From Microbacterium sp. (lineage in GTDB: Bacteria; Actinomycetota; Actinomycetes; Actinomycetales; Microbacteriaceae), in assembly GCA_017306415.1 (NCBI GenBank), contig JAFKIL010000009.1, positions 1 to 64,000 of the forward strand: a stretch of 64,000 nucleotides of DNA, in the 5' to 3' direction. How positions within the stretch are numbered: position 1 is the stretch's first letter; each line of letters begins with the position of its first letter. The position numbers were made by a program, and so were the translations under genes. Of this stretch, positions 1-64,000 are shown in pieces. The notes under the pieces are model-generated. The model was not told where the DNA came from. It was given only the letters and a program-made list of their open reading frames with translations, and searched no databases.

Positions 1-88
1 CGATCTGCTCGATCGTCACTCCGGGCTCGCGGTTTCTCGCGACGCGCACCACGTCGTCACGGAACTCGCTCGGGTAGGGCTTGGGCAC
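1..88 (-). CDS. IS3-family transposase OrfA, N-terminal part
   Basis: The minus strand reads from a GTG at 88 into VPKPYPSEFRDDVVRVARN and continues through EPGVTIEQI to the window edge. This is the conserved N-terminus of the small OrfA (helix-turn-helix) subunit of IS3-family transposases common in actinobacteria. OrfA binds the terminal repeats and is normally joined to the DDE protein OrfB by frameshifting. The start is supported by an AAGGA ribosome site at 96-100, seven bases upstream. The gene is incomplete here (29 codons), so it cannot be judged whether the element is intact. Confidence 0.75.
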   Translation of the reverse strand, partial: MPKPYPSEFRDDVVRVARNREPGVTIEQI

Positions 89-152
89 AGCAACATCCTT
101 CCAGGCCCACCCCTCGGGCAAGCCAGATCAGATGTCACCTACTCGTGCATCA
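1..152 (-). mobile_element. End of an IS3-family insertion sequence (cut by window edge)
   Basis: The minus strand carries the start of a transposase gene followed upstream by about 60 nt without coding. A plausible element end is near position 152, where the minus strand reads TGATGCACGAGTAGGTGACA. Starting with TGA is compatible with many IS3-family ends. Only one end is inside the window, so the matching inverted repeat and the target duplication cannot be checked and the exact boundary is uncertain. The element sits next to the accessory genes of the first 8 kb. Confidence 0.5.
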
Positions 153-387
153 GTCCCGTCTACGGGTTACGCCGCTCATACGGTTCGACCCGCACGGAGG
201 GAGCCTCCACGGGATGTAGCTGGCTTCACGTACGACCGTCACGAATGACGTCGACGGCAACGATAAGTCATCGATCACCGCGCCATCGCCGGAGGATGCG
301 AGCGCCTTGAGAAACGGCTACCGGTAGCCGCCCCTGGATTAACGCGCGGACTCGTTGATTGCGGGACCCTTCCGAACGAATCGCAGG

Positions 388-609
388 TCAGTCGTAAGAG
401 GGAAGTTGTTGGAGGAAGCGGTTGAGTTGGGCATTAGCAGCCCTAACACCCTCGATGGCCGCGTACGCCTGCGTGTCATTCGCATCGATGACAAGAGTGT
501 CTCCCTCATTGACTCCGTACCGCCGGTAGATGTTGCCGAGAGCGACATGCGCGGACGTGAGCTGATTGTTGATTGAGGAGAGTTCGTCGGCGAGCGAGTC
601 GTTGGTCAT
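388..609 (-). CDS. Small hypothetical protein, leaderless
   Basis: This is a 73-residue open frame beginning MTNDSLADELSSINNQL and ending LNRFLQQLPSYD. It is mostly helical in character, with no membrane segment and no recognisable family. I chose the ATG at 609, not the longer upstream frame, because the minus strand carries a perfect TATTAT -10 box at 617-622 followed by 7 nt and the ATG. That is the leaderless arrangement used by many genes in this window. The composition is less GC-rich than the catabolic loci, in keeping with the accessory region next to an insertion sequence. Function unknown. Confidence 0.5.
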   Translation of the reverse strand: MTNDSLADELSSINNQLTSAHVALGNIYRRYGVNEGDTLVIDANDTQAYAAIEGVRAANAQLNRFLQQLPSYD

Positions 610-1064
610 GCTGCCGATAATAGCGATCCCTAGAAACACCCTTCGATATCGCGGCGCCGTTACGTTGCTCCGTGGCGAGCGATCCGTCGACAGGGTGACG
701 CTGCGCGCCCTCTCGGGGCAGTATCCGCGTGCTAGGAGCCCCGGCCGTTGTATCTGGGCCAGTCCGGCTGCTGGCCGTGCCACTTCTCTCCGGTTCCTCA
801 ATTTCGCGGGCACCGGGTAGTCGGCGCCACCGGTTCGCTTCGCCAGTGGCCAGACCAGGCAGGAGGTTCGTGGCCGAGTGGTCGAGTTCCGCCGCCGCCC
901 ACTCTGCCTGTTGGCATAGCGACCGCCCGGAGCGATGAAATCGTCATCGCAACTCGGCTAAGCACGCCCGGCAGCAGGTCCCCGGATGCTGTGCAGCCAT
1001 CTTGCATCGCTGGGCATCGCAAACGGTGGACGATGACTCCGCTTGCGGTGGGCCAAGATGAGAC
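610..1064. other. Intergenic, no supported gene
   Basis: These 455 bases separate the small minus-strand gene from the nuclease-like gene. Short frames exist on both strands but none has a convincing start, codon pattern or homologue. Positions 865-885 resemble the D-arm stretch of a tRNA-Ser, but no anticodon or T arm follows. I see no strong terminator. Confidence 0.4.
617..622 (-). promoter_or_regulatory. -10 box TATTAT of a leaderless gene
   Basis: TATTAT on the minus strand ends 7 nt before the ATG at 609, so the transcript would begin at or next to the start codon. No ribosome-binding site is present. Confidence 0.5.
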
Positions 1065-2660
1065 ATGCCCAACATGGTGGAGACCCGCTATCGAGACTTC
1101 TTAGCCGATCACCTCGACCTCATCGAGCCCGGCTTGACGTTTGTGGACGCTGAGATGCTCTTGCCGAACGCGCAAGGCGCGAAGGGGTTTGTCGACCTAG
1201 TTGCTAGGGATAACCTCGGGGTTCTGGTTCTCATCGAGATCAAGCGCAGCGATTCCGCCGCTCGAAGCGCCATGCATGAACTGTTCAAGTACATGGCTCT
1301 GGTGCGTGAGAATCACGGTCTGGCGAACCATCAGTTCAGGTGCATCCTTCTGTCAACGACTTGGCATGAGTTGCTGGTGCCGTTCACAGAACTGTTGGAA
1401 GCAGCGATGTTTGAACTTGAGGGTCGGGAACTTCTAGTTGGTGCGGATGGAAATCCCACCAGCACCCTTAAGGTTGCGAAGGCCCAGCTGCAGGCGGCGA
1501 TCGCTACCAGCCCGAAGCACGAGATCGCCCTCTTCTACTCAGACAAGAGTCGCGAAGCCGAGGCCACACGTATGCGCAGTGTTCTCGACGCACTGGGGGT
1601 TACCGACTATTACCTCATCCATCTGGATTACGTCGGGACAAACGATTCTGTAGGTCCTCGACGAGCGCTGTATCTGGTTCTCGGCGAGCTCTCTGCCCTT
1701 CAACGGCTATCCATTCAGGACCGACTGCTTGAGGAGTGGCGAACCGATTGGATCGAGTCCGGCGAAGACCCGGCGGAGTGGGAGGTGGACGAGTCTGACT
1801 ACATGGATGGGAACAACTGGGACCACGAAGAACAGGTGTTCGTCTGGGTAAATCACGACGGGACGTACGCCGAACTCGAAATTGGCTATCCTGACAAGCT
1901 CCGCACGATGCTCGACTCATGGCAGCGGGTTAGCTTGAGTAGATCAGGAAGATTTAGTTCCGAGCTCGCGTGGCCGGATGAGGCCCTGGTGTCTGCGGCC
2001 CTGGCCGAGGGTGAAAAGCACTCAACCCACTTCATCAGTCAAGTAAGCACGGCGAATGGAACCGCGTGTGGCCGGATGATCACGAACGTCTCTGCCGCGC
2101 TCGAGAACGTCAAGACGTGGCGGAAGCAGGTACCGAAGCTCTTACAGGCCCTCATTTCCGACGAGGACGTAGCCTCGATCTCCATCCAACTTTTCAATCC
2201 ACAGGACGTATTGTGGGGCATCGCGTCGTTGGTGACAGGCTCAAATGACCGACTTCCCGGTTTCGAGATCGTCGCGGAGTCGAACACATCAGGTGTGCGA
2301 GTGTTCTCGGGTCTCTTGACGTGGGACAAGGAGACGAGGATAGCTGCAGACGTTCCCATTGAGAAGGTCCTGCCGGAGGGCATCTGGCAATACCTGATGA
2401 GTCGTCACTACGACGTTCAATGGGAGGAAGAATTGAGGCTCTGCAAGCTCCACGGCTTGCGTTATGCCGTATACGAAGTCAACGTCACCTCACCGCAGCA
2501 GTTCTGGCGGGTGCACGTGGAAGGCGCTCAGTTCAAACGCGATGAACTAACACTTGACGAGATGCGCGCGGAATCCGTGATGACGTTCGCCCGAGAGAAC
2601 TGGCAGTATCTTGAGCGGATGTGGCGCGAAGTCTTCGAGGAAAACATCTTCTTCGGTTAG
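1065..2660 (+). CDS. Large protein with N-terminal PD-(D/E)XK nuclease-like (NucS/DUF91-type) domain
   Basis: This 531-residue protein has an N-terminal domain resembling the C-terminal nuclease domain of NucS/DUF91 proteins. After a helix (ETRYRDFLADHLDLIEPG) come GFVDLVARD and LVLIEIKRSD, giving the expected D44, E58 and K60 metal and catalytic residues. Residues from about 140 to 531 match nothing I recognise. Short DNA-repair NucS proteins lack such a long C-terminal extension, so this is not NucS itself. The gene stands alone with an HEPN-type gene convergent downstream. Codon use is markedly less GC-biased than in the catabolic operons, which suggests horizontal acquisition. A role in defence or DNA processing is inference only. 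A second in-frame ATG at 1074 is an alternative start. Confidence 0.7.
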   Translation: MPNMVETRYRDFLADHLDLIEPGLTFVDAEMLLPNAQGAKGFVDLVARDNLGVLVLIEIKRSDSAARSAMHELFKYMALVRENHGLANHQFRCILLSTTWHELLVPFTELLEAAMFELEGRELLVGADGNPTSTLKVAKAQLQAAIATSPKHEIALFYSDKSREAEATRMRSVLDALGVTDYYLIHLDYVGTNDSVGPRRALYLVLGELSALQRLSIQDRLLEEWRTDWIESGEDPAEWEVDESDYMDGNNWDHEEQVFVWVNHDGTYAELEIGYPDKLRTMLDSWQRVSLSRSGRFSSELAWPDEALVSAALAEGEKHSTHFISQVSTANGTACGRMITNVSAALENVKTWRKQVPKLLQALISDEDVASISIQLFNPQDVLWGIASLVTGSNDRLPGFEIVAESNTSGVRVFSGLLTWDKETRIAADVPIEKVLPEGIWQYLMSRHYDVQWEEELRLCKLHGLRYAVYEVNVTSPQQFWRVHVEGAQFKRDELTLDEMRAESVMTFARENWQYLERMWREVFEENIFFG

Positions 2661-2940
2661 GCGCATTGGAGGCTGTGGTTCGCGCATCACCAAATGTGTT
2701 GAACGCCGTCGCCCACTCCACAACCCGCAGTGATGCTGGGTCCGCGTGGAGGGCGTCGTCGCCGATCAGGCGCGGGCGTAGGAGTGCGGCAACACCGCGC
2801 TTCGTGCGCGGCCACACGACCTTTAGGACCTGACCCGCCGGTATCAGTGCGCCTGCCCTCCACTAAGGCGAGAGTAGGACATGAGGGCAATGCTCCGGTG
2901 GCGATGAATCACGCCGCGACCCGAGTCACGGTGGCTCGAC
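2661..2940. other. Gap with a possible eroded minus-strand coding remnant
   Basis: The gap lies between two convergent genes. On the minus strand a frame without stops runs from a TAG near 2870 into the neighbouring gene. Its stretch at about 2675-2850 reads like protein (GQVLKVVWPRTKRG, then DDALHADPASLRVVEWATAF) but has no good start and no recognised homologue. It may be a decayed gene from the same accessory region. No terminator with a T-run is visible. Confidence 0.25.
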
Positions 2941-4167
2941 TCAGGATCCTTGCATGCAGACGCTCTCCCGAAGCGAGTCGAGCGTGTCATGCGTGACATA
3001 GCCGAGGAGATGGCGCTCAAGCAGTGCGCGAGTTATCGCGTCGACTGTTCGTAGGTCAATCTTTGTGACGGTCCGCGAGTTCCCGTGCAAGAGGCGATTT
3101 CGGAGTCCATACACTCGTCCGATCGGCTCTGCAACCTCTGCCCGATCTACCTCGAGAATCGCCGCAATGGCGTGCTTGATCGGCGCGATGTTTGAGTTCT
3201 CACCCAACTCGAGCGCCTCGATCGCCAGCCAGTTCGCTATGAACTTGATCACAGGGTCGGACTCGTGATCTGCTCGCCAATACCATTGAGATGCAATTCG
3301 GAGCCGGTTACGTTCCAGCTCGCCTCGAGCGCCGTACGCCTCAATCACCGGCGTGATTGCGGCGAGAAAATCCCTGGTGTCAAGGTGCTTCAGCCGCGCC
3401 TGACCTTCGTAGGCGATCGTGGGCCCACCAAGCCAGCGGTTCCAATGCCAATCCTCGAACACCTCGCCAACCTCTTCGGCGAGCACCGGTCCGAGAAGCC
3501 GTTCGCCGTAGAGCAGATCCATCGCTGCGGTCAGGGGCGCGACCCTAGCACGCGCCAGGGTGAGACGCTCGTGATAGTCAGGTCCGACGGTGTCCGGCAG
3601 CTCGTAAAGAAGCTCAAGGTAGTTGCACGGCGGAGTCGTGTCGTTGTCCGCTGAAATCTCCACGGAACGATCGACATGTGGCGAATACGTCATCCTCCCC
3701 GCCTCGGCCTCGAGCGTTCCCCACTGAGGAACTAGCCACTCATTCTCGTGGCGGTGTGGTATCGCATTGGGGAATCTAGCGGCGCCGCGATCGATCTCAC
3801 CGTTGCCAACCTGGATGCGGAAGGATCCTCCGTCGAGATTCAAGAGCGGAAACGGAACAGTTCGAATCGTCTTGTAGACAACCCGATAGCCAGGCTTACC
3901 CGCACCCAGAGGGTGGTCGTCGTCCGACCCCTGCCAGCCGTCGAAGGTCATTACCGCCGGAAACTGCGAGTTCGACTCCCAGTTTCGAACCCACTCATCC
4001 AGTCCTGTTATCGCACCCTTCGGAAGCGAGCGAGTGTCTCCCGTGATGTTGTTTCGCACGGTCACGCGTGGATCAGGGTCATCTCGGACCCGTTCTTTGC
4101 CATCGTCGTCAGCCAAACCCGCCCCACCCCATCCGAATTTGGTCCCGTCTGGATGGACACAGACCAT
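2941..4167 (-). CDS. Hypothetical protein with C-terminal HEPN-type (Apea-like) domain
   Basis: This is a 408-residue protein. The C-terminal third contains IKFIANWLAIEALE, typical of an HEPN helix, then GRVYGLRNRLLHGNSR. That gives R356-N-R-L-L-H361, an Rx4H motif of HEPN ribonucleases. Large proteins with this arrangement include Apea-like defence proteins, but many HEPN proteins of this size are uncharacterised. The N-terminal 250 residues look soluble and match nothing I know. The gene is convergent with the nuclease-like gene at 1065 and next to an excisionase-like HTH gene, all in a lower-GC accessory stretch. A role in phage defence or stress RNA cleavage is inference. The start at 4167 has no clear ribosome site, so a downstream start is possible. 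Confidence 0.6.
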   Translation of the reverse strand: MVCVHPDGTKFGWGGAGLADDDGKERVRDDPDPRVTVRNNITGDTRSLPKGAITGLDEWVRNWESNSQFPAVMTFDGWQGSDDDHPLGAGKPGYRVVYKTIRTVPFPLLNLDGGSFRIQVGNGEIDRGAARFPNAIPHRHENEWLVPQWGTLEAEAGRMTYSPHVDRSVEISADNDTTPPCNYLELLYELPDTVGPDYHERLTLARARVAPLTAAMDLLYGERLLGPVLAEEVGEVFEDWHWNRWLGGPTIAYEGQARLKHLDTRDFLAAITPVIEAYGARGELERNRLRIASQWYWRADHESDPVIKFIANWLAIEALELGENSNIAPIKHAIAAILEVDRAEVAEPIGRVYGLRNRLLHGNSRTVTKIDLRTVDAITRALLERHLLGYVTHDTLDSLRESVCMQGS

Positions 4168-4320
4168 CGCTTTTCACGATCGCGGACGCGACTGAGTGCC
4201 AGTTGCTGTCCGCCCCGCCCACAATTCTCCCGCGAGTATCGGTCGTTCGGATGCCCGGCGCGCCGCCGATGCTCGCTCGCAGTAAGGGCAGCGCGACAGC
4301 CACCTCGCGGGCGCGCGCGG

Positions 4321-4500
4321 TCAGGCGTCGACGCCGAAGGCGCGCAGCAGTGGCACGCGAGGGATCATCCGGCGCGGGCCGAGTTGGACGGTGGGGATGG
4401 TCCCGCTCTCGATGCCGAGCTTGATCGTGCGGTAGTCGACGCCGACGAGCTTCGCGGCGTCCTTCATCGTCAGTGCCAGACGATCTTGTGATCGGTTCAT
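4321..4500 (-). CDS. Small excisionase/AlpA-like helix-turn-helix protein
   Basis: This 59-residue protein reads MNRSQDRLALTMKDAAKLVG, then VDYRTIKLGIESGTIPTVQL, then GPRRMIPRVPLLRAFGVDA. The pattern of LTMKDAAKLVGVD, RTIKLGIESG and R-MIPR is that of MerR-type winged-HTH excisionase/AlpA-like proteins, which bind DNA as accessory factors for integrases or as small regulators. An AGGGCAGGA ribosome site lies about three bases upstream of the ATG at 4500. No integrase is present nearby. It may be a leftover of a mobile element or a regulator of the adjoining 4611 gene. Confident as a real gene; function by motif only. Confidence 0.65.
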   Translation of the reverse strand: MNRSQDRLALTMKDAAKLVGVDYRTIKLGIESGTIPTVQLGPRRMIPRVPLLRAFGVDA

Positions 4501-4610
4501 GGTCCTGCCCTTCTATGAGCCAGCAGTGTCAGTCTCCCCTCGTCGCAAGGTACCACACCAGTGAGCCAAGATCGACAGTCTTCTTCGCGATTCTTGGATG
4601 ACGTGGAATA

Positions 4611-5264
4611 GTGGGCTTCATGGCAGACGTCGAGGCGTACGACTTCAGCGACGAGCGCATCGATCTCGGGAGCGGGGTGACGCTTCCGAAGTCCTGGCGT
4701 GCACGCGTGTCGGGTGAGCAAGGCGTGCCCGGCACGATCACCGTCCGCGTGGAGTGGGACGCTCGGCTCGGACGCACCGCCGTCGTCTTCGCGGCTCTCG
4801 AGCGCGAAGCGGAGGGCGTCGACATCACCAGCCAGGTGCTCCGCGAGGTGCGCACGCACTGGATCATGACGAGGTCGGCCCTCGATGTCGTCACCGTCGA
4901 CGTCGGCGCAGAGGATGGCGACAAGAGCGACCGCATTCCGGTGCGCGAATTCCTCACTCGCGCGCGGGCGCAGGAGGAGCGCGAGCCCATGGAGTCCCTC
5001 CACGCCGCGATTGCCGTCTATCGCGTTGCGACAGCGATCAGCTATCCCCCGCTCAAGCTCGTCGCCGACACTCTCCAGATCAGTCAGAGCACCGCTACCC
5101 GCCTGATGAGTCGCGCGCGCGACTCCGGTCTGGCACCCGAAGTCCGCGTCCAGGAGCCGCGGCGCGCGCCGGCTGTCGACCCCTACAACCCGGGCGGGTC
5201 CTACGACCCCACGGCGCCCCACCACGGGCCTTCCCAGCCCGGAGGGCCTTCGATGGGCCGATGA
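4611..5264 (+). CDS. Hypothetical protein with helix-turn-helix region
   Basis: This 217-residue protein (214 if the ATG at 4620 is used) has an N-terminal half with beta-strand and acidic character. A helical segment around residues 140-180 contains LKLVADTLQISQSTATRLMS, which looks like a helix-turn-helix recognition unit. The C-terminal 45 residues are a Pro/Gly-rich tail. Proteins of this build are frequent in actinobacterial genomes and mobile regions and lack a known function. Transcription could be divergent from the small HTH gene at 4500. Neither start has a strong ribosome site. A DNA-binding role is inferred from the motif. Confidence 0.55.
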   Translation: MGFMADVEAYDFSDERIDLGSGVTLPKSWRARVSGEQGVPGTITVRVEWDARLGRTAVVFAALEREAEGVDITSQVLREVRTHWIMTRSALDVVTVDVGAEDGDKSDRIPVREFLTRARAQEEREPMESLHAAIAVYRVATAISYPPLKLVADTLQISQSTATRLMSRARDSGLAPEVRVQEPRRAPAVDPYNPGGSYDPTAPHHGPSQPGGPSMGR

Positions 5265-5460
5265 GAGACGCGGTGGGGACGCCGTCTGTTCGCGAGATGC
5301 CGTCAACGCGCGACCGCGAGCCGGTCGAACATGTTGCTAGATGAAGACCGATGTATCCAGCAAAGTGCCCAAAATGCGTGAGACGCGAGAGTGCTCGGAG
5401 CAGGTACTCAAACGGCCTTTGGCCGCGTGGCCCGCATTGACGCCTCACGGCGGGCGATTC

Positions 5461-5482
5461 TTGCCCGCATTTTGCCCGCATC
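5461..5482. repeat. Two tandem copies of an 11-nt repeat
   Basis: TTGCCCGCATT is followed at once by TTGCCCGCATC. A further GCCCGCATT lies at 5430-5438. The function is unknown. The repeat sits in the gene-free stretch at the edge of the accessory region. Confidence 0.6.
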
Positions 5483-5743
5483 CTATTCCCCACTCGCTGC
5501 TGTCGGACGTCGCCCGATGCTACTCAGCTCCCGAAAACCTGCGTGATTCCGCGGAAGTTGTCGTTCTACGTCGCTACGCAAAATGCTCAAAACGTATTCG
5601 AGTCCCTCCAGGGTTATCGCGGGAGGACTCCGAGGCTGGCGCATCTGAGCACACGAGCGCGGCGTTTCGACCGAGCGCCTGCGGGCCACTGTCGATGCAT
5701 CCGTCGGCGACCACCTCTCGGCGTTCCTGCCGCGTCTCGCTCG

Positions 5744-5749
5744 TATGAT
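5744..5749 (+). promoter_or_regulatory. -10 box TATGAT of a leaderless gene
   Basis: TATGAT ends exactly 6 nt before the GTG at 5756. There is no ribosome-binding site, so the mRNA probably starts at the GTG. This decides the start of the downstream gene. Confidence 0.6.
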
Positions 5750-5755
5750 CACCGA

Positions 5756-6127
5756 GTGAACGCACCGCTGCCGAATGAGCACCCGGATTCCAGGACGTCG
5801 AAGAGCGACAACATCGCAGCGACGGTACTGCTCTTCCTGCTAGTGCTGCTTGTCGCGGCTTTCCTGTCTTTCCGCGGCATGTTCCTCGGCTTCTGGGTGG
5901 ACACGTGTGGGGTGGTCACGATCCCCTGCGAGCCTGGGCTCTTCCGGGCCGGGCTGCTCACCGGCGTGTTCTCGCCTTGGGTGATCTTCGTCGTCGCGTT
6001 GCTGCTTTCGATTGTGCTGATAGTCATCCGTCGTCGAGCTTTCTGGGTCCCTCTGATCGCGATCGTCCTGACGATCGGGTTCCACATCCTCGCCAATGTG
6101 CTGGTTGACCTCGCTCTGCAGGCGTGA
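5756..6127 (+). CDS. Small integral membrane protein, three membrane segments
   Basis: This 123-residue protein has a short polar N-terminus, then three hydrophobic segments at about residues 22-42 (AATVLLFLLVLLVAAFLSF), 68-92 (VIFVVALLLSIVLIVI) and 98-120. Two cysteines (DTCGVVTIPCEPG) lie in the loop after the first segment, facing outside if the N-terminus is inside, and could form a disulfide. The family is not recognised. The GTG start is supported by a TATGAT box 6 nt upstream, which makes the mRNA leaderless. The gene is convergent with the NERD gene at 6226. Confidence 0.6.
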   Translation: MNAPLPNEHPDSRTSKSDNIAATVLLFLLVLLVAAFLSFRGMFLGFWVDTCGVVTIPCEPGLFRAGLLTGVFSPWVIFVVALLLSIVLIVIRRRAFWVPLIAIVLTIGFHILANVLVDLALQA

Positions 6128-6210
6128 CGAGGACGTGCATCAAATTGGACCGCCCGAGACGCCGCACGCCGGAGCTCCTGCTAGTCGCCAGTTCGTCGAT
6201 CTCGGTTCGG

Positions 6211-6228
6211 TGAGGGTAGGCCCCCTCA
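6211..6228. terminator. Small hairpin between convergent genes
   Basis: TGAGGG-TAGGCC-CCCTCA forms a 6-bp stem overlapping the stop codon of the minus-strand NERD gene. No T-run follows, so its effect as a terminator is doubtful. Confidence 0.25.
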
Positions 6229-7065
6229 GGCAGGCGGAAAGTGCGCCGCCAGCCGTGCGTGAACTTCGCTCACGTCAATCGGCACGGCCGGCGCCTCGGT
6301 CATCCGCTTGATGAGCAGCCTCGGCCAGAGGGCGTCGACTCCATTCACCGCGAACGAGCCACCGATGAGCGGCCAGTCGCCGTCGAGGAAGCAAAGGACG
6401 CCCTTGACGGTGATCTCGGGGTTGCCCAGCGCCGCAGTGACCTTCTCGACCTGCCCTTGGACACCGTCGACGAGCTTCGTGTGATTGCGGCCGGCGATCA
6501 GGAGTGACTCAACCCGTGGGCGGAGGATGCCACCCTCGACCCGCAGCGAAGGGCGCTTGTCCTTATACCGCTTCGCGTCGATGACCCACACGCCCGTCGG
6601 CCCGACGGCGATGTGATCGATGTTCGCGCGGGAACCAGGGATCCGTCGATCGTGCAACACCCGCCAGGAGTCGGAGAGGTCCATGAGGCGCTTCGCCATC
6701 ATCTCTTCGCGGATGGCTCCGCGCTCCCACGCTCGCGTGCTCTGCGGATCTTCGGACAGCGCCAGGATCAGACCCCCGAGCTTCGGGTGCTCAGCGCGGA
6801 TGCGCGCTTCCCGTGCAGCCGATCGCCGCTCGTGTTCTCGCCGTGCGGACGCCCCCGCGATCCCCGGTTCGACCGGCGCGGCCGCTGGTGCCCCCGGCTC
6901 GGCCCCGGCAGCCTCCACGGGCCGACATTCGATGCAGCGAACAGTCCGGTTGGCACGCTCGTAGATCGCCTTGCGGCCGGCGGGCAGGGCCTCGTGGCAG
7001 AGTCGGCACGTGCCGGCGTAGCGGAGCGACATCTGCTTGTCGTCGGGGCCGATCTCCACCGTCAC
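6226..7065 (-). CDS. NERD-domain nuclease-like protein with N-terminal zinc ribbon
   Basis: This 279-residue protein has an N-terminal four-cysteine ribbon (CRLCHEALP at about residues 20-28, and CIEC about 20 residues later), then a charged linker. A NERD (nuclease-related) domain follows from about 125: RRIPGSRANIDHIAVGPTG, then VWVIDAKRYKDK, supplying the D and D-A-K residues typical of this PD-(D/E)XK-like fold. NERD proteins are presumed nucleases and some occur in defence loci; the substrate is unknown. On the minus strand a TAGTTT box lies 7 nt before the GTG start, suggesting a leaderless transcript. It belongs to the accessory region together with the nuclease-like and HEPN genes. 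Confidence 0.75.
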   Translation of the reverse strand: MTVEIGPDDKQMSLRYAGTCRLCHEALPAGRKAIYERANRTVRCIECRPVEAAGAEPGAPAAAPVEPGIAGASARREHERRSAAREARIRAEHPKLGGLILALSEDPQSTRAWERGAIREEMMAKRLMDLSDSWRVLHDRRIPGSRANIDHIAVGPTGVWVIDAKRYKDKRPSLRVEGGILRPRVESLLIAGRNHTKLVDGVQGQVEKVTAALGNPEITVKGVLCFLDGDWPLIGGSFAVNGVDALWPRLLIKRMTEAPAVPIDVSEVHARLAAHFPPA

Positions 7066-7266
7066 GCATTCGAAACTAGCGTCACGACGGTCCGAGTGAC
7101 CATGCCGCGATGACGGCCATGGCCGGGATGCTCGACATCGGCCAATTCTGAGACCACCCGCGCCTGAATCCCTCGCCAGCAGGTCGACGCCGACGAGCGC
7201 CCGACGTCACGACCCGGGCGGGTCTCAGGCGCTGAGTAGCGCAGGTGGCGAGCGCCAGAGCGTGCC

Positions 7267-7776
7267 ATGATCTGGTTCGTGAGCCTCGAACTGATCCGTC
7301 GGGAGTTCTTGCCTGACCGCTCCGGTGCGTGGCTCGACGTCCTCGAGTTCGAGAGCCTCCATTCCGTCCCGGACGACCAGATGCTGGCCGCGGTGATCGA
7401 GAGCCCCTGGTACCACCACGACTACGCAAGTCCCCGCGGCGACGAACCCGAGCCCGCGCCCCACGACATCCACGGCCCGTATCAGCTCGATCACGTCAAG
7501 GCCGAAGAATTCGTACCCAGCCGCCCTGCCTCGATGAAAGCCGAGATCACCGACTGGCTGGACACGATCGACGCCGAGCCGGGCTTCGCGATCGCCGTCA
7601 GGGACACCCTTGCGCGACTCGTTCCACCCGACTCTCGTATCTACAGGCTGCCTGCCCTCGGTGAGGACAAGATGCACGTGTATGGCTGGGTCGTGGGTAC
7701 GTCCGGCTTCCACGAGTTCGTGATCCTCGGCGAAGACGCGCGCCGCGTGACCGTTGTCGTCGCGTCGGATGACTAG
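7267..7776 (+). CDS. Hypothetical protein
   Basis: This is a 169-residue soluble protein with many acidic and aromatic residues and no membrane segment or recognised motif. The central part (SMKAEITDWLDTIDAEPGFA) is helical, and the C-terminus ends in alternating strands. The ATG at 7267 has no ribosome site. A GTG at 7279 (VSLELIRREFLPD) lies 7 nt after a CATGAT box and may be the true leaderless start, which would shorten the protein by four residues. Function unknown. Confidence 0.5.
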   Translation: MIWFVSLELIRREFLPDRSGAWLDVLEFESLHSVPDDQMLAAVIESPWYHHDYASPRGDEPEPAPHDIHGPYQLDHVKAEEFVPSRPASMKAEITDWLDTIDAEPGFAIAVRDTLARLVPPDSRIYRLPALGEDKMHVYGWVVGTSGFHEFVILGEDARRVTVVVASDD

Positions 7777-7986
7777 TGAACTCGTGTCCATACTTCGCGC
7801 TCGCATCTGGTTGTACCCGACGGAAGCAGGCGGGCGGCGAGAGGCTGATCGTCGCGCTGCCCGGTGGGGGAGTTGCGCGCTGGCGCCCGCAGAAGCGGAG
7901 CTGACGGGGCGCACGTCGTGCCGGCAAGGCGCACAGTAGTTCTGTCGTCCGGCCGTTGCGGAACTCTCAGCGGAAGAATGAAGGAA

Positions 7987-8325
7987 ATGGAACGAAGACC
8001 ATCCCATCCACCGGTGTTCGAGATTCGCCCCTTCGGCATGGGTGTGCGCACTGGTTCTATCCCTTTCAACGTGAGCTGGCCGTTCCCCCGAAGCCTCGCG
8101 GTGTACGAAGAGGGCTTGAACTTCAGGATGTTCTCGTCTGAGACGTGGGTTCCGCGCGAGTGCATCATTCTGTTCCTTCGCGGCCCGGGCTACGTCCGTG
8201 TCAAGTGGATCCGCGACGATGAAGAGGCCTCCGCGACCGCTGGTGATTGGTTCCGGATGCGCGCGCTGGAAGCTGGGCTCATTCGCTCCGGCTACCGTCT
8301 CGAACGCACCCTCTCGCTGCTGTAG
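7987..8325 (+). CDS. Small hypothetical protein
   Basis: This 112-residue protein reads MERRPSHPPVFEIRPFG and continues as a strand-rich domain (SLAVYEEGLNFRMF, WVPRECIILFLRGPGYVRVKW) followed by a helix. The layout recalls small PH-like domains, but I cannot name a family. I prefer the ATG at 7987 because GGAAG at 7972-7976 is then at a workable distance; the ATG at 7978 is too close to it. The neighbouring 7777-7986 gap holds nothing I can support. Confidence 0.5.
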   Translation: MERRPSHPPVFEIRPFGMGVRTGSIPFNVSWPFPRSLAVYEEGLNFRMFSSETWVPRECIILFLRGPGYVRVKWIRDDEEASATAGDWFRMRALEAGLIRSGYRLERTLSLL

Positions 8326-8350
8326 CTGCTTGCCGCGCCGGGCATGTCCG

Positions 8351-8376
8351 TACAATCATCCACTTATATGCTAAGT
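8351..8376 (+). promoter_or_regulatory. Promoter -10 box and GntR-type operator 1
   Basis: A TACAAT -10 box (8351-8356) is followed by the palindrome ACTTA-TATGC-TAAGT at 8362-8376. The operator would cover the expected transcription start, the usual position for repression. The same palindrome recurs at 9472, 15412 and 21621 and, degenerate, at 19209 in front of the gntR gene. It probably controls the hydrolase at 8437. Confidence 0.7.
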
Positions 8377-8436
8377 TGCTAACCCAGTCCGGCCGACAGA
8401 GTTCCAGCGCCGCGACGTGACCCGGGAAGAGGAGCC

Positions 8437-9300
8437 ATGCCACGCATCGCTGCGAATGGTCTCGAGATCGAGTATCTCGAAAGGGGCCCCGCCGACGGCG
8501 AGGCGATCATCCTCATCAACGGCCTCGCCGGGCAACTCGTCGACTGGCCCGACGCACTGCTCCACGGGCTGGCGGCGCGCGGCCTCCGCGCGATCGTGTT
8601 CGACAATCGGGATGCCGGGCTCTCCACCGAACTCACGCACCTCGGCGTGCCCGACCTCTCCGGCATCGTCGACCGCGGGGAAGCTCCGCCCTACACGCTC
8701 GTGGACATGGGGCAGGATGTGGTCGCACTCCTCGACGCTCTCGACATCGAGCGGGCCCACGTGCTCGGCGCATCGATGGGCGGATCGATCGCGCAGGCCG
8801 TCGCACTCGATCACCCCGACCGTGTCCGCACCCTCACCGTCGCGATGACCGCACCGTTCCAGCCCTTCCGCGACGAGCCGTTCCTGTCGACCGTGACGCA
8901 GGCCTCACCCCTCGAGCGCGATCGCGACACGGTCATCGCGGGCGATCTCGCGGGGTTCCGGTGGCTCGGCGGCCCCGGTGCGTACGTGTCGGAGGCCGAC
9001 GCCCGCGTCCGCGCCGAGCGGCGATACGACAGGTCGTACCGCCCGCCGGCGGCGCTCCGCCATATCGCGGCGATCCTCGGCTCGCCCGACCGGCGGGCCG
9101 AGCTCGCCGAGCTGCGCGTGCCGACCCTCGTGCTGCACGGCGAAGACGACCCGCTGATCGACGTCCGCAACGGGCGGGCGCTCGCCGCCGCGATCGAGGC
9201 CGCCCGCCTGATCGTCGCGCCGGCGCGCGGACACCAGGAGGACTGGCTCGTCGAATACGTGGACGACATCTTCGAGAACACTCAGCGGGCGAACGCCTGA
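8437..9300 (+). CDS. Alpha/beta hydrolase (esterase-like)
   Basis: This 287-residue cytoplasmic protein has the alpha/beta-hydrolase fold: an oxyanion region near ILINGLAGQLVDW, the nucleophile elbow GASMGG with S113, an acid in LVLHGEDDPL and a histidine in PARGHQED. Such enzymes hydrolyse esters, lactones or similar bonds, and the substrate cannot be read from sequence. The start has a GAGGAGCC ribosome site. The gene lies just downstream of an operator shared with the transporter, GH5 and dehydratase genes. It may therefore remove acyl groups from the same imported sugar, or open a lactone. It has its own promoter and precedes the ABC operon by 234 nt. Confidence 0.8.
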   Translation: MPRIAANGLEIEYLERGPADGEAIILINGLAGQLVDWPDALLHGLAARGLRAIVFDNRDAGLSTELTHLGVPDLSGIVDRGEAPPYTLVDMGQDVVALLDALDIERAHVLGASMGGSIAQAVALDHPDRVRTLTVAMTAPFQPFRDEPFLSTVTQASPLERDRDTVIAGDLAGFRWLGGPGAYVSEADARVRAERRYDRSYRPPAALRHIAAILGSPDRRAELAELRVPTLVLHGEDDPLIDVRNGRALAAAIEAARLIVAPARGHQEDWLVEYVDDIFENTQRANA

Positions 9301-9471
9301 CATCACTTCTCGCGCTCGAACGCGCTCTCTCTGAAGCCCCGAGCCCAGGATGACTCTGCCCGGGCTCCCGCACGCCCGAACCCGCTGGGGCAGAGCCCCG
9401 ACCGCCCTGCGAACCTGTCCGGCTGCGCTTGTGCGCACCGCTAACCCGACTTGACTGGATTGATGATATCA

Positions 9472-9486
9472 ACTTGGCAGATAAGT
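9472..9486 (+). promoter_or_regulatory. GntR-type operator 2, in front of the ABC operon
   Basis: ACTTG-GCAGA-TAAGT is the same palindrome as at 21621 read on the other strand, with one base changed in one half-site. The flanking bases ATCAACTT and AAGTAGT also match the minus-strand site at 21621. A TACTGT box at 9489-9494 follows directly, so the operator lies at or just upstream of the -10 region. Confidence 0.7.
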
Positions 9487-9534
9487 AGTACTGTGGGTCC
9501 AACGCTCCACGTTTCACACTTCAAGGAGGATGTT

Positions 9535-11064
9535 GTGACCCAACGAAAGCCCCTCGGCCTGCTGGCCGCCGCCGCGGCCCTCGCGGTGGCGCTGGCCGGC
9601 TGCTCCGCGGGTTCGGGGACGGACAAGTCCGCCCAGCCCGACCGGACCCTCACCATCGGCATGACGTCCGATGTCGCGACCTTCGACCCCGCCCAGTCGC
9701 AGGTCGGCGGCCCGAACCAGTACATGCTGCCCGTGTACGACACGCTCATCCGCAAGGACGACGACGGCAAGCTCGTGCCGATGCTCGCCACCTCGTGGAA
9801 GTACACCGACTCGTCGAACACCGTCTTCGAGCTCACGATCCGCGACGGCGTGAAGTTCTCGGACGGCACTCCGCTCACCACAGAGGCGGTGGCCGCCTCC
9901 CTGCAGCGCTTCCGCGACGGCAAGGGACCCCGAGCCACCGGCCTCGCCTACGTGACCGACATCAAGGCTGTCGATGCCAAGACCGTGCGGCTCACCCTCT
10001 CGGCGCCCGATCCCGCGCTCGCCGAGAACCTCACGCTCGTCGCGGGCATGATCGTCAACCCGAAGGCGGATGCCGCTGCACTCACGAGCGAACCCGCCGG
10101 CGCCGGGCCGTACGTGCTCGACACTGCGGACACCCGCCGCGGTGACGTCTACGTCTACAAGCGCAACAAGAACTACTACAACGCGTCCGCGTTCCCGTTC
10201 GCCACCCTCAACATCAAGGTGCTCACCGACCCGACCGCGCGACTGAATGCCGTGAAGACCGGCCAGGTGGACGCGACCTACGGACTCGCGCCCCAAGTGG
10301 CGGAGGCCAAGGCATCCGGCCTCACCGTCATCACCGGCGCGGGCGGATGGCAGGGTCTCTTCCTCAACGACCGGCTGGGGGCCAAGGCACCCGCGCTCGC
10401 GAAGGTGCAAGTGCGCCAGGCGATCAACTACGCCATCGACCGCAAGGCGATGCTCAAGGCCCTTGCGCTGGACCAGGGCGAGATCACCACCCAGATCTTC
10501 GCGCCCGGCACTCCGGCCTACGACAAGTCGCTGGACGACAAGTACCCGTTCGACCCCAAGAAGGCGAAGGAGCTCATGGCTGAGGCGGGCTATGCGGACG
10601 GCTTCACGCTGACGATGCCCCAGCTCGACTCGCTCACCCCGGCCGCCTACCCGATCATCGAGCAGCAGCTGGCCGACATCGGCATCACGGTGAAATACGT
10701 GCCGGCCACCGCCGCGGCGGGCGTCGCTCAGTTCACGGCCGACACCTACCCGGCGTACATGCTCGTATGGGGCTCATCGAACAACTGGCTCGACGCCACA
10801 CAGCTGATCGCCCCGACGGCAGCGTTCAACACCTTCCACGTCGCCGACCCGAAGATCACCGGTCTCATGTCGCAGATCCAGGCGTCCACGGGCCAGAAGC
10901 AGGACGCCCTCTTCAAGGAGCTCTCGGCGTACGTCGTCGACCAGGCCTGGTTCGACCCGTGGTACTTCAACCAGAACGCGATGTTCGTCGACAGCAAGGT
11001 GAAGCTCACGCCGTACAACTACGCGATCATGCCGCCGATCTACAACTACTCGCCCGCCGACTAG
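9535..11064 (+). CDS. ABC transporter substrate-binding lipoprotein, family 5 (Dpp/Opp type)
   Basis: This 509-residue lipoprotein has a positively charged start, a hydrophobic segment and a lipobox LAGC with C23. The mature part has the family-5 binding-protein signature (FDPAQSQVGGPNQYMLPVYD, ATSWKYT, FELTIRDGVKFSDGTPLT, VRQAINYAIDRKAM). Family 5 takes peptides, but many actinobacterial members bind oligosaccharides. The neighbourhood (GH5, sugar oxidation, sugar-acid dehydratase) favours a glycan here; this is inference. The GTG start is chosen for its AAGGAGG site six bases upstream; an earlier in-frame ATG lacks one. It is the first gene of the operon behind operator 2 and is followed by a strong hairpin. 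Confidence 0.88.
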   Translation: MTQRKPLGLLAAAAALAVALAGCSAGSGTDKSAQPDRTLTIGMTSDVATFDPAQSQVGGPNQYMLPVYDTLIRKDDDGKLVPMLATSWKYTDSSNTVFELTIRDGVKFSDGTPLTTEAVAASLQRFRDGKGPRATGLAYVTDIKAVDAKTVRLTLSAPDPALAENLTLVAGMIVNPKADAAALTSEPAGAGPYVLDTADTRRGDVYVYKRNKNYYNASAFPFATLNIKVLTDPTARLNAVKTGQVDATYGLAPQVAEAKASGLTVITGAGGWQGLFLNDRLGAKAPALAKVQVRQAINYAIDRKAMLKALALDQGEITTQIFAPGTPAYDKSLDDKYPFDPKKAKELMAEAGYADGFTLTMPQLDSLTPAAYPIIEQQLADIGITVKYVPATAAAGVAQFTADTYPAYMLVWGSSNNWLDATQLIAPTAAFNTFHVADPKITGLMSQIQASTGQKQDALFKELSAYVVDQAWFDPWYFNQNAMFVDSKVKLTPYNYAIMPPIYNYSPAD

Positions 11065-11078
11065 TCAGCGATCGACCG

Positions 11079-11108
11079 GGGGAGCGGCTCCACAGCGGGC
11101 CGCTCCCC
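11079..11108. promoter_or_regulatory. Intercistronic hairpin after the binding-protein gene
   Basis: GGGGAGCGGC and GCCGCTCCCC form a perfect 10-bp stem with a 10-nt loop between the binding-protein stop and the permease start. No T-run follows, so read-through is expected. Such hairpins usually protect the upstream mRNA or cause partial termination, giving more binding protein than permease. Confidence 0.7.
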
Positions 11109-11121
11109 AGGAGGACCCACC

Positions 11122-12060
11122 ATGCTCAGATTCATCGCCCAGAGGCTCGGCGCCGCGCTCGTGCTGATCGTCGTCGTCTCGTTCGTGGCCTTCGTGCTCA
11201 CCTGGTTCAGCCCCGGGGACCCCGCGCTCGCCATCCTCGGGCAGGCCGCCAGTCCCGCCGCCCTGGCCGCCAAGCGCGCCGAGCTCGGACTCGACCGGAA
11301 TGTGTTCGAGGCGTACTTCGCGTGGGCGCAGCATGCGCTCACCGGCGACCTCGGCACCTCCTGGTTCTCCAACCGACCCGTGTCGGAGTCGATCGCGACA
11401 CGTCTGCCCGTGACCATCACCATCGCCGTGACGGCCGTCGTGCTCTCCGGCGTGCTCGGTGCCGCGATCGGGCTCTGGGCCGCCGCTCGCCGGGGAGCCG
11501 TCGACAATGCGATCCGCCCGCTGTCGGTCCTCGGCTACGCCATCCCCAACTTCATCGTCGCGATCCTGCTCGTCACGATCTTCGCGATCGACCTCCGCGT
11601 GCTCCCGGCCACCGGGTGGGTCGACTTCTCCGCCGACCCGGGCGGCTGGTTCCGGTCGATCATCCTCCCCGTCGCCGCCCTTTCCCTCGCCGCCGTCGCC
11701 GCGGTCGCCCAGCAGATGCGGAACGCGGCGATCGCGACGCTCCAGCAGGACTACATCCGCACGCTCCGCGGCCGCGGGCTCGGCGGCGCCTCCATCTACC
11801 TCAAGCACGTGCTGCGCAACTCGGCGCCCGTCGCCCTGACCGTCCTGTCGCTGCAGTTCATCGGGCTCCTCAGCGGCGCCGTCGTGATCGAGTACGTGTT
11901 CGGTCTGCCCGGCATCGGGGCGCTCTCGGTGGGCGCCGCCGTGCAGCAGGACCAGCCGGTGATCCAGGGTGTCGTCGTGACCGTCGTCATCGTGGTGGTC
12001 GTCGTCAACCTCCTCGTCGATCTTGCCTACACGTGGCTCAACCCGAAGGTCCGCTCATGA
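11122..12060 (+). CDS. ABC transporter permease, DppB type
   Basis: This 312-residue inner-membrane protein has six predicted membrane segments. The first is at LGAALVLIVVVSFVAFVLTW, and the periplasmic stretch GDLGTSWFSNRPV is typical of DppB/OppB permeases. The cytoplasmic EAA-like loop (DYIRTLRGRGLGGASI, then HVLRNSAPV) contacts the ATPase domains. A GGAGGA site precedes the ATG. The stop overlaps the next start (ATGA), so the product is coupled to the fused permease-ATPase downstream. Confidence 0.9.
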   Translation: MLRFIAQRLGAALVLIVVVSFVAFVLTWFSPGDPALAILGQAASPAALAAKRAELGLDRNVFEAYFAWAQHALTGDLGTSWFSNRPVSESIATRLPVTITIAVTAVVLSGVLGAAIGLWAAARRGAVDNAIRPLSVLGYAIPNFIVAILLVTIFAIDLRVLPATGWVDFSADPGGWFRSIILPVAALSLAAVAAVAQQMRNAAIATLQQDYIRTLRGRGLGGASIYLKHVLRNSAPVALTVLSLQFIGLLSGAVVIEYVFGLPGIGALSVGAAVQQDQPVIQGVVVTVVIVVVVVNLLVDLAYTWLNPKVRS

Positions 12061-14663
12061 CAACCGCCCCCGACACCGTCGGCATCGTCCTCGCGCAGGG
12101 GCGCGAGCGGCGCACCGCCTGGCAGCGCCTGCTGCGCAGCCCCGGGATGATCATCCCCGCCGCCATCCTCGCGCTCATCGTCCTCGCGTGCGTGCTGTCC
12201 CCCCTGTTCGGCCTCCCCTCGCCGAACTTCGCCAACGTCAGCGCACTCGGGCAGGGCCCGAGCCCCGCTCACCTCCTCGGCACCGACGCCTCCGGACGCG
12301 ACGTGCTCAGCCGGCTGCTCGCAGGCGGCCGACTCACGCTCCTGGCGAGCCTGATCGCCACCGCGGTCACCTTCGTGCTCGGCGTTCCGCTCGGGCTTCT
12401 CGCCGGGTACTACAGCGGTTTCCTCGACTCCGTGGCCAACTGGCTCTCCAACCTCATCCAGGCCCTGCCCTCGATCGTCGCGCTCCTCGCGATCTCCGTT
12501 TTCGTCGGCACCAACACGCTCGTGGTGATGGCGGCCTTCGGCGTCCTGGTCGTGCCCGCGATGTTCCGGCCGGTCCGAGCCGCCGTCATCGACGTGCGCC
12601 GCGAGCTGTACATCGACGCGGCGAAGGTCTCGGGGATCGGAGACCTCTCGATCCTCGGCCGGCACATCCTCGGCGTCGTGCTGCCCGTTGCCCTCATCCA
12701 GACGGGCTTCATCTTCGGGGCATCCCTTGTGGTGCAGGCGGGTCTCGACTTCATCGGCGTCGGCGAGCCCGGTGCCGCGAGCTGGGGCTCGATGCTCGGC
12801 GACGGGTTCAAGGACATCTACAACTCGCCGTACCTGCTGCTGCCGCCCGCGCTCGCCATCACGGTGACGGTCGTGTGCCTCATCCTGCTCGGCTCCGTCG
12901 CCCGGGACCTCATCAGCGACGGCGCGACCCCCGGCCGGGTGCGCCCGCGCACGCCGCGCCCGGCCGTCACGACCCGCGCGGCGACGGGGGAGAACCTCCT
13001 CGAGGTCGACGGCCTCGTGGTCGAGTACCGGCTCGACGGGGCTGACAGCCGCGTGGTCGACGGCGTCGGATTCGCCGTGCGGCGCGGGCGGGTGCTCGGA
13101 CTCGTCGGCGAGTCCGGATCAGGCAAGACGCAGACGGTCCTCGGCGTCCTCGGGCTGCTCGCGGAGGGCGGTGCCGTGACGGCAGGCTCGGCGCTGTTCG
13201 ACGGATGCGACCTCACGCGGCTCGGCCGACGCGAGATGAACGAGATCCGCGGGCGCGACATCGGCTACATCCCCCAGGAGCCGATGTCGAACCTCGACCC
13301 GAGCTTCACCATCGGCAGCCAGCTGATCGAGCCCATGCGCCGCCACCTCGGGCTCTCCCGCCGTGACGCGCGGGCCCGGGCGCGCGACCTGCTCGTGAGG
13401 GTCGGCATCGTCGACCCTGACCGGACGCTCGCGAGCTACCCGCACCAGATCTCGGGCGGCATGGCCCAGCGGGTGCTCATCGCCGGCGCCGTCTCGTGCA
13501 ATCCGAAGCTCATCATCGCCGACGAGCCCACCACCGCACTCGACGTCACCGTGCAGGCGGAGGTGCTCGATCTGCTCCGCTCGCTGATCGCTCAGCTCGA
13601 CATCGCCGTGGTGCTCGTGACCCATGACTTCGGCGTGGTCGCGGACATCTGCGACGACGTCGTCGTGATGCGCGGGGGCCAGATCCTCGAATCGGCGCCG
13701 ACGGTGCAGCTGTTCGCCGCGCCCGAGAGCGCCTATACCCGGACGCTCCTCGCCGCGGCGCCCGCTCACCTCCCGCCGCGCGCGCCGAAGGCGCTCGACG
13801 GCGCTCCCGTGCTGCTGCGAGCCGAGAACCTCCAGGTCACCTACCGGGGCCGGGGCGGCAAGCCCTTCGTCGCCGTCGACGGCGTCTCCTTCGCGATCAG
13901 GACGGGCGAGACGCTGGGGCTCGTGGGGGAGTCGGGCTCTGGCAAGTCGACCATCGGCCGGGCCATCCTCGGCCTCGCGCCCGTCACGGGCGGCGACATC
14001 CTGTGGTCCGGGGGCAGCATCGCCCACGCGTCGCGCCGCGAGCGCCGCGCGCTGAGCTCCGACATCCAGGTGGTGTTCCAGGATCCGTACAGCTCGCTCA
14101 ACCCGGCGATGTCCGTCGAGGACATCCTCGTCGAGCCCCTGCTGATCGACCCCGGCGTCACCCGTGCGGATGCACGTCGGCGCGTCCGCGAGCTGCTCGA
14201 CGCCGTCCACCTCCCGCGCGATGCGGGCGCCCGGCGGGCGCGGGAGTTCTCCGGTGGCCAGCGCCAGCGCATCGCCATCGCCCGAGCGCTCTCGCGCTCG
14301 CCGAGGCTGGTGATCTGCGACGAGGCCGTGAGCGCTCTCGACCTCTCGACCCAGGCCAGCGTCCTCGACCTCCTCGCCGAGCTGCAGGAGCGGACCGAGG
14401 TCGCCTACCTCTTCGTGTCGCACGACCTCGATGTCGTCCGTCACATCGCCGACCGGACGGCCGTCATCCAGCACGGCCGATTCGTCGAGGTTGGCGACAG
14501 CGAGGACGTCGCGACCAGCCCGCGAGAGGCCTACACGCGCCGCCTGGCCGCGGCATCGCCCTATCCGGACCCCGTCGTGCAGGCGGAGCGTCGCGCCCGG
14601 CGGAGCGCCGATCTCGCGCGGGAAGTCCATGACCGCGCCGACAGTCTGGAACGGCAGCCGTGA
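12057..14663 (+). CDS. Three-domain fusion: DppC-type permease plus two ATPase domains
   Basis: One 868-residue frame holds three transporter parts. Residues 1-290 are a DppC-type permease (HLLGTDASGRDVLSRLLAGG; EAA loop ELYIDAAKVSGIG). Residues about 315-580 are a first ATPase (Walker A GESGSGKT, signature SGGMAQRV, Walker B IIADEPTTALD). Residues about 590-860 are a second ATPase (GESGSGKS, SGGQRQRI, VICDEAVSALD). Two-domain DppC-DppD fusions are known in actinobacteria; all three in one chain is less usual. The frame is continuous, so this is not two genes read together. The first 4 nt overlap the DppB-type gene and the last overlap the SDR gene. It drives uptake for the binding protein at 9535. 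Confidence 0.88.
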   Translation: MTTAPDTVGIVLAQGRERRTAWQRLLRSPGMIIPAAILALIVLACVLSPLFGLPSPNFANVSALGQGPSPAHLLGTDASGRDVLSRLLAGGRLTLLASLIATAVTFVLGVPLGLLAGYYSGFLDSVANWLSNLIQALPSIVALLAISVFVGTNTLVVMAAFGVLVVPAMFRPVRAAVIDVRRELYIDAAKVSGIGDLSILGRHILGVVLPVALIQTGFIFGASLVVQAGLDFIGVGEPGAASWGSMLGDGFKDIYNSPYLLLPPALAITVTVVCLILLGSVARDLISDGATPGRVRPRTPRPAVTTRAATGENLLEVDGLVVEYRLDGADSRVVDGVGFAVRRGRVLGLVGESGSGKTQTVLGVLGLLAEGGAVTAGSALFDGCDLTRLGRREMNEIRGRDIGYIPQEPMSNLDPSFTIGSQLIEPMRRHLGLSRRDARARARDLLVRVGIVDPDRTLASYPHQISGGMAQRVLIAGAVSCNPKLIIADEPTTALDVTVQAEVLDLLRSLIAQLDIAVVLVTHDFGVVADICDDVVVMRGGQILESAPTVQLFAAPESAYTRTLLAAAPAHLPPRAPKALDGAPVLLRAENLQVTYRGRGGKPFVAVDGVSFAIRTGETLGLVGESGSGKSTIGRAILGLAPVTGGDILWSGGSIAHASRRERRALSSDIQVVFQDPYSSLNPAMSVEDILVEPLLIDPGVTRADARRRVRELLDAVHLPRDAGARRAREFSGGQRQRIAIARALSRSPRLVICDEAVSALDLSTQASVLDLLAELQERTEVAYLFVSHDLDVVRHIADRTAVIQHGRFVEVGDSEDVATSPREAYTRRLAAASPYPDPVVQAERRARRSADLAREVHDRADSLERQP

Positions 14664-15391
14664 CCGACCTCGTAGCGATCGTCACCGGAGGGGCGAGCGG
14701 CATCGGCGCCCGCACCGTCGCCGTGCTGCGGCGGCGCGGCGTCGAGGCGATCGTGCTCGACCGCGAGACCGCCGCCGTGCCGACCGGCACTCCCGCGATC
14801 ATGTGCGACGTCACCGACGATCGTGCGATCGCCGCAGCGATCGATGCCGTGATAGAACGCTTCGGTCGCCTCGACATCGTCGTCAACAACGCAGGTATCG
14901 GGGCGACCGGGGATGTCGCGACCAACCCCATCGCAGAGTGGCAGCGCGTCTTCGACGTCAACGTCTTCTCGATGGCGCGCGTGGCAGCCGCGGCGCTCCC
15001 GCACCTGCGACGGTCGCCGAGCGCGGCGATCGTCAATCTGAGCTCAGCGGTCGCCCTCGTGGGCGTCACACAGCGCGCCCTGTACAGCGCGAGCAAAGGC
15101 GCGGTCACAGCCCTCACCCTCGCGATGGCGGCGGATCACATCGCGGAGGGCATCCGAGTCAACGCGGTGGCCCCGGGCACGACCGAGACGCCGTGGGTGG
15201 GACGCCTGCTGGACCAGGCCGACGACCGCGACCGCGCTGCCGCGTCCCTCCGTGCCCGGCAACCCCTCGGCAGGCTCGTCAGGGCCGACGAGGTGGCCGC
15301 CGCCGTCGCGTATCTCGCCTTGCCCGAAGCAGGTTCCACGACCGGCACGATCCTCCAGGTCGACGGCGGCATGGGCTCGCTCCGGTTATGA
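14660..15391 (+). CDS. Short-chain dehydrogenase/reductase
   Basis: This 243-residue classical SDR has a nucleotide-binding TGGASGIGA near the N-terminus, a VVNNAG strand-4 motif, a catalytic serine in NLSSAVA and Y-S-A-S-K in LYSASKGAVT. It ends with an IDG-type tail (LQVDGGMGSLRL). Such enzymes oxidise or reduce sugars and alcohols with NAD(P). The GTG start overlaps the stop of the fused transporter gene, so it is translated with the ABC operon. It probably oxidises the sugar released inside the cell, with the ADH at 17278 as an alternative. Substrate unknown. Confidence 0.85.
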   Translation: MTDLVAIVTGGASGIGARTVAVLRRRGVEAIVLDRETAAVPTGTPAIMCDVTDDRAIAAAIDAVIERFGRLDIVVNNAGIGATGDVATNPIAEWQRVFDVNVFSMARVAAAALPHLRRSPSAAIVNLSSAVALVGVTQRALYSASKGAVTALTLAMAADHIAEGIRVNAVAPGTTETPWVGRLLDQADDRDRAAASLRARQPLGRLVRADEVAAAVAYLALPEAGSTTGTILQVDGGMGSLRL

Positions 15392-15411
15392 CCGTCCATC
15401 TTCAGGCCCGT

Positions 15412-15426
15412 ACTTATCCGCTAAGT
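15412..15426 (+). promoter_or_regulatory. GntR-type operator 3
   Basis: ACTTA-TCCGC-TAAGT, a perfect 5-bp inverted repeat with a 5-bp spacer, lies 21 nt upstream of the GTG at 15448. It implies a separate regulated promoter for the RraA/GH5/ADH/lactonase operon. The -10 and -35 boxes are not clear. Confidence 0.65.
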
Positions 15427-15447
15427 TGATTTGCAAGGAGGCTGTCC

Positions 15448-16116
15448 GTGAAGGTCACGAACATCGAAGGGGATGAGCGCTTCGACGTCATGCGCTCGGA
15501 GCTTTACACACCCGTCGTGGGCGACATCCTCGATGCGCTCGGGTATCGGCGCCAGTTCCTCCCCCCGGGCATCCGTGCGATCAGGGAGGGCATGAGAGTC
15601 GTCGGCCGGGCGATGACCGTGCTTCTCACCGACGTGACGGGTCCCCAGCCGCGGCCGTTCGGCCGACTCACCGAGGCGCTCGACCAGCTCGAGGCCGGCG
15701 AGGTCTACCTCGCCCAGAACGCGACGATGCCGAGCGCGGCGTGGGGCGAGATCCTCACCGCCACCGCCCGCCAGCGTGGGGCCGTCGGCGCGGTGGTCGA
15801 CGGATACCACCGCGATACCCCGAAGGTGCTCGAGCAGGACTTCCCGGTGTTCAGCCTCGGCGCCTACGCGCAGGACTCGGCCGTGCGCTCGTCGGTGGTC
15901 GACTTCCGCTGCCGCATCCGCATCGGGGACGTCGAGATCGAGTCCGGCGACATCGTCTTCGGCGACGTCGACGGCGTGCTGATCATCCCCTCGGCCGTGG
16001 AGGACGAGGTGATCGAGCGGGCGCTCACGAAGGCCCGCACCGAGAACGTCGTCCGCGATGCGATCGAGCGCGGCATGAGCTCGACCGAGGCGTTCCGCGT
16101 CTACGGCGTCCTGTAG
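15448..16116 (+). CDS. RraA-like protein, probable HMG/CHA-type aldolase
   Basis: This 222-residue protein belongs to the RraA/HMG-aldolase family (often mislabelled as methyltransferase). It has the N-terminal DILDALG segment, [20 protein letters not shown] and the conserved pair R122-D123 in DGYHRDT, which binds the keto-acid and the divalent metal in class II pyruvate aldolases of this family. Such enzymes split 4-hydroxy-2-oxo acids to pyruvate plus an aldehyde or keto acid. After a UxaA-type dehydratase this is a fitting last step. The gene starts at GTG behind AAGGAGG and an operator of the same regulon. Confidence 0.8.
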
Positions 16117-16165
16117 TCCGCCCGTGCACCATCATGAACCCCATGTATTCGAAGGAGAATCCAGA

Positions 16166-17281
16166 ATGACCCATCCCGCTTCCGGATGGCGCGGCTTCAA
16201 TCTCATCGACCTCTTCTCGACGAGCGTGCGCTGGAAGGAGTTCTGGTCGCTCGACGACAGGGGGGAGGTGCCCGAGGAGGACTTCGAGATGATCCGCGAC
16301 CTCGGCTTCACCTTCGTCCGCCTCCCCGTCTCCTACCTGTTCCTCGGCAAGGGACCTTACGGGCGCACGCCCGACCCCGATCGGATGCATCTCGTCGATC
16401 GCGTGATCGCGCTCGGCCAGAAGTACGGCGTGCACGTCTCGCTCAACATCCACCGCGCTCCCGGCTACTGCTGTCTCTCGCCGTCCCAGTTCGACTTCGC
16501 CGAGCGCGACAACCTCTTCACCGACGACGAGCCGCTCGCCGCCTACATCACGTGGTGGCGGACGTTCGCCGAGCGGTATCGCGACGTGCCGAAGGCGGAC
16601 CTGAGCTTCGACCTGCTGAACGAGCCCATCAATGTGGACGAGGTCGCCTTCAACAGGACGTTCCTCCCGGCAATCGAAGCGATCCACGCCGTCAACCCCG
16701 ACCGCTACATCATGGTGGAGGGCAGCTTTCGCGCGCACGGGTCGTTCGACGCGGGAGGCGCCGTCGACATCGTCGAGATGGTCCCGCCGACCGCGGCGGC
16801 GGTCGCGCTGCCGAACGTCATCAGCTCGATGCACCTCTACCACCCGCTCGGGCTCACCCGCTACAACTGCGCGTGGGCGGCACCGAGCGACCTCGAGCCT
16901 CCGACCTGGCCCTATCGACCCAGGCTGGCGTCAGGATCCGCGCCGCGGGTACTGACCGGCGATGAGGCGAAGCTCTGGGACAAGGAGACGCTCAGGGAGC
17001 TGATCGCCCCCTATCTCGAGCTCGTGAAGGCGGGGCATCCGGTGCATGTGGGCGAGATGGGGGCGTGGCCGGGCTTCGCCCACGACGTCTACCTCGACTA
17101 CTGCCGCGACGTCGTCGACCTGCTCGCCGAGAACGGGATCGGGTACGCGCTGTGGGCCTTCCGCGGCCCCTTCGGTGTGATCGACAACGGCTTCGCCGAC
17201 GCCGAGTATGAGACCTACCACGGGCTGTCGCTCGACCGTCAGCTCGCCGACATCCTGAAGAACGAAGGAGCGAGCCGATGA
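16166..17281 (+). CDS. Glycoside hydrolase family 5-like, cytoplasmic
   Basis: This 371-residue (beta/alpha)8 glycosidase has WRGFNLIDLF at the start and FVRLPVSYLF. The acid/base is E153 in LLNEPIN and the nucleophile E297 in VHVGEMGAW, with a late W in YALWAFRGPFGV. These are the clan GH-A landmarks of GH5. There is no signal peptide, so it acts on an imported oligosaccharide. GH5 covers beta-glucan, mannan and other activities, so the substrate is open. The ATG at 16166 has GAAGGAG nine bases upstream; an earlier frame start at 16124 lacks a site. The stop overlaps the ADH start (ATGA). Confidence 0.82.
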   Translation: MTHPASGWRGFNLIDLFSTSVRWKEFWSLDDRGEVPEEDFEMIRDLGFTFVRLPVSYLFLGKGPYGRTPDPDRMHLVDRVIALGQKYGVHVSLNIHRAPGYCCLSPSQFDFAERDNLFTDDEPLAAYITWWRTFAERYRDVPKADLSFDLLNEPINVDEVAFNRTFLPAIEAIHAVNPDRYIMVEGSFRAHGSFDAGGAVDIVEMVPPTAAAVALPNVISSMHLYHPLGLTRYNCAWAAPSDLEPPTWPYRPRLASGSAPRVLTGDEAKLWDKETLRELIAPYLELVKAGHPVHVGEMGAWPGFAHDVYLDYCRDVVDLLAENGIGYALWAFRGPFGVIDNGFADAEYETYHGLSLDRQLADILKNEGASR

Positions 17282-18300
17282 GGGCAGCGATCTTCTACCC
17301 CGACGGCCCGCAGCTCGAGGAGCGGCCGGAACCGACACCGGGCGCTGACGACGCGCTCGTGCAGGTCGAGTACTGCGGGATCTGCGGCAGCGACCTGCAC
17401 GCGGCGGAGCCCGACTTCAGGGCGGGCACGATCATGGGGCACGAGTTCGTCGGCACCGTGCTCGAGGTCGGTGCGGACGTGCGCGAATTCCGCGTAGGCG
17501 ATCGAGTCGCCGTCAATCCGAACGGGGTCGTCTGCGGGCACTGCGAGTTCTGCCGCTCCGGCCGGGCGAACCTATGCGCAGACGTCTGGAAGTACTCGGT
17601 CGGCGTCGCCCGGGACGGCGGGCTCGCGCCGCTGGCGGCCGTGGACCAGCGGACTCTGTATCGCCTGCCCGACGGCGCCTCCTTCCGCCACGCGGCTCTC
17701 GTCGAACCGCTCGCCGTCGCGCTGAGGGCGGTGAAGTCGTCCGGCATCACCCTGGGCGACAACGCCATCGTGTTCGGAGGCGGTCCCATCGGGCTGCTCG
17801 CCACCGCGCTGCTGCGGGCGGGAGGAGCGACCGACATCTCCGTCGTCGAGCCGTCAGCCGTGCGCCGAGAGAAGGCCGTCGCGGTCGGGGCGACGCGGGC
17901 GATCGATCCCGGCGCGGGGCCGCTCGCAGAGCTCCTGGTCGGCCCGCGGCCGCGGTACGGGTTCGACGCCACCGGTGTGCCGGAGGTGGTCAAGGATGCC
18001 GTGGGCGTCCTTGCTCCCGGCGGCACGCTCACCATCTCCGGATGGTCGAAGCGTCTGCCGTCGTTCGCCGCGCAGGACCTCATCTTCAAGGAGATCACCC
18101 TCCGGGGGAGCTTCATCTACACGACTGAGTTCGACGCGGCGCTCGCGATGATCGCGACAGGGCGTATCGACGTGGAGCCGCTGATCTCGGGGGTGCTTCC
18201 TGTCAGCGAGGTGCCGGCGGCGTTCGACGCCATGGGCAACTCTCCCGAGGTCACGAAGTTCCTGATCAGCGATCTGCACGCGGGATCGACGGAGGGCTGA
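17278..18300 (+). CDS. Zinc-dependent medium-chain dehydrogenase
   Basis: This 340-residue MDR enzyme has the catalytic zinc ligands in YCGICGSDLH and GHEFVGTV, and a structural zinc loop with four cysteines (CGHCEFCRSGRANLC). The nucleotide-binding glycines are in VFGGGPIGLLA. It resembles sorbitol/threonine/sugar dehydrogenases, oxidising a secondary alcohol with NAD(P). Placed between GH5 and an SMP-30 lactonase and translationally coupled to GH5, it is a good candidate for oxidising the free sugar to its lactone, or a later hydroxy-acid step. Substrate not readable. Confidence 0.85.
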   Translation: MRAAIFYPDGPQLEERPEPTPGADDALVQVEYCGICGSDLHAAEPDFRAGTIMGHEFVGTVLEVGADVREFRVGDRVAVNPNGVVCGHCEFCRSGRANLCADVWKYSVGVARDGGLAPLAAVDQRTLYRLPDGASFRHAALVEPLAVALRAVKSSGITLGDNAIVFGGGPIGLLATALLRAGGATDISVVEPSAVRREKAVAVGATRAIDPGAGPLAELLVGPRPRYGFDATGVPEVVKDAVGVLAPGGTLTISGWSKRLPSFAAQDLIFKEITLRGSFIYTTEFDAALAMIATGRIDVEPLISGVLPVSEVPAAFDAMGNSPEVTKFLISDLHAGSTEG

Positions 18301-18301
18301 C

Positions 18302-19171
18302 ATGGGAGTTCAGGTCTTCGCGCAGCCCGAGGTCGTCATTCCGTCTGACGCCGAGACCGGTGAGGGGCCCGTCTTCGACCATCGGACGGGCAGGCTTGTG
18401 TGGGTCGACATCCCTAACGGCGGCCTGCTCGAGACGGACCTCGCGTCCGGGAGGACCACGCGGACCTCGCTCGGCACCTCCCTGGGGGCCGCCGTTCCCC
18501 GGGCCGACGCGCAGGGGTTCGCAGTCGCGGTGGCCGACGGGTTCGGCCTCGTCGTCGACGGGGTGCTCGAGCTGGTCGACCGGGCACTGCCCGAAGCGCG
18601 TCGCCGGATGAACGACGCGAAGTGCGACTCGGCCGGTCGGCTCTGGGCGGGCAGCACGCACGTGGAGTACGAGCCCGGCGCCGGCGTGCTGCACCGGTGG
18701 ACGGGGACGGCGCCCAGCGAGGTCGTGCTGACCGGACTCACCCTGCCGAACGGCATCGGCTGGAACGCCGAGGACACCGCCATGTACCTCGTGGACAGCA
18801 TGAGCCATCGGCTCCTGAGCACGACGTTCGACGCGGATGAGGGCGAGATGGGTGAGTTCGCCGAGCTCGCCCGGGTCGACTCCGGTCTGCCCGACGGCCT
18901 CGCCGTGGACGCGGAGGGATGCATCTGGGTCGCTGTGTGGGGCGGCGCGGAGGTGCTGCGGTTCGACCCGCGGGGCCGACTCGTCGGACGGGTGCCGATG
19001 CCCGTCGACCAGCCGTCGAGCTGTGCCTTCGGCGCGGACGGCACTCTCTACATCACGTCCGCCTGGGCTGGTCTCGACGACGACGCCCGCGCGCGTCAGC
19101 CGTTGGCGGGCTCCGTCTTCGCCCTGTCCACGAACACCACGGGCGTGCCCGTGGCGGCATTCGCCCACTGA
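18302..19171 (+). CDS. SMP-30/gluconolactonase family lactonase
   Basis: This 289-residue six-bladed propeller of the SMP-30/LRE family has metal ligands visible as E in TGEGPVFD, N in TLPNGIGWN and D in LPDGLAVD. There is also an N-terminal LVWVDIPNGGLLETD repeat. The family hydrolyses sugar lactones to aldonic acids using a divalent metal. It starts two bases after the ADH stop. With the dehydrogenases and the UxaA-type dehydratase it forms a complete non-phosphorylative sugar oxidation route. Confidence 0.85.
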   Translation: MGVQVFAQPEVVIPSDAETGEGPVFDHRTGRLVWVDIPNGGLLETDLASGRTTRTSLGTSLGAAVPRADAQGFAVAVADGFGLVVDGVLELVDRALPEARRRMNDAKCDSAGRLWAGSTHVEYEPGAGVLHRWTGTAPSEVVLTGLTLPNGIGWNAEDTAMYLVDSMSHRLLSTTFDADEGEMGEFAELARVDSGLPDGLAVDAEGCIWVAVWGGAEVLRFDPRGRLVGRVPMPVDQPSSCAFGADGTLYITSAWAGLDDDARARQPLAGSVFALSTNTTGVPVAAFAH

Positions 19172-19208
19172 CTCTGCGGACGGCGGCGAGGGAGCGATGA
19201 ACTCATCA

Positions 19209-19223
19209 GCACACCTGCTAAGT
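19209..19223 (+). promoter_or_regulatory. Degenerate GntR-type operator before gntR
   Basis: GCACA-CCTGC-TAAGT keeps the right half-site and the spacer of the regulon palindrome, but the left half-site is changed. It lies 48 nt upstream of the regulator gene. A weak site is what one expects for mild autoregulation. Confidence 0.45.
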
Positions 19224-19270
19224 TCTCACGCAGTACGGGTGACTACTCGCACGCGACGGGAAGGGCTGAC

Positions 19271-20029
19271 ATGCCGCGTTCGATCAAGCGCACGTCTCTC
19301 CAGGACCAGGTGACCGAGGCGGTCATCGAACTCATTGCCGAGCGTGACCTGAAACCCGGTGACCAGCTCCCCGGCAGCGCCGAGCTTGCAGACATGATGA
19401 ATGTGAGCCTGCCTGTGGTGCGCGAGGCTATCGCGGGGCTCGCCGCGATCGGGTTGCTCGAGAGACACCAGGGGCGCGAAGCCACGCTCGGAACCCCGAA
19501 CGCCTCGCACCTGAGCCGGCTCTTCTCCCTCAGGCTTGTGGGAGCCGGCGTCGAGGACGAGAAGATGCAGCAGTTCCGCGAGATCGTCGAGGTGGGCAAC
19601 GCCCGGCTCGCCGCGCTCAATCGCACAGACGAGCAGCTCGCGACGCTCGACGAGGCGATGACCGTGCTGGCTGCCGCCGACAACGCCGACGCGCTGTACG
19701 CCGCCGACGTCGCCTTCCATGCGGCGGTCGCACGCGCCGCCGACAACGACCTGCTCGAGCTCACCCTCGAGTCCCTCGAGCCTCTGCTCTGGCGCCTCCG
19801 CCGCCGGACGTGGAACGGGTGGGTGAACGCGGGGGGCGGTCTCGCGAGCATCGTGGACGCCCACCGCGTGATACTCGAGGCGATCCGCCAAGGCGATCCG
19901 GATGCGGCCGCCGCCGCCATGACAGATCACCTGACGCAGGCGCGTACCGGCCTCGAAGCCTCGCAACGCGCCGGCAATCCCGATGCCGGGCCGAGCGCGG
20001 GGTTCCCGGCTGCGGAGAAGAGCGCGTAG
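19271..20029 (+). CDS. GntR-family regulator, FadR subfamily
   Basis: This 252-residue regulator has an N-terminal winged helix (LKPGDQLPGSAELADMMN, then VSLPVVREAIAGLAAIGLLE) and an all-helical FCD effector domain. The latter's metal/ligand histidines include DVAFHAAVARA and DAHRVIL. FadR-type regulators commonly sense carboxylic or sugar acids, which fits a sugar-acid pathway. It lies between the oxidation operon and the dehydratase genes and is the natural binder of the five ACTTA-N5-TAAGT sites. A GGAAGGG site precedes the ATG. Confidence 0.85.
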   Translation: MPRSIKRTSLQDQVTEAVIELIAERDLKPGDQLPGSAELADMMNVSLPVVREAIAGLAAIGLLERHQGREATLGTPNASHLSRLFSLRLVGAGVEDEKMQQFREIVEVGNARLAALNRTDEQLATLDEAMTVLAAADNADALYAADVAFHAAVARAADNDLLELTLESLEPLLWRLRRRTWNGWVNAGGGLASIVDAHRVILEAIRQGDPDAAAAAMTDHLTQARTGLEASQRAGNPDAGPSAGFPAAEKSA

Positions 20030-20037
20030 ATCGGCTG

Positions 20038-21243
20038 CTAGGCCGCCGGCAGGCAGGACGGGCCGAGCGGCTCGAACGACTTGTAGCCGAGTGTGAACTC
20101 GCGGTGGCCCATCTCTTCGGACTTCGTCTGCTCACCGCCTGCCACACGCGCCACGAGGTCGACGATCTCATCGCCGACGGAGGAGATCGTCGCGTCGGCC
20201 GAGAGGATGGCGCCCGCGTTGACGTCCATGTCGCCGGGCATCCGGGCATACGTGTCGGGGTTCGCGCACACCTTGATCACGGGCGAGATCGCCGAGCCGA
20301 CGACGGAGCCGCGCCCCGTGGTGAACAGGACGATGTGTGCGCCGCAGGCGATCATCTCGATGACCGTGGCGGTGTCGTTGATGTTCGGGAAGCCCCAGCG
20401 GATCTCGCCGTCCGGCACCGGGTCCATCAGATACAGGCCGGGTAGGGTCGGCTGCACGGCCGGCTTGAGCAGCCCGACGATCGGCGACGACCCGCTCTTG
20501 GCGTAGGCGCCGATCGACTTCTCCTCGATCGTGGTGAGCCCGCCTTCATAGTTCCCGGGCGAGAAGCTGCCGTGTCCCATCTGGTGGTAATAGACCGAAG
20601 CCTTCTCCACAGTGCCGATGAGCTCGCGGCCCAGCTCGGGGGAACCGGCACGGCTCGCCATGTGGCTCTCGGTGCCGAGCAGTTCGCCGGGCTCCTCGAA
20701 GATGCAGGTCGCGCCCCGCTCGACGAGGCGGTCGAACGCGTAGCCGACGGCCGGATTCGCCGTGATGCCGCTCGTGCCGTCCGACCCGCCGCACTCCGCG
20801 CCGATCACGAGGTCGGAGAAGTGCACTTCGGTGCGCGGCGTCGCCGCGATGTGCGCGAGACCGCGCGCCACGGCCTCGATGCCGAGTGTCACGGTGGGCT
20901 TGGACCCGCCCACTCCCTGAATGACGATGGTCTCGCTCCATCGGCCGCTTGCCCGGATCGACGCGGCCAGGCTTTCGCGGTCGAAGCTCTCGCAGCCGAG
21001 GGAGACGAGGAGGACGCCGCCGACGTTCGGATGCGTGCAGAGCGCGGTGAGCATCTGATGGGCGTAGCTGTTCGGGTAGCAGCCGGGGAAGCCGATGACC
21101 TCGACTTCTTCATCGGGGAAGTGCGATGCGATCGCGTTGGACGCGTGGTGCGCACACTCCACGAGGTACGCGACGAGGATCACATTCCGGATGCCCTTGC
21201 GGCCGTCCTGCCGCGCATAGCCGGGGAGAGAAGCTGTCGACAT
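20038..21243 (-). CDS. UxaA-family dehydratase, large (catalytic) subunit
   Basis: This 401-residue protein matches the C-terminal catalytic part of altronate/galactarate dehydratases (YARQDGRKGIRNVILVAYLVE, then GFPGCYPN, VSLGCESFD and the GAECGGSDGTSGI motif, ending PVIKVCANPDTY and DMDVNAGAI). The family removes water from sugar acids to give 2-keto-3-deoxy acids, using iron. In many bacteria the SAF domain is fused at the N-terminus; here it is a separate gene just upstream. The same two-subunit layout occurs in sulfolactate sulfo-lyase (SuyAB), so that reaction cannot be excluded. The context strongly favours a sugar acid. Confidence 0.82.
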   Translation of the reverse strand: MSTASLPGYARQDGRKGIRNVILVAYLVECAHHASNAIASHFPDEEVEVIGFPGCYPNSYAHQMLTALCTHPNVGGVLLVSLGCESFDRESLAASIRASGRWSETIVIQGVGGSKPTVTLGIEAVARGLAHIAATPRTEVHFSDLVIGAECGGSDGTSGITANPAVGYAFDRLVERGATCIFEEPGELLGTESHMASRAGSPELGRELIGTVEKASVYYHQMGHGSFSPGNYEGGLTTIEEKSIGAYAKSGSSPIVGLLKPAVQPTLPGLYLMDPVPDGEIRWGFPNINDTATVIEMIACGAHIVLFTTGRGSVVGSAISPVIKVCANPDTYARMPGDMDVNAGAILSADATISSVGDEIVDLVARVAGGEQTKSEEMGHREFTLGYKSFEPLGPSCLPAA

Positions 21244-21249
21244 CGTCGT

Positions 21250-21588
21250 CTACTCCGATTCCGGCGGGACGTCGCCCCGCTCGTGTGTGGGGATGTACTG
21301 GCTGGTGAGGTTGTGGAGATGAATGTGCTCGAAGCGTGCGATCGGCACCGTCGCGACCCCGATGGGCACCGCGAGTTTCGTCACGATCTCACCCGGTTCG
21401 ATCGTGCGTCGGGCGATCTTGTGGCCGGGGGTGAGGGGGACGGCGACCGTCCACGGGTCGCCCCCGACGTCGACCACCGAACCGGCGTTCACGTCGCGCG
21501 TGACGACATAGCAGTTGTCTGTCGGGTCGAGCAGGATGAGGCCAGCGCGAGCAAGCTCGATGGCATCCTCGCGGGTGTGCGTCGGCAT
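21250..21588 (-). CDS. UxaA-family dehydratase, small SAF-domain subunit
   Basis: This 112-residue protein has the SAF fold seen at the N-terminus of altronate dehydratase: NCYVVTRDVNAG, LTPGHKIARRTI, then FEHIHLHNLTSQYIP. The conserved HxxN region and basic residues bind substrate with the large subunit. The gene is followed after 6 nt by the large subunit and preceded by operator 4, so both subunits are made as one regulated minus-strand operon. Separate small and large subunits also occur in SuyAB sulfo-lyase. Confidence 0.8.
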   Translation of the reverse strand: MPTHTREDAIELARAGLILLDPTDNCYVVTRDVNAGSVVDVGGDPWTVAVPLTPGHKIARRTIEPGEIVTKLAVPIGVATVPIARFEHIHLHNLTSQYIPTHERGDVPPESE

Positions 21589-21620
21589 CGATCGTCCCTC
21601 CTCTTCGCTCAGCCTACACT

Positions 21621-21635
21621 ACTTATCTGCTAAGT
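21621..21635 (-). promoter_or_regulatory. GntR-type operator 4, before the dehydratase operon
   Basis: ACTTA-TCTGC-TAAGT is a perfect inverted repeat 32 nt upstream of the small-subunit start. On the minus strand the context ATCAACTTAGCAGATAAGTA is nearly identical to operator 2 at 9472. A TAGTGT box follows immediately, so the repressor would block the -10 region. Confidence 0.7.
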
Positions 21636-21779
21636 TGATGGGCCTTGGGGGAGAGTCATCGCGAGCCGCATCGACCGATCTCGGGCGCACCGACGATGGG
21701 CAGATCGCGGACCCGCGTGAACGCCGAACCGCACGGTCTGTACTCAAGGCGAGCTCGCGGCGGCTGTTCGTCGGGGCTG

Positions 21780-21785
21780 TAATCT
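21780..21785 (+). promoter_or_regulatory. -10 box TAATCT of a leaderless gene
   Basis: TAATCT ends 6 nt before the GTG at 21792 and no ribosome site is present. Confidence 0.55.
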
Positions 21786-21791
21786 GAGCGC

Positions 21792-22571
21792 GTGCCTGAC
21801 TATCACCCGAATCCAGCCGGGCGGATTCTTCACCTCGTGGACAGCACGCTGGAGTCCGGTGGTGCCGAACTTCTGCGGGAGATCTGGTTGGACTACTTCC
21901 AGGTCTCCAACGAGACCGACTACCTCGCTGCTCTCGTCACCGTACTCAATGTGTCGGCCGAAGCGCGTAAACAGCTCCTTGCACTCAAGCGGACGTTCAT
22001 TCCCCGCGACCAGGCGGTCGAACCGTTCCACACCTTCGAGAAGTTCGTCCACGAGTACGCAAAAGTGCCCGTCGCGGTCGACCAGTTCCGCAAGACGATG
22101 CAACCGCGACGGGACATGCTTCTCTCGACGAGCGAGATCCTGGACGAGTTCTACCCCACCGCGGTGACGAGCGAGGTCACCCTCGATCGCATCCGCAACC
22201 TCGCCTATGAGATCGCCACCGAGGTGACGCAAGACGGGAGCCTCGACACGGAGCTCCGCGCCGTGCTGCTCCGTTATGCGCACAACCTCATGCGGTTGGT
22301 CGACATGTACAAGGTGACAGGCGGGGCGGCGCTGAAGGATGAGGCAGACCGCTTCTTCGCCGAGGCCTGGCGCACGGAGACTCTCAAGAGGGCACCGGAG
22401 TCGCTCTGGAAGAAGGCGATGGGAGTGACCGGAGTCGTGCTGACCGCTGTCGACGTGTTCGTCGCGCCTCAACACGTCACGGAGGCGATCGACTTCTACC
22501 TGAACGCCGGAACGACATCTATCAGCATCGAGGCGCCTGCTCCCGACTACGTGATCGAACAGACCGACTGA
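21792..22571 (+). CDS. Hypothetical protein, leaderless
   Basis: This 259-residue largely helical soluble protein has no recognised domain. Segments such as SAEARKQLLALKRTFIP and TVEVTQ-like amphipathic helices suggest a protein-binding or structural role, but nothing definite. It is not part of the sugar regulon: it lies beyond operator 4 on the other strand and has its own leaderless promoter. Composition is a little less GC-rich than the neighbours. Function unknown. Confidence 0.6.
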   Translation: MPDYHPNPAGRILHLVDSTLESGGAELLREIWLDYFQVSNETDYLAALVTVLNVSAEARKQLLALKRTFIPRDQAVEPFHTFEKFVHEYAKVPVAVDQFRKTMQPRRDMLLSTSEILDEFYPTAVTSEVTLDRIRNLAYEIATEVTQDGSLDTELRAVLLRYAHNLMRLVDMYKVTGGAALKDEADRFFAEAWRTETLKRAPESLWKKAMGVTGVVLTAVDVFVAPQHVTEAIDFYLNAGTTSISIEAPAPDYVIEQTD

Positions 22572-22602
22572 AGAGCCATCTGCCGCCTGGCCGCCCGCAC
22601 AG

Positions 22603-22608
22603 TAGGGT
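22603..22608 (+). promoter_or_regulatory. -10 box TAGGGT of a leaderless gene
   Basis: TAGGGT ends exactly 6 nt before the ATG at 22615. Confidence 0.5.
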
Positions 22609-22614
22609 GTTCCG

Positions 22615-23199
22615 ATGCGGCACCTGCGCGAGATCGTCCTTCTGTCGGCCGTCGCCGTCCTGCTCAGCGGATGTGCGGCCAGCGCGGCTGGCCCGGGGGA
22701 GGCCTCCTCCGAACGAGCCGCCCCCTCGGCATCCCCGTCACCGACCGTCGAGGTCGATACTGCCGCCGTCGCGAAGGCCGACGCATGGTTGCGGGATGCC
22801 GTCCTCCCGCCGGGAGCCGTGCCGGCCGACGAGGTTCCCGACGCGCCGCCCGTCCGCAGCCAGAGCAACTACGTCTCGCCGTGCTCGCCGATCGAGGAGC
22901 GGAACGGCTACTGGATCGTGAAGGGCATGGATGTCGTCGATGCGGCGACCTGGCTGAGCTCCCATCCGACCGGGGGGCTCACCGTCACCACCCCGCCCCC
23001 GGCTCGCAGTGACACCGCGATCGACGGTGCCTCGGTGGCCAACGCCGCCACCTGGGACTCGCTCGAAGGCATCGCTTGGCAGATCACGCGGATGGAAGAC
23101 GGAGTGCTCATCCGTGCCCAGATCGACGTGTTCACGAAGACGACGATCTGTCCGTCGCTCCCGCCCGGCGAACACTACGGGGGAATCGGCCAGGGGTGA
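22615..23199 (+). CDS. Hypothetical secreted lipoprotein
   Basis: This 194-residue protein has a typical lipoprotein leader (VLLSAVAVLLSGC, acylated cysteine at residue 20), then a Ser/Ala/Pro linker and a soluble domain with C-terminal cysteine and proline pairs (TTICPSLPPGEHYG). It would be anchored outside the cytoplasmic membrane. The family is not recognised. The start codon follows a TAGGGT box by 6 nt, so it is leaderless. Confidence 0.65.
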   Translation: MRHLREIVLLSAVAVLLSGCAASAAGPGEASSERAAPSASPSPTVEVDTAAVAKADAWLRDAVLPPGAVPADEVPDAPPVRSQSNYVSPCSPIEERNGYWIVKGMDVVDAATWLSSHPTGGLTVTTPPPARSDTAIDGASVANAATWDSLEGIAWQITRMEDGVLIRAQIDVFTKTTICPSLPPGEHYGGIGQG

Positions 23200-23228
23200 C
23201 ACCGGGGCTGCCCGTCCCTCTTGCCGTT

Positions 23229-23266
23229 CGTTCGGTACCGTGCAAAACTCGTTCGGTACCGAACGA
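23229..23266. promoter_or_regulatory. Two tandem palindromic operators before the SDR gene
   Basis: TCGTTCGGTACCGAACGA at 23249-23266 is a perfect 18-bp palindrome. A second copy with only the left half intact (CGTTCGGTACCG) lies at 23229-23240. Their centres are 21 bp apart, two helical turns, so two dimers could bind the same face. The likely binder is the MarR protein of the same operon. Confidence 0.7.
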
Positions 23267-23278
23267 ATGGAGCATGAA

Positions 23279-24037
23279 ATGACCCTCGACCGCATCGCAC
23301 TGATCACGGGCGCGAACCAAGGTGTCGGGTTCCAGGTCGCGAAGGAGCTCGTGGCGAACGGCGTCACCGTTCTCCTGGGCTCGCGTGACGCCGCCAAGGG
23401 CGCGGCTGCGGCTCAGGAGATCGGCGAGGGTGCCCTCCCGATCCAGATCGACATCACCGACAGCGCTTCGATCCACGCGGCGCAGGCGCGTATCGAGAGG
23501 GAGTTCGGTCGCCTCGACCTCCTCGTCAACAACGCCGGGATCTCGCGCGCCGCTCGATCCGACGGCGACTTCCTCGAGGGATACGCGGCGGCGAACAAGG
23601 CCAGCACCGCATCCCTGGATGAGATCCGCGCGGTCTGGGAGACGAACGTTTTCGGCACGCTCGCCGTGTACCAGGCGATGCTCCCGCTGCTGCGGAAGTC
23701 GTCCGACGCGCGGATCGTGAACGTCTCTAGCGGTGTCGGGTCCCTCACGGCCAACGCCGACCCGAGCTACCCGTACCACTCCATGTACGGCCCCGTGTAT
23801 CCGGCATCCAAGACGGCGGAGAATGCCATCACCCTCGCGATCATGGTCGAGCTGGAGGACGCCGACATCAAGGTGAACCTGGTGTCACCCGCGTTCACCG
23901 CCACGAACCTCAACGCGTTCGCGGGGACCGAGTCGGTGGAGGACGGATCCCGCGAGGTGGTGCGCGTCTGCCTCCTCGGCCCGGACGGACCGAGCGGCAC
24001 CTTCACCCGCTGGGAGAACCAGAGCATCCCGTGGTGA
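23279..24037 (+). CDS. Short-chain dehydrogenase/reductase
   Basis: This 252-residue SDR has TGANQGVGFQVAKEL at the N-terminus, LVNNAGISR, a catalytic serine in NVSSGVG and Y-P-A-S-K in VYPASKTAEN. The insert before the serine and the glutamine after the glycine motif resemble carbonyl-reductase-like SDRs that detoxify aldehydes or quinones. The ATG at 23279 is chosen because GGAG lies six bases upstream; the ATG at 23267 is inside the operator. The stop overlaps the MarR start, so the pair is co-translated and probably de-repressed by a ligand of the regulator. Confidence 0.82.
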   Translation: MTLDRIALITGANQGVGFQVAKELVANGVTVLLGSRDAAKGAAAAQEIGEGALPIQIDITDSASIHAAQARIEREFGRLDLLVNNAGISRAARSDGDFLEGYAAANKASTASLDEIRAVWETNVFGTLAVYQAMLPLLRKSSDARIVNVSSGVGSLTANADPSYPYHSMYGPVYPASKTAENAITLAIMVELEDADIKVNLVSPAFTATNLNAFAGTESVEDGSREVVRVCLLGPDGPSGTFTRWENQSIPW

Positions 24038-24504
24038 CGGGGGACGCGGTGACGGCCCCGGCGAGGGCGTCCGACTCGCTCGGAACCTGGGCGAGGCGCT
24101 ACTACTACGCGAATCGACGGGCGGTCGAGACGCTCCTCAAAGTACATGGCATCGGCTCGACCCAGTGGCTCGTCCTCCGCCATCTCGCCGCCGCAGGGCC
24201 GACCGCGCAGCGCGATCTCGGCTCTGTCATCGAAGCCGAACGCGCAGCGCTGAGCGGCATCGTCTCGACGCTCGTCGGCAAGGGCTTGGTGGAGCAGACG
24301 ATCTCACCCGCCGACCAACGGCAACGGGAGCTCACCCTGACCGGGTCAGGACGCGAGCTGCTCGACGGCCTCCCTGACCCGTTCGCACAGGTCCGCGCGG
24401 TTGCGCTCGCCGGTATCGACCCCGCCGACATCGACGCCGCGATCCAGGTGATCGAACGCGCGATCGCCCAGGTGAACGCCCACGACTTCGGTCGTTCGGA
24501 ATAG
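24031..24504 (+). CDS. MarR-family regulator
   Basis: This 157-residue winged-helix regulator has the MarR core: STQWLVLRHLAAAGPTAQRDLGS, then the recognition helix AALSGIVSTLVGKGLVE and the wing DQRQRELTLTGSGRELL. It binds palindromic DNA as a dimer and releases it on binding small phenolic or oxidising compounds. It overlaps the SDR gene by 7 nt and presumably acts on the tandem palindromes at 23229-23266, regulating its own operon. GTG is used as start. Confidence 0.78.
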   Translation: MVTGDAVTAPARASDSLGTWARRYYYANRRAVETLLKVHGIGSTQWLVLRHLAAAGPTAQRDLGSVIEAERAALSGIVSTLVGKGLVEQTISPADQRQRELTLTGSGRELLDGLPDPFAQVRAVALAGIDPADIDAAIQVIERAIAQVNAHDFGRSE

Positions 24505-24513
24505 CGCGTCCGC

Positions 24514-25137
24514 TCAGGCGTTTCCCGCGGGCAGCGCATCCGCCTGCGTCTGTAGCGGGGTCGACGCCTCCCGCGACTCGGCACGGCGGCGGATGATGAG
24601 GTCCCGCAGCTCGCGCGCCTGCGCGACGTGGAGGTCCATGGATGCCGAGCCGGACTGGTGCTCGAACTCCTCGACGAACTCGGTGAGCTCGAGATCGAAC
24701 GGAGCATCCTCGCCGACCTCGATGGTGCGGTCGCGGAAGCGGTACTTGGCGATCTGTCGCTCCCTGGCCTCGATCTCGGTCGTGAGGAGGTCGATGAGCG
24801 CGTCCTCGCCGAGAAAGCCGATGAAGTACAGGCGCGCGCGGATCTCGGAGTCGAACGGGTACACGGCGGGAACGTAGGGACTGTTCAGCCACCCCATGAA
24901 GACCTGACGGCCGAGGTCGGTCGCACTGTAGATCTTGGCGTCCTGGGCGCCGGGGCGCTCGCTCACAGTGAAGGTGGCCCACCCGTTCTCGGCCATGGTC
25001 GTGAGCGACCGGTAGACCTGACTCATCTGCGTGCGCGGCCGCATGAAGACGCCCTGCAGGTCCATGAACCGCTTCAGGTCGTAGCCGGTGCGCGGCTTCA
25101 TGAGCAGGACGCCCAGCAGCAGGTGCTCCAGCTTCAT
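24514..25137 (-). CDS. PadR-family regulator
   Basis: This 207-residue protein has a PadR winged helix (LEHLLLGVLLMKPRTGYDLKR, then FMRPRTQMSQVYRSLTTMAENGW and a wing KIYSATDLGRQVF) and a C-terminal helical dimerisation domain (Vir_C-like). PadR repressors control neighbouring genes and respond to small molecules. It is divergent from the sulfatase/ABC operon across an AT-rich spacer, so it most likely regulates that operon. The start at 25137 has AGGAG 4 nt upstream; an ATG at 25149 with AGGAG 8 nt upstream is equally possible and adds four residues. Confidence 0.78.
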   Translation of the reverse strand: MKLEHLLLGVLLMKPRTGYDLKRFMDLQGVFMRPRTQMSQVYRSLTTMAENGWATFTVSERPGAQDAKIYSATDLGRQVFMGWLNSPYVPAVYPFDSEIRARLYFIGFLGEDALIDLLTTEIEARERQIAKYRFRDRTIEVGEDAPFDLELTEFVEEFEHQSGSASMDLHVAQARELRDLIIRRRAESREASTPLQTQADALPAGNA

Positions 25138-25306
25138 AGGGCTCCTCATGGGCTTATCTCCTCTCAGCCTAGGGGTGCTCGGCCTCGAAGCAAGCATTCC
25201 ACAAGTGATAACAATCTTATTCAACTTGTAGAATCCATGACGATTTCCTGTTAGCTTCTCCGCAAGGTCGGTCCATGGAGGACCGCACGACCCGGAAGAG
25301 ACACCG
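25138..25306. promoter_or_regulatory. AT-rich divergent promoter region of the sulfatase operon
   Basis: This short spacer is strikingly AT-rich for the window around 25198-25255. ACAAGT at 25201-25206 and ACTTGT at 25224-25229 form an inverted repeat with a 17-bp spacer, a plausible PadR or other operator. Promoters for both the padR gene and the ABC operon must lie here; exact -10 boxes are not certain. Confidence 0.5.
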
Positions 25307-26857
25307 ATGTTCAACTTCAGGAAGCGCCTTGCTGCAACAGCAGCCGCCGTCGCGGTCGCCGCCGTAGCCCTGGCGGGCTGCTCCGGCTCGAGCTCCGGCT
25401 CCAGCTCCGGCGCCGGCGCGGGTGACGGGACCCTCACGATCGCCACGATCGTCCCGTCGAGCACTTTCGCGGCCAACAACGTGCCGTGGGCCAACGAGTC
25501 GCCGTACCTCCAGGCGGTCTACGACACTCTGCTGCATGCCAAGCCGGACGGCACCGTCGAGCCGTGGCTGGCCACCAAGTGGTCCTACAACACCGACAAG
25601 ACCGTCCTCACCCTCACCCTGCGCGACGACGTCACCTTCACGGACGGCACCAAGTTCGACGCCTCCGCGGCCGCGCAGAATCTGCTCCGCTTCCGCGACG
25701 GGACCTCTCCGCAGAAGGCCTATCTCGCGACCTTGAAGGATGCCACGGCCGTCGACGCCACCACGCTGCGCCTCACGCTCAGCGCACCCAACCCCTCTCT
25801 GCTGTCGTTCCTCACGCAGAACCCCGGACTCATGGAGAGCCCCAAGCACTTCGGCGCGGCGGATGAGAAGACCACTCCGGTCGGCTCCGGCCCCTACGTC
25901 CTCGACACGAAGGCCACCGTCGTCGGCTCCTCGTACGTCTTCACGAAGAACGCCAAGTACTGGGCGCCGAAGGAGCAGCACTACGCGAAGATCGTGATGA
26001 ACGTCTTCTCGACCCCCACGGCGGTCCTCAACGCGATCAAGGGCGGTCAGATCGACGGCGCGCCGCTCGTCGACAACTCGACCATCGACCAGATCAAGGC
26101 CGCCGGCTACACGGTGAACGGCCAGCAGCTGAACTTCTTCGGCCTCCTGCTGTTCGACCGCGGAGGCGCGATCTCGCCGGCTCTCGCGGACGTCCGAGTG
26201 CGCCAGGCGATCAACTACGCCTTCGACCGCAAGGCCCTGCTGAAGGCCGTCGGCCACGGCTACGGCGACGTGACGTCGTCGATCTTCTCGCCCGACTCCT
26301 CCGGGTACGACAAGGCGCTCGACGACTACTACACGTACGACCCCGCCAAGGCGAAGTCGCTCCTGAAGGAGGCCGGGTACAGCGCCGGGCAGATCACCCT
26401 GACGATGCCGACGTCGTCGAACTTCACCCCCGCGACGTACGCGCTGACGAAGCAGTACCTGTCGGACATCGGCATCAAGGTGAACGAGGTCAACGTGGCG
26501 GGCAGCAGCTTCCTCGCCGACCTGCTCGCGGCGAAGTACGCGGCCACCGTGATGCAGCTGAAGGCTGCGCCGACGACGTGGGAGACGCTCACCCTGGACG
26601 TGCTCCCCAAGGCCGGCTGGAACCCGTTCCACACCGAGGACCCCACCGTCGCCAAGCTCGCCGCCACCGTGCAGAGCGGCTCGGATGCCGAGGCTGCCGC
26701 CGCGGCGAAGGAGCTCAACGCCTACATCGTCAAGCAGGCGTGGTTCGCACCGTGGTACCGCCCGCAGCAGACGTACGCGACCAACGCGAAGACGTCGGTC
26801 GAGACCCAGACGGGCAACGCCTACCCGTACCTCTGGAACATCGTCCCCAAGGGCTGA
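25307..26857 (+). CDS. ABC transporter substrate-binding lipoprotein, family 5
   Basis: This 516-residue lipoprotein has a lipobox LAGC (C25) followed by a Ser/Gly linker. The family-5 signatures are the same as in the 9535 protein (WLATKWSYNTDKTVLTLTL, VRQAINYAFDRKALLKAVG), but the two are clearly diverged. The operon partners are three sulfatases, a GH3 enzyme and FGE. This suggests that the ligand is a sulfated oligosaccharide, not a peptide; that is inference. A GGAAGAG site precedes the ATG. The gene is followed by the strongest hairpin of the window. Confidence 0.87.
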   Translation: MFNFRKRLAATAAAVAVAAVALAGCSGSSSGSSSGAGAGDGTLTIATIVPSSTFAANNVPWANESPYLQAVYDTLLHAKPDGTVEPWLATKWSYNTDKTVLTLTLRDDVTFTDGTKFDASAAAQNLLRFRDGTSPQKAYLATLKDATAVDATTLRLTLSAPNPSLLSFLTQNPGLMESPKHFGAADEKTTPVGSGPYVLDTKATVVGSSYVFTKNAKYWAPKEQHYAKIVMNVFSTPTAVLNAIKGGQIDGAPLVDNSTIDQIKAAGYTVNGQQLNFFGLLLFDRGGAISPALADVRVRQAINYAFDRKALLKAVGHGYGDVTSSIFSPDSSGYDKALDDYYTYDPAKAKSLLKEAGYSAGQITLTMPTSSNFTPATYALTKQYLSDIGIKVNEVNVAGSSFLADLLAAKYAATVMQLKAAPTTWETLTLDVLPKAGWNPFHTEDPTVAKLAATVQSGSDAEAAAAAKELNAYIVKQAWFAPWYRPQQTYATNAKTSVETQTGNAYPYLWNIVPKG

Positions 26858-26864
26858 TCCCGCC

Positions 26865-26896
26865 GGGGATGGGGCGGCGGCCGCCGCCCCATCCCC
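26865..26896. promoter_or_regulatory. Perfect 32-nt inverted repeat after the binding-protein gene
   Basis: GGGGATGGGGCGGCGG is followed directly by its exact complement, giving a 16-bp perfect palindrome between the binding-protein stop and the permease start. It can fold as a very stable hairpin. It has no T-run and probably protects the upstream mRNA or attenuates the permease genes. Confidence 0.75.
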
Positions 26897-26914
26897 GCAC
26901 AGGAAGGAACCGCG

Positions 26915-27856
26915 ATGCTGACATTCATCGCCCGCCGCCTGGCATCGGGCGTCATCCTGCTGATCACGATCAGCGTGGTGGCGTTCCTCCTGCTGTACGC
27001 CGGGGGCGGCGACATCGCCCGGCGCCTCCTCGGGGAGGACGCGTCGCCGGCCACGGTGGCGCAGAAGGCGCACGAGCTCGGCCTCGATCAGCCGCTGATC
27101 GTCCAGTTCGGGACCTGGCTGTCGGGCGCCGTGCGCGGCGACTTCGGCACCTCGTGGTTCACCAGCCAACCCGTGTCGGACGCCATCCTCAGCCGGCTCT
27201 CGGTCACCCTCTCGCTCGTCTTCGGCGCCACGCTCCTCATCGCCGTCGTCTCGGTCGTGCTCGGCGTCCTCGCCGCGACCCGTGGCGGCATCGTGGACAC
27301 GATCGTCCAGGTGCTCTCGCTGATCGGCACCGCGATCCCGGGCTTCCTCATCGCGCTCGGGCTCGTACTCGTCTTCGCCATCAACCTCGGCTGGTTCAAG
27401 CCGACCGGCTACGTGCAGTTCGCCGACTCTCCCGCCGGATGGCTGGGCTCGATCACGCTTCCCGTCATCGCCCTCTCGCTCGGCGGGATCGCCGGCGTCA
27501 CCCAGCAGATCCGCGGCTCCATGCTCGACTCGCTCCGCCAGGACTACGTCCGCACGCTCCGCAGCCGCGGCATCTCGCCGCGCTCGGTGATCCTCAAGCA
27601 CGTCCTGCGCAATGCCGCAGGCCCCGCGCTCGCCGTGCTCGGCGTGCACTTCGTTGGCCTCCTGGGCGGTGCCGTGATCATCGAGCAGATGTTCGCCATC
27701 CCCGGGATGGGGCAGGTCGCGGTCACCGCGACGTCGCAGGGCGACATCCCCCTCGTGATGGGACTCGTGCTCGCCACCGCCGTGCTCGTCGTCCTGCTCA
27801 ATCTCGTCGTCGACCTCGCTCAGGGGTGGCTCAACCCGAAGGTGCGCCTGTCATGA
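26915..27856 (+). CDS. ABC transporter permease, DppB type
   Basis: This 313-residue permease has six membrane segments (first at LASGVILLITISVVAFLLLY), the GDFGTSWFTSQPVSDAIL periplasmic motif and the cytoplasmic EAA-like loop (DYVRTLRSRGISPRSV, HVLRNAAGP). It is a paralogue of the 11122 permease. It overlaps the next gene by four bases. AGGAAGGA precedes the ATG. Confidence 0.9.
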   Translation: MLTFIARRLASGVILLITISVVAFLLLYAGGGDIARRLLGEDASPATVAQKAHELGLDQPLIVQFGTWLSGAVRGDFGTSWFTSQPVSDAILSRLSVTLSLVFGATLLIAVVSVVLGVLAATRGGIVDTIVQVLSLIGTAIPGFLIALGLVLVFAINLGWFKPTGYVQFADSPAGWLGSITLPVIALSLGGIAGVTQQIRGSMLDSLRQDYVRTLRSRGISPRSVILKHVLRNAAGPALAVLGVHFVGLLGGAVIIEQMFAIPGMGQVAVTATSQGDIPLVMGLVLATAVLVVLLNLVVDLAQGWLNPKVRLS

Positions 27857-29691
27857 TCGACCCTCTCGCCGCCGACCTCACCGATGAGATCGCCGCCGCG
27901 ACGCAGCGCTCGACCCGCTCACTGCTGCGCAGGCTCCTGCGCAAGCCCATCGCGATCGCCTCGCTCTCGTTCCTCGTGCTCGTGGTGCTCGTCGCCATCG
28001 TGGGTCCGCTGCTCGCACCGCACAGCCCCGACACGGCCTCCGCGGCCGACGTGCTCGGGCCGATCACGGGTGCGCACCCGCTCGGAACCGACAGCGCGGG
28101 CCGGGATGTGCTGTCGCGGCTGCTGTTCGCGACCCGCTTCAGCATCGCGGGCGCCGCCCTCGCGCTCGTCGTCGCCGCGGTGATCGGCGTCACGGGGGGC
28201 CTGTTCGCCGGCTACTACGGCCGATGGCTAGAGGGCACCTCGGCCTGGATCGCCGGCCTCATCCAGGCCCTCCCCGGCATCGTCGTCCTCCTCGCCGCCC
28301 GCGCCGTGCTCGGACCCTCGATGTGGACCTCGATGGCGATCTTCGGCATCCTGCTCTCGCCCGCGTTCTACCGGCTCGTCTACTCGACCGTGTCGGCCGT
28401 GCGCGACGAGCTCTACGTCGACGCTGCCCGCGTCTCGGGGCTGAGCGACGCCCGCATCATCACGCGGCACATCCTCACGGTGGTCCGCGGACCAGCGCTC
28501 GTGCAGGCGTCGTTCGTGACCGGCGTGGCGATCGCGATCCAGGCGGGGCTCGAATTCCTCGGCCTCGGCGACCTCTCCATCCCCACCTGGGGCGGGATGC
28601 TCAACGACGGGTTCGCCAGCATCTACTCCGACCCGCTGCTCATGCTGTGGCCGAGCCTCGCGATCGGGCTGACCTGCGTCTCCCTCGTGCTGCTCGCCAA
28701 CGCGCTGCGCGACACGCTCGAGCGCAGCGGCAGCCGCCGCAGCCGTCGTCGGGAACGCGCCCTGGTGCCGCCGGTCATCGAGCCGCAGCCGGTGCTGCGA
28801 CACGACGGCGTCTCCCGGTTCGCCGACGGCGACGTCCTCCTCGAGATCGCCGGTCTGGCCGTCGGCTACGGCCAGGATGACGGCACCGTGAAGACCGTCG
28901 TCGAAGACGTGTCGCTCACGGTCCACCGCGGCGAGGTGCACGGCCTCATCGGCGAATCGGGCTCCGGCAAGACGCAGACCGCGTGGTCGGTCCTGCGCCT
29001 GCTGCCCGCGGGCGGCCGCATCGTCGGCGGATCGATCGTCTTCGAGGGCGTCGACCTCGCGACCGTGAGTGAGACCCGGATGAACGAGCTGCGCGGGGCG
29101 CGGATCGCCTACGTCCCGCAGGAGCCGATGTCGAACCTCGACGCGACGTTCACGGTGGGCAGCCAGCTGGTCGAGCCGATGCGCGTCAAGCTGGGGCTGA
29201 ACCGTCGCCAGGCCACCGCCCGCGCGCTCGAGCTGCTCGAGCGCGTCGGCATCCCCAACCCCCCGCGCACGTTCCGCTCGTACCCGCACGAGATCTCCGG
29301 CGGGATGGCGCAGCGCGTCCTGATCGCGGGCGCCGTATCGTGCGATCCCGACCTCCTCATCGCGGACGAGCCCACCACGGCGCTCGACGTGACCGTCCAG
29401 GCCGACGTCCTCGACCTCCTGCGCGGACTGCAGGAGGAGCGGAACATGGGGATGATCCTTGTCACCCACAACTTCGGGGTGGTGGCCGACATCTGCGACA
29501 CCGTGTCGGTGATGCGCGCCGGCCGGATCGTCGAGACCGGCGGGATCGACGATCTCTTCGCGCGCCCGCAGCATCCGTATACGCAGTCCCTCTTCGACGC
29601 CGTGCTGGAGGACCTCCCGGCACGCCCGTCCGGTGACGACAGGTCCTCGAGCGCGCCCACGCGCACCCCGCAGGAAGGAGCCGTCCGATGA
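27853..29691 (+). CDS. Fused DppC-type permease and first ATPase
   Basis: This 612-residue chain has a DppC-type permease in residues 1-290 (HPLGTDSAGRDVLSRLLF; EAA loop ELYVDAARVSGL) and an OppD-type ATPase from about 325 (Walker A GESGSGKTQT, signature SGGMAQRV, LLIADEPTTALDV). The same two-domain order begins the 12057 protein, but here the second ATPase is a separate gene that overlaps the stop by four bases. Comparing the two loci shows how the triple fusion may have arisen by loss of one stop codon. Confidence 0.88.
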   Translation: MIDPLAADLTDEIAAATQRSTRSLLRRLLRKPIAIASLSFLVLVVLVAIVGPLLAPHSPDTASAADVLGPITGAHPLGTDSAGRDVLSRLLFATRFSIAGAALALVVAAVIGVTGGLFAGYYGRWLEGTSAWIAGLIQALPGIVVLLAARAVLGPSMWTSMAIFGILLSPAFYRLVYSTVSAVRDELYVDAARVSGLSDARIITRHILTVVRGPALVQASFVTGVAIAIQAGLEFLGLGDLSIPTWGGMLNDGFASIYSDPLLMLWPSLAIGLTCVSLVLLANALRDTLERSGSRRSRRRERALVPPVIEPQPVLRHDGVSRFADGDVLLEIAGLAVGYGQDDGTVKTVVEDVSLTVHRGEVHGLIGESGSGKTQTAWSVLRLLPAGGRIVGGSIVFEGVDLATVSETRMNELRGARIAYVPQEPMSNLDATFTVGSQLVEPMRVKLGLNRRQATARALELLERVGIPNPPRTFRSYPHEISGGMAQRVLIAGAVSCDPDLLIADEPTTALDVTVQADVLDLLRGLQEERNMGMILVTHNFGVVADICDTVSVMRAGRIVETGGIDDLFARPQHPYTQSLFDAVLEDLPARPSGDDRSSSAPTRTPQEGAVR

Positions 29692-30554
29692 CCGCGACGC
29701 TGATCCGCATCGAGGACGTCGAGGTGGAGTATCCCGCCAAGGGCTTCCGTGCGACGCCGTTCCGCGCGCTGAAGGGCGTCTCTCTCGAGATCGCGCCGGG
29801 CGAGACGGTGGGCCTCGTGGGGGAGTCCGGGTCGGGGAAGACCACGCTCGGCCGCGCGGTCCTCGGGCTCGCACCCGTCACGGGCGGACGGATCCTCTAC
29901 GGTGACAGGGACATCTCGCACCTCGGCCGCCGGGAGCGGCGGGTGCTGTCCCAGGACATCCAGGTCGTCTTCCAGGACCCCTACACATCGCTGAACCCGT
30001 CCATGACGATCGAGCAGATCCTGATGGAGCCGCTGATGGTCCGCCGGATGTCGTCGCGCGACGCGCGCTCGCGGGTGCGCGGGCTCCTCGACGAGGTGCG
30101 CCTGCCGAAGAACGCCGGCGAGCGTCTGCCGCGCGAGTTCAGCGGCGGGCAGCGTCAGCGCGTCGCGATCGCCCGTGCGCTCGCCCTCCAGCCGAAGCTC
30201 ATCGTCTGCGACGAGCCGGTCTCCGCCCTCGACCTGTCCACGCAGGCCCGCGTGCTGGAGCTGTTCACCGAGATCCAGCAGCAGACCGGCGTCGCGTACC
30301 TCTTCATCTCCCACGACCTCGCCGTGGTCCGTCACCTGAGTCGCCGGGTCGCCGTCATGTACCACGGCGAGATCGTGGAATGGGGCGACGCCGAGCAGGT
30401 CACGACCCGGCCGGAGCATCCCTACACGAAGCGCCTCTTCCTCGCCGCCCCGGTGCCCGACCCGCAGCTCCAGGCGCAGCGGCGCGCGGAACGGCATCGC
30501 CTCCTCGCGGAGCAGAACCGGGTGAGCACCAGCACCGTGACCGTCTCCGTCTGA
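29688..30554 (+). CDS. ABC transporter ATP-binding protein, OppF type
   Basis: This 288-residue ATPase has Walker A GESGSGKTTLG, Q-loop VFQDPYTSLNPSM, signature SGGQRQRV, Walker B LIVCDEPVSALD and the C-terminal HPYTKRLFLAAPVPDP typical of OppF. It pairs with the ATPase domain of the preceding fusion to form the two nucleotide-binding sites of the transporter. It is followed by sulfatase 1 after 17 nt. Confidence 0.9.
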   Translation: MTATLIRIEDVEVEYPAKGFRATPFRALKGVSLEIAPGETVGLVGESGSGKTTLGRAVLGLAPVTGGRILYGDRDISHLGRRERRVLSQDIQVVFQDPYTSLNPSMTIEQILMEPLMVRRMSSRDARSRVRGLLDEVRLPKNAGERLPREFSGGQRQRVAIARALALQPKLIVCDEPVSALDLSTQARVLELFTEIQQQTGVAYLFISHDLAVVRHLSRRVAVMYHGEIVEWGDAEQVTTRPEHPYTKRLFLAAPVPDPQLQAQRRAERHRLLAEQNRVSTSTVTVSV

Positions 30555-30571
30555 TCCGAGAAAGCTCTGCC

Positions 30572-32332
30572 ATGCGCGCCATCATCCTCATGTTCGACAG
30601 CCTCAACCGGCACATGCTGCCGCCCTATGCCGACACGTTCGTCGACGCGCCGAACTTCGCCCGGCTGGCCGAGAAGGCGGTCACGTTCGACAACTTCTAC
30701 GCGGGGTCGCTGCCCTGCATGCCGGCGCGGCGGGAGATGCACACGGGCCGCCACAACTTCCTGCACCGCAGCTGGGGACCGCTGGAGCCGTTCGACGACT
30801 CGATGCCGGAGATGCTCAAGGATGCCGGCATCCACACGCACCTCGTGACCGATCACCAGCACTACTGGGAGGACGGCGGGGCGACCTACCACACGCGCTA
30901 CAACACGTGGGAGTTCTTCCGCGGTCAGGAGGGCGATGCCTGGAAGGGCGACGCCGACGCGATGCGCGGCGTCCGGTTCCCCGCGACGCTGCGGCGGCAG
31001 GACGAGGTGAACCGCCGATACATGACGACCGAGGCCGATCACACCCAGACCCGCACGGTCGATGCCGGGCTGGAGTTCCTCCACACGAACGCGGCCGCGG
31101 ATCGGTGGATGCTGCAGCTGGAGCTGTTCGACCCGCACGAGCCGTTCTTCGTGCACCAGCGGTTCCGCGACAGGTACCGCGAGGACGCCCCTCCCGCCCC
31201 GTTCGACTGGCCGCCGTACAGCAAGGTCGTCGAATCCGACGACCTGGTGGCGGAGGCCCGCCGCGAGTACGCCGCCCTCGTGTCGATGTGCGACCACTCG
31301 CTCGGCCGGCTCCTGGACACGATGGACGAACTCGCGCTGTGGGACGACACGATGCTGATCGTCAACACCGACCACGGCTTCCTCCTCGGCGAGCACGGCT
31401 GGTGGGCGAAGTCCGTGCAGCCCTGGTTCAACGAGCTCGTGCACCTGCCGATGTTCGTGTGGGACCCGCGCAGCGCGGGACGTGACGACCGACGGGGAGA
31501 CCTTGCGCAGACCATCGACATCGCCCCCACGGTGCTCCGCTTCTTCGGCCTCGAGCCGACGGCGGACATGCTCGGGCGCGACCTCGCGAGGGAAGACCCC
31601 AAGGAGGGTGCGCTCTTCGGCATCCACGGCGGGCACGTCAATGTCACCGATGGGCGGTATGTCTACATGCGGGCGAGCGCGGAGCCCGGCAACAGTCCGA
31701 TCGAGGATTACACCCTCATGCCGACGCACATGCGCAGCAGGTTCGGGATCGGAGAGCTCGCGGACTGGCAGCCGGCCGCGCCGTTCACCTTCACCAAGGG
31801 GCTGCGCACGATGCGGATCGAGGCGGTCGGCGGATTCCGTATCGACTCATGGCAGCACGGCACGCTGCTGTGGGATCTGGAGAACGACCCCGGGCAGGAG
31901 CATCCGATCGTCGACGACGCGCAGGAGCTGCGGCTGATCGCACTGCTCGTCCGTCTCCTCCGCGAGAACGACGCCCCGGCGAGCGTCTTCGAGCGCCTCG
32001 GCCTTCCGGAGCGCGGCGAGCCGACCGTGCAGCATCTGCGCGCAGCGGTCGACGCCGAACGCGCGCGAGCGGTCGCCGAGCCGCTGCCGCGGCGCGAGGA
32101 CCTGCCGGCCGTGGAGATCCTGGAAAGGTCCGTCCACGAGCTGCTCGCAGACCGGGCGACCCGGGCGGTGGTGGAGCGTCACCTGCCGTGGCTCACCACG
32201 ACCGAGCAGGTCGCGTTCGGCCCGGCCGGATCGCTCCTCGGCCTGGCGCGCTCCGGTGCCGTGACCCGGGGGGTGCTCCTCGCCGTCGCGGAGGAGCTCG
32301 CCGGGGTCGTCGTCGAGGGCGCCGCACGATGA
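30572..32332 (+). CDS. Sulfatase 1 (formylglycine-type)
   Basis: This 586-residue type I sulfatase has a metal-binding D9 in ILMFDSLN. The C-x-P-x-R motif is C49-M-P-A-R53 in GSLPCMPARREMHTGR; its cysteine is converted to formylglycine, the catalytic residue. Further metal ligands are in VNTDHGFLLGEHG. A roughly 110-residue C-terminal helical extension after the catalytic domain is unusual. There is no signal peptide, so it works in the cytoplasm on an imported sulfated sugar. It is encoded in one operon with the FGE that matures it. The leaving sulfate position is not readable. Confidence 0.85.
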   Translation: MRAIILMFDSLNRHMLPPYADTFVDAPNFARLAEKAVTFDNFYAGSLPCMPARREMHTGRHNFLHRSWGPLEPFDDSMPEMLKDAGIHTHLVTDHQHYWEDGGATYHTRYNTWEFFRGQEGDAWKGDADAMRGVRFPATLRRQDEVNRRYMTTEADHTQTRTVDAGLEFLHTNAAADRWMLQLELFDPHEPFFVHQRFRDRYREDAPPAPFDWPPYSKVVESDDLVAEARREYAALVSMCDHSLGRLLDTMDELALWDDTMLIVNTDHGFLLGEHGWWAKSVQPWFNELVHLPMFVWDPRSAGRDDRRGDLAQTIDIAPTVLRFFGLEPTADMLGRDLAREDPKEGALFGIHGGHVNVTDGRYVYMRASAEPGNSPIEDYTLMPTHMRSRFGIGELADWQPAAPFTFTKGLRTMRIEAVGGFRIDSWQHGTLLWDLENDPGQEHPIVDDAQELRLIALLVRLLRENDAPASVFERLGLPERGEPTVQHLRAAVDAERARAVAEPLPRREDLPAVEILERSVHELLADRATRAVVERHLPWLTTTEQVAFGPAGSLLGLARSGAVTRGVLLAVAEELAGVVVEGAAR

Positions 32333-34029
32333 CCTCGACGACGCAGCGGCGGCCGAACATCGTCTGGATCAGCACCCACGACATCAACCCCGACCTCGGC
32401 TGCTACGCGGGCGTCTGGCCGGGCGCCGAATACGCCCGCACGCCGAACCTCGACGCGCTCGCGGCGCGCGGCGTGCGCTTCGACAACGCGTTCGCGGCGG
32501 CCCCGATCTGCGCGCCCGCCCGGTCGGCGATCGTCACGGGGTGCTTCCCGACCGCCATCGGGACGATGCACATGCGGTCCAAGGCCGTCCCCCCGCCCGA
32601 GGTCCGGCTGCTGCCCCAGCTGTTCCGCGAGGCCGGCTACTACTGCACGAACAACTGGTTCACCGACTTCCAGGTCGACGTCCCGGAGCCGGCCTTCGAC
32701 GACTGCAGCAGCACGGCGCACTGGCGCAACCGCCCGGACGGCGCGCCGTTCTTCGCGATGTTCCAGGGCATGGTCACGCACGAGTCGCGGCTGTACACCG
32801 ACGAGGAGGTCTTCGCGGCGACGACCGCCCATGTCGCCCCCGAGATGCGTCACGATCCGGCGGCCGCGCCCCTTCCGCCGTACTACCCCGACGACGAGGT
32901 CTTCCGGCGCGCCTGGGCGCGCTACGCCGACCTCATCACCGAGATGGACCACTGGGCGGGGGAGCTCCTCGCCGAGCTCGAAGCGGACGGACTGCTCGAC
33001 GACACCATCGTGGTGTTCTGGAGCGACCATGGGAAGGGGATGCCGCGGGCGAAGCGCTGGCCCAACGAGTCGGGGCTGCGCGAGCCGCTCATCGTCAGCT
33101 GGCCGGGCGTCCTGCCCGAGAACGTCGCGGTGACGGGACTCGCCCACACGATGGATCTCGCGCCGACGATGCTCGCGCTCGCGGGGCTTCCGATCCCGCC
33201 GGGGATGCACGGCGTGCCCCTGTTCGACGGCGACGTGCCGGTCGCCGAGCCCAACGCCTTCACCTTCGGCGGGCGGGACCGGCAGGGCGAGGCGGACGAC
33301 CGCTCACGCACGGTGCGCGACCGGCGCTTCCGCTACATCCGGAACTTCTTCCCCGACAAGCCCGCGATGCTCCACACCGAGTACCCTGACCACCTCCCGA
33401 CCTGGAGCGTGTTCCGCCGGCTGGCCTCGGAGGAGTGCCAGCAGCGTGCGCGCGGCGAGCTGCCCTCGGCGATGTCGGCGGAGCAGCGGGCCGTGGTGGC
33501 CCAGTCCAAGCCCGCCGAGGAGCTGTACGACATCCAGGCGGATCCGCACGAGCTGGTCAACCTGGCGACCGATCCTGCGTTCGATGCCGACCTCGCGCGT
33601 CTTCGGGGGGCGCTCGACGAGTGGATGCGGCGCTACGGCGATGCCGGCGCCATACCGGAGGCCGCCCTCGAGGAGGAGTGGCGACCGCGCGGCCGGCGTC
33701 GACGGACGGCGCGACCGACCCTCGTCGACCGGGCGGGACAGCCCGGGTTCAGCTGCGAGACCGAGGGCGCGGTCGTCGCCTGGACGCTCGACCCCGCTTC
33801 GGACCCGGCGCCGGCGGGCCCGCTGCAGGCCGAGATCGGCATGCCGCCCGCGACCGGACGGGACTGGCGGCTGGGGCCGCTCGACGCGCCGCCCGGAGCG
33901 ACCGTCTGGGTCCGCGCATGGCGGCTCGGCTTCGAGCCCAGCGAGGAGGTCGTCCTGACGGCCGAGGCCGAGCCATCCCCCGATTCCCCCGGCATGCACA
34001 CGGAACCAGAGAGAGCGGAATGGACATGA
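32329..34029 (+). CDS. Sulfatase 2, resembling heparan N-sulfatase (SGSH-like)
   Basis: This 566-residue sulfatase has PNIVWISTHDINPDLGCYAG at the start, and FDNAFAAAPICAPARSAIV with C61-A-P-A-R65 as the formylglycine motif. Then follow REAGYYCTNNWFTDFQV and AHWRNRP, which are features of the N-sulfoglucosamine sulfohydrolase-like branch. Its FWSDHGKGMPRAKRWPNESG carries the later metal ligands. Residues after about 460 form an extra strand-rich domain. It has no signal peptide. The start overlaps the stop of sulfatase 1. Sulfamidase activity is a resemblance-based suggestion; an O-sulfatase is possible. Confidence 0.82.
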   Translation: MTSTTQRRPNIVWISTHDINPDLGCYAGVWPGAEYARTPNLDALAARGVRFDNAFAAAPICAPARSAIVTGCFPTAIGTMHMRSKAVPPPEVRLLPQLFREAGYYCTNNWFTDFQVDVPEPAFDDCSSTAHWRNRPDGAPFFAMFQGMVTHESRLYTDEEVFAATTAHVAPEMRHDPAAAPLPPYYPDDEVFRRAWARYADLITEMDHWAGELLAELEADGLLDDTIVVFWSDHGKGMPRAKRWPNESGLREPLIVSWPGVLPENVAVTGLAHTMDLAPTMLALAGLPIPPGMHGVPLFDGDVPVAEPNAFTFGGRDRQGEADDRSRTVRDRRFRYIRNFFPDKPAMLHTEYPDHLPTWSVFRRLASEECQQRARGELPSAMSAEQRAVVAQSKPAEELYDIQADPHELVNLATDPAFDADLARLRGALDEWMRRYGDAGAIPEAALEEEWRPRGRRRRTARPTLVDRAGQPGFSCETEGAVVAWTLDPASDPAPAGPLQAEIGMPPATGRDWRLGPLDAPPGATVWVRAWRLGFEPSEEVVLTAEAEPSPDSPGMHTEPERAEWT

Positions 34030-36488
34030 CACAGACCTCGACGCGGACCGAGCGCGCACAGGACATCGACGACAGCGTCATCGATGCGCGCGTCGGCGAG
34101 CTGACCCTCGAGGAGAAGGTCGCTCTGCTGACCGGCCGCGACTTCTGGACGACGCTCCCCATCGAGAAGATCGGCCTGCGCCGCATCCTGGTCTCCGACG
34201 GCCCGAGCGGCGTGCGCGGTGAAGCGTGGGACGAGCGCTCGCCCTCGCTCAACCTCCCCTCGGCGTCGGCGCTGTCGTCCTCGTGGGACGTCGACATCGC
34301 CCGGCGTTATGGCGCCGCCTCCGCCGTGGAGGCGCGTCGCAAGGGTGTCGACGTCGTGCTCGGACCCACGATCAACCTCCACCGCTCGCCGCTCGGCGGC
34401 CGGCACTTCGAGGCCTTCAGTGAAGATCCGGTGCTCACCGCGGCGCTCGCCGCCGCCTATGTGCGCGGCGTGCAGGACAACGGGGTCGGGGCGACGCCCA
34501 AGCACTACGTCGCGAACGACTTCGAGACCGAGCGGTTCAGCGCGGACGTGCAGGTGTCGGACCGCGCGCTGCGCGAGGTGTACCTCCGCGCGTTCGAGGA
34601 CGCCGTCGTCGAGGCGCGGGCGTGGCTGGTCATGAGCGCGTACAACGCCGTCAACGGCAGGACCGCGACCGAGAGCGACCTGCTGGAGACCCCGCTGAAC
34701 GACGAGTGGGGCTTCGACGGCGTCGTCATCAGCGACTGGACCGCGGTGCGCAGCATCGAGAGCGCGAGGCACGCTCAGGACCTCGCCATGCCCGGACCCG
34801 AGGGGCCCTGGGGCGTTGCCCTGGTCGAGGCCGTGCGGCGAGGCGAAGTCTCCGAGGAGGCGATCGACCGGAAGGTCCACCGCATCCTTCGGCTCGCTGC
34901 GCGCGTCGGCGCCCTCGAAGGCGTGGAGCCGCCCGTCGCCGCGCCGGTGCACGTCGAGGACGGCGTCGCCTTCGCGCGTGAGGCCGCCGCCGAAGGCATG
35001 GTGCTGCTGCGTAACGACGGCATCCTGCCCCTCCCTCGCCCGGCACGCATCGCCGTGATCGGCGACAACGCGCGCAACGCGCGGACGCAGGGCGGCGGAA
35101 GTGCGACGGTGGTCCCCGAGCACGTGGTCTCGCCGGTCGACGGGATCGCGGCCGCATTCCCCGATGCCGAAGTGATCTACGCTCTCGGTGCGGTCGTGCA
35201 GGAAGGACTGGCGGAACTCGACCGCTCGGCCATCCGCAACCCCGCAACGGGGGGCCCGGGTGCACGCGTGGAGTTCATCGACGACGCGGGGGAGGTCGTC
35301 TTCACGGAGGATCGCCTGGCCACCGGACTCGTCTACTTCGGCGGCGATGCGCCGCTCGGGCGTCTCGCGCGCCTCGTTCTCGAGACCGAGTACACGCCGG
35401 TACGGACGGAGGACGTCCGCCTCGGCTTCGCCGGCGTCGGCCGGGGGCGCGTGCTCGTCGACGGGAACACCATCGCGGATGCCGTGGCCGAGGCGGTCGG
35501 CACCGACCTCGGCGCCGCGCTGCTCTCGCCGCCCGCGATCTCGGCCCCGGTCTCCTTCGAGGGCGGGACGACCTACCGCCTTCGCGTCGAGTACGAGCCG
35601 CAGCGGCAGGGGGGCGCGCTCAGCCACGCCATGAGCATCACCGTCGGCACGGAGCCCGCCGATGTCGACGCCGACCTGCTCATCGCCGACGCCGCCCGCG
35701 CGGCATCCGCCGCGGACGTCGCCGTGGTCGTCGTGGGCACGAACTCCCGCGTCGAGTCCGAGGGGCATGACCGCACCTCGCTGGCCCTGCCCGGGCGGCA
35801 GGACGACCTCGTGCGCGCCGTCGTCGCGGCGAACCCGCGCACCGTCGTCGTGGTGAACGCCGGCTCTCCGGTGACGATGCCCTGGCGCGACGATGCGGCC
35901 GCGGTCCTGCTCACCTACTTCGGCGGGCAGGAGTACGGTGCCGCCCTCGGGGATGTGCTCAGCGGCGTCCGGGAGCCCGGCGGGCGGCTGCCCACCACGT
36001 GGCCCGCGACCCAGGCCGACGTCCCCGTGCTCGACGTCACCCCGGTGAACGGCGTGATGCGCTACGACGAGGGCATCCACATCGGCTACCGGGCGTGGCT
36101 GCGCGCGGGAACGGCTCCCGCGTATCCGTTCGGGTTCGGGCTCGGCTACACGACCTGGCGGGTCGAGGAAGCGACGACGGCGGGATTCGCCGACGATGTC
36201 GCTCGCATCGCCGTGCGCGTCACGAACACCGGCGACCGGCGGGGCAAGCACGTCGTGCAGGTGTACGCCGAGCGCCCCGACTCCGCCGTCGACAGGCCGG
36301 CCCGGTGGCTCGTCGGCTTCGCGGTGGTCCGTGCCGCCGCCGGCGAATCGCAGGAGCTCGCCATCGATGTGCCCCGCCGAGCCCTCGCGCACTGGGACGA
36401 CGGCTGGCAATACGAGCCGGGCGCGTACGCGCTCCACGTGAGCGAGTCGGTGGCCCATCCCGCCCTGCGCCTCGGCGTCGAGCTGTGA
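34026..36488 (+). CDS. Glycoside hydrolase family 3, cytoplasmic
   Basis: This is an 820-residue GH3 beta-glycosidase. The N-terminal barrel has the substrate-binding SDGPSGVRGE, K159-H160 in ATPKHYVANDF and the nucleophile D237 in VVISDWTAV. Then come the second alpha/beta domain with GGGSATVVPEHVVSPVDG, a PA14-like insert around residues 410-540, and a C-terminal fibronectin-like domain (NTGDRRGKHVVQVYAERP). It has no signal peptide. GH3 of this form removes glucose, xylose or related residues from the non-reducing end. Placed between sulfatases it should trim the desulfated oligosaccharide. An ATG at 34020 is an alternative start; 34026 gives the usual ATGA overlap. Confidence 0.87.
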   Translation: MTQTSTRTERAQDIDDSVIDARVGELTLEEKVALLTGRDFWTTLPIEKIGLRRILVSDGPSGVRGEAWDERSPSLNLPSASALSSSWDVDIARRYGAASAVEARRKGVDVVLGPTINLHRSPLGGRHFEAFSEDPVLTAALAAAYVRGVQDNGVGATPKHYVANDFETERFSADVQVSDRALREVYLRAFEDAVVEARAWLVMSAYNAVNGRTATESDLLETPLNDEWGFDGVVISDWTAVRSIESARHAQDLAMPGPEGPWGVALVEAVRRGEVSEEAIDRKVHRILRLAARVGALEGVEPPVAAPVHVEDGVAFAREAAAEGMVLLRNDGILPLPRPARIAVIGDNARNARTQGGGSATVVPEHVVSPVDGIAAAFPDAEVIYALGAVVQEGLAELDRSAIRNPATGGPGARVEFIDDAGEVVFTEDRLATGLVYFGGDAPLGRLARLVLETEYTPVRTEDVRLGFAGVGRGRVLVDGNTIADAVAEAVGTDLGAALLSPPAISAPVSFEGGTTYRLRVEYEPQRQGGALSHAMSITVGTEPADVDADLLIADAARAASAADVAVVVVGTNSRVESEGHDRTSLALPGRQDDLVRAVVAANPRTVVVVNAGSPVTMPWRDDAAAVLLTYFGGQEYGAALGDVLSGVREPGGRLPTTWPATQADVPVLDVTPVNGVMRYDEGIHIGYRAWLRAGTAPAYPFGFGLGYTTWRVEEATTAGFADDVARIAVRVTNTGDRRGKHVVQVYAERPDSAVDRPARWLVGFAVVRAAAGESQELAIDVPRRALAHWDDGWQYEPGAYALHVSESVAHPALRLGVEL

Positions 36489-36507
36489 CGACAGGAGAGA
36501 ACTGATC

Positions 36508-38016
36508 ATGAAGCGCCCCAACATCATCTTCGTCATGTCGGACGACCACGCCGCCCACGCCATCTCGGCCTATGGCAGCCGCGTCAACTCGACTCCGCAC
36601 CTCGACCGCATCGCTCACGAGGGTGTGCGGATGGATGCCGTGTTCTGCACGAACTCGATCTGCAGTCCGTCGCGCGCGACCATCCTCACCGGCACGTACA
36701 GTCACGTGAACGGGGTCTCGTCCATCTGGACCGAGATGGACTACCGGGTGCCGACGTTCCCGGAGGTGCTCCACGACGCGGGCTACCGCACCGCGATGTT
36801 CGGCAAGTGGCATCTCGGCGAACACGGGTCGTCCCTCCCGCGGGGCTTCGACGCCTGGAAGATCTTCCCGGGTCAGGGCGACTACGTGGATCCGGAGATG
36901 ATCGATGCGTCCGGTGCCGCCGTCGTGCCTGGTTACGCCACCGACATCGTGACCGACCTCTCGATCGACTGGATCGACAGTCTGGATGCGGACGAGCCGT
37001 TCTGCCTGATGCTGCACCACAAGGCGCCGCACCGGCCCTGGATCCCCGACCAGAAGCACAGGCACCTCTACGCGGACGGCAGCATCCCCGAGCCGGACAC
37101 CTTCTTCGACGACTACGCGACCCGCAGCAAGGCCGTGCGCGGTGTGCACATGACGATCGCCGACGACATGGGTGCCGACGATCTCAAGACGGAGGTGCCC
37201 GAAGAGCTGCGCGGTCCCGAGAACCGGGAGGCGCGGATGCGGTGGAAGTACCAGATCTACATGCGCGACTACCTGCAGTGCATCCAGTCGATCGACGACA
37301 ACGTGGGTCGCCTGCTCGACCACCTCGACGAGCGGGGGCTGACCGAGGACACCCTCGTCGTGTACACGTCCGATCAGGGGTTCTTCCTGGGCGACCACGG
37401 ATGGTTCGACAAGCGGCTCATGTTCGACCAGTCCCTGCAGATGCCGATGCTCATCCGCTGGCCGGCCGAGATCGCCGCGGGCGGGCGCTGCGAGGCCATC
37501 ATCACCAATGTCGACTTCGCCGCGACGTTCCTGGACGTGTGCGGGATCGACGCGCAGGTCGCCCTCCCCACGTCGCAGGGGCGCAGCTTCCGCGCACTGC
37601 TGCGCGGCGAGGAGGTCGAGGACTGGGCGGATGCCGCCTACTACCGCTACTGGGAGCACGACGACCCGATCCATGCGGCCCCCGCGCACTACGGCATCCG
37701 GACCGCCGATCACAAGCTCATCTACTACTACGGCGCCGGGCTCGGCGTCCCGGGCGCCTCGGAGCGCGAGTTCGAGCCGGAGTGGGAGCTCTACGACCTC
37801 CGCGCCGACCCCACCGAGGTGCGGAACGTGGCCGACGATCCGGCCCACGCGGGCGTGCGTGCGGAGCTCGAGCAGAAGCTGGCGGAGTACCAGTCCCGCT
37901 ACCGAGACGAGCCCTATGTCGGGCCGTCGACCCCGCGCCCCGAGTGGGGCCCGTACGACGCGGAACTGTTCGAGCGCGTGCAGACGTACGTCGAGAGCGT
38001 GCGCGCGTCGAGCTGA
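36508..38016 (+). CDS. Sulfatase 3, GlcNAc-6-sulfatase/mucin-desulfating-like
   Basis: This 502-residue sulfatase has KRPNIIFVMSDDHAAHAISA (metal aspartates), and FCTNSICSPSRATILTG with C52-S-P-S-R56, the canonical C-x-P-S-R formylglycine motif. FGKWHLG and YTSDQGFFLGDHGWFDKR complete the signature. The DDHAAHAISAYGS start and NSICSPSR pattern resemble the GlcNAc-6-sulfatase/mucin-desulfating branch, though several related specificities share it. There is no signal peptide. It is encoded 19 nt after the GH3 gene and 63 nt before FGE. Confidence 0.84.
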   Translation: MKRPNIIFVMSDDHAAHAISAYGSRVNSTPHLDRIAHEGVRMDAVFCTNSICSPSRATILTGTYSHVNGVSSIWTEMDYRVPTFPEVLHDAGYRTAMFGKWHLGEHGSSLPRGFDAWKIFPGQGDYVDPEMIDASGAAVVPGYATDIVTDLSIDWIDSLDADEPFCLMLHHKAPHRPWIPDQKHRHLYADGSIPEPDTFFDDYATRSKAVRGVHMTIADDMGADDLKTEVPEELRGPENREARMRWKYQIYMRDYLQCIQSIDDNVGRLLDHLDERGLTEDTLVVYTSDQGFFLGDHGWFDKRLMFDQSLQMPMLIRWPAEIAAGGRCEAIITNVDFAATFLDVCGIDAQVALPTSQGRSFRALLRGEEVEDWADAAYYRYWEHDDPIHAAPAHYGIRTADHKLIYYYGAGLGVPGASEREFEPEWELYDLRADPTEVRNVADDPAHAGVRAELEQKLAEYQSRYRDEPYVGPSTPRPEWGPYDAELFERVQTYVESVRASS

Positions 38017-38079
38017 ATCGGAGCGCGCACCCGGCGGGTGGGTCGAGGATGGATGCGAGCACGTGGGGGAGGGAGCGAG

Positions 38080-39069
38080 ATGACGACGGCGGCGGATGCG
38101 GCGAGCGGATCGTGCGGCGAGGGCTGCACCTGCGGGGCTCCGAGCAGGGGCGTCTTCGTCCAGCTCGGCGCGACGCCGCCGGCGCCTCCCGCCCCGGCGG
38201 GTGGCGCCCACGATCTCGAGCAGGTCTCGATCCCCGCCGGCACCTTCCTGATGGGCGACTCATCCGGTGACGAGAACAGGGGCGACGGGGAGTCGCCCCG
38301 GCACGAGGTGTCGCTCGACGCCTTCGAGATCGATGCCACGTCGGTCACGAACGACGCGTTCGCCCGCTTCGTGGAGGCGACCGGCTACGTCACGGAGGCG
38401 GAGGGCTTCGGCTTCTCCGCGGTCTTCCACCTGCTGTTGCGGGCGCCCGACGCCGACGTGATGGGCTCGGTCGCCGCCGCGCCCTGGTGGCTCGGCGTCC
38501 GCGGGGCGGATTGGCGGCACCCCGGGGGGCGCGACTCCGATCTCGACGGGCTGGGCGATCACCCGGTCACGCATGTGAGCTGGAACGACGCGGTCGCCTA
38601 CGCCGCCTGGGCGGGCCGCCGGCTTCCGAGCGAGGCCGAGTGGGAGTACGCCTCGCGGGGCGGCCGGGCGGGCGCGAAGTATCCGTGGGGTGACGACGAG
38701 GTGGATGCCGACGGGTGGCGCGCGAACATCTGGCAGGGCGAGTTCCCCGTGACGAACACGGCCGACGACGGCTATCTCGGGACCGCACCGGTCCGCTCGT
38801 TCGCTCCGAACGGGTACGGACTGTGGCAGACGGTCGGGAACGTGTGGGAATGGTGCGCGGACTGGTTCTCGCCGGGGTACTACCGCGCGTCGCCCGCCCG
38901 CGATCCGTGGGGTCCGGCGTCGGGTTCCGGACGGGTGATGCGCGGCGGCAGCTACCTGTGCCACATCTCGTACTGCAACCGCTACCGCAACTCCGCGCGC
39001 ACCTCGAACACCCCCGACTCCTCGATGGGGAATGCCGGGTTCCGCACCGTCGCCGCAGCCCCTACCTGA
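38080..39069 (+). CDS. Formylglycine-generating enzyme (sulfatase activator)
   Basis: This 329-residue FGE/sulfatase-modifying-factor protein has VSIPAGTFLMGD at the start of the domain, HPVTHVSWNDAVAYAAWAG, LPSEAEWEYASRGG, GNVWEWCADWF and the catalytic copper-binding cysteine pair C-H-I-S-Y-C in SYLCHISYCNRYR. It oxidises the cysteine of C-x-P-x-R sulfatases to formylglycine in the cytoplasm, with copper and oxygen. An N-terminal stretch with GSCGEGCTCGA adds four cysteines. As last gene of the operon it supplies the activator for the three sulfatases made with it. The ATG at 38080 follows GGGGGAGGGAGCGAG. Confidence 0.9.
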   Translation: MTTAADAASGSCGEGCTCGAPSRGVFVQLGATPPAPPAPAGGAHDLEQVSIPAGTFLMGDSSGDENRGDGESPRHEVSLDAFEIDATSVTNDAFARFVEATGYVTEAEGFGFSAVFHLLLRAPDADVMGSVAAAPWWLGVRGADWRHPGGRDSDLDGLGDHPVTHVSWNDAVAYAAWAGRRLPSEAEWEYASRGGRAGAKYPWGDDEVDADGWRANIWQGEFPVTNTADDGYLGTAPVRSFAPNGYGLWQTVGNVWEWCADWFSPGYYRASPARDPWGPASGSGRVMRGGSYLCHISYCNRYRNSARTSNTPDSSMGNAGFRTVAAAPT

Positions 39070-39229
39070 TCGTGGCACTGGTGTTCGCGCGGCTGCCGGC
39101 CAGCGCCCGCGCGAAGTCGTCCACGCTCGCCGACACGTGCTCGATCTTCGAGGACGCACCCCGGCAACCCGCGCTCCCGCATGTTCTCGACGATCTCGAC
39201 GATCGTCGCCTCCGCCGGTCCTGGGCAGC
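39062..39229 (-). pseudogene. Fossil of an SDR/NAD-epimerase 3' end
   Basis: On the minus strand, 39163-39221 encodes GPAEATIVEIVENMRERGL. This matches the C-terminus of the intact reductase at 46593 (RPAEATIIETVEDMRERGM), and the DNA of the two stretches is also nearly identical over about 50 bases. After it the frame is lost. A second frame reads KIEHVSASVDDFARALAG to a TAG at 39062-39064. No start codon or upstream part remains. It is a truncated, frameshifted remnant between the sulfatase operon and the LysM-like gene. Confidence 0.45.
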
Positions 39230-39232
39230 GAC

Positions 39233-39811
39233 TCAGTCCGTGGGTGGCTTGTGGGTGGGGTGCTGATACGGATGGACGAGCCTCGGATCGGGGGCGAGGT
39301 AGAGGTAGTCGCCCGGGGCGATGTCCTTGCCGTCTCCGGTCACCCAGTAGCCGTTGAAGTGCAGGATCGACACATAGTCCATGCAGAAGCGAGCTCCGAT
39401 GGCCATCGGAGCGTCACCCGCGGCAACGGTGTAGCCGACGGGATGACGGCCGGCATCCATCCGCACCAGACCCTCCGCACCGGAGCGTGTGCCGCGGTCG
39501 ACCGGCGTGCCCGTGGCGACCTGCACGGCGGTCGGCAGGAGCTCCGGCGCGGTGAGGCTGTGACCGCTGTCGCGCCAATCCACGGAGGCGATCGCGACGC
39601 ACGACGACGCACCGGCGGTGGGCGTGGGCGAGGGAACTGCCGTCCCGACCGATCGGGGCGCGGCCTGCGACGACCCGACCCCGGTTCGGTGGCCACCCGA
39701 CCAGGCCGATGCGGCACCGATGCCGGATGCTATGGCGGGTGCGGCGAGCGCGACCAGGCCGGCGATCGCGACGACGCAGACGGCCGTCGTGATCCTGGCC
39801 GCCGTCCGCAT
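39233..39811 (-). CDS. Secreted/membrane-anchored protein with LysM-like domain
   Basis: This 192-residue protein has an N-terminal signal or anchor segment (AVCVVAIAGLVALAAPAIA), a Ser/Pro/Thr linker, and a C-terminal domain. That domain contains GYTVAAGDAPMAIGARFCMD, then YVSILHFNG and IAPGDYLYLAPD, the shape of a LysM peptidoglycan- or chitin-binding module. The first segment could be a cleaved signal (APA-IASG) or an anchor. The gene has a TAGATT -10 box exactly 6 nt before the ATG, so it is leaderless. Function beyond cell-wall binding is unknown. Confidence 0.65.
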   Translation of the reverse strand: MRTAARITTAVCVVAIAGLVALAAPAIASGIGAASAWSGGHRTGVGSSQAAPRSVGTAVPSPTPTAGASSCVAIASVDWRDSGHSLTAPELLPTAVQVATGTPVDRGTRSGAEGLVRMDAGRHPVGYTVAAGDAPMAIGARFCMDYVSILHFNGYWVTGDGKDIAPGDYLYLAPDPRLVHPYQHPTHKPPTD

Positions 39812-39817
39812 TCCGCG

Positions 39818-39823
39818 AATCTA
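39818..39823 (-). promoter_or_regulatory. -10 box TAGATT of a leaderless gene
   Basis: On the minus strand TAGATT is followed by 6 nt and the ATG at 39811. Confidence 0.6.
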
Positions 39824-40108
39824 GCAGGCGTGGTCTCGGCCGGGCGCCGCGTGAATCCGAGCCCGCTCATCGGCGGGTTCCCGCTGCGGCAGGATTCGCA
39901 GTCGCGACGCACTAATTGCAGACCACGTACGTTCTCATCGAATACGGGCGACCACACGTTGGACTCGCCCGAAGATCCCATCTTGCAAATCGATCTCGTA
40001 TGTATAAGTATTGGCAACGTACGAATCCGATGAGGCGTTCGCGAGCTCTCCGGTCGTATCGCCGTCCGGACGCCTCCGGACTGACCTCACAGCGAAAGAA
40101 ACCCGAAG
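39824..40108 (+). promoter_or_regulatory. Promoter region of the ribose-type ABC operon
   Basis: The 285-nt spacer becomes AT-rich near 39979-40020. TTGCAA at 39983-39988 and TAAGTA at 40005-40010 (16-bp spacer) make a plausible promoter. TTGCAA and TTGGCAA (40011-40017) are possible half-sites for the ROK regulator of the operon. No gene is seen here. Confidence 0.4.
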
Positions 40109-41128
40109 ATGAGTGTTCTGCGCAGGCGATCGGTGTTGATCGCATCCGCCACAGCTCTAGCGATGGTCGCACTTGCCGGATGTTCCGGGCAGGCCACCGG
40201 CGGCGGCTCAGGGAGCGCCTCGGCCTCCGACATCAAGCTCGCCGGCGTCATGGCGAACGCAACCGATCCGTACTGGATCTCCGTGATGTGCGGAGCCGAC
40301 GCCCAGGCGAAGAAGTCCGGTGTCGCTCTCAAGTGGTACACGACCCCCACGACGTCCACCGACTCGATGACTCAGGCGTTCAACTCGGCGACGCTCACGA
40401 ACCCCGATGGGCTGTTCCTCAACCCGTTCCAGGCGACGCAGTTCTCGACCCAGGTGTCGCAGCTGATGGGCAAGGGCGTCCCGGTGGTGACGAGCACTCC
40501 GCTCGATCCCGCCACCCAGTACACCGACATCCCGCTCGCCACCGACGGCTCCAACTTCGTCGACGAGTTCATGAAGATCCTTCCCGACGGCGGCGGCAGC
40601 ATGGTCGCACTCGGCGGGATCACCGGCATCCCGGTGCTCGATGCCACGTGGAAGCCGCTGGAGGAAGCGGTCCAGAACCAGCGGAGCGACATCACCGTGC
40701 TGCCGACGGAGTACACCAACTTCGAGGTCACCAAGACGACCCAGATCGTCAGTGGACTGCTGCTCGCCCACCCCGATCTCAGCGTGATCATCGCGTCGAC
40801 GGGCCCCGAGGGCCAAGGAGCAGCGGCTGCGGTTCAACAGGCGGGCAAGGCCGGCAAGGTGAAGATCTGGGCGTACGATGCGGTTCCGGCCGAGGTCGAC
40901 GCGCTGAAGTCGGGAGTCATCACCGTGCTGGCCGCGAAGCCGGCGAAGGGCATGGGTGAGAAGCTCGTGAACGAGCTGGTGGATGCTGTCAAGGCGAACC
41001 CCGGCAAGAAGGCGGTCAAACCGCTCTCGCCGTCGCTCGACCCGCTTCCGCTCACCATCATCACCAAGGACAACATCGACTCGCCGGAAGCTCAGGCGGC
41101 GATGTACAAGTCCACCTGCGACAACTGA
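40109..41128 (+). CDS. Sugar-binding lipoprotein of a ribose-type ABC transporter
   Basis: This 339-residue lipoprotein (lipobox LAGC, C25) is of the periplasmic-binding-protein-like I fold (peripla_BP_4): GVMANATDPYWISVMCGADA at the start of the mature domain, LFLNPFQATQFSTQVSQLMG, then GQGAAAAVQQAG near the C-terminus. These bind monosaccharides or short glycosides. The downstream GH1 suggests a beta-glucoside or its product. The ribosome site upstream of the ATG is weak. The gene is followed by a strong hairpin, then the ATPase and permease genes. Confidence 0.85.
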   Translation: MSVLRRRSVLIASATALAMVALAGCSGQATGGGSGSASASDIKLAGVMANATDPYWISVMCGADAQAKKSGVALKWYTTPTTSTDSMTQAFNSATLTNPDGLFLNPFQATQFSTQVSQLMGKGVPVVTSTPLDPATQYTDIPLATDGSNFVDEFMKILPDGGGSMVALGGITGIPVLDATWKPLEEAVQNQRSDITVLPTEYTNFEVTKTTQIVSGLLLAHPDLSVIIASTGPEGQGAAAAVQQAGKAGKVKIWAYDAVPAEVDALKSGVITVLAAKPAKGMGEKLVNELVDAVKANPGKKAVKPLSPSLDPLPLTIITKDNIDSPEAQAAMYKSTCDN

Positions 41129-41135
41129 TCCGGCT

Positions 41136-41164
41136 GGGGGAGGCTCGGCGATCGAGCTTCCCCC
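41136..41164. promoter_or_regulatory. Intercistronic hairpin after the binding-protein gene
   Basis: GGGGGAGGCTCG and CGAGCTTCCCCC make a 12-bp stem with one G-U pair and a 5-nt loop, between the binding-protein stop and the ATPase start. It has no T-run. It is analogous to the hairpins at 11079 and 26865. Confidence 0.7.
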
Positions 41165-41185
41165 CTCCCTTCCCGAGGTAATCCC

Positions 41186-41965
41186 ATGAGCAACGACGCG
41201 ACGCGGCCGAAGATCGCCATCGCAGGGCGCCATCTGGCCAAGAAGTTCGGCCACGTTCAGGCCCTGAGCGACGCGAGCATCACCGTCCCGTCCGGCAAGG
41301 TCGTCGCCCTGTTCGGCGACAACGGGGCCGGCAAGTCGACCTTCCTCAAGCTCCTGCTCGGCATCCACCACAAGGATGCCGGCGAGCTCATCATCGGTGA
41401 CGAAGCGGTCGAGCTCCACTCGGTGCGCGACTCGCAGGAGCTCGGCGTCGACTGCGTGTACCAGGACCTGGCGCTCGCCCCCGACCTCTCGGTCGTCGAC
41501 AACATGTTCCTCGGCCACGAGGTTCCCGTGCGGGGAGCACTGGGCCGGCTCGGCTTCGTGGATCGTAAGGAGATGGAGGAGCGCGCGGACGACGCGCTGC
41601 GTCGCCTCTCGATCAAACTGCCCTCGCTCCGGGTCGCGGTCCAGGATCTGTCCGGCGGGCAGCGGCAGGCCGTTGCGGTGGCACGCGCGGTGATGTGGTC
41701 GAAGACCGCGGTGCTGATGGACGAGCCGACAGCGGCGCTGGGCGCACGTCAGAGCGAGATCGTCTGCGATCTGATGCGCACGGTGGCCGCCAGCGGACTC
41801 GGCGTCCTGGTCGTCTCCCACGACCTCCCGCGCGTGCTCAAGGTGGCCGACGACGTCACCATCATCTGGCGGGGGAAGACCGCACTCGAGGCGCCGGCGG
41901 CCGGGCTGACGGTGCCCGAGGTGGTGTCGACGATGGTCGGCTACCAGGTCGGAGAGGCAGCATGA
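41186..41965 (+). CDS. Sugar ABC transporter ATP-binding protein (single domain)
   Basis: This is a 259-residue ATPase with Walker A GDNGAGKST, signature LSGGQRQAV, Walker B VLMDEPTAALG and SHDLPRV. The RbsA/XylG family usually has two ATPase domains in about 500 residues; this one has one, like FrcA, and must act as a homodimer. The stop overlaps the permease start (ATGA). Confidence 0.88.
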   Translation: MSNDATRPKIAIAGRHLAKKFGHVQALSDASITVPSGKVVALFGDNGAGKSTFLKLLLGIHHKDAGELIIGDEAVELHSVRDSQELGVDCVYQDLALAPDLSVVDNMFLGHEVPVRGALGRLGFVDRKEMEERADDALRRLSIKLPSLRVAVQDLSGGQRQAVAVARAVMWSKTAVLMDEPTAALGARQSEIVCDLMRTVAASGLGVLVVSHDLPRVLKVADDVTIIWRGKTALEAPAAGLTVPEVVSTMVGYQVGEAA

Positions 41966-43020
41966 CCATGACCGACAAGAACGCCTCCGCCGCCACGATC
42001 GCCGTCGACGACGCCGCCGACACGCGTGCGGTGCGTCAGGCGCACCCGCTCGTCCGCTGGCTCGGAGCCAGCGGCACGTGGGTGCTCCTTCTCGACATCG
42101 CCCTGATCGCCCTGTTCTCGATCATCTCGCCCGGCAACGTCTTCTGGTCTCTGCAGAACCTCGAGTCGATGCTGCTCGCCGGCACCGTCACGGTCCTCCT
42201 CGCGCTCGGCATCGCCCTCCTCCTCGGGGCCGGAGCGATCGACCTGTCCGTCGGCTCGAACCTCGTCTTCTCCTCCGTGGTGGCCGCCCTCACGATCCAG
42301 GCCCTCGCGCCCTACGGCGTCCCGCTCGCGATCACGATGGGCGCGATCGCAGCATTGCTCGCCGGCGCGCTCTTCGGCCTTCTCAACGGCGTGATCATCG
42401 GCCTGTTCGACGTGAACAGCCTCATCGCCACCCTGGGAACGACGGGAGTCGGCCTCGCCGCCGCCCTGCTGTTGACGGGTGGATCCGACATCGGAGGGAT
42501 GCCGGCGGAGCTTCAGGCCGGCTTCGGCTTGAACACCGTGCTCGGTTTCATCCCCGTCCCGTTCCTGATCGCCGTGGTCTCCTGCGTCGTCCTGACCGTG
42601 ATCCTCCGCCGCACTCGGTTCGGCTCCCGCACCCTTGCGATCGGCTCTCTCCGCCTCGCCGCGGAGCGCTCGGGCGTGCGGGTGCGCTGGCACCTCCTCA
42701 CACTCGCCGTGATGACGGGAGTGCTCGCCGGCATCTCCGGATTCATCTCGCTCAGTCAGTTCGGCGCGACGACGGTGACCGGGCACTCGAACGACGCACT
42801 CGCCGCGGTGACGGCGGTCGTCATCGGTGGCACCCGGCTCGAGGGCGGCCGGGTCAGCCTCGCAGGCGCGGTATGGGGCACGGCGCTGTCCGTCATCCTT
42901 CAGGGCGGTCTCGTCATCATGGGCGTCCCGTCGTTCTGGCAGCTGGGCGCGCTCGGACTCGTCCTGATCGTCGCGGTCGTCCTCGACCGCATCCAGGCTC
43001 ACCGTCGTCCGGTGCTCTGA
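41962..43020 (+). CDS. Sugar ABC transporter permease, RbsC type
   Basis: This 352-residue permease has eight to ten membrane segments and the RbsC-family motif AGAIDLSVGSNLVFSSVVAA. A conserved GGTRLEGGRVSLAGAVWG sits in the C-terminal half. It forms the channel for the sugar delivered by the 40109 lipoprotein and is energised by the 41186 ATPase. The start overlaps the ATPase stop. Confidence 0.88.
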   Translation: MTMTDKNASAATIAVDDAADTRAVRQAHPLVRWLGASGTWVLLLDIALIALFSIISPGNVFWSLQNLESMLLAGTVTVLLALGIALLLGAGAIDLSVGSNLVFSSVVAALTIQALAPYGVPLAITMGAIAALLAGALFGLLNGVIIGLFDVNSLIATLGTTGVGLAAALLLTGGSDIGGMPAELQAGFGLNTVLGFIPVPFLIAVVSCVVLTVILRRTRFGSRTLAIGSLRLAAERSGVRVRWHLLTLAVMTGVLAGISGFISLSQFGATTVTGHSNDALAAVTAVVIGGTRLEGGRVSLAGAVWGTALSVILQGGLVIMGVPSFWQLGALGLVLIVAVVLDRIQAHRRPVL

Positions 43021-43037
43021 GGAAAGGGGATGCTCTG

Positions 43038-44291
43038 ATGTCGGAGTCCATCGATCAGCTGGACATGCGCCAGGCCAATCTGGCGCTCGTGCTCGGCGAG
43101 ATCATCCGGGAACCACGGACACGCGCACAGCTCGCGACCGACATCGCCATGACCCGAGGCGCGGTCGGCAGCCTGGTCGGTGAACTGATCTCACGGGGTC
43201 TCGTCCGGCTCGAGTCCGCATCCAGCAACGGAGGCGTCGGCCGCCCAGGGCAAGTGGTCGAGGCCGTCGCCACCCGAGCACACGCGATCGGTGTCAGCTT
43301 CAGCCCGCCCTACGTGATCGGCACGGCGGTTGATCTCGTCGGACACGTGGTCCACCACGAGAAGGTCACGCTCGTCGAGCGCCACACGCCCATCGAGGAC
43401 CTCATCGCCATCACCCGCGAGGTCGTGGATCGTCTGGACCGCACGGTTCGGGCCGAGTCGCCGGATTCGGTGCTCGCCGGCGTCGCGGTGGGCGTCCCCG
43501 ACCTCGTCGACTCCGTCGCGGGGATCGTCCGCCGTTCGCCGACAGTCGGACTCACGGACTACCCGCTGGCGAGCGTCCTGCGCTCTGAGCTCTCCCACAT
43601 CACCCCTCAGGTGGCCATCGACAGCGATGCGACTTACGGGGCACTGGCCGAGTCGCGCCGTCGAGGAGCGGACGGCGGGAGGAATCTGCTCTATCTGACG
43701 GGGTCCACCGCGATGGGCGGCGGGATCATCGCCGATGGAGCACCGTTCCGCGGATCCCTCGGATACGCCGGCGAGGTCGGACACATGGTGATCAACCCCG
43801 ACGGCAAGCTCTGCGTGTGTGGGAACCTCGGATGCTGGGAGTCCGAGGTGGGACTCAACGCCTTCCTCGCCCTCGCCGCCGAGCCGGAAGACCCGGTGCG
43901 CGACCCCGCCATAGACGGCGACGAGCGCGTCGCCGCACTCGTCCAGCGCGCCGAAGACGGAGACCCCCGCACCCTGCAGGCCATCCAGCAGGTCGCCCGA
44001 TATCTCGGACTCGGCGTCTCGAGCCTGATCAACATCTTCAATCCGGACACCGTGATCCTGGGTGGCTACTTCATCCGGCTCTTCCCGTTCCTCGTGCAAC
44101 CCGTTCAGCGGATCGTGCACGAACGGGTGCTGTCCGAGCGGCTCGTCAGCTGCCGCATCCTTCAGTCCGACCTGGAGATGTACGCGGGCGCGATCGGAGC
44201 GGGCATCGCCACCATCGACTCCCTGGTCGCTGATCCGGCCCTCGTTCCCGACCTCGCGCGATCCGACGCGTCGACAGCGTCCGGTCACTGA
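43038..44291 (+). CDS. ROK-family transcriptional regulator
   Basis: This 417-residue protein has an N-terminal winged helix (RTRAQLATDIAMTRGAVGSLV, GRPGQ) followed by a ROK domain. The zinc site C-V-C-G-N-L-G-C-W-E and the GYAGEVGHMVINPDGK motif are intact. The ATP-binding start of true ROK kinases (DxGGT) is not evident, as in NagC/XylR-type regulators. It probably binds a sugar and controls this operon, whose last genes follow it. A GGAAAGGGG site lies 8 nt upstream of the ATG. Confidence 0.83.
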   Translation: MSESIDQLDMRQANLALVLGEIIREPRTRAQLATDIAMTRGAVGSLVGELISRGLVRLESASSNGGVGRPGQVVEAVATRAHAIGVSFSPPYVIGTAVDLVGHVVHHEKVTLVERHTPIEDLIAITREVVDRLDRTVRAESPDSVLAGVAVGVPDLVDSVAGIVRRSPTVGLTDYPLASVLRSELSHITPQVAIDSDATYGALAESRRRGADGGRNLLYLTGSTAMGGGIIADGAPFRGSLGYAGEVGHMVINPDGKLCVCGNLGCWESEVGLNAFLALAAEPEDPVRDPAIDGDERVAALVQRAEDGDPRTLQAIQQVARYLGLGVSSLINIFNPDTVILGGYFIRLFPFLVQPVQRIVHERVLSERLVSCRILQSDLEMYAGAIGAGIATIDSLVADPALVPDLARSDASTASGH

Positions 44292-44333
44292 CCACATCTC
44301 GACCCAGGCGCAACGCCTCAGAAAGGAAGCACC

Positions 44334-45188
44334 ATGACATCCACGACCGATCCCACGCTCGCCGACACGCAGGCGGATGTCGCACAAGCGCTCATCCGTG
44401 GTCTCGTCGAAGGAGACGTCGCCGGCGTGAAGGCGTTGTTCGCCGGCCCCGCCGACATCGACGACCCCGCCGCGGGCCGACAGATCGACGGTGGATTCGA
44501 CCGGCTCGTGCGTGAGTGGGCTCCTGCACACATCACGCGTGTCACGTCCGTGGAGCTCGCGCACCACACCGCCGGGAAGGATGGTCGCTTCTCCGCCACC
44601 GAGTTCCACCTGGTGCTCGACAAGGACGGCCAGGACAAGGACCTCGACATCGTGGTCGTGAGCGAGTTCGGCGAAGACGGCGGGCTCGTCCGCAACCGCC
44701 TCTACTACCGGCTCGCCCGGGTGACCGGGGTCCAGCATCAGCGCACTCGCATCCTCGGCGAGGAGCCGATTCACCTCGCGCCGTTCAACCCCGTTCTGGA
44801 CCAGTACCAGAAAGCGCTTCGCCAGGGCGATCCGGACGGGCAGGCCGACACCTTCTCCGAAGACGGGGTCTTCAACGGACACGGGGAGTCGCAGGATCTC
44901 CGTGACGGCCTGGGCATGGGCGTATACGAGGGGCGGGATGCGATTCGAGCGGTGCTGCGTCAGATGTTCGACATCGGCGACGAGGAGGCGGGCCACCAGG
45001 GCGAGGAGCACGCCGGTGCCCATATCGAGAAGCTCAATGTGATCGACGACGGCGTCACGACCGTCCTCGAGTTCAACATCGTGCACGAGAACCACCCCCT
45101 CAATCGCACGTCTGCCGGGGTGGCCGCGTACGAGCTCGGCGAGGACGGACTTCTCAAGGAGGCGCGGGTCTATGACGAAGCGTGGTGA
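44334..45188 (+). CDS. Protein with two SnoaL-like (NTF2-fold) domains
   Basis: This is a 284-residue protein. Both halves begin with the SnoaL pattern: LADTQADVAQALIRGLVEGDV in the first, then NPVLDQYQKALRQGDPDGQA with FSEDGVFNGHGES in the second. Each half ends in strands (VVVSEFGEDGGLVRNRLYYRL; LEFNIVHENHP). NTF2-like folds serve as isomerases, hydrolases or binding modules. A duplicated form between a ROK regulator and a GH1 enzyme is unusual and of unknown role; it may bind or modify an aglycone or the imported glycoside. It overlaps GH1 by 17 nt. Confidence 0.7.
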   Translation: MTSTTDPTLADTQADVAQALIRGLVEGDVAGVKALFAGPADIDDPAAGRQIDGGFDRLVREWAPAHITRVTSVELAHHTAGKDGRFSATEFHLVLDKDGQDKDLDIVVVSEFGEDGGLVRNRLYYRLARVTGVQHQRTRILGEEPIHLAPFNPVLDQYQKALRQGDPDGQADTFSEDGVFNGHGESQDLRDGLGMGVYEGRDAIRAVLRQMFDIGDEEAGHQGEEHAGAHIEKLNVIDDGVTTVLEFNIVHENHPLNRTSAGVAAYELGEDGLLKEARVYDEAW

Positions 45189-46584
45189 CTTCGTCTGGGG
45201 GGTGTCCACGGCGGCGTATCAGATCGAGGGCGCGGCAGCCGACGGCGGCCGCGGGCCCTCGATCTGGGACACGTTCTCACACGAACCCGGTCGGGTGCTC
45301 CACGGCGACACGGGCGATGTGGCGACGGATCACTATCACCGTCTCGAGGAGGACCTCGATCTGCTCGCCGCCCTCGGCGTCGACGTCTACCGATTCTCCT
45401 TCTCCTGGTCGCGCGTGCTTCCGTACGGACGCGGCGAGGTCAACGAGGAGGGGCTCCGGTTCTACGACTGCCTCATCGACGGTCTGATCGCCCGCGGCAT
45501 CCAGCCGGTCCCGACGCTCTATCACTGGGACCTGCCCCAGGCGCTCCAGGACGAGGGCGGTTGGGCGGCACGGGCGACGATCGACGCGTTTCTGGAATAC
45601 ACCGACCTCATGGCCCGTCGCTACGGCTCGCGGGTCACCATGTGGACGACGGTCAACGAGCCGTGGGTCGCGACCTACCTCGGGAACTCCGTCGGCGTCC
45701 ATGCCCCGGGCATCCGCGACCACGCCGTCGCTGCGGCGGTGCACCACAATCTCCTTCTCGCGCACTCAGCCGCAGCCGAACGACTCCGCCGCTTGGTGCC
45801 GAACGCATTCGTGGGTATCGCGCTCAACATGAGCTTCATCTATCCCGCTGTCGACACCCCGCTCTCCCGTCGCGCCGCTCAGCTCGCATTCGACCAGCTG
45901 GTGATGTCGTTCCTGGAGCCGCTGCGATCCGGTCGTTACCCGGAGTCGATCGTCGGCTTCAGTGAGCGCTGGGTCGTCGGTGCCGGGATCGTCGAATCCG
46001 GCGATCTCGAGCAGATCGCGGGATCCCTCGACTTCCTCTCGATCAACGAGTATCACCCGCGTTACGTCGTCGACCCCGAAGACCTCGCCGCTGCGCGTCT
46101 CGCCGGCTTCTCCGGCGGCTCGCCGTCGCCGTTCGCCGTCGGCCTCCCGTACCTCGACGTGGAGCCGTACGGCGTGCCGCACAGCGCCGGGGGATGGATG
46201 ATCGTCCCGAGAGGCCTCACCGACCTCCTCGTCGAGGTCGGCGAGCTGGTACCCGGTCTCCCGCTCTACATCAGCGAGAACGGGACGACCGCGGCCGACT
46301 ATCCCGACCAGAACGGCGACGTCATCGACGACGCACGCGTCGCTTACCTCGACTCCCATATCGCGGCGGCCCTGGATGCGATCGACGCCGGGGTGAACCT
46401 CCGCGGGTATTTCCTGTGGAGCTTCCTCGACAACTTCGAGTGGGCCGAGGGGTACTCGCAGCGGTTCGGGATCGTCTATGTCGACTACCCGACCCGGCAG
46501 CGCACGCCCAAACGGAGTTTCGGGTGGTATCGCGATCGCATCGCCCGCGGCCCCTCCGCCGCGCTGCTCACCGAAGGGGCGTGA
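45172..46584 (+). CDS. Glycoside hydrolase family 1 beta-glucosidase-like
   Basis: This 470-residue GH1 enzyme has FVWGVSTAAYQIEGA at the start, the acid/base E163 in TTVNEPW, the nucleophile E369 in YISENGT, and the late W-S-F-L-D-N-F-E-W-A-E-G-Y motif that contacts the sugar. The EW after the loop indicates glucose-type binding, not 6-phospho specificity. It has no signal peptide, so it cleaves an imported beta-glucoside. The start is inside the end of the SnoaL gene. Confidence 0.88.
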   Translation: MTKRGDFVWGVSTAAYQIEGAAADGGRGPSIWDTFSHEPGRVLHGDTGDVATDHYHRLEEDLDLLAALGVDVYRFSFSWSRVLPYGRGEVNEEGLRFYDCLIDGLIARGIQPVPTLYHWDLPQALQDEGGWAARATIDAFLEYTDLMARRYGSRVTMWTTVNEPWVATYLGNSVGVHAPGIRDHAVAAAVHHNLLLAHSAAAERLRRLVPNAFVGIALNMSFIYPAVDTPLSRRAAQLAFDQLVMSFLEPLRSGRYPESIVGFSERWVVGAGIVESGDLEQIAGSLDFLSINEYHPRYVVDPEDLAAARLAGFSGGSPSPFAVGLPYLDVEPYGVPHSAGGWMIVPRGLTDLLVEVGELVPGLPLYISENGTTAADYPDQNGDVIDDARVAYLDSHIAAALDAIDAGVNLRGYFLWSFLDNFEWAEGYSQRFGIVYVDYPTRQRTPKRSFGWYRDRIARGPSAALLTEGA

Positions 46585-46592
46585 CGGCGCAC

Positions 46593-47588
46593 CTACCCGA
46601 GCATTCCGCGCTCCCGCATGTCCTCGACGGTCTCGATGATCGTCGCCTCAGCCGGGCGGGGCGCGAACCCGAGCTCAGTCTTGGCCCGCTCGTTGTGGAT
46701 CACCAAGCCGGGGAGGTCATCGCCGGGCACCTCCTCGGTCGGCGCCTTCGCGGCGAGGTCGCCGAAGTGGTCGCGCAGGAGGGTGGCGACGCCGAGCCAG
46801 CTGATGGTGGGTCCGTCGGCGAGCAGGAGGTAGCGCTTGCCCGCGGCATCCGGGGTCGACATGGCGGCCAGATGGGCGGCTGACACGTCCCGGACGTCGG
46901 CGATGCCGAACCGCTGCCGGGGGGCGAGGGGCATGTGGCCGCCGAGGATCGCCGCGAACGCCTGGAGCGACGAACGCGCGTCGGAGGTCAGCGACGGCCC
47001 CGCGATCCACGTGGGGTTGAGCGCGACCAGTTCGAGGCCGGCGCCCTGCTGCTCGACGAAGTCCCACGCGGCGCGCTCGGCGACCGCCTTGGAGAGCGGG
47101 TAGGCGGGCAGGTCGGGGGTCTCCGGGTCGGTCCAGTCGCTCTCGTCGTACTCGCGTGCGCCGTCCGCGTTCACGGGCTTGGGGGAGTAGCCGACGGCGG
47201 CGAAGGATGAGGTGAGCACGACGCGGCGGACTCCGGCGCGGGCAGCGGCGCGCAGAACCCGCACGGTCCCGTCGTGGGCCGGGGTGACGACGAGCTCGCG
47301 GGGCTCCGTGGCGTGGGTCATCGGCGTGGCGAGGTGGTACACGCCGTCGACGCCGTCGGTCGCGGCATCCCACCCCGCATCGTCGGTGAGGGACGCGACC
47401 ACGAGTTCGAGGTCGGTGTCGTCCGCCCCGCCGCGGCGCACGGCCTCTCGAAGCGCCGGTTCGCCGTCGAGCGAGCGCACGGTCGTCCGCACGTGGACGC
47501 CGGTGTTCAGGAGGTCGGTGAGGACGCGGGTGCCGAGGTAGCCGGAGCCGCCGGTGACGAGGACGTTATTCGTGTCAGAAGGTGTCAT
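46593..47588 (-). CDS. Extended SDR, dihydroflavonol/aldehyde-reductase-like
   Basis: This 331-residue NAD(P)-dependent extended SDR has NNVLVTGGSGYLGTRVLTDL, DGVYHLATPM, a catalytic serine in VVLTSSFAAVG and Y-P-L-S-K in LPAYPLSKAVAE. It resembles dihydroflavonol-reductase-like aldehyde reductases that detoxify aldehydes. It is transcribed from a MerR-controlled promoter that lies over the end of the merR gene (47595-47625). The ATG follows the -10 position by 6 nt, so the mRNA is probably leaderless. Confidence 0.82.
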   Translation of the reverse strand: MTPSDTNNVLVTGGSGYLGTRVLTDLLNTGVHVRTTVRSLDGEPALREAVRRGGADDTDLELVVASLTDDAGWDAATDGVDGVYHLATPMTHATEPRELVVTPAHDGTVRVLRAAARAGVRRVVLTSSFAAVGYSPKPVNADGAREYDESDWTDPETPDLPAYPLSKAVAERAAWDFVEQQGAGLELVALNPTWIAGPSLTSDARSSLQAFAAILGGHMPLAPRQRFGIADVRDVSAAHLAAMSTPDAAGKRYLLLADGPTISWLGVATLLRDHFGDLAAKAPTEEVPGDDLPGLVIHNERAKTELGFAPRPAEATIIETVEDMRERGMLG

Positions 47589-47594
47589 GTCCTC

Positions 47595-47625
47595 AGCAGA
47601 ACAGACCTCAAGCGCTTGAGGTCAA
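47595..47625 (-). promoter_or_regulatory. MerR-type promoter and operator of the reductase gene
   Basis: The minus strand reads TTGACC (47620-47625), a 19-bp spacer, then a weak -10 TCTGCT (47595-47600). The spacer holds the 20-bp palindrome GACCTCAAGCGCTTGAGGTC. A 19-bp spacer with the operator between the boxes is the hallmark of MerR-activated promoters. It overlaps the stop codon of merR. The -10 ends 6 nt before the ATG at 47588. Confidence 0.75.
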
Positions 47626-48068
47626 GCTGCGCGCATCACGTGTTCCAGCTCCGGAAGGATCTCGTTCACTCGGAGCTGCGCCGCCGCCTCGCCGCTCGCG
47701 TCGCCGCGATCGCGGGCATCCCAGAGCGCCGCCTTGCGCTCGAGGTACTCCCGATGGACCTGGAGGGTGGCGATCTCGATCTCGACGCGCTCGGCGTGCC
47801 GCAGGAGGATGTCGCGCTGATCGCCGGCGGCCGCATGGCCGAGGCGCCGGTTGGCCTGATAGGTGCGCATGTCGTCGATGCCGACGCCCATGGCACGCAG
47901 GCAGGCCAGCGCCTGCAGCGCGTCGACGTCGCTCTCGCGATAGCGGCGGTGTCCGCTGCTGTCGTCGCGGGCGACCGGGCCGATCAGCCCGACCTGCTCG
48001 TAGTAGCGCAGCGTGGGCTCGCTGAGGCCGGTCAGTCGCGACGTCTCCTGGATGGTCAGCATCGTCAT
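47622..48068 (-). CDS. MerR-family regulator
   Basis: This 148-residue regulator has MLTIQETSRLTGLSEPTLRY, YEQVGLIGP and HRRYRESDVDALQAL, the MerR winged helix, followed by a long coiled-coil dimerisation helix (HAERVEIEIATLQVHREYLERK). Only one cysteine is present, so it is not a SoxR or metal-thiol sensor. The operator half-sites recall MerR-type CCTCAAG boxes. It controls its own promoter and the reductase gene downstream. The start ATG follows TGCAAT by 6 nt. Confidence 0.85.
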   Translation of the reverse strand: MTMLTIQETSRLTGLSEPTLRYYEQVGLIGPVARDDSSGHRRYRESDVDALQALACLRAMGVGIDDMRTYQANRRLGHAAAGDQRDILLRHAERVEIEIATLQVHREYLERKAALWDARDRGDASGEAAAQLRVNEILPELEHVMRAA

Positions 48069-48074
48069 GCCCCG

Positions 48075-48105
48075 ATTGCATCACACCTCAAGCGCTTGAA
48101 GTCAA
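48075..48105 (-). promoter_or_regulatory. MerR-type promoter and operator of merR itself
   Basis: The minus strand reads TTGACT (48100-48105), a 19-bp spacer, and TGCAAT (48075-48080). The spacer contains TCAAGCGCTTGAGGT, one arm differing from the reductase operator by one base. The ATG at 48068 follows after 6 nt, so merR is leaderless and probably autoregulated. Confidence 0.75.
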
Positions 48106-48191
48106 TGGATGGCCCGGGCTGCGTCGGAGAATTAGTGTGGGCCTGCCCGCGATCCGATCGGCCGCGGCAGAGCGAAGGCACAGAGGTGTGG

Positions 48192-49022
48192 ATGTCGAAG
48201 AAGAAGCCCCCCGGATCGTCGGCGAAAGGCCTGCCCGGCAGCGTGTACAAGGCCGAGCTCGAACGCCTGCAGATCGAGCTCGTGGAGATGCAGCAGTGGG
48301 TCGCCGAGACGGGCGCACGCGTGCTCGTGATCTTCGAGGGCCGGGATGCGGCGGGGAAGGGCGGCGCGATCAAGCGGGTCATGAAGCACCTGAACCCCCG
48401 GCACGCGCGGGTGGTCGCGCTCCCGAAGCCCGCCAAGAAGGAGCGCGGGCAGTGGTACTTCCAGCGCTACGTGCAGCACCTGCCGACGAAGGGCGAGATC
48501 GTGCTGTTCGACCGGTCCTGGTACAACAGGGCCGGCGTCGAGCACGTGATGGGCTACTGCGCGGATGAGGAGTACCGCCGGTTCCTCCGCCAGGCGCCCG
48601 CCGTCGAGCACCTGCTGATCGAAGACGGCATCATCCTGCTCAAGTACTGGTTCTCCGTCTCGGACGAGGAGCAGCAGACGCGCTTCGAGCGCCGTCTCGA
48701 GGACCCCCTGCGCCGCTGGAAGCTCTCGCCCACGGACCGCGACTCGGTCCTGCGGTGGGAGGACTACTCGCGCGCGAAGGATGCGATGTTCGCCGCCACC
48801 GACACGAAGGAGTCGCCGTGGTGGACGGTCGAGAGCGACGACAAGCGCAGTGCGCGCCTCAACATGATCAGCCACTTCGTCGACAGCATCCCGTATCACC
48901 ACCTGGAGTGGACGGACATCGACGTCCCCGCGCGACCCGCGGCCGACGATTACGAGCGGCCGCCGGTCGGCCAGTTCCACTACGTCCCCGACATCGCCTC
49001 CGAACTCTCCTCGAAGAAGTGA
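48192..49022 (+). CDS. ppk2: Polyphosphate kinase 2 (PPK2)
   Basis: This 276-residue PPK2-family phosphotransferase has Walker A GRDAAGKGG, Walker B and lid region LFDRSWYNRAGVE, the W-Y-F-Q-R-Y substrate segment and ILLKYWFSVSDEEQQ-R-F-E-R-R. PPK2 transfers phosphate between polyphosphate and nucleotides. At 276 residues with one domain it is probably class I (acts on nucleoside diphosphates), but subclasses cannot be assigned safely. It is followed after 11 nt by a lipid kinase. The ATG at 48192 has AGAGGTGTG just upstream. Confidence 0.88.
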   Translation: MSKKKPPGSSAKGLPGSVYKAELERLQIELVEMQQWVAETGARVLVIFEGRDAAGKGGAIKRVMKHLNPRHARVVALPKPAKKERGQWYFQRYVQHLPTKGEIVLFDRSWYNRAGVEHVMGYCADEEYRRFLRQAPAVEHLLIEDGIILLKYWFSVSDEEQQTRFERRLEDPLRRWKLSPTDRDSVLRWEDYSRAKDAMFAATDTKESPWWTVESDDKRSARLNMISHFVDSIPYHHLEWTDIDVPARPAADDYERPPVGQFHYVPDIASELSSKK

Positions 49023-49033
49023 GCACACCGACC

Positions 49034-49972
49034 ATGCGCATCGCCATTGTGTGGAATCCGTCCAAGACCGAGAAGGACGTCCTCTCGGACGCGCTCGCCG
49101 AGGTGCTGCCCGACGCCGCGGGTGACGTCCTCTGGTTCGAGACGACCGCGGAGGATCCCGGCCGCGGCGCCGCGGCAGCCGCGCTCGAGACGGGAGCGGA
49201 GCTGCTGATCGTCGCGGGGGGTGATGGGACGGTCCGCGCCGTCGCGGAGTACGTCGCGGACTCGGGCTCCGACGTCGAGGTGGCCATCATCCCGCTCGGC
49301 ACCGGCAATCTGTTCGCCCGGAATCTGGATGTGCCGGTGAACGACGTACCGGGGGCCTTCCGGCGCGCACTGGAGGGCGACGCCCACGCGGTCGACGTCG
49401 GATGGGTCGAGGTCGCCGACGCAGGCGATGTCTCGCGCCACGGGTTCGTCGTCATGCTCGGATTCGGTCTCGACGCGCAGATGATCGTCGAGACCGACGA
49501 CGATCTCAAGGCGCGGGTCGGCTGGCTCGCGTACGTCGAGTCGCTCGGCCGGGCCGTGTCGGGCAGCGAGACGCTGTCGTTCACGATCACCGCGGATGAC
49601 GGACCAGAGCGAGTCGAGACCGGGCACACCCTCCTCGTCGGCAACTGCGGGACGCTGCAGGGCGGGGTCACGCTCATGCCCGAGGCCGACCCGTCCGACG
49701 GCGAACTGGACTACGTCGTCGTCAGTGCGGAAGGACTCGCTCAGTGGCTGGCGACCGTGAAGACGATCGTGTGGGACCACGGGGTCAAGCGCCTCGTCGG
49801 CTCGGGGGAGAAGGCGGCCCCGGCCGATACGGAGTCGCTGAGCCGGGGGCGGGCATCCACCCTCGCGGTGAGTCTGCCCGAACCGCGCCTCCTCGAGATC
49901 GACGGGGAGGAGCTCGGCGAGACACGGGAGTTCACCGTGACGGTCCAGCCCTCCGCGCTGAGGGTGCGATGA
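49034..49972 (+). CDS. Diacylglycerol-kinase-family lipid kinase
   Basis: This 312-residue protein has the DAGK catalytic domain: AIVWNPSKTEKDV at the N-terminus, VAGGDGTVRAVAEYV with the GGDGT motif, and IIPLGTGNLFARNLD. Then follow the YegS/DgkB-type C-terminal strands (FGLDAQMIVETDDD, LMPEADPSDGELDY). It phosphorylates a diacylglycerol-like or other lipid using ATP at the membrane. The stop overlaps the PAP2 start (ATGA), pairing a lipid kinase with a lipid phosphatase. A co-regulated lipid-phosphate cycle is inferred. Confidence 0.86.
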   Translation: MRIAIVWNPSKTEKDVLSDALAEVLPDAAGDVLWFETTAEDPGRGAAAAALETGAELLIVAGGDGTVRAVAEYVADSGSDVEVAIIPLGTGNLFARNLDVPVNDVPGAFRRALEGDAHAVDVGWVEVADAGDVSRHGFVVMLGFGLDAQMIVETDDDLKARVGWLAYVESLGRAVSGSETLSFTITADDGPERVETGHTLLVGNCGTLQGGVTLMPEADPSDGELDYVVVSAEGLAQWLATVKTIVWDHGVKRLVGSGEKAAPADTESLSRGRASTLAVSLPEPRLLEIDGEELGETREFTVTVQPSALRVR

Positions 49973-50634
49973 ACGAGGTGGGCGCGGCGGGGGCGCGTTC
50001 CCGGCGCACCGCGGCCCTGATCGTCGGGATCGCCGCGGCGGCCGCCTTCGTCGGCGTGTCCTTGGTGATCTACGCCGACGGACGCCAGCCGCTGCCCACG
50101 GACGTGTGGTGGCACCGCGTCATGATCGCGACCCTCAGCCCCGCGGGCGTGGTCATCGCGTGGATCCCGTCCATCGTCGGCGGCACGATCGGGATGATCG
50201 TCATCGCCCTCCTCCTCGTGGTCGTCTTCCTCTGGCGCCGACGCCGATGGGATGCCGCGAACATCGCGATCGCGATCGCCCTGGTCGTCGCGATCGGCGC
50301 ACCCATGTCGTACATCGTGGCCCGGGTGCGTCCGGGGGATTCCTTGGCCGAGTCCACCGCGACGTCATTCCCCTCCGGGCATACCGCGGTCGCGACGACC
50401 GTCGCGGTCACGCTCGGGCTGCTGCTGCGGCGATGGTACGTGTGGGCGCTCGGCGTCCTCTGGGTCCTCTGGATGATGTGGGCGCGGACCTACCTGCACG
50501 CGCACTGGCTCAGCGACGTGATCGCCGGGCTCCTGGAGGGGATCGCGGTGGCGACACTGGTCTGGTGGGCCGTCGACACGGTGCGCGAGAGACGCGCCGA
50601 GCGGTCCGCGAGCGCGGCTCCGGTCGGGCCATAG
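49969..50634 (+). CDS. PAP2-family membrane phosphatase
   Basis: This 221-residue protein has five to six membrane segments. The PAP2 signature is seen as SFPSGHTAVA (second motif) and ARTYLHAHWLSDV (third motif, with the H nucleophile and D). The first motif is weakened (VARVRPGD in place of K-x6-RP), so activity is likely but the substrate is unknown; phosphatidate-, undecaprenyl- and diacylglycerol-pyrophosphate are common. It is co-translated with the lipid kinase. Confidence 0.82.
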   Translation: MNEVGAAGARSRRTAALIVGIAAAAAFVGVSLVIYADGRQPLPTDVWWHRVMIATLSPAGVVIAWIPSIVGGTIGMIVIALLLVVVFLWRRRRWDAANIAIAIALVVAIGAPMSYIVARVRPGDSLAESTATSFPSGHTAVATTVAVTLGLLLRRWYVWALGVLWVLWMMWARTYLHAHWLSDVIAGLLEGIAVATLVWWAVDTVRERRAERSASAAPVGP

Positions 50635-50685
50635 CGCGATGGATCCCGCGTTGACAAGTGGCTGCGACGCGTCCCTGCCCGTCGG

Positions 50686-50691
50686 TACGAT
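50686..50691 (+). promoter_or_regulatory. -10 box TACGAT of a leaderless gene
   Basis: TACGAT ends 6 nt before the GTG at 50698. A TTGACA at 50651 is too far (29 bp) to be its -35. Confidence 0.6.
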
Positions 50692-50697
50692 CCGCGT

Positions 50698-51501
50698 GTG
50701 AGATCTCCGAAGACCGCAGCCCGCGCCGCCGAGGGCTCGACCATTCTCCGCGCCCTCGCTCGCGTTGGGTACATCGTGCTCGGTGTCGTGCACATCGTCA
50801 TCGGCCTCGTGGCCGTCTCCATCGTCACCGGAGGCGGCAGCAGCAGCGCCGACCAGAGCGGTGCGATGGCGCAGATCCGGCAGACGCCCATCGGAGTGCT
50901 GCTGCTCTGGCTGATCGTCGTGGGCCTTTTCGCCCTGACGATCTGGCAGATCGTCCAGGCCGTCGTCATCCGCGACCCGGATGCCAAGAAGAAGTGGGGC
51001 TATCGGGTGAAGTTCGTCGGGACCGCTCTCGCCTACCTCGCGATCGGGTGGACGGCCCTCGTCGCGGCACTGGGCGGTCAGTCGAGCTCCGCGCAGTCAT
51101 CGGAGACGTTCACCGCGAAGCTGCTCGCAACGCCGGGTGGCGTCTTCCTGGTGGTCCTCATCGGCCTGATCGTCGCCGGCGTCGGTGTCGCCTTCGTCGT
51201 CCGCGGCATCACGCGGGCCTTCAAGAAGCACCTGTCGCTGCCGAGTGGAGTCACGCGCTCCGGGATCGTGACGTTCGGGATCGTGGGGTACGTGGCGAAG
51301 GGGATCGCGGTCGGTGTCGCCGGCATCCTGTTCATCGTCGCGGCGTTCGCCCACGACCCGGCCAAAGCGGGTGGGCTCGACGCGGCGCTGCACACGCTCG
51401 CCACGCTGCCCTTCGGCGCCGTGATCCTCTGGGTGGTCGGTGCCGGGCTGGTCATCTACGGGGTGTTCTGCTTCGCGCGTGCCCGCTACGCGCGGATGTG
51501 A
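50698..51501 (+). CDS. DUF1206 membrane protein
   Basis: This 267-residue integral membrane protein has six segments in three repeated pairs. Each pair starts with an aromatic/Gly pattern (RVGYIVLGVVHIVIGL; GTALAYLAIGWTALVA; IVGYVAKGIAVGVAGIL). This is the DUF1206 architecture; the role is unknown. The GTG start is set by a TACGAT box 6 nt upstream. The stop overlaps the GTG of the second PAP2 gene. Confidence 0.8.
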   Translation: MRSPKTAARAAEGSTILRALARVGYIVLGVVHIVIGLVAVSIVTGGGSSSADQSGAMAQIRQTPIGVLLLWLIVVGLFALTIWQIVQAVVIRDPDAKKKWGYRVKFVGTALAYLAIGWTALVAALGGQSSSAQSSETFTAKLLATPGGVFLVVLIGLIVAGVGVAFVVRGITRAFKKHLSLPSGVTRSGIVTFGIVGYVAKGIAVGVAGILFIVAAFAHDPAKAGGLDAALHTLATLPFGAVILWVVGAGLVIYGVFCFARARYARM

Positions 51502-52211
51502 CGGTGCCCGAGACAGATGCCCCGCCGGCCGCGGCACCCGCGCCGGTGAAGATCGCGCGCCTGTGGTGGGTGGTCTCCGCTGCCGGTCTGCTGCTGCTCG
51601 TCGTGCTCCTCGCCCTCGTGATCTTCTACCGCGAAGCGGACAAGCCGTTCGGCTTCGAGGTGGAGTGGATGTCGGAGGTGGTGGAGGCGCGGGCACCGAT
51701 CTTCACGGTCCCCGCGCTCGTCCTGAACGGGATCGGGGGAGGCATCAGCGCCATCGCGCTCGTCCCGATCGTGGTCATCGGCGGCCTGCTCCTGTGGCGG
51801 AGGCCGTGGGCGGCGCTCTACTTCGCGTGTGCGACGATCGCGACCGAGCTCGCCGTCCTCCTCGTCAAGAACCTGGTCGGCCGCCCCCGGCCGACCGACA
51901 TCCTCGTCACAGCGGATTTCGGGTCGTTCCCCTCGGGGCACAGCGCGAACGCCGCGCTCATCGCGACCACCCTCGGTATCGTGTTCTGGCGCGCGTGGGT
52001 CTGGGTGGTGGGCGCCGCTTACACCCTGCTCATGATGCTGAGCCGCACCTACCTGGGCGCGCACTGGATCTCCGACACGGTCGGCGGGATGCTCGTCGGC
52101 GTCGGGGTGGCCGTCATCATCTGGGCGCCCTTCGCGCTGGCGCTGTACCGGGAGCACCGCAGACCGCATCCGCCCCTCTGGGTCCGGGACTCGCCCCGCG
52201 CATCCGGGTGA
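51498..52211 (+). CDS. Second PAP2-family membrane phosphatase
   Basis: This 237-residue protein has six membrane segments and a full PAP2 signature: KNLVGRPRPTD (K-x-RP), FPSGHSANAALIA and SRTYLGAHWISDTVGG. The last supplies the phosphoryl-accepting histidine and the aspartate. It is complete where the first PAP2 lacks the first motif. The GTG start overlaps the DUF1206 stop. The two phosphatases around DUF1206 could act on different lipid phosphates. Confidence 0.85.
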   Translation: MTVPETDAPPAAAPAPVKIARLWWVVSAAGLLLLVVLLALVIFYREADKPFGFEVEWMSEVVEARAPIFTVPALVLNGIGGGISAIALVPIVVIGGLLLWRRPWAALYFACATIATELAVLLVKNLVGRPRPTDILVTADFGSFPSGHSANAALIATTLGIVFWRAWVWVVGAAYTLLMMLSRTYLGAHWISDTVGGMLVGVGVAVIIWAPFALALYREHRRPHPPLWVRDSPRASG

Positions 52212-52326
52212 GCGCCCGTTCGACCGGCTGAAGTCCGCGATCGACGCGTCGAGCCGCGCCGGTGCGGGCTCGTACGCCGCTGAGACCGGCGACTGGGAGC
52301 GCACCGAGCTGGCCGACGCTTCGTGA
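52201..52326 (+). pseudogene. Beheaded partner (antitoxin-like) of the PemK gene
   Basis: A frame reads GERPFDRLKSAIDASSRAGAG and then YAAETGDWERTELADAS, ending at TGA 52324-52326, which overlaps the toxin start (GTGA). This is the translational-coupling pattern of an antitoxin-toxin operon. The upstream end of the frame runs into the PAP2 gene without ATG, GTG or TTG. The protein segment looks real, so the 5' end was probably lost. Alternatively it is chance. Confidence 0.35.
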
Positions 52327-52667
52327 CGAGTCCCGACCTTGCCCCGGGCGTCGTGGCCTGGGCGGCACTCGAGCCCGTGCGCGGCAGAGAGCAGGGTGGT
52401 CATCGCCCGGTGCTGATCGTCGCGTCAGCCTGGTACCTGGATGCCGTGACCACCCTCGCGATCGTGCTGCCGATCACGAGCACCGACCGTGGATGGCCGA
52501 ACCATGTTCGCGTGGAGGGGCCGAGCGGGCTGGACCGGCCATCGTGGGTCATGACCGAGCAACCCCGCACGTTGTCGCGGGACCGACTCACGGGCGTGGC
52601 GGGCGAAGTGTCGTTCGGCTGTCTCCGGGCCGTGTGCACCTGGATGGGGGACTTCCTCGACCTCTGA
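52323..52667 (+). CDS. PemK/MazF-like toxin
   Basis: This 114-residue protein of the PemK/MazF family has PGVVAWAALEPVRG at the start, HRPVLIVASAWYLDAV, LPITSTDRGWPNHV, and SWVMTEQPRTLSRDRL. The conserved features include R in HRPVL, the S/T near the ITS motif and Q-P-R-T-L. MazF-fold toxins cleave RNA. The expected small antitoxin gene upstream is only a remnant, so the toxin may be inactive or held by another antitoxin. The GTG start has no ribosome site of its own. Confidence 0.7.
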   Translation: MTSPDLAPGVVAWAALEPVRGREQGGHRPVLIVASAWYLDAVTTLAIVLPITSTDRGWPNHVRVEGPSGLDRPSWVMTEQPRTLSRDRLTGVAGEVSFGCLRAVCTWMGDFLDL

Positions 52668-52709
52668 CCCGCGCGACGACGCCAGGCATCGGCTCTCTTC
52701 CGCAGTCGC

Positions 52710-52715
52710 TATCGT
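52710..52715 (+). promoter_or_regulatory. -10 box TATCGT of a leaderless gene
   Basis: TATCGT ends 6 nt before the GTG at 52722. Confidence 0.6.
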
Positions 52716-52721
52716 CGGAAC

Positions 52722-53417
52722 GTGAACAGGACCGACCGGCTCTACGCGCTCGTGGAGGAGCTGCGCGCCGTCGCGCCCCGCCCGCGGAGCGCGCGATGGC
52801 TGGCCGAGCGCTTCGAGGTGAGCGTGCGGACGGTCGAGCGCGACATCAGCGCACTCCAGCAGGGCGGTGTGCCGATCTGGGCGGAGCCGGGACGCACCGG
52901 CGGCTACTGCGTGTCGCGCGAGCACACGCTGCCGCCGGTCAACTTCACCCCGCAGGAGGCGATGGCGATGGCCGTCGCCCTGCAGTCGATGGGGGCGGCG
53001 CCGTTCCGCTCGGCCGCCGAGACGGCGATGCGCAAGCTCGTCTTCGCGATGGGCGGCGACGACGCGCAGGCGGCGCGTGACCTCGCGGCCCGCGTGCACT
53101 TCCTGCGTGACGAGCCCGTCCCCGAGCGGGTGCCGCGGCTCATCGCCGACGCCCTCGCGCAGCCCCGCGTGCTGCGCATCGCGTACGGCGACCGCGCCGG
53201 TACCCGGACCACCCGCGAGATCGAGCCGCTCGGCTACGTCGAGTCGAGTGCCGTCTGGTACCTGATCGCGTGGTGCCGGATGCGGGACGGCATCCGCGCC
53301 TTCCGGATCGACCGCATCCTCGATGTCACCGTCACCGCCGAGATGCCGGAGCCCCGGGTGCTGACCCCGGCGGACATCGAGATCGTCTACGGAACCCTCG
53401 AGCCGCTGACCCTCTGA
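52722..53417 (+). CDS. YafY-type regulator with WYL domain
   Basis: This 231-residue protein has an N-terminal HTH (RSARWLAERFEVSVRTVERD, then ISALQQGGVPIWAEPGRTGG) and a WYL sensor domain (EIEPLGYVESSAVWYLIAW, then RDGIRAFRIDRI). Such regulators respond to small ligands or nucleic acids and often control a neighbouring enzyme. Here a VOC-family protein follows 92 nt downstream. The start is leaderless after TATCGT. Confidence 0.82.
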   Translation: MNRTDRLYALVEELRAVAPRPRSARWLAERFEVSVRTVERDISALQQGGVPIWAEPGRTGGYCVSREHTLPPVNFTPQEAMAMAVALQSMGAAPFRSAAETAMRKLVFAMGGDDAQAARDLAARVHFLRDEPVPERVPRLIADALAQPRVLRIAYGDRAGTRTTREIEPLGYVESSAVWYLIAWCRMRDGIRAFRIDRILDVTVTAEMPEPRVLTPADIEIVYGTLEPLTL

Positions 53418-53509
53418 GATCCCCGGAAACACCGACAGGACGCTGTCGCGCGCCCCGGTCAGGCTGATCACGTCGAGACGGTCTCGACACCTGACCCGAG
53501 GGACATCCC

Positions 53510-53917
53510 ATGAACTTCGTCTCCGTCCGCATCATCACCGACGGCGTCGCCCGCCTCGCCGACTTCTACGAGCTGGTCACGGGCGCCACCGCCGTGCGCA
53601 CCGGTGACGTGTTCGCCGAGCTGACCACGTCGTTCGCCACGCTCGCGATCGGCAGCACCCGCACCGTCCCCGCCTTCGCTCCGGGGGCCGCGGAGCCGAG
53701 GCAGAACCGTTCGGCGATCATCGAGTTCCTGACCCCCGACGTGGACGCCGACTACGCGCGCCTGAGGGATGTCGTGGACTCCTGGATCAACGAGCCGACC
53801 GTGATGCCGTGGGGCAACCGATCCCTCCTGCTGCGAGACCCGGACGGGAATCTCGTGAACCTCTTCACCCCCTCCACCCCGGAGGCGGTCGCGAAGTTCG
53901 CGCGCTTCGTGGACTGA
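53510..53917 (+). CDS. VOC-family (glyoxalase-fold) protein
   Basis: This 135-residue glyoxalase-fold protein reads MNFVSVRIITDGVARLADFY, ELVTGATAV, then LRDPDGNLVNLFTP at the end. The metal ligands of active glyoxalases are not clearly placed, so the reaction is unknown; resistance or dioxygenase-like roles are common. It probably depends on the YafY-type regulator upstream. It converges with the HutC-type regulator after 16 nt. Confidence 0.75.
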   Translation: MNFVSVRIITDGVARLADFYELVTGATAVRTGDVFAELTTSFATLAIGSTRTVPAFAPGAAEPRQNRSAIIEFLTPDVDADYARLRDVVDSWINEPTVMPWGNRSLLLRDPDGNLVNLFTPSTPEAVAKFARFVD

Positions 53918-53933
53918 ACGGCGATCGTCGCCG

Positions 53934-54653
53934 TCACGCCCTCCGGAACAGGTCGGCCTGGAAGCGGTACGCGTCGCCCCGGTACTTGTTGACCCCGATG
54001 AGCACGGGCACGCCCTCCGCGGTGTAGCCGACCTCCTCGCCGACGAGGATGGCCGCCCCGATAGTCGTCTTGAGGAGCTTGGCGAGCGTGGCGTCCGCGG
54101 TCGAGGCGGTCACGCTGTAGGCGCTGCGATAGATCGTCGCGCCGCACCGCTCACGCAGCGTCTCGTAGAGCGAGGCGTCCTCGAGGGGCGCGTCGACCAG
54201 TTCCGGCGCGCGCTGCTCGGGCACGACGACGACGTCGAAGCAGACCGGCGTGCCGTCCATGCCGCGAAGCCGGTCGATCTGGATGACGGACGACGCGGGG
54301 GCGATGTGGAGGCGCTCGGCCTCGTCGAGGCTCGCGGTCCGCACCTCCTGGCGCATGACGTGCGCCGTGGGACGGAGGCCGCGTGAACGGGCCATCTCGG
54401 TGAACGACTGGAGCGTGCTCGGCGGCTCGCCCAGCACGTTCGCGGGGACGAACCACCCGCGCTGCGCCGACCGGACGAGGCGACCTTCGCCCTCGAGGGC
54501 GGACAGCGCCGCGCGCAGCGTGACGCGGCTGACCCCGAGGCGCCCGGCCAGCTCGCGCTCGCCGGGGAGGCGTGTTCCGGCCGGGAACAGCCCGACGTCG
54601 AGCTCCTGTGTCAGCTGCTCGTACGCGCGACCAGACGCCATCGTGAGGGTCAT
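53934..54653 (-). CDS. GntR-family regulator, HutC subfamily
   Basis: This 239-residue regulator has an N-terminal winged helix (LFPAGTRLPGERELAGRLGV, SRVTLRAALSALEGEGRL) and a C-terminal UTRA domain (QIDRLRGMDGTPVCFDVVVV, ending NKYRGDAYRFQADLFRR). HutC-type regulators bind sugar phosphates or amino sugars. It is divergent from the fourth ABC operon and the palindrome GAACTGGTCGACCAGTTC lies between them. The start could also be a GTG at 54671; neither start has a clear ribosome site. Confidence 0.8.
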   Translation of the reverse strand: MTLTMASGRAYEQLTQELDVGLFPAGTRLPGERELAGRLGVSRVTLRAALSALEGEGRLVRSAQRGWFVPANVLGEPPSTLQSFTEMARSRGLRPTAHVMRQEVRTASLDEAERLHIAPASSVIQIDRLRGMDGTPVCFDVVVVPEQRAPELVDAPLEDASLYETLRERCGATIYRSAYSVTASTADATLAKLLKTTIGAAILVGEEVGYTAEGVPVLIGVNKYRGDAYRFQADLFRRA

Positions 54654-54676
54654 GTTGCGAAACGGTACCACATGAC

Positions 54677-54741
54677 GAACTGGTCGACCAGTTCAGATAT
54701 TGGATCATTAACTGGACTAACTGGTTCCACCGTGTTAGCGT
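54677..54741 (+). promoter_or_regulatory. HutC-type operator and promoter of ABC operon 4
   Basis: GAACTGGTCGACCAGTTC at 54677-54694 is a perfect 18-bp palindrome of the TGGTC-GACCA kind used by HutC-type GntR proteins. ACTGG is repeated at 54711 and 54720. A TGGACT (54713-54718), 17-bp spacer, TAGCGT (54736-54741) makes a plausible promoter for the plus-strand operon, with the repeats over the -35 box. Confidence 0.65.
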
Positions 54742-54824
54742 CCCTAGGCGAGGGCCGCGGAGCCGACGAACCCGACGGGGACCGCCCTCGAACAGCGACG
54801 GCCGGCAACACGATGGAGTGAGAA

Positions 54825-56165
54825 ATGATCTCGAAGAAGGCGCGATTCATCGCGGTGGCGACAACAGGTGCTCTGGCGGTGCTCGCGGTCACCGCGTGCG
54901 CACCCGGAGGGAACGCGGCAGGCCCGGTCGGACCGTCGAAGGTGTCCGACGACGTAGCGGCGGCCGGGGATGTGACCCTCAAGCTCTCGGATTTCTGGGG
55001 CTCGGCCGAGCAGGACTGGATCGTCTCGCTGATCGGTCAGTTCGAGAAGAAGTACCCGAACGTGACCATCAAGCGCACGCAGGAGGACTGGGGCCAGCTG
55101 ACCAGCACGCTCAACCTCCAGATGCAGGACGACGGCGGGCCGGACATCGCGAGCGCGAACAACGGCTGGTCGTCGCTCGGCACCCTGGCCAAGGGGCACC
55201 TCGTGCTGAACCTCGACAAGTACGCCGACCTGTACGGCTGGAACGAGAAGGTGCCGACCACGATCGCGCGCCAGAACAAGTTCACCACCGACTTCAAGAC
55301 CATCGGCGAGGGTTCGTGGTTCGCGACCCCCCAGGCCCGGGCCTCGCTCATCGGCGTGTACTACAACGCCGATGTCCTGAAGAAGCTCGACATCGCGGTG
55401 CCCAAGACGCTCGCCGACCTCGAGAAGGCGGCCGCGGAAGTCAAGGCTGCGGGCCAGGTGCCCTTCAGCTACAGCGGCGTGGACGGCAACACCGCCGCGC
55501 TGCTCGGCCTGCAGTCCCTCTACGGCTCGGAGAAGGACATCAACGACTTCGTCTACGGCAGCAAGGACGTGACCGCCGAGGACACGGGGCTCACGAAGGC
55601 CGCGACCACGCTGGAGAAGTGGAAGTCGAACGGCTGGCTGACGCCCAACTTCCAGGGCATCGACTACCAGACCTCGCTCGCCGACTACCTGGACGGCAAG
55701 GGCGTCTTCCGCTTCGACTACACGGGCTCTCTCGGCCTGAAGGGCGATCAGCTGAACCAGTTCGGCTACATCCAGCTGCCCCAGGCATCCGGCGACAAGA
55801 CGGTCGGCGTGGGTGCCGCGCCCGGCGCGATGGTGATCTCGGCCAAGTGCAAGCACCCCGATGTCGCCGCCGCGTTCCTGAACTTCCTGATGTCGAAGCA
55901 GTCGAGCCAGACCGCTGCCGACCTGGGCCTCGTCCCCGCGCTCAACGAGGTGGAGACCCCGGACAAGCTGAGCCAGCGCGGCGAGGCCGCAGCCACGGCG
56001 AAGCTCGACGCCGACGACGGCTACGTCCCCTACTTCGACTGGTCCAGCCCGACCATGCTCGACGTGCTCAGCCAGAACACGCAGCTGCTCCTCGCGGGGA
56101 AGACCACGCCCGCCGACTTCTCGAAGGCCGTCGACGCCGACCGCACGGCCTTCCTGGCGGGCTGA
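54825..56165 (+). CDS. Sugar ABC transporter binding lipoprotein, family 1
   Basis: This 446-residue lipoprotein (VTAC, C25) is of the family-1 extracellular binding proteins: LKLSDFWGSAEQDWIVSLIG, GPDIASANNGW, VPFSYSGVDGNTAALLG and KHPDVAAAFLNFLMS. These bind di- and oligosaccharides. It is the first gene of the operon behind the HutC-type operator and is followed seven bases later by a permease gene, whose 5' end holds a strong hairpin. A GGAGTGAG site precedes the ATG. Confidence 0.87.
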   Translation: MISKKARFIAVATTGALAVLAVTACAPGGNAAGPVGPSKVSDDVAAAGDVTLKLSDFWGSAEQDWIVSLIGQFEKKYPNVTIKRTQEDWGQLTSTLNLQMQDDGGPDIASANNGWSSLGTLAKGHLVLNLDKYADLYGWNEKVPTTIARQNKFTTDFKTIGEGSWFATPQARASLIGVYYNADVLKKLDIAVPKTLADLEKAAAEVKAAGQVPFSYSGVDGNTAALLGLQSLYGSEKDINDFVYGSKDVTAEDTGLTKAATTLEKWKSNGWLTPNFQGIDYQTSLADYLDGKGVFRFDYTGSLGLKGDQLNQFGYIQLPQASGDKTVGVGAAPGAMVISAKCKHPDVAAAFLNFLMSKQSSQTAADLGLVPALNEVETPDKLSQRGEAAATAKLDADDGYVPYFDWSSPTMLDVLSQNTQLLLAGKTTPADFSKAVDADRTAFLAG

Positions 56166-56172
56166 GACCCTC

Positions 56173-57141
56173 GTGAGCATCGCGCGAACAGGAGCCGCCG
56201 TCACTCCGGAGACGGGTGACGGCGGCTCCGCCACCGAGGCGATCGTCGTCCGTCGCCGCCGGGGGCGCACGTCGCACGCGCGGCGCCGGGCGCGCACGAT
56301 CGGGCTGCTGTTCGCGGCCCCCGGCCTGCTGATCTACGCCGGCGTGGTGCTCTGGCCCCTCGTGCAGTCGCTGCAGTACTCGTTCTACAAGTGGGACGGC
56401 ATCAGCGCCTCGACCTGGGTCGGATTCCAGAACTACCTGAACTTCTTCACCGATCCGGTGCTCCGGTCGACGCTCGGGAACGTGCTGGTGCTCATCGTGT
56501 TCTTCGCGATCCTCCCCATCGCGCTCGGACTCCTGTCGGCGGCGCTGATCACGTCCGGCAAGCGGCCGGGCATGGCGGTCTACCGGTGGATCTTCTTCCT
56601 CCCTCAGGTGCTCACCAGCGTCGTCATCGCACTGCTGTTCAAGCGGATGTACGCCCCGGAGGGGCCGATCAACGAGGCCCTGCGCGCGATCGGCCTGGAC
56701 GCCTTCGCCAAGAACTGGCTGGGCGACTTCACGTGGGCCCTCCCCGCGGTGGGGCTCATCGGCACGTGGGTCACGTTCGGCTTCTGCATGGTGCTGTTTA
56801 TCGCGGGTGCGTCCTCGATCCCGCCGGAGCTGTACGAGGCGGCGCGGATGGACGGCGCCGGTCCCGTGCGTGAGTTCTTCTCGGTGACGCTCCCCGGGCT
56901 GCGCGGCCAGATCGCGGTCGCGCTCACCCTCACCATCACCGCCGCGCTCCGCGCCTTCGATCTCATCTGGATCACGACCCGCGGGGGACCCGGCACCTCG
57001 ACGCTCACGCCCGCCGTCGCCCTCTACAAGGCCGCCTTCGTCAACCCCGACGTCGGACAGGCCGCGGCGATCGGGGTGGTGATGGCCATCCTGTGCCTCA
57101 TCATCGCCGTCGTCATCACCCGCGTCTCGGAGAGGGAGTGA
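56173..57141 (+). CDS. Sugar ABC transporter permease, MalF/UgpA type
   Basis: This 322-residue inner-membrane protein has six membrane segments after a 40-residue basic N-terminus, beginning TIGLLFAAPGLLIYAGVVLW. The EAA loop is ELYEAARMDGAGPVREFFSV. It heterodimerises with the next permease. The GTG start has only a weak ribosome site. A 14-bp hairpin covers codons about 7-19. Confidence 0.87.
   Translation: MSIARTGAAVTPETGDGGSATEAIVVRRRRGRTSHARRRARTIGLLFAAPGLLIYAGVVLWPLVQSLQYSFYKWDGISASTWVGFQNYLNFFTDPVLRSTLGNVLVLIVFFAILPIALGLLSAALITSGKRPGMAVYRWIFFLPQVLTSVVIALLFKRMYAPEGPINEALRAIGLDAFAKNWLGDFTWALPAVGLIGTWVTFGFCMVLFIAGASSIPPELYEAARMDGAGPVREFFSVTLPGLRGQIAVALTLTITAALRAFDLIWITTRGGPGTSTLTPAVALYKAAFVNPDVGQAAAIGVVMAILCLIIAVVITRVSERE
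56191..56229. promoter_or_regulatory. Hairpin just after the binding-protein gene (in permease 5' end)
   Basis: GGAGCCGCCGTCAC and GTGACGGCGGCTCC form a perfect 14-bp stem with an 11-nt loop, 26 nt beyond the binding-protein stop. Here it lies inside the first codons of the permease. It matches the position of the hairpins at 11079, 26865 and 41136. Confidence 0.7.
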
Positions 57142-57143
57142 CC

Positions 57144-57950
57144 ATGTCCGCACGCTCCGAGAAGATCTGGAACTACGTGATCCTCACGGTCATGGCACTC
57201 ATCGTGCTGTGGCCCGTCGGGACGTTCATCGCCGCCGCGGTCAGCCCCGACCGGGCGGGCCGGCCCTCGGCGGACCTCCAGTGGGGGAACTTCGCGACGG
57301 CCTGGACGAACGCCGACTTCGCGCGCTCCATGACGGTGTCGCTGACGATCACGGTCGTCGTGGTGATCGTGGGCACCGTGCTGGCGCTCCTCGGCGGATA
57401 CGCGTTCGGCGTGCTCGGCGTGGTCGGGGATCGCGTGCTGTTCCCGGTCATCCTGCTGGGCATGATGATCTCCCTCGAGGCGATCATCGTGCCGCTCTAC
57501 TACCAGTTCCGCTCGCTCGGTCTCACGGATTCACTGCTGGGCGTCATCCTGATCCACGTCGGGATGGGCGTGCCGTTCGGCGTGTTCTGGATGCGGGCCG
57601 CGTTCCGCGCCCTGCCCCGGGCGATCTTCGAGTCCGCCGAGATGGACGGCGCGGGGCCGCTCCGGATGCTGTGGTCGATCGCCGTGCCGAACCTCATGCC
57701 GGCGGTCTACACGTTCATCCTCCTCAGCTTCATGTGGACCTGGAACGACTACTTCCTGTCCCTGGTGTTCCTCCACGGCGACAACCAGACCGCGACCGTC
57801 GCCCTGGGTGTCTTCCAGGGGCGCTACGTCACCCAGATCAACCTGATGGCCGCCGGCGGCCTCATCGTCGCCGCGCCGGTGCTGATCCTCTACGTGATCT
57901 TCCAGCGGAGGTTCATCTCGGGGATGCTCGCCGGCGCCATCAAGGAATGA
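57144..57950 (+). CDS. Sugar ABC transporter permease, MalG type
   Basis: This 268-residue permease has six membrane segments, beginning KIWNYVILTVMALIVLWPVG. The EAA loop is AIFESAEMDGAGPLRMLWSI, next to the conserved FMWTWNDYFLSLVF. It partners with the 56173 permease. An AGGGAG site precedes the ATG by 4-5 nt. The stop overlaps the NagB-like start (ATGA). No ATPase gene is in the operon, so it must share an MsmK-type ATPase encoded elsewhere. Confidence 0.87.
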   Translation: MSARSEKIWNYVILTVMALIVLWPVGTFIAAAVSPDRAGRPSADLQWGNFATAWTNADFARSMTVSLTITVVVVIVGTVLALLGGYAFGVLGVVGDRVLFPVILLGMMISLEAIIVPLYYQFRSLGLTDSLLGVILIHVGMGVPFGVFWMRAAFRALPRAIFESAEMDGAGPLRMLWSIAVPNLMPAVYTFILLSFMWTWNDYFLSLVFLHGDNQTATVALGVFQGRYVTQINLMAAGGLIVAAPVLILYVIFQRRFISGMLAGAIKE

Positions 57951-58780
57951 CCGGCACCCCGGTCATCGACATCCGATACGAAGGCATCACTGTGCAACTG
58001 ACCCCCGAGATCCTGCCCGACCGCGACGAGGTCGGCAGGGTCGTCGCCGACCACATCCTGCGCCGTATGGCGGCGAAGGGCGACGCGCCCTTCCTCCTGG
58101 GATGCCCCAGCGGGCGCACGGCCGTGCCGGTGTACGAGGCGCTCGCCCGCGCAGCGGCGACCGGCGCCGACCTCTCCCCGCTCGTGATCGTGATGATGGA
58201 CGACTACGTCGTGCCGGGCGACGACGGGGTGTTCCGGGTCGTCGACCCCGAGGCCTCCTATTCGTGCCTCGGATTCGCTCGACGGGATATCCTCGCGCCC
58301 ATCGCCGCGGCCGCCGCGCGCGGGGGCACGACGCCGCCCTCGGCCATCTGGACCGCCGACCCGGCGGATCCGGAGGCGTTCGACGCGCGCATCGCCGCCG
58401 CCGGCGGGATCGACCTCTTCCTCCTGGCGTCGGGGGACAGCGACGGGCACGTCGCCTTCAACCAGCCGGGCACGCCCCGCGACGCGAAGACCCACATCGT
58501 GGAGCTCGGCGAGGCGACCCGACGTGACAACATGGACACGTTCCCGGAGTTCACCGACCTCGCCATGGTGCCGCTGCACGGCGTCACCGTCGGGATCGAG
58601 ACGATCGCCGGACAGTCGGCCGAGGTCGTGATGATGCTGTGCGGCGAGCACAAGCACGCCGCCTATCGTCGTCTCATCGGCGCGACCGCGTACGAGCCGG
58701 ACTGGCCGGCGACCATCGTGACGGAGTGCCGGCAGCCCCTGTTCCTCGTCGACCAGGCCGCCGCCGCGGTCCGCGTCTGA
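57947..58780 (+). CDS. Glucosamine-6-phosphate deaminase-like (NagB-like) protein
   Basis: This 277-residue protein has the NagB fold: FLLGCPSGRTAVPVYEALAR (phosphate loop), VIVMMDDYVVPG (D85/D86 region), and SGDSDGHVAFNQPGTPRDA. D166 and H168 match the ring-opening pair of NagB, but the third member, normally Glu in AFNEP, is Gln173. NagB turns GlcN-6-P into fructose-6-P and ammonia. With the Glu lost the enzyme may act on another sugar phosphate or only isomerise. It is encoded with a GlcNAc-type kinase and glycosidases. Confidence 0.78.
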   Translation: MTGTPVIDIRYEGITVQLTPEILPDRDEVGRVVADHILRRMAAKGDAPFLLGCPSGRTAVPVYEALARAAATGADLSPLVIVMMDDYVVPGDDGVFRVVDPEASYSCLGFARRDILAPIAAAAARGGTTPPSAIWTADPADPEAFDARIAAAGGIDLFLLASGDSDGHVAFNQPGTPRDAKTHIVELGEATRRDNMDTFPEFTDLAMVPLHGVTVGIETIAGQSAEVVMMLCGEHKHAAYRRLIGATAYEPDWPATIVTECRQPLFLVDQAAAAVRV

Positions 58781-58794
58781 CGTCCGAGACTGTG

Positions 58795-61152
58795 ATGATG
58801 AAGCCCCCCTTCGACGTGGAGACCGTCCTCGCCGCGCTGGCGCTGGAGCAGAAGGCGTCGCTGCTCTCCGGTGTCGACGACTGGTACACCCAGCCCCTCG
58901 GCCGCCCCGGGGCGCCGGATGCCGTGCCCTCGATCGAGGTCGGTGACGGCCCGCACGGGCTGCGCAAGGAGACCGGGGTCGACATGGTGTGGGTGCCGGC
59001 GACGGCGTTCCCGACGGCATCCGCGATGGGGGCGAGCTGGGACCGCGACCTGATGCGGCGAGTGGCCGCCGCGATCGGCGAGGAGGCACGCGCCGAGGGC
59101 GTCCAGGTCGTCCTCGGACCTGGCGTCAACATGAAGCGCTCGCCGCTGTGCGGCCGCAACTTCGAGTACTTCGCCGAGGACCCGCTGCTCTCCGGCGAGC
59201 TGGGGGTCGCCTACGTGCAGGGGCTGCAGTCGACGGGGGTCGGGAGCTCGCTGAAGCACTTCGCCGCGAACAACCAGGAGATCGAACGCACGCGGATCTC
59301 CGTGGTCGCAGACGAGCGGACGCTCCGGGAGATCTACCTCCCGGCGTTCGAGCGGGTCGTGCGGATCGCGGAGCCGTGGACCGTCATGTGCTCGTACAAC
59401 CGGCTGCACGGCGTGCACGCCTCGCAGAACCCGTGGCTGCTGACCGAGGTGCTCCGCGAGGAGTGGGGGTTCGAGGGCGCCGTCGTGTCGGACTGGGATG
59501 CGGTGCACGACCGTGTCGCCGCCCTGCGCGCCGGTCTGGATCTGGAGATGCCCGGGACAGCCGGCCGGACCGACGCGGAGGTCGTCGTGGCGGTGCGCGC
59601 GGGGGAGCTCGACGAGTCGGTGGTGGACGAGTCCGCGCGCCGCGTGCTGGAGCTCGTCGCCCGTGCCTATCCGGGCGCGGACCTCGTCGACGGGCCGGTG
59701 ATGACCCTCGGGCACGCCGCGGGCGATCGGCTCACCGCCGAGCAGCTCGACCTGCTGCGCGCCGACGCCCATCACGCTCTCGCACGGGAGGCGGCCGCGG
59801 CCTGTCTCACACTGCTGCGCAACGAGGACGTCGGCGGCGCGCCGGCGCTGCCCCTCCCGGAGGGCGGCGACGGCCGGATCGCGGTGATCGGCGCGTTCGC
59901 CGCGCACGCCCGCGTCCAGGGCGGCGGATCCTCCGGCGTCGATCCCACGCGCGTGGATGCCCCGCTCGATGCGATCCGCGCGATCGTCGGCGACCGGGTC
60001 GTCTACGCCCCCGGCTACGTCCACCTCCCGAAGAACGCCTATCAGGACGACAACCTCGCCGTTCTCGCCGCGCACGGTCTCGAGCGCGTCGAGGATCGCC
60101 CCGTGGTCGCGTACCGCTCGCGGTCGCTGTCGCCGGAGCTGCAGCTCGCGGAGGTCGTGCAGCGCGCACTGCGCGACGGGCTGTCACCCGAGGCGGTCCG
60201 GCTGCAGGACGAGGCCGTCGCGGTCGCCGAGGACGCGGAGACCATCATCGTCTTCGCCGGGCTGCCGCTCTCCTTCGAGCAGGAGGCGAACGACCGCGAG
60301 TCCCTCGGGCTTCCGCCCGATCAGGTCGCGCTGCTGGCCCGGCTCGCCGACCTGCGCGCGCGCAGCGGCATCCGCCTCGTCGTCGTGCTCTCGAACGGGG
60401 CGCCCGTCACGATGGATCCGTGGCACGACGGCGTCGACGCGGTGCTGGAGGCGTGGCTCGGCGGTCAGGCTGTCGGCGGGGCCATCGCGGGCGCGCTCTT
60501 CGGGCGGATCACCCCGAGCGGCAAGACGGCGGAGACGTTCCCGCTCGCCGTGGCCGACACGCCCGGTCAGCCCGCCTGGACCGGCGAGCGCGGTGTCGTG
60601 CGGTACGGCGAAGGCGTCTTCATCGGCTACCGCTGGTACGACGCCCTCCGCCGTGCCGTCCGGTATCCGTTCGGTCACGGGCTGTCCTACACGACGTTCG
60701 CGTACTCCGACCTGTCGATCGAGGTCGTCGACGAAGACACGGCCGAGGTGGCCGTCGCGTGCACCGTGACCAATGTCGGTGCGCGCGCCGGCGCGGAGAT
60801 CGTCCAGCTCTACGTGGGGGATCCCGAGTCCGCCGTGCATCGCCCGCTCCGCGAGCTGCGCGGGTTCGAGAAGAGGTGGATGGCGCCGGGGGAGTCGGTG
60901 CGGGTCTCGTTCCGCCTCCGGAATCGCGACTTCGCCTACTGGGACGAGGCGGTCGACCGCGGTGACGGGCGCCGCGGTGCGTGGCGCCGTGAGGGGGGAG
61001 TATTCCGCATCGAGGTGGGAGCGTCGTCGCGTGACATCCGGCTGACGTCGGACGTCGAGCTGCCCGACGATGTGTCGCTCCCCGCTCTGATCCCGGATGC
61101 CGCTCTCCTCGAGGGCGCCGGCTCGCGATTCGTCCAGGGGCACGCAGGATGA
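58795..61152 (+). CDS. Glycoside hydrolase family 3, cytoplasmic
   Basis: This 785-residue GH3 enzyme has IEVGDGPHGLRKE near the N-terminus, GVNMKRSPLCGRNFEYFAED, K154-H155 in SLKHFAANN, and the nucleophile D233 in AVVSDWDAV. The second domain has GGGSSGVDPTRVDAPLDAI and the third a fibronectin-like fold (TNVGARAGAEIVQLYVGDP). It has no signal peptide and no PA14-like insert, unlike the 34026 GH3. GH3 enzymes with this layout are beta-glucosidase-like exo-enzymes. The start is weakly supported; GTG 58792 and ATG 58798 are adjacent alternatives. Confidence 0.85.
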   Translation: MMKPPFDVETVLAALALEQKASLLSGVDDWYTQPLGRPGAPDAVPSIEVGDGPHGLRKETGVDMVWVPATAFPTASAMGASWDRDLMRRVAAAIGEEARAEGVQVVLGPGVNMKRSPLCGRNFEYFAEDPLLSGELGVAYVQGLQSTGVGSSLKHFAANNQEIERTRISVVADERTLREIYLPAFERVVRIAEPWTVMCSYNRLHGVHASQNPWLLTEVLREEWGFEGAVVSDWDAVHDRVAALRAGLDLEMPGTAGRTDAEVVVAVRAGELDESVVDESARRVLELVARAYPGADLVDGPVMTLGHAAGDRLTAEQLDLLRADAHHALAREAAAACLTLLRNEDVGGAPALPLPEGGDGRIAVIGAFAAHARVQGGGSSGVDPTRVDAPLDAIRAIVGDRVVYAPGYVHLPKNAYQDDNLAVLAAHGLERVEDRPVVAYRSRSLSPELQLAEVVQRALRDGLSPEAVRLQDEAVAVAEDAETIIVFAGLPLSFEQEANDRESLGLPPDQVALLARLADLRARSGIRLVVVLSNGAPVTMDPWHDGVDAVLEAWLGGQAVGGAIAGALFGRITPSGKTAETFPLAVADTPGQPAWTGERGVVRYGEGVFIGYRWYDALRRAVRYPFGHGLSYTTFAYSDLSIEVVDEDTAEVAVACTVTNVGARAGAEIVQLYVGDPESAVHRPLRELRGFEKRWMAPGESVRVSFRLRNRDFAYWDEAVDRGDGRRGAWRREGGVFRIEVGASSRDIRLTSDVELPDDVSLPALIPDAALLEGAGSRFVQGHAG

Positions 61153-62087
61153 CGGGCCTCATCGGTATCGACGTCGGAGGGACGAAGACGCGCGTGATGC
61201 GGACCACCCTGACGGGTGAGGTCCTGGACGACATCACGGTCGCGTCGTCGTCGTGGCGAGGTCCCCTCGGGGACGCCGAGGCGGACGCGACGGGTCTCGT
61301 GCGACTCCTCCGGGATCGCTTCGGGGACGACCTCGCCCGATCCGCCGTCGCGGTCGGCGCACACGGATGCGAGAACACCGCGCAGTGCCGCGAGCTCGAG
61401 GCGAGGATGCGCAGCCGTCTCCGCGGACCCGTCCTCGTCGTCAACGACTCCGAGCTCATCCCGCCCGCCATGGGCGCGGAGCACGCCGTCGGCGTCGTCG
61501 TCGGCACCGGTTCGATCGCCACCGCCCGCGACGATCGCGGCGAGCTCGTGACGGCCGGCGGCTGGGGATGGATCCTCGGCGACGAGGGGAGCGCTCCGGC
61601 CCTCGTCCGCGAGGCGGTGCGCTCCGTCCTCGCCGAGCTCGACGAGGGCCGCTCCCTCGATCCGCTCGGCCGCCGGCTGATGATCGCGTTCGGCGCGGAC
61701 CACGGTGACGCGCTCGCCCTCGCGCTCACGCAGGCGACGTCGCCGGATGACTGGGGCCGGCATGCGGCAGACGTGTTCGCCGCCGCGGAGGAGGGTTCCC
61801 CGCTCGCTGATCGGGTCGTCCGCGACGCCGGTGCCGAACTCGCCCGACTCGTCGATCGCCTGCTGCGCCGCGGCATCCGCGCCACCGCGGTCGTCGCGGG
61901 GGGCTCGGTGATCGAACGCCAACCCCGGCTGCAGGACGCGTTCCGCGACGCGCTGGCGGACATCCGCCCCGGCGTCCCGCTCGCGATCCTCGACCGCGCT
62001 CCCGTGCGGGGCGCCGTCGCGCTGGCCCGCACCCTTCTCCCGAACGACGACGCCCCCACCACCCAGAATGGAGAACCCCGCACATGA
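61149..62087 (+). CDS. BadF/BcrA-type sugar kinase, N-acetylglucosamine-kinase-like
   Basis: This 312-residue ASKHA kinase has IGIDVGGTKTRVM (phosphate 1), VVNDSELIPPAMG, GVVVGTGSIATAR (phosphate 2), GWGWILGDEGSAP and AVVAGGSVIERQ (adenosine). The D-E-G-S pattern is typical of eukaryote-like GlcNAc kinases of the BadF/BcrA family. It phosphorylates an amino sugar or its glycoside with ATP. It overlaps both neighbours by four bases and sits between GH3 and GH4. Confidence 0.8.
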   Translation: MTGLIGIDVGGTKTRVMRTTLTGEVLDDITVASSSWRGPLGDAEADATGLVRLLRDRFGDDLARSAVAVGAHGCENTAQCRELEARMRSRLRGPVLVVNDSELIPPAMGAEHAVGVVVGTGSIATARDDRGELVTAGGWGWILGDEGSAPALVREAVRSVLAELDEGRSLDPLGRRLMIAFGADHGDALALALTQATSPDDWGRHAADVFAAAEEGSPLADRVVRDAGAELARLVDRLLRRGIRATAVVAGGSVIERQPRLQDAFRDALADIRPGVPLAILDRAPVRGAVALARTLLPNDDAPTTQNGEPRT

Positions 62088-63433
62088 AGGTCACACTCAT
62101 CGGAGCAGGCAGCCGCGAGTTCGCGGGGAAGATGGTCCGCGACCTCCTGCTGAGCAAGCCCATCGCCGAGAAGGGCCTCGAGTTCGTCCTGATGGACATC
62201 GCCGCGGCGCCCCTCGCCGAGATGGAGCAGTACACGCGCGGTCTCGTCGAACGTCTCGGGCACGCCGCGACCGTGTCGTCGACCACCGAGCTGGATGCCG
62301 CGGTGGCGGGCGCCGACTTCGTCATCACCGCGATCGAACGCGACCGCTATCACTACTGGTCGCAGGACTTCACCGTGCCGCGCACCTACGGCTTCCGGCA
62401 GGTGTACGGCGAGAACGGCGGCCCCGGCGGCCTCTTCCACGCGCTGCGGCAGTTCGGTCCGCTGCTGGAGATCGCGCGGGCCATCGAGCGGCTCGCGCCC
62501 GACGCGCTGTTCCTCAACTTCTCCAACCCCGAGCACAAGGTGTGCGAGGCGATCTCGCGACTGACCTCGGTGAAGGTCGTCGGCCTCTGCCACGGCTACT
62601 TCTACGGCGTCCGCCAGATCTCGGCGCTGCTCGGGATGCCGGCCGACCGCCTCGAGCTCCCCGCCGCGGGCATCAACCATTTCACGTGGTTCCAGGCCGT
62701 CCGCGACCGCGAGACGGGGGAGGACCTCTACCCGCGGCTGCGCGAGGCCGAGCACGAGGCCAACTGGGTGTCCGACTGGCACGAGATCGGCCTCTCCCGC
62801 ATCCTCTTCCGCCGCTTCGGCCTGTGGCCGTCGCCGAGCGCCAACCACATCGGCGAGTACATCTCGTGGGCCGACGACTACGTGCCCGCGCAGCTGCAGT
62901 ACTTCCACGACCCGGCCGACGGCTCGCCCTGGCGCGCGGGTGCCGAGACGCCGGAGTGGTACTACGAGATCCGGTTCGCCGACACCGACCGGCCCTTCAC
63001 CGCGCCGAACCCCGCGTCCACCCTGGAGGCGTCGCTCGAAGACGTTCCGGTGGAATCGTCGGAGGAGCTCGCCATCCCCATCATCGAGTGGGTCGCGTGC
63101 GGTGTGGAGCGCGACCTCCCGGCCGTCAACATCCCGAACCGCGGTGCGATCCCGGGCCTCCCCGACGACATGGTGGTCGAGGTGCGCGCGAAGGTCGTCG
63201 ACGGCGCGCTCGTCCCCGTGCAGATGGAGCCGCTCCCCACCGGCATCCTCGCGATGGTGCAGCTGCAGGGAGCGATCCACCGCCTGCTCGTCGAGGCGTA
63301 CGTCGAGCAGTCCAAGGCGAAGCTCCTGCAGGCGATCCTGCTCGATCCCATCGTCGACAACCACAACCGCGCGGTGGCGATGCTCGACGAGTTCCTCACC
63401 CTGCAGGCCGACGCGCTGCCGCCGCTGCACTGA
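62084..63433 (+). CDS. Glycoside hydrolase family 4, NAD- and metal-dependent
   Basis: This 449-residue GH4 enzyme has a Rossmann start (KVTLIGAGSREFAGKMVRDL), TAIERDRYHYWSQDF, YGENGGPGGLFHALR, LFLNFSNPEHKV, the metal cysteine/histidine in GLCHGYFYG and GINHFTW. GH4 enzymes oxidise C3 of the substrate with NAD, eliminate the aglycone and reduce again; many act on 6-phospho-glycosides. An adjacent kinase could supply the phosphate. Alpha- or beta-specificity is not readable. It is the last gene of the operon. Confidence 0.87.
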   Translation: MKVTLIGAGSREFAGKMVRDLLLSKPIAEKGLEFVLMDIAAAPLAEMEQYTRGLVERLGHAATVSSTTELDAAVAGADFVITAIERDRYHYWSQDFTVPRTYGFRQVYGENGGPGGLFHALRQFGPLLEIARAIERLAPDALFLNFSNPEHKVCEAISRLTSVKVVGLCHGYFYGVRQISALLGMPADRLELPAAGINHFTWFQAVRDRETGEDLYPRLREAEHEANWVSDWHEIGLSRILFRRFGLWPSPSANHIGEYISWADDYVPAQLQYFHDPADGSPWRAGAETPEWYYEIRFADTDRPFTAPNPASTLEASLEDVPVESSEELAIPIIEWVACGVERDLPAVNIPNRGAIPGLPDDMVVEVRAKVVDGALVPVQMEPLPTGILAMVQLQGAIHRLLVEAYVEQSKAKLLQAILLDPIVDNHNRAVAMLDEFLTLQADALPPLH

Positions 63434-63482
63434 CACGGCGGTGCCCGGCTCCCTTCCGGGTGTCGTGACCGGCGCGTACCGT

Positions 63483-63506
63483 GGGGAGCCTCGAAGGAGG
63501 CTCCCC
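63483..63506 (+). promoter_or_regulatory. Hairpin covering the ribosome site of the last gene
   Basis: GGGGAGCC and GGCTCCCC form a perfect 8-bp stem. The loop and the first stem bases hold the AAGGAGG ribosome site (63494-63500). The ATG at 63507 follows the stem. A TACCGT -10 box at 63477-63482 would start the mRNA near it. The fold could limit translation. Confidence 0.5.
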
Positions 63507-64000
63507 ATGAGCGAATCGACGAACGGATCGGACCGCATCTCCCCGGCGGAGTTCCACCGGGCCCCTGGGGTGGCGGCGTGGCGGGTCACGGGCACGGGGC
63601 CGCAGGCGGTGTTCCTCGCCGGATCCCTCGCCCGCGCGGCATCCGTCGTGCCCGCGATCGCCGCCGCGGCGGAGCGATTCGGCATCGCCCCCGACATCGA
63701 CGTCCGGCCCGAAGCGGTCGTCGTCCGCATCCCCGACCGCGACATGAGCGGCATCCCCATGGCGGCGACGGGGTTCGCGGCCGCGGTGTCGGAGGCGGCC
63801 GCCGCGCAGCAGCTCGTCGCCGACCCCTCGCGCGCGCAGTCGGTGGGCGTATACGTGGCCCAGCACTCCGGGACGGACGTGCGGCCGTTCTTCCTCGCGG
63901 CGCTCGGCTACGCGGAGCTCGGCGAGACGGACGCTGCGGACCCGCTGCGCTGCGGACCGCAGCTCGCGTTCAACCCGATCACGGGCGACGTGCCCGGTCG
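63507..64000 (+). CDS. PCD-like / VOC-fold fusion protein (partial)
   Basis: Only the first 164 residues are inside the window. The N-terminal part (RISPAEFHRAPGVAAWRVTG, then ARAASVVPAIAAAAERFGIA, PDIDVRPEAVVVRIP) has the layout of pterin-4a-carbinolamine dehydratase, though the key histidines are not clear. A second, glyoxalase-like segment begins at RPFFLAALGYAELGET. Such fusions are frequent in actinobacteria and uncharacterised. The start follows AAGGAGG and a hairpin. The frame continues past the window edge. Confidence 0.6.
   Translation, partial: MSESTNGSDRISPAEFHRAPGVAAWRVTGTGPQAVFLAGSLARAASVVPAIAAAAERFGIAPDIDVRPEAVVVRIPDRDMSGIPMAATGFAAAVSEAAAAQQLVADPSRAQSVGVYVAQHSGTDVRPFFLAALGYAELGETDAADPLRCGPQLAFNPITGDVPG

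What the first reader, a model, noticed from the sequence alone, without database searches (positions are those of the whole stretch)
24514..39069. A self-contained sulfated-glycan import and desulfation operon with its own sulfatase activator
Seen: padR divergent from binding protein, DppB-type permease, DppC-ATPase fusion, OppF-type ATPase, three sulfatases (formylglycine motifs C49-M-P-A-R, C61-A-P-A-R, C52-S-P-S-R), GH3 and FGE (C-H-I-S-Y-C pair), with very short gaps or overlaps. Known: FGE converts the C-x-P-x-R cysteine to formylglycine. Inference: since every enzyme lacks a signal peptide and the importer is Dpp-like, a sulfated oligosaccharide is taken up whole and desulfated in the cytoplasm. 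This is unlike the secreted, SusCD-type systems of Bacteroidetes and Planctomycetes. Sulfatases 2 and 3 resemble N-sulfatase and GlcNAc-6-sulfatase branches, which would point to a heparan- or mucin-like substrate.
Basis: partly seen in the sequence, partly recalled or inferred. Interest (0 to 1): 0.85.

Follow-up and report, generated by a model that had tools for sequence, protein, structure and literature searches.

The report
Import-then-desulfate operon for sulfated glucosides
This bacterium carries a gene set that seems to pull a sulfated sugar compound into the cell, strip off its sulfates with three enzymes it activates itself, and then cut out the sugar; the parts are known kinds, but the combination and its likely target are not established.

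Summary
The operon is real and as described. Import followed by cytoplasmic desulfation is well supported: no enzyme shows a signal peptide; relatives of sulfatase 1 stand near a relative of this fused Dpp importer in 14 of 80 loci and near an MFS permease in 32 of 80 (35 of 80 have neither); 23 of 23 genomes with sulfatase 1 carry a strong FGE, against 12 of 23 controls.

The heparan/mucin substrate is not supported. The two closest importer relatives outside the window's genome stand beside the same GH3 without sulfatases. That GH3 is nearest to BcpE2, a glucosidase of plant heterosides. Sulfatase 2 is nearer to λ-carrageenan 2-O-sulfatases than to human N-sulfatase, and no GH88 or heparinase II/III lyase was found in the genome. 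Sulfatase 1 has no close solved relative.

Best reading: a β-glucoside importer operon that gained a sulfatase/FGE module and now takes up a small sulfated β-glucoside. Sulfatase-linked members lie at several places in the importer tree, including Rhizobiales. It is a new variant of a known kind; the substrate is unproven.

The parts
24514..25149 (-). PadR-family regulator, divergent from the operon (start at 25149 likely; ATG also at 25137 and 25197)
   Evidence: PF03551 28.7 bits, cut-off 27; start codons; PadR relatives in 47 of 80 sulfatase-1 loci
25191..25239 (.). imperfect inverted repeat, two 16-nt arms 17 nt apart, possible PadR operator, overlapping a promoter-like site 25205-25234
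   Evidence: function inferred
25307..26857 (+). SBP_bac_5 lipoprotein, substrate-binding protein
   Evidence: PF00496 245.5 bits; lipobox LAGC; model m165e5150487b
26865..26896 (+). G+C-rich hairpin between SBP and DppB, no T run
   Evidence: folded at -39.5 kcal/mol for 26856-26905; role inferred
26915..27856 (+). DppB-type permease
   Evidence: PF00528, PF19300
27853..29691 (+). fusion of DppC-type permease and OppD-type ATPase
   Evidence: PF12911, PF00528, PF00005 in one frame; fusion kept in 15 of 15 linked loci listed
29688..30554 (+). OppF-type ATPase
   Evidence: PF00005, PF08352
30572..32332 (+). sulfatase 1 (Sulf1), C49-M-P-A-R; subfamily without a close solved relative
   Evidence: PF00884 113.9 bits
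32329..34029 (+). sulfatase 2, S1_8-like, C61-A-P-A-R; predicted position-2 sulfatase
34026..36488 (+). GH3, BcpE2-like beta-glucosidase type
36508..38016 (+). sulfatase 3, S1_11-like, C52-S-P-S-R; predicted 6-O-sulfatase
38080..39069 (+). formylglycine-generating enzyme (GTG 38038 or ATG 38053 also possible)
   Evidence: PF03781 281.6 bits; 2q17 8e-125; CHISYC

Best explanation
An importer operon for beta-glucosides to which a sulfatase module has been added. Shown: the gene set, intact sulfatase and FGE motifs, lack of signal peptides, and conserved linkage of Sulf1 with importers and FGE. Inferred: the SBP lipoprotein catches a small sulfated beta-glucoside (a short oligosaccharide or a glucoside of another compound); the DppB/DppC-OppD/OppF importer takes it in; the cytoplasmic FGE converts the motif cysteines to formylglycine; sulfatase 3 (S1_11-like) removes a 6-O-sulfate, sulfatase 2 (S1_8-like) a sulfate at position 2, Sulf1 a third sulfate at an unknown position; the GH3 then frees glucose or a similar sugar. 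PadR represses the operon until the compound or a product binds, by way of the repeat at 25191-25239 (inferred).
For: No signal peptide in window enzymes nor in most relatives: hydropathy of 2.0 or more in 3 of 85 Sulf1, 0 of 9 sulfatase 2, 0 of 26 GH3, 0 of 8 sulfatase 3, against 13 of 14 SBP rows (rows under 34% identity or with the start outside the frame dropped). A fused DppC-OppD importer lies near Sulf1 in 14 of 80 loci plus the second copy in the own genome, an MFS relative in 32 of 80, both in 1, neither in 35. FGE with E <= 6.4e-74 in 23 of 23 Sulf1 genomes against 12 of 23 controls (Fisher p 0.0002). Closest importer relatives carry a GH3 60-64% identical: 7 of 40 loci, including the two best matches. 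GH3 to BcpE2 (7pjj) E 2.5e-204 over the full length.
Against: 35 of the 80 Sulf1 loci show neither transporter within the stretch held, some on short contigs. In Neorhizobium the GH3 beside Sulf1 looks more like a beta-N-acetylhexosaminidase (116.9 bits, below its cut-off of 207), and in the own genome's second copy the GH3 is of yet another type, so the sugar need not be glucose everywhere. The window GH3 also matches an arabinopyranosidase model (496.6 bits) and misses the cut-offs of both models, 1300 bits. The SBP does not tell peptides from sugars. S1_11 includes GlcNAc-6-sulfatases, and the genome has one GH20 elsewhere.
Confidence: 0.55

Rival explanations
1. The operon takes up heparan- or mucin-derived sulfated amino sugars: sulfatase 3 removes 6S from GlcNAc/GlcNS, sulfatase 2 the N-sulfate, Sulf1 another sulfate.
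For: Pedobacter heparinus uses S1_8, S1_9 and S1_11 enzymes on heparin (PMC10154612). Sulfatase 3 is nearest to BT4656, a GlcNAc/GlcNS-6-sulfatase, and keeps D301/R303 and His residues in the aligned places.
Against: No GH88 or heparinase II/III family hit in the genome (heparinase I and other lyases not searched). 5g2t (S1_9) is not among the 42 PDB matches of Sulf1. GH3 of beta-glucosidase type. Sulfatase 2 closer to Gal-2-sulfatases than to human SGSH.
Confidence: 0.15
2. The operon is for sulfur, not carbon: any small sulfate ester is imported and stripped to give sulfate under sulfur limitation.
For: Three sulfatases of different type and MFS-linked Sulf1 relatives would suit a broad scavenger.
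Against: A glycosidase is built into the operon and recurs with the importer; no sulfur-metabolism gene among the operon genes.
Confidence: 0.15
3. The substrate is a galactan- or algal-type sulfated oligosaccharide (carrageenan, porphyran or ulvan fragments) taken up as short pieces.
For: Nearest solved relatives of sulfatase 2 are lambda-carrageenan sulfatases; S1_11 members also act on L-galactose-6-sulfate.
Against: No galactosidase or agarase/carrageenase among the operon genes; GH3 of glucosidase type; named carriers are mostly soil- or plant-type genera by name (habitat is my inference).
Confidence: 0.1

Closest known systems
Bifidobacterium breve UCC2003 sulfatase clusters for GlcNAc-6-sulfate
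   Same: Actinobacterial intracellular sulfatase fed by uptake of a small sulfated sugar (one passage in the review PMC7326374)
   Different: Here an FGE, three sulfatases, a Dpp-type importer with a DppC-ATPase fusion and a GH3 share one operon. That B. breve relies on an anaerobic activator (anSME) and another transporter type is recalled.
Pedobacter heparinus heparin/heparan pathway (S1_8, S1_9, S1_11, GH88, lyases)
   Same: Uses an S1_8 and an S1_11 sulfatase in sequence (PMC10154612)
   Different: Periplasmic, with lyases and GH88, which were not found in this genome for the families searched; no S1_9-like enzyme here
lambda-carrageenan cascade of Pseudoalteromonas distincta (S1_8A/B/C)
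   Same: Closest solved relatives of sulfatase 2; sulfatases clear the way for exo-glycosidases (PMC12549532 passages)
   Different: Periplasmic, galactose-based, with GH150/GH110/GH2 and S1_15 enzymes
BcpE2 GH3 of Streptomyces scabiei
   Same: Closest solved relative of the GH3 over its full length
   Different: Acts on unsulfated plant heterosides (PMC9426481 passages); no sulfatases are mentioned in the passages seen
Dpp-type importer + GH3 operons without sulfatases in the same order
   Same: SBP 47-58%, fused DppC-OppD, OppF 72-78%, GH3 60-64% identical
   Different: No sulfatase and no FGE within the 12-18 kb fetched

Membership tests
Type I formylglycine sulfatases (SulfAtlas family S1) | C-x-P-x-R motif and sulfatase domain | tested here: met
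   All three have PF00884 above cut-off and CMPAR, CAPAR, CSPSR
Type I formylglycine sulfatases (SulfAtlas family S1) | conserved motif and active-site-type residues and sulfatase fold in Sulf1 | tested here: met
   C49, P51, R53, D267, H268, K280 invariant in 38 sequences; the 50 best Foldseek rows are sulfatases or related phosphonate hydrolases, 14-20% identity. Roles of the residues recalled
SulfAtlas S1_11 (sulfatase 3) | closest to S1_11 structures; His and Asp/Arg recognition triad | tested here: met
   5g2v 6.9e-126, 7p24 8.5e-116; D301/R303 align with D361/R363 of 5g2v, His at 389 and 394. The review names residue types only; the numbers are my count. SulfAtlas itself was not on hand
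SulfAtlas S1_11 (sulfatase 3) | region that recognises the C2 N-acetyl or N-sulfate group | not tested
   Described as variable within S1_11; not mapped here
SulfAtlas S1_8 (sulfatase 2) | closest to S1_8 structures | tested here: met
   Best five PDB sequences are S1_8A/B/C, 4.1e-65 to 1.4e-50
N-sulfoglucosamine sulfohydrolase (heparan N-sulfatase) | N-sulfatase activity | not testable with these tools
   Human SGSH only 8.2e-23; S1_8 holds 2-O- and N-sulfatases
Choline-sulfatase (TIGR03417) | score over the curated cut-off of 433.45 bits | tested here: not met
   101.1, 107 and 171.5 bits
Aerobic formylglycine-generating enzyme | FGE domain and the two copper/active-site cysteines (role recalled) | tested here: met
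   281.6 bits, 2q17 8e-125 aligned over 48-338 with CHxSYC, CHISYC
Heparin/heparan degradation system | GH88 and heparinase II/III-type lyase | tested here: not met
   PF07470 and PF07940 have no match in the own genome; controls ring in 3 and 2 of 14
Dpp/Opp-type ABC importer | SBP family 5, two permeases, two ATPases | tested here: met
   one permease and one ATPase are fused
Dpp/Opp-type ABC importer | peptide as substrate | tested here: inconclusive
   Sequence and fold matches mix nickel, glutathione, peptide and opine binders
BcpE2-type GH3 beta-glucosidase | full-length similarity to BcpE2 | tested here: met
   7pjj, residues 6-820 to 6-819, 2.5e-204
BcpE2-type GH3 beta-glucosidase | PA14 domain set into the C-terminal domain | tested here: inconclusive
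   Pfam reports no PA14, though the C-terminal domain match is stretched over 384 residues; full-length match to the PA14-bearing BcpE2

The most novel reading that the evidence does not exclude
Sulf1 founds an uncharacterised sulfatase subfamily with at least 587 matching stretches in one scan, devoted to small sulfated glycosides that soil and plant-associated bacteria import whole. It has been coupled more than once with unrelated uptake systems (a fused Dpp ABC importer, an MFS permease), with FGE and PadR as travelling companions. In this window it has turned a plant-heteroside importer with a BcpE2-like glucosidase into a route for polysulfated glucosides, for instance plant glucose-disulfate toxins of the atractyloside kind (named from memory, no call).
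Probability: 0.25. Interest if true: 0.75.

Novelty: new variant of a known kind. Interest (0 to 1): 0.5.

Why it matters
Most characterised sulfated-glycan pathways that I know of are periplasmic or secreted. A widespread import-then-desulfate route in soil Actinomycetota and Rhizobiales would point to an overlooked pool of small sulfated glycosides. It also gives a sulfatase subfamily with a ready test set: importer, activator, three sulfatases and glycosidase in one transcript unit. The comparison with near-identical importer/GH3 operons that lack sulfatases gives a natural control for finding the substrate.

Tried and rejected
Choline-sulfatase: rejected on scores. Heparan/mucin: tested through sulfatase relatives, GH3 type and searches for GH88, heparinase II/III and GH20 in the own genome; one GH20 was found, the other two were not. 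Lyases such as heparinase I were not searched.

Substrate from the binding protein: PDB sequence search and Foldseek of a model did not discriminate. Subfamily of Sulf1 by structure: Foldseek gave many subfamilies at similar distance, so no placement. Placement against SulfAtlas itself was not possible; PDB entries stood in for it.

Promoter and terminator scan: one promoter-like and one terminator-like site, both within chance; no terminator after FGE was found.

The fused DppC-OppD protein as a mark of sulfatase systems: rejected. Relatives without sulfatases are common: of 57 matches I fetched 40 (left out: 3 in the own genome and 14 others), and 38 of 40 had no sulfatase detected by BLAST at 1e-12 within the stretch; a very divergent sulfatase would be missed.

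FGE controls came from the window's genus and family, while 18 of the 23 Sulf1 genomes are from other families of the order; three of the 23 controls (G260, G271, G282) are not printed by name. The importer tree counted changes only between 18 sulfatase and 7 GH3 rows, 32 rows being in no group; the sulfatase rows were found mostly through Sulf1, the others through the importer.

Papers: searches. The searches aimed at such an operon listed no title that describes it; the library is open-licence only. Seen as passages: PMC10154612 (plus sections 7 and 12), PMC9426481, PMC12549532, PMC5066984, PMC10958521, PMC7326374. All other papers: listing only.
Full report
What is there. The window is contig C6 of a 3.76 Mb genome in 13 contigs, G+C about 68% around the operon. 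The operon runs from 25307 to 39069 with a divergent PadR gene upstream. Pfam and NCBIfam give: SBP family 5, DppB-type permease, DppC-type permease fused to an OppD-type ATPase, OppF-type ATPase, sulfatase, sulfatase, GH3, sulfatase, FGE; PadR is marginal. Genes overlap by four bases (ATGA) at four junctions; gaps elsewhere are 17 to 63 bases.

Where the enzymes work. The SBP has a lipoprotein signal; the five enzymes show no hydrophobic N-terminus. The same holds for most relatives: 3 of 85 Sulf1, 0 of 9 sulfatase 2, 0 of 26 GH3 and 0 of 8 sulfatase 3 rows reach the hydropathy of 2.0 that 13 of 14 SBP rows reach. This is a plain hydropathy test.

Who the enzymes resemble. Sulfatase 3 is nearest to 5g2v (BT4656, GlcNAc/GlcNS-6-sulfatase; 6.9e-126) and other S1_11 structures, which include an L-galactose-6-sulfatase; the Asp/Arg pair and His residues are kept in the alignment. 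Sulfatase 2 is nearest to S1_8A, S1_8C and S1_8B, which the paper on them describes as galactose-2-sulfate 2-O-sulfatases of a lambda-carrageenan cascade; it notes xylose-2-sulfate and N-sulfoglucosamine activities in other S1_8 members (PMC12549532). Human SGSH is much further (8.2e-23). The Pedobacter N-sulfamidase is not among the solved structures listed and was not compared. Sulf1 has only weak, partial PDB matches, best 3.2e-21; its model (pLDDT 81.5) has the sulfatase fold at 14-20% identity to many subfamilies. None of the three reaches the choline-sulfatase cut-off. The GH3 aligns over its full length with BcpE2, 7pjj (2.5e-204), a promiscuous beta-glucosidase of plant heterosides (PMC9426481); in NCBIfam its best model is a beta-glucosidase at 769.6 bits, under that model's cut-off of 1300. 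The FGE is close to that of 2q17 (8e-125).

The importer tells more about the substrate than the sulfatases do. In 396 genomes of the order, 42 hold a match to the fused DppC-OppD at 1e-150. Of 57 matches I fetched 40. Seven of 40, including the two best matches, carry a GH3 60-64% identical to the window's, beside SBP, DppB, fused DppC-OppD and OppF; 2 of 40 have a detected sulfatase and 0 of 40 an FGE. One of these also has GH42 and GH43 genes. So the importer plus GH3 is a unit that exists without sulfatases, and the sulfatases look like an addition. In the window sulfatases 1 and 2 lie between OppF and GH3 and sulfatase 3 and FGE after it; in Streptomyces blattellae (L039) the order is importer, GH3, Sulf1, sulfatase 2.

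Sulf1 travels with uptake systems and FGE. A genome scan gave 595 stretches, 587 confirmed, the best 80 kept. Of these 80, 14 have the fused importer, 32 an MFS relative (27 within 1.3 kb), 1 both, 35 neither; 44 have FGE, 47 PadR and 34 a GH3 or GH1 relative. The two transporters avoid each other (Fisher p 0.006), though shared ancestry is not corrected for. Pfam confirmed MFS in the three proteins tested. The importer-linked set includes Devosia, Oryzicola, Neorhizobium and Mesorhizobium (Pseudomonadota), with sulfatase 3, GH3 or FGE relatives nearby. In the order, 23 of 396 genomes have Sulf1; 23 of 23 have an FGE hit at 6.4e-74 or better, against 12 of 23 controls (p 0.0002). Among relatives first sampled, 4 of 35 genomes of the window's genus have a strong Sulf1, so the trait is patchy.

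Trees. In the importer tree (57 rows) sulfatase-linked rows fall in four places: a 10-row group (Microbacterium resistens, Kribbella, Arthrobacter, Microbacterium sp. UFMG61, Rhizobiales), a 3-row group with the own genome's second copy, the window with L039, L042 and L052 (support 85/92, not starred), and L152 among GH3-linked rows. The programme's minimum is 3 changes, 2 forced by starred branches, counted against GH3-linked rows only. In the Sulf1 tree (86 rows) the importer-linked rows need 4 changes, 2 forced; the window's Sulf1 sits among MFS-linked and unassigned rows (support 90, open). A mosaic origin, with PadR and Sulf1 from an MFS-type module and importer and GH3 from a glucoside operon, fits but is inference.

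A second copy in the same genome. Contig C12 holds FGE (90% identical), Sulf1 (53%), TetR, a GH3 of another type, OppF, the DppC-OppD fusion, DppB and an SBP. Contig C11 has a third FGE-family gene with a sulfatase beside it.

Against heparan. GH88 and heparinase II/III families gave no match in the genome. One GH20 lies on contig C4. In Neorhizobium (L090) the GH3 beside Sulf1 resembles a beta-N-acetylhexosaminidase, 116.9 bits against a cut-off of 207, so amino sugars may be the substrate of some relatives. The heparan reading is thus less likely, not excluded.

Mechanism proposed: capture, import, FGE maturation, removal of sulfates at positions 6 and 2 and at one unknown position, then hydrolysis by GH3, under PadR control. 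Shown: genes, motifs, linkage. Inferred: substrate, order of steps, regulation.

Novelty. Intracellular sulfatases fed by uptake of a sulfated sugar are reported for Bifidobacterium breve (one passage in PMC7326374). The arrangement here was not described in any title listed. I rate it a new variant of a known kind, interest 0.5.

Noticed in passing
window 9451-20029: A second operon with a family-5 SBP and a fused DppC-OppD importer (12078-13784, 51% identical to the finding's), followed by RraA-like, GH5-family, zinc dehydrogenase, gluconolactonase-like and GntR genes, then a galactarate/altronate dehydratase on the other strand; probably sugar-acid or glycoside use.
   Followed up: partly
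window 26865-26896: Nearly perfect G+C-rich hairpin between SBP and DppB; could hold back transcription or protect the SBP message.
   Followed up: no
window 40109-46584: Downstream ribose-type ABC importer (Peripla_BP_4, ABC_tran, BPD_transp_2) and a GH1 gene; may belong to glucoside use but is not joined to the operon.
   Followed up: no
L010 (G000:C11), about 8648-11640: Sulfatase with CTAGR in place of C-x-P-x-R next to an FGE-family gene with CSPDYC; both appear to lack a signal peptide by eye.
   Followed up: no
L101: A Sulf1 relative in a metagenome bin named Lokiarchaeota, grouping with Paenibacillus; flagged for unlike letter make-up, could be binning or transfer.
   Followed up: no
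window 54825-63433: Another sugar operon: SBP family 1/8, permease, GH3 and GH4 genes.
   Followed up: no
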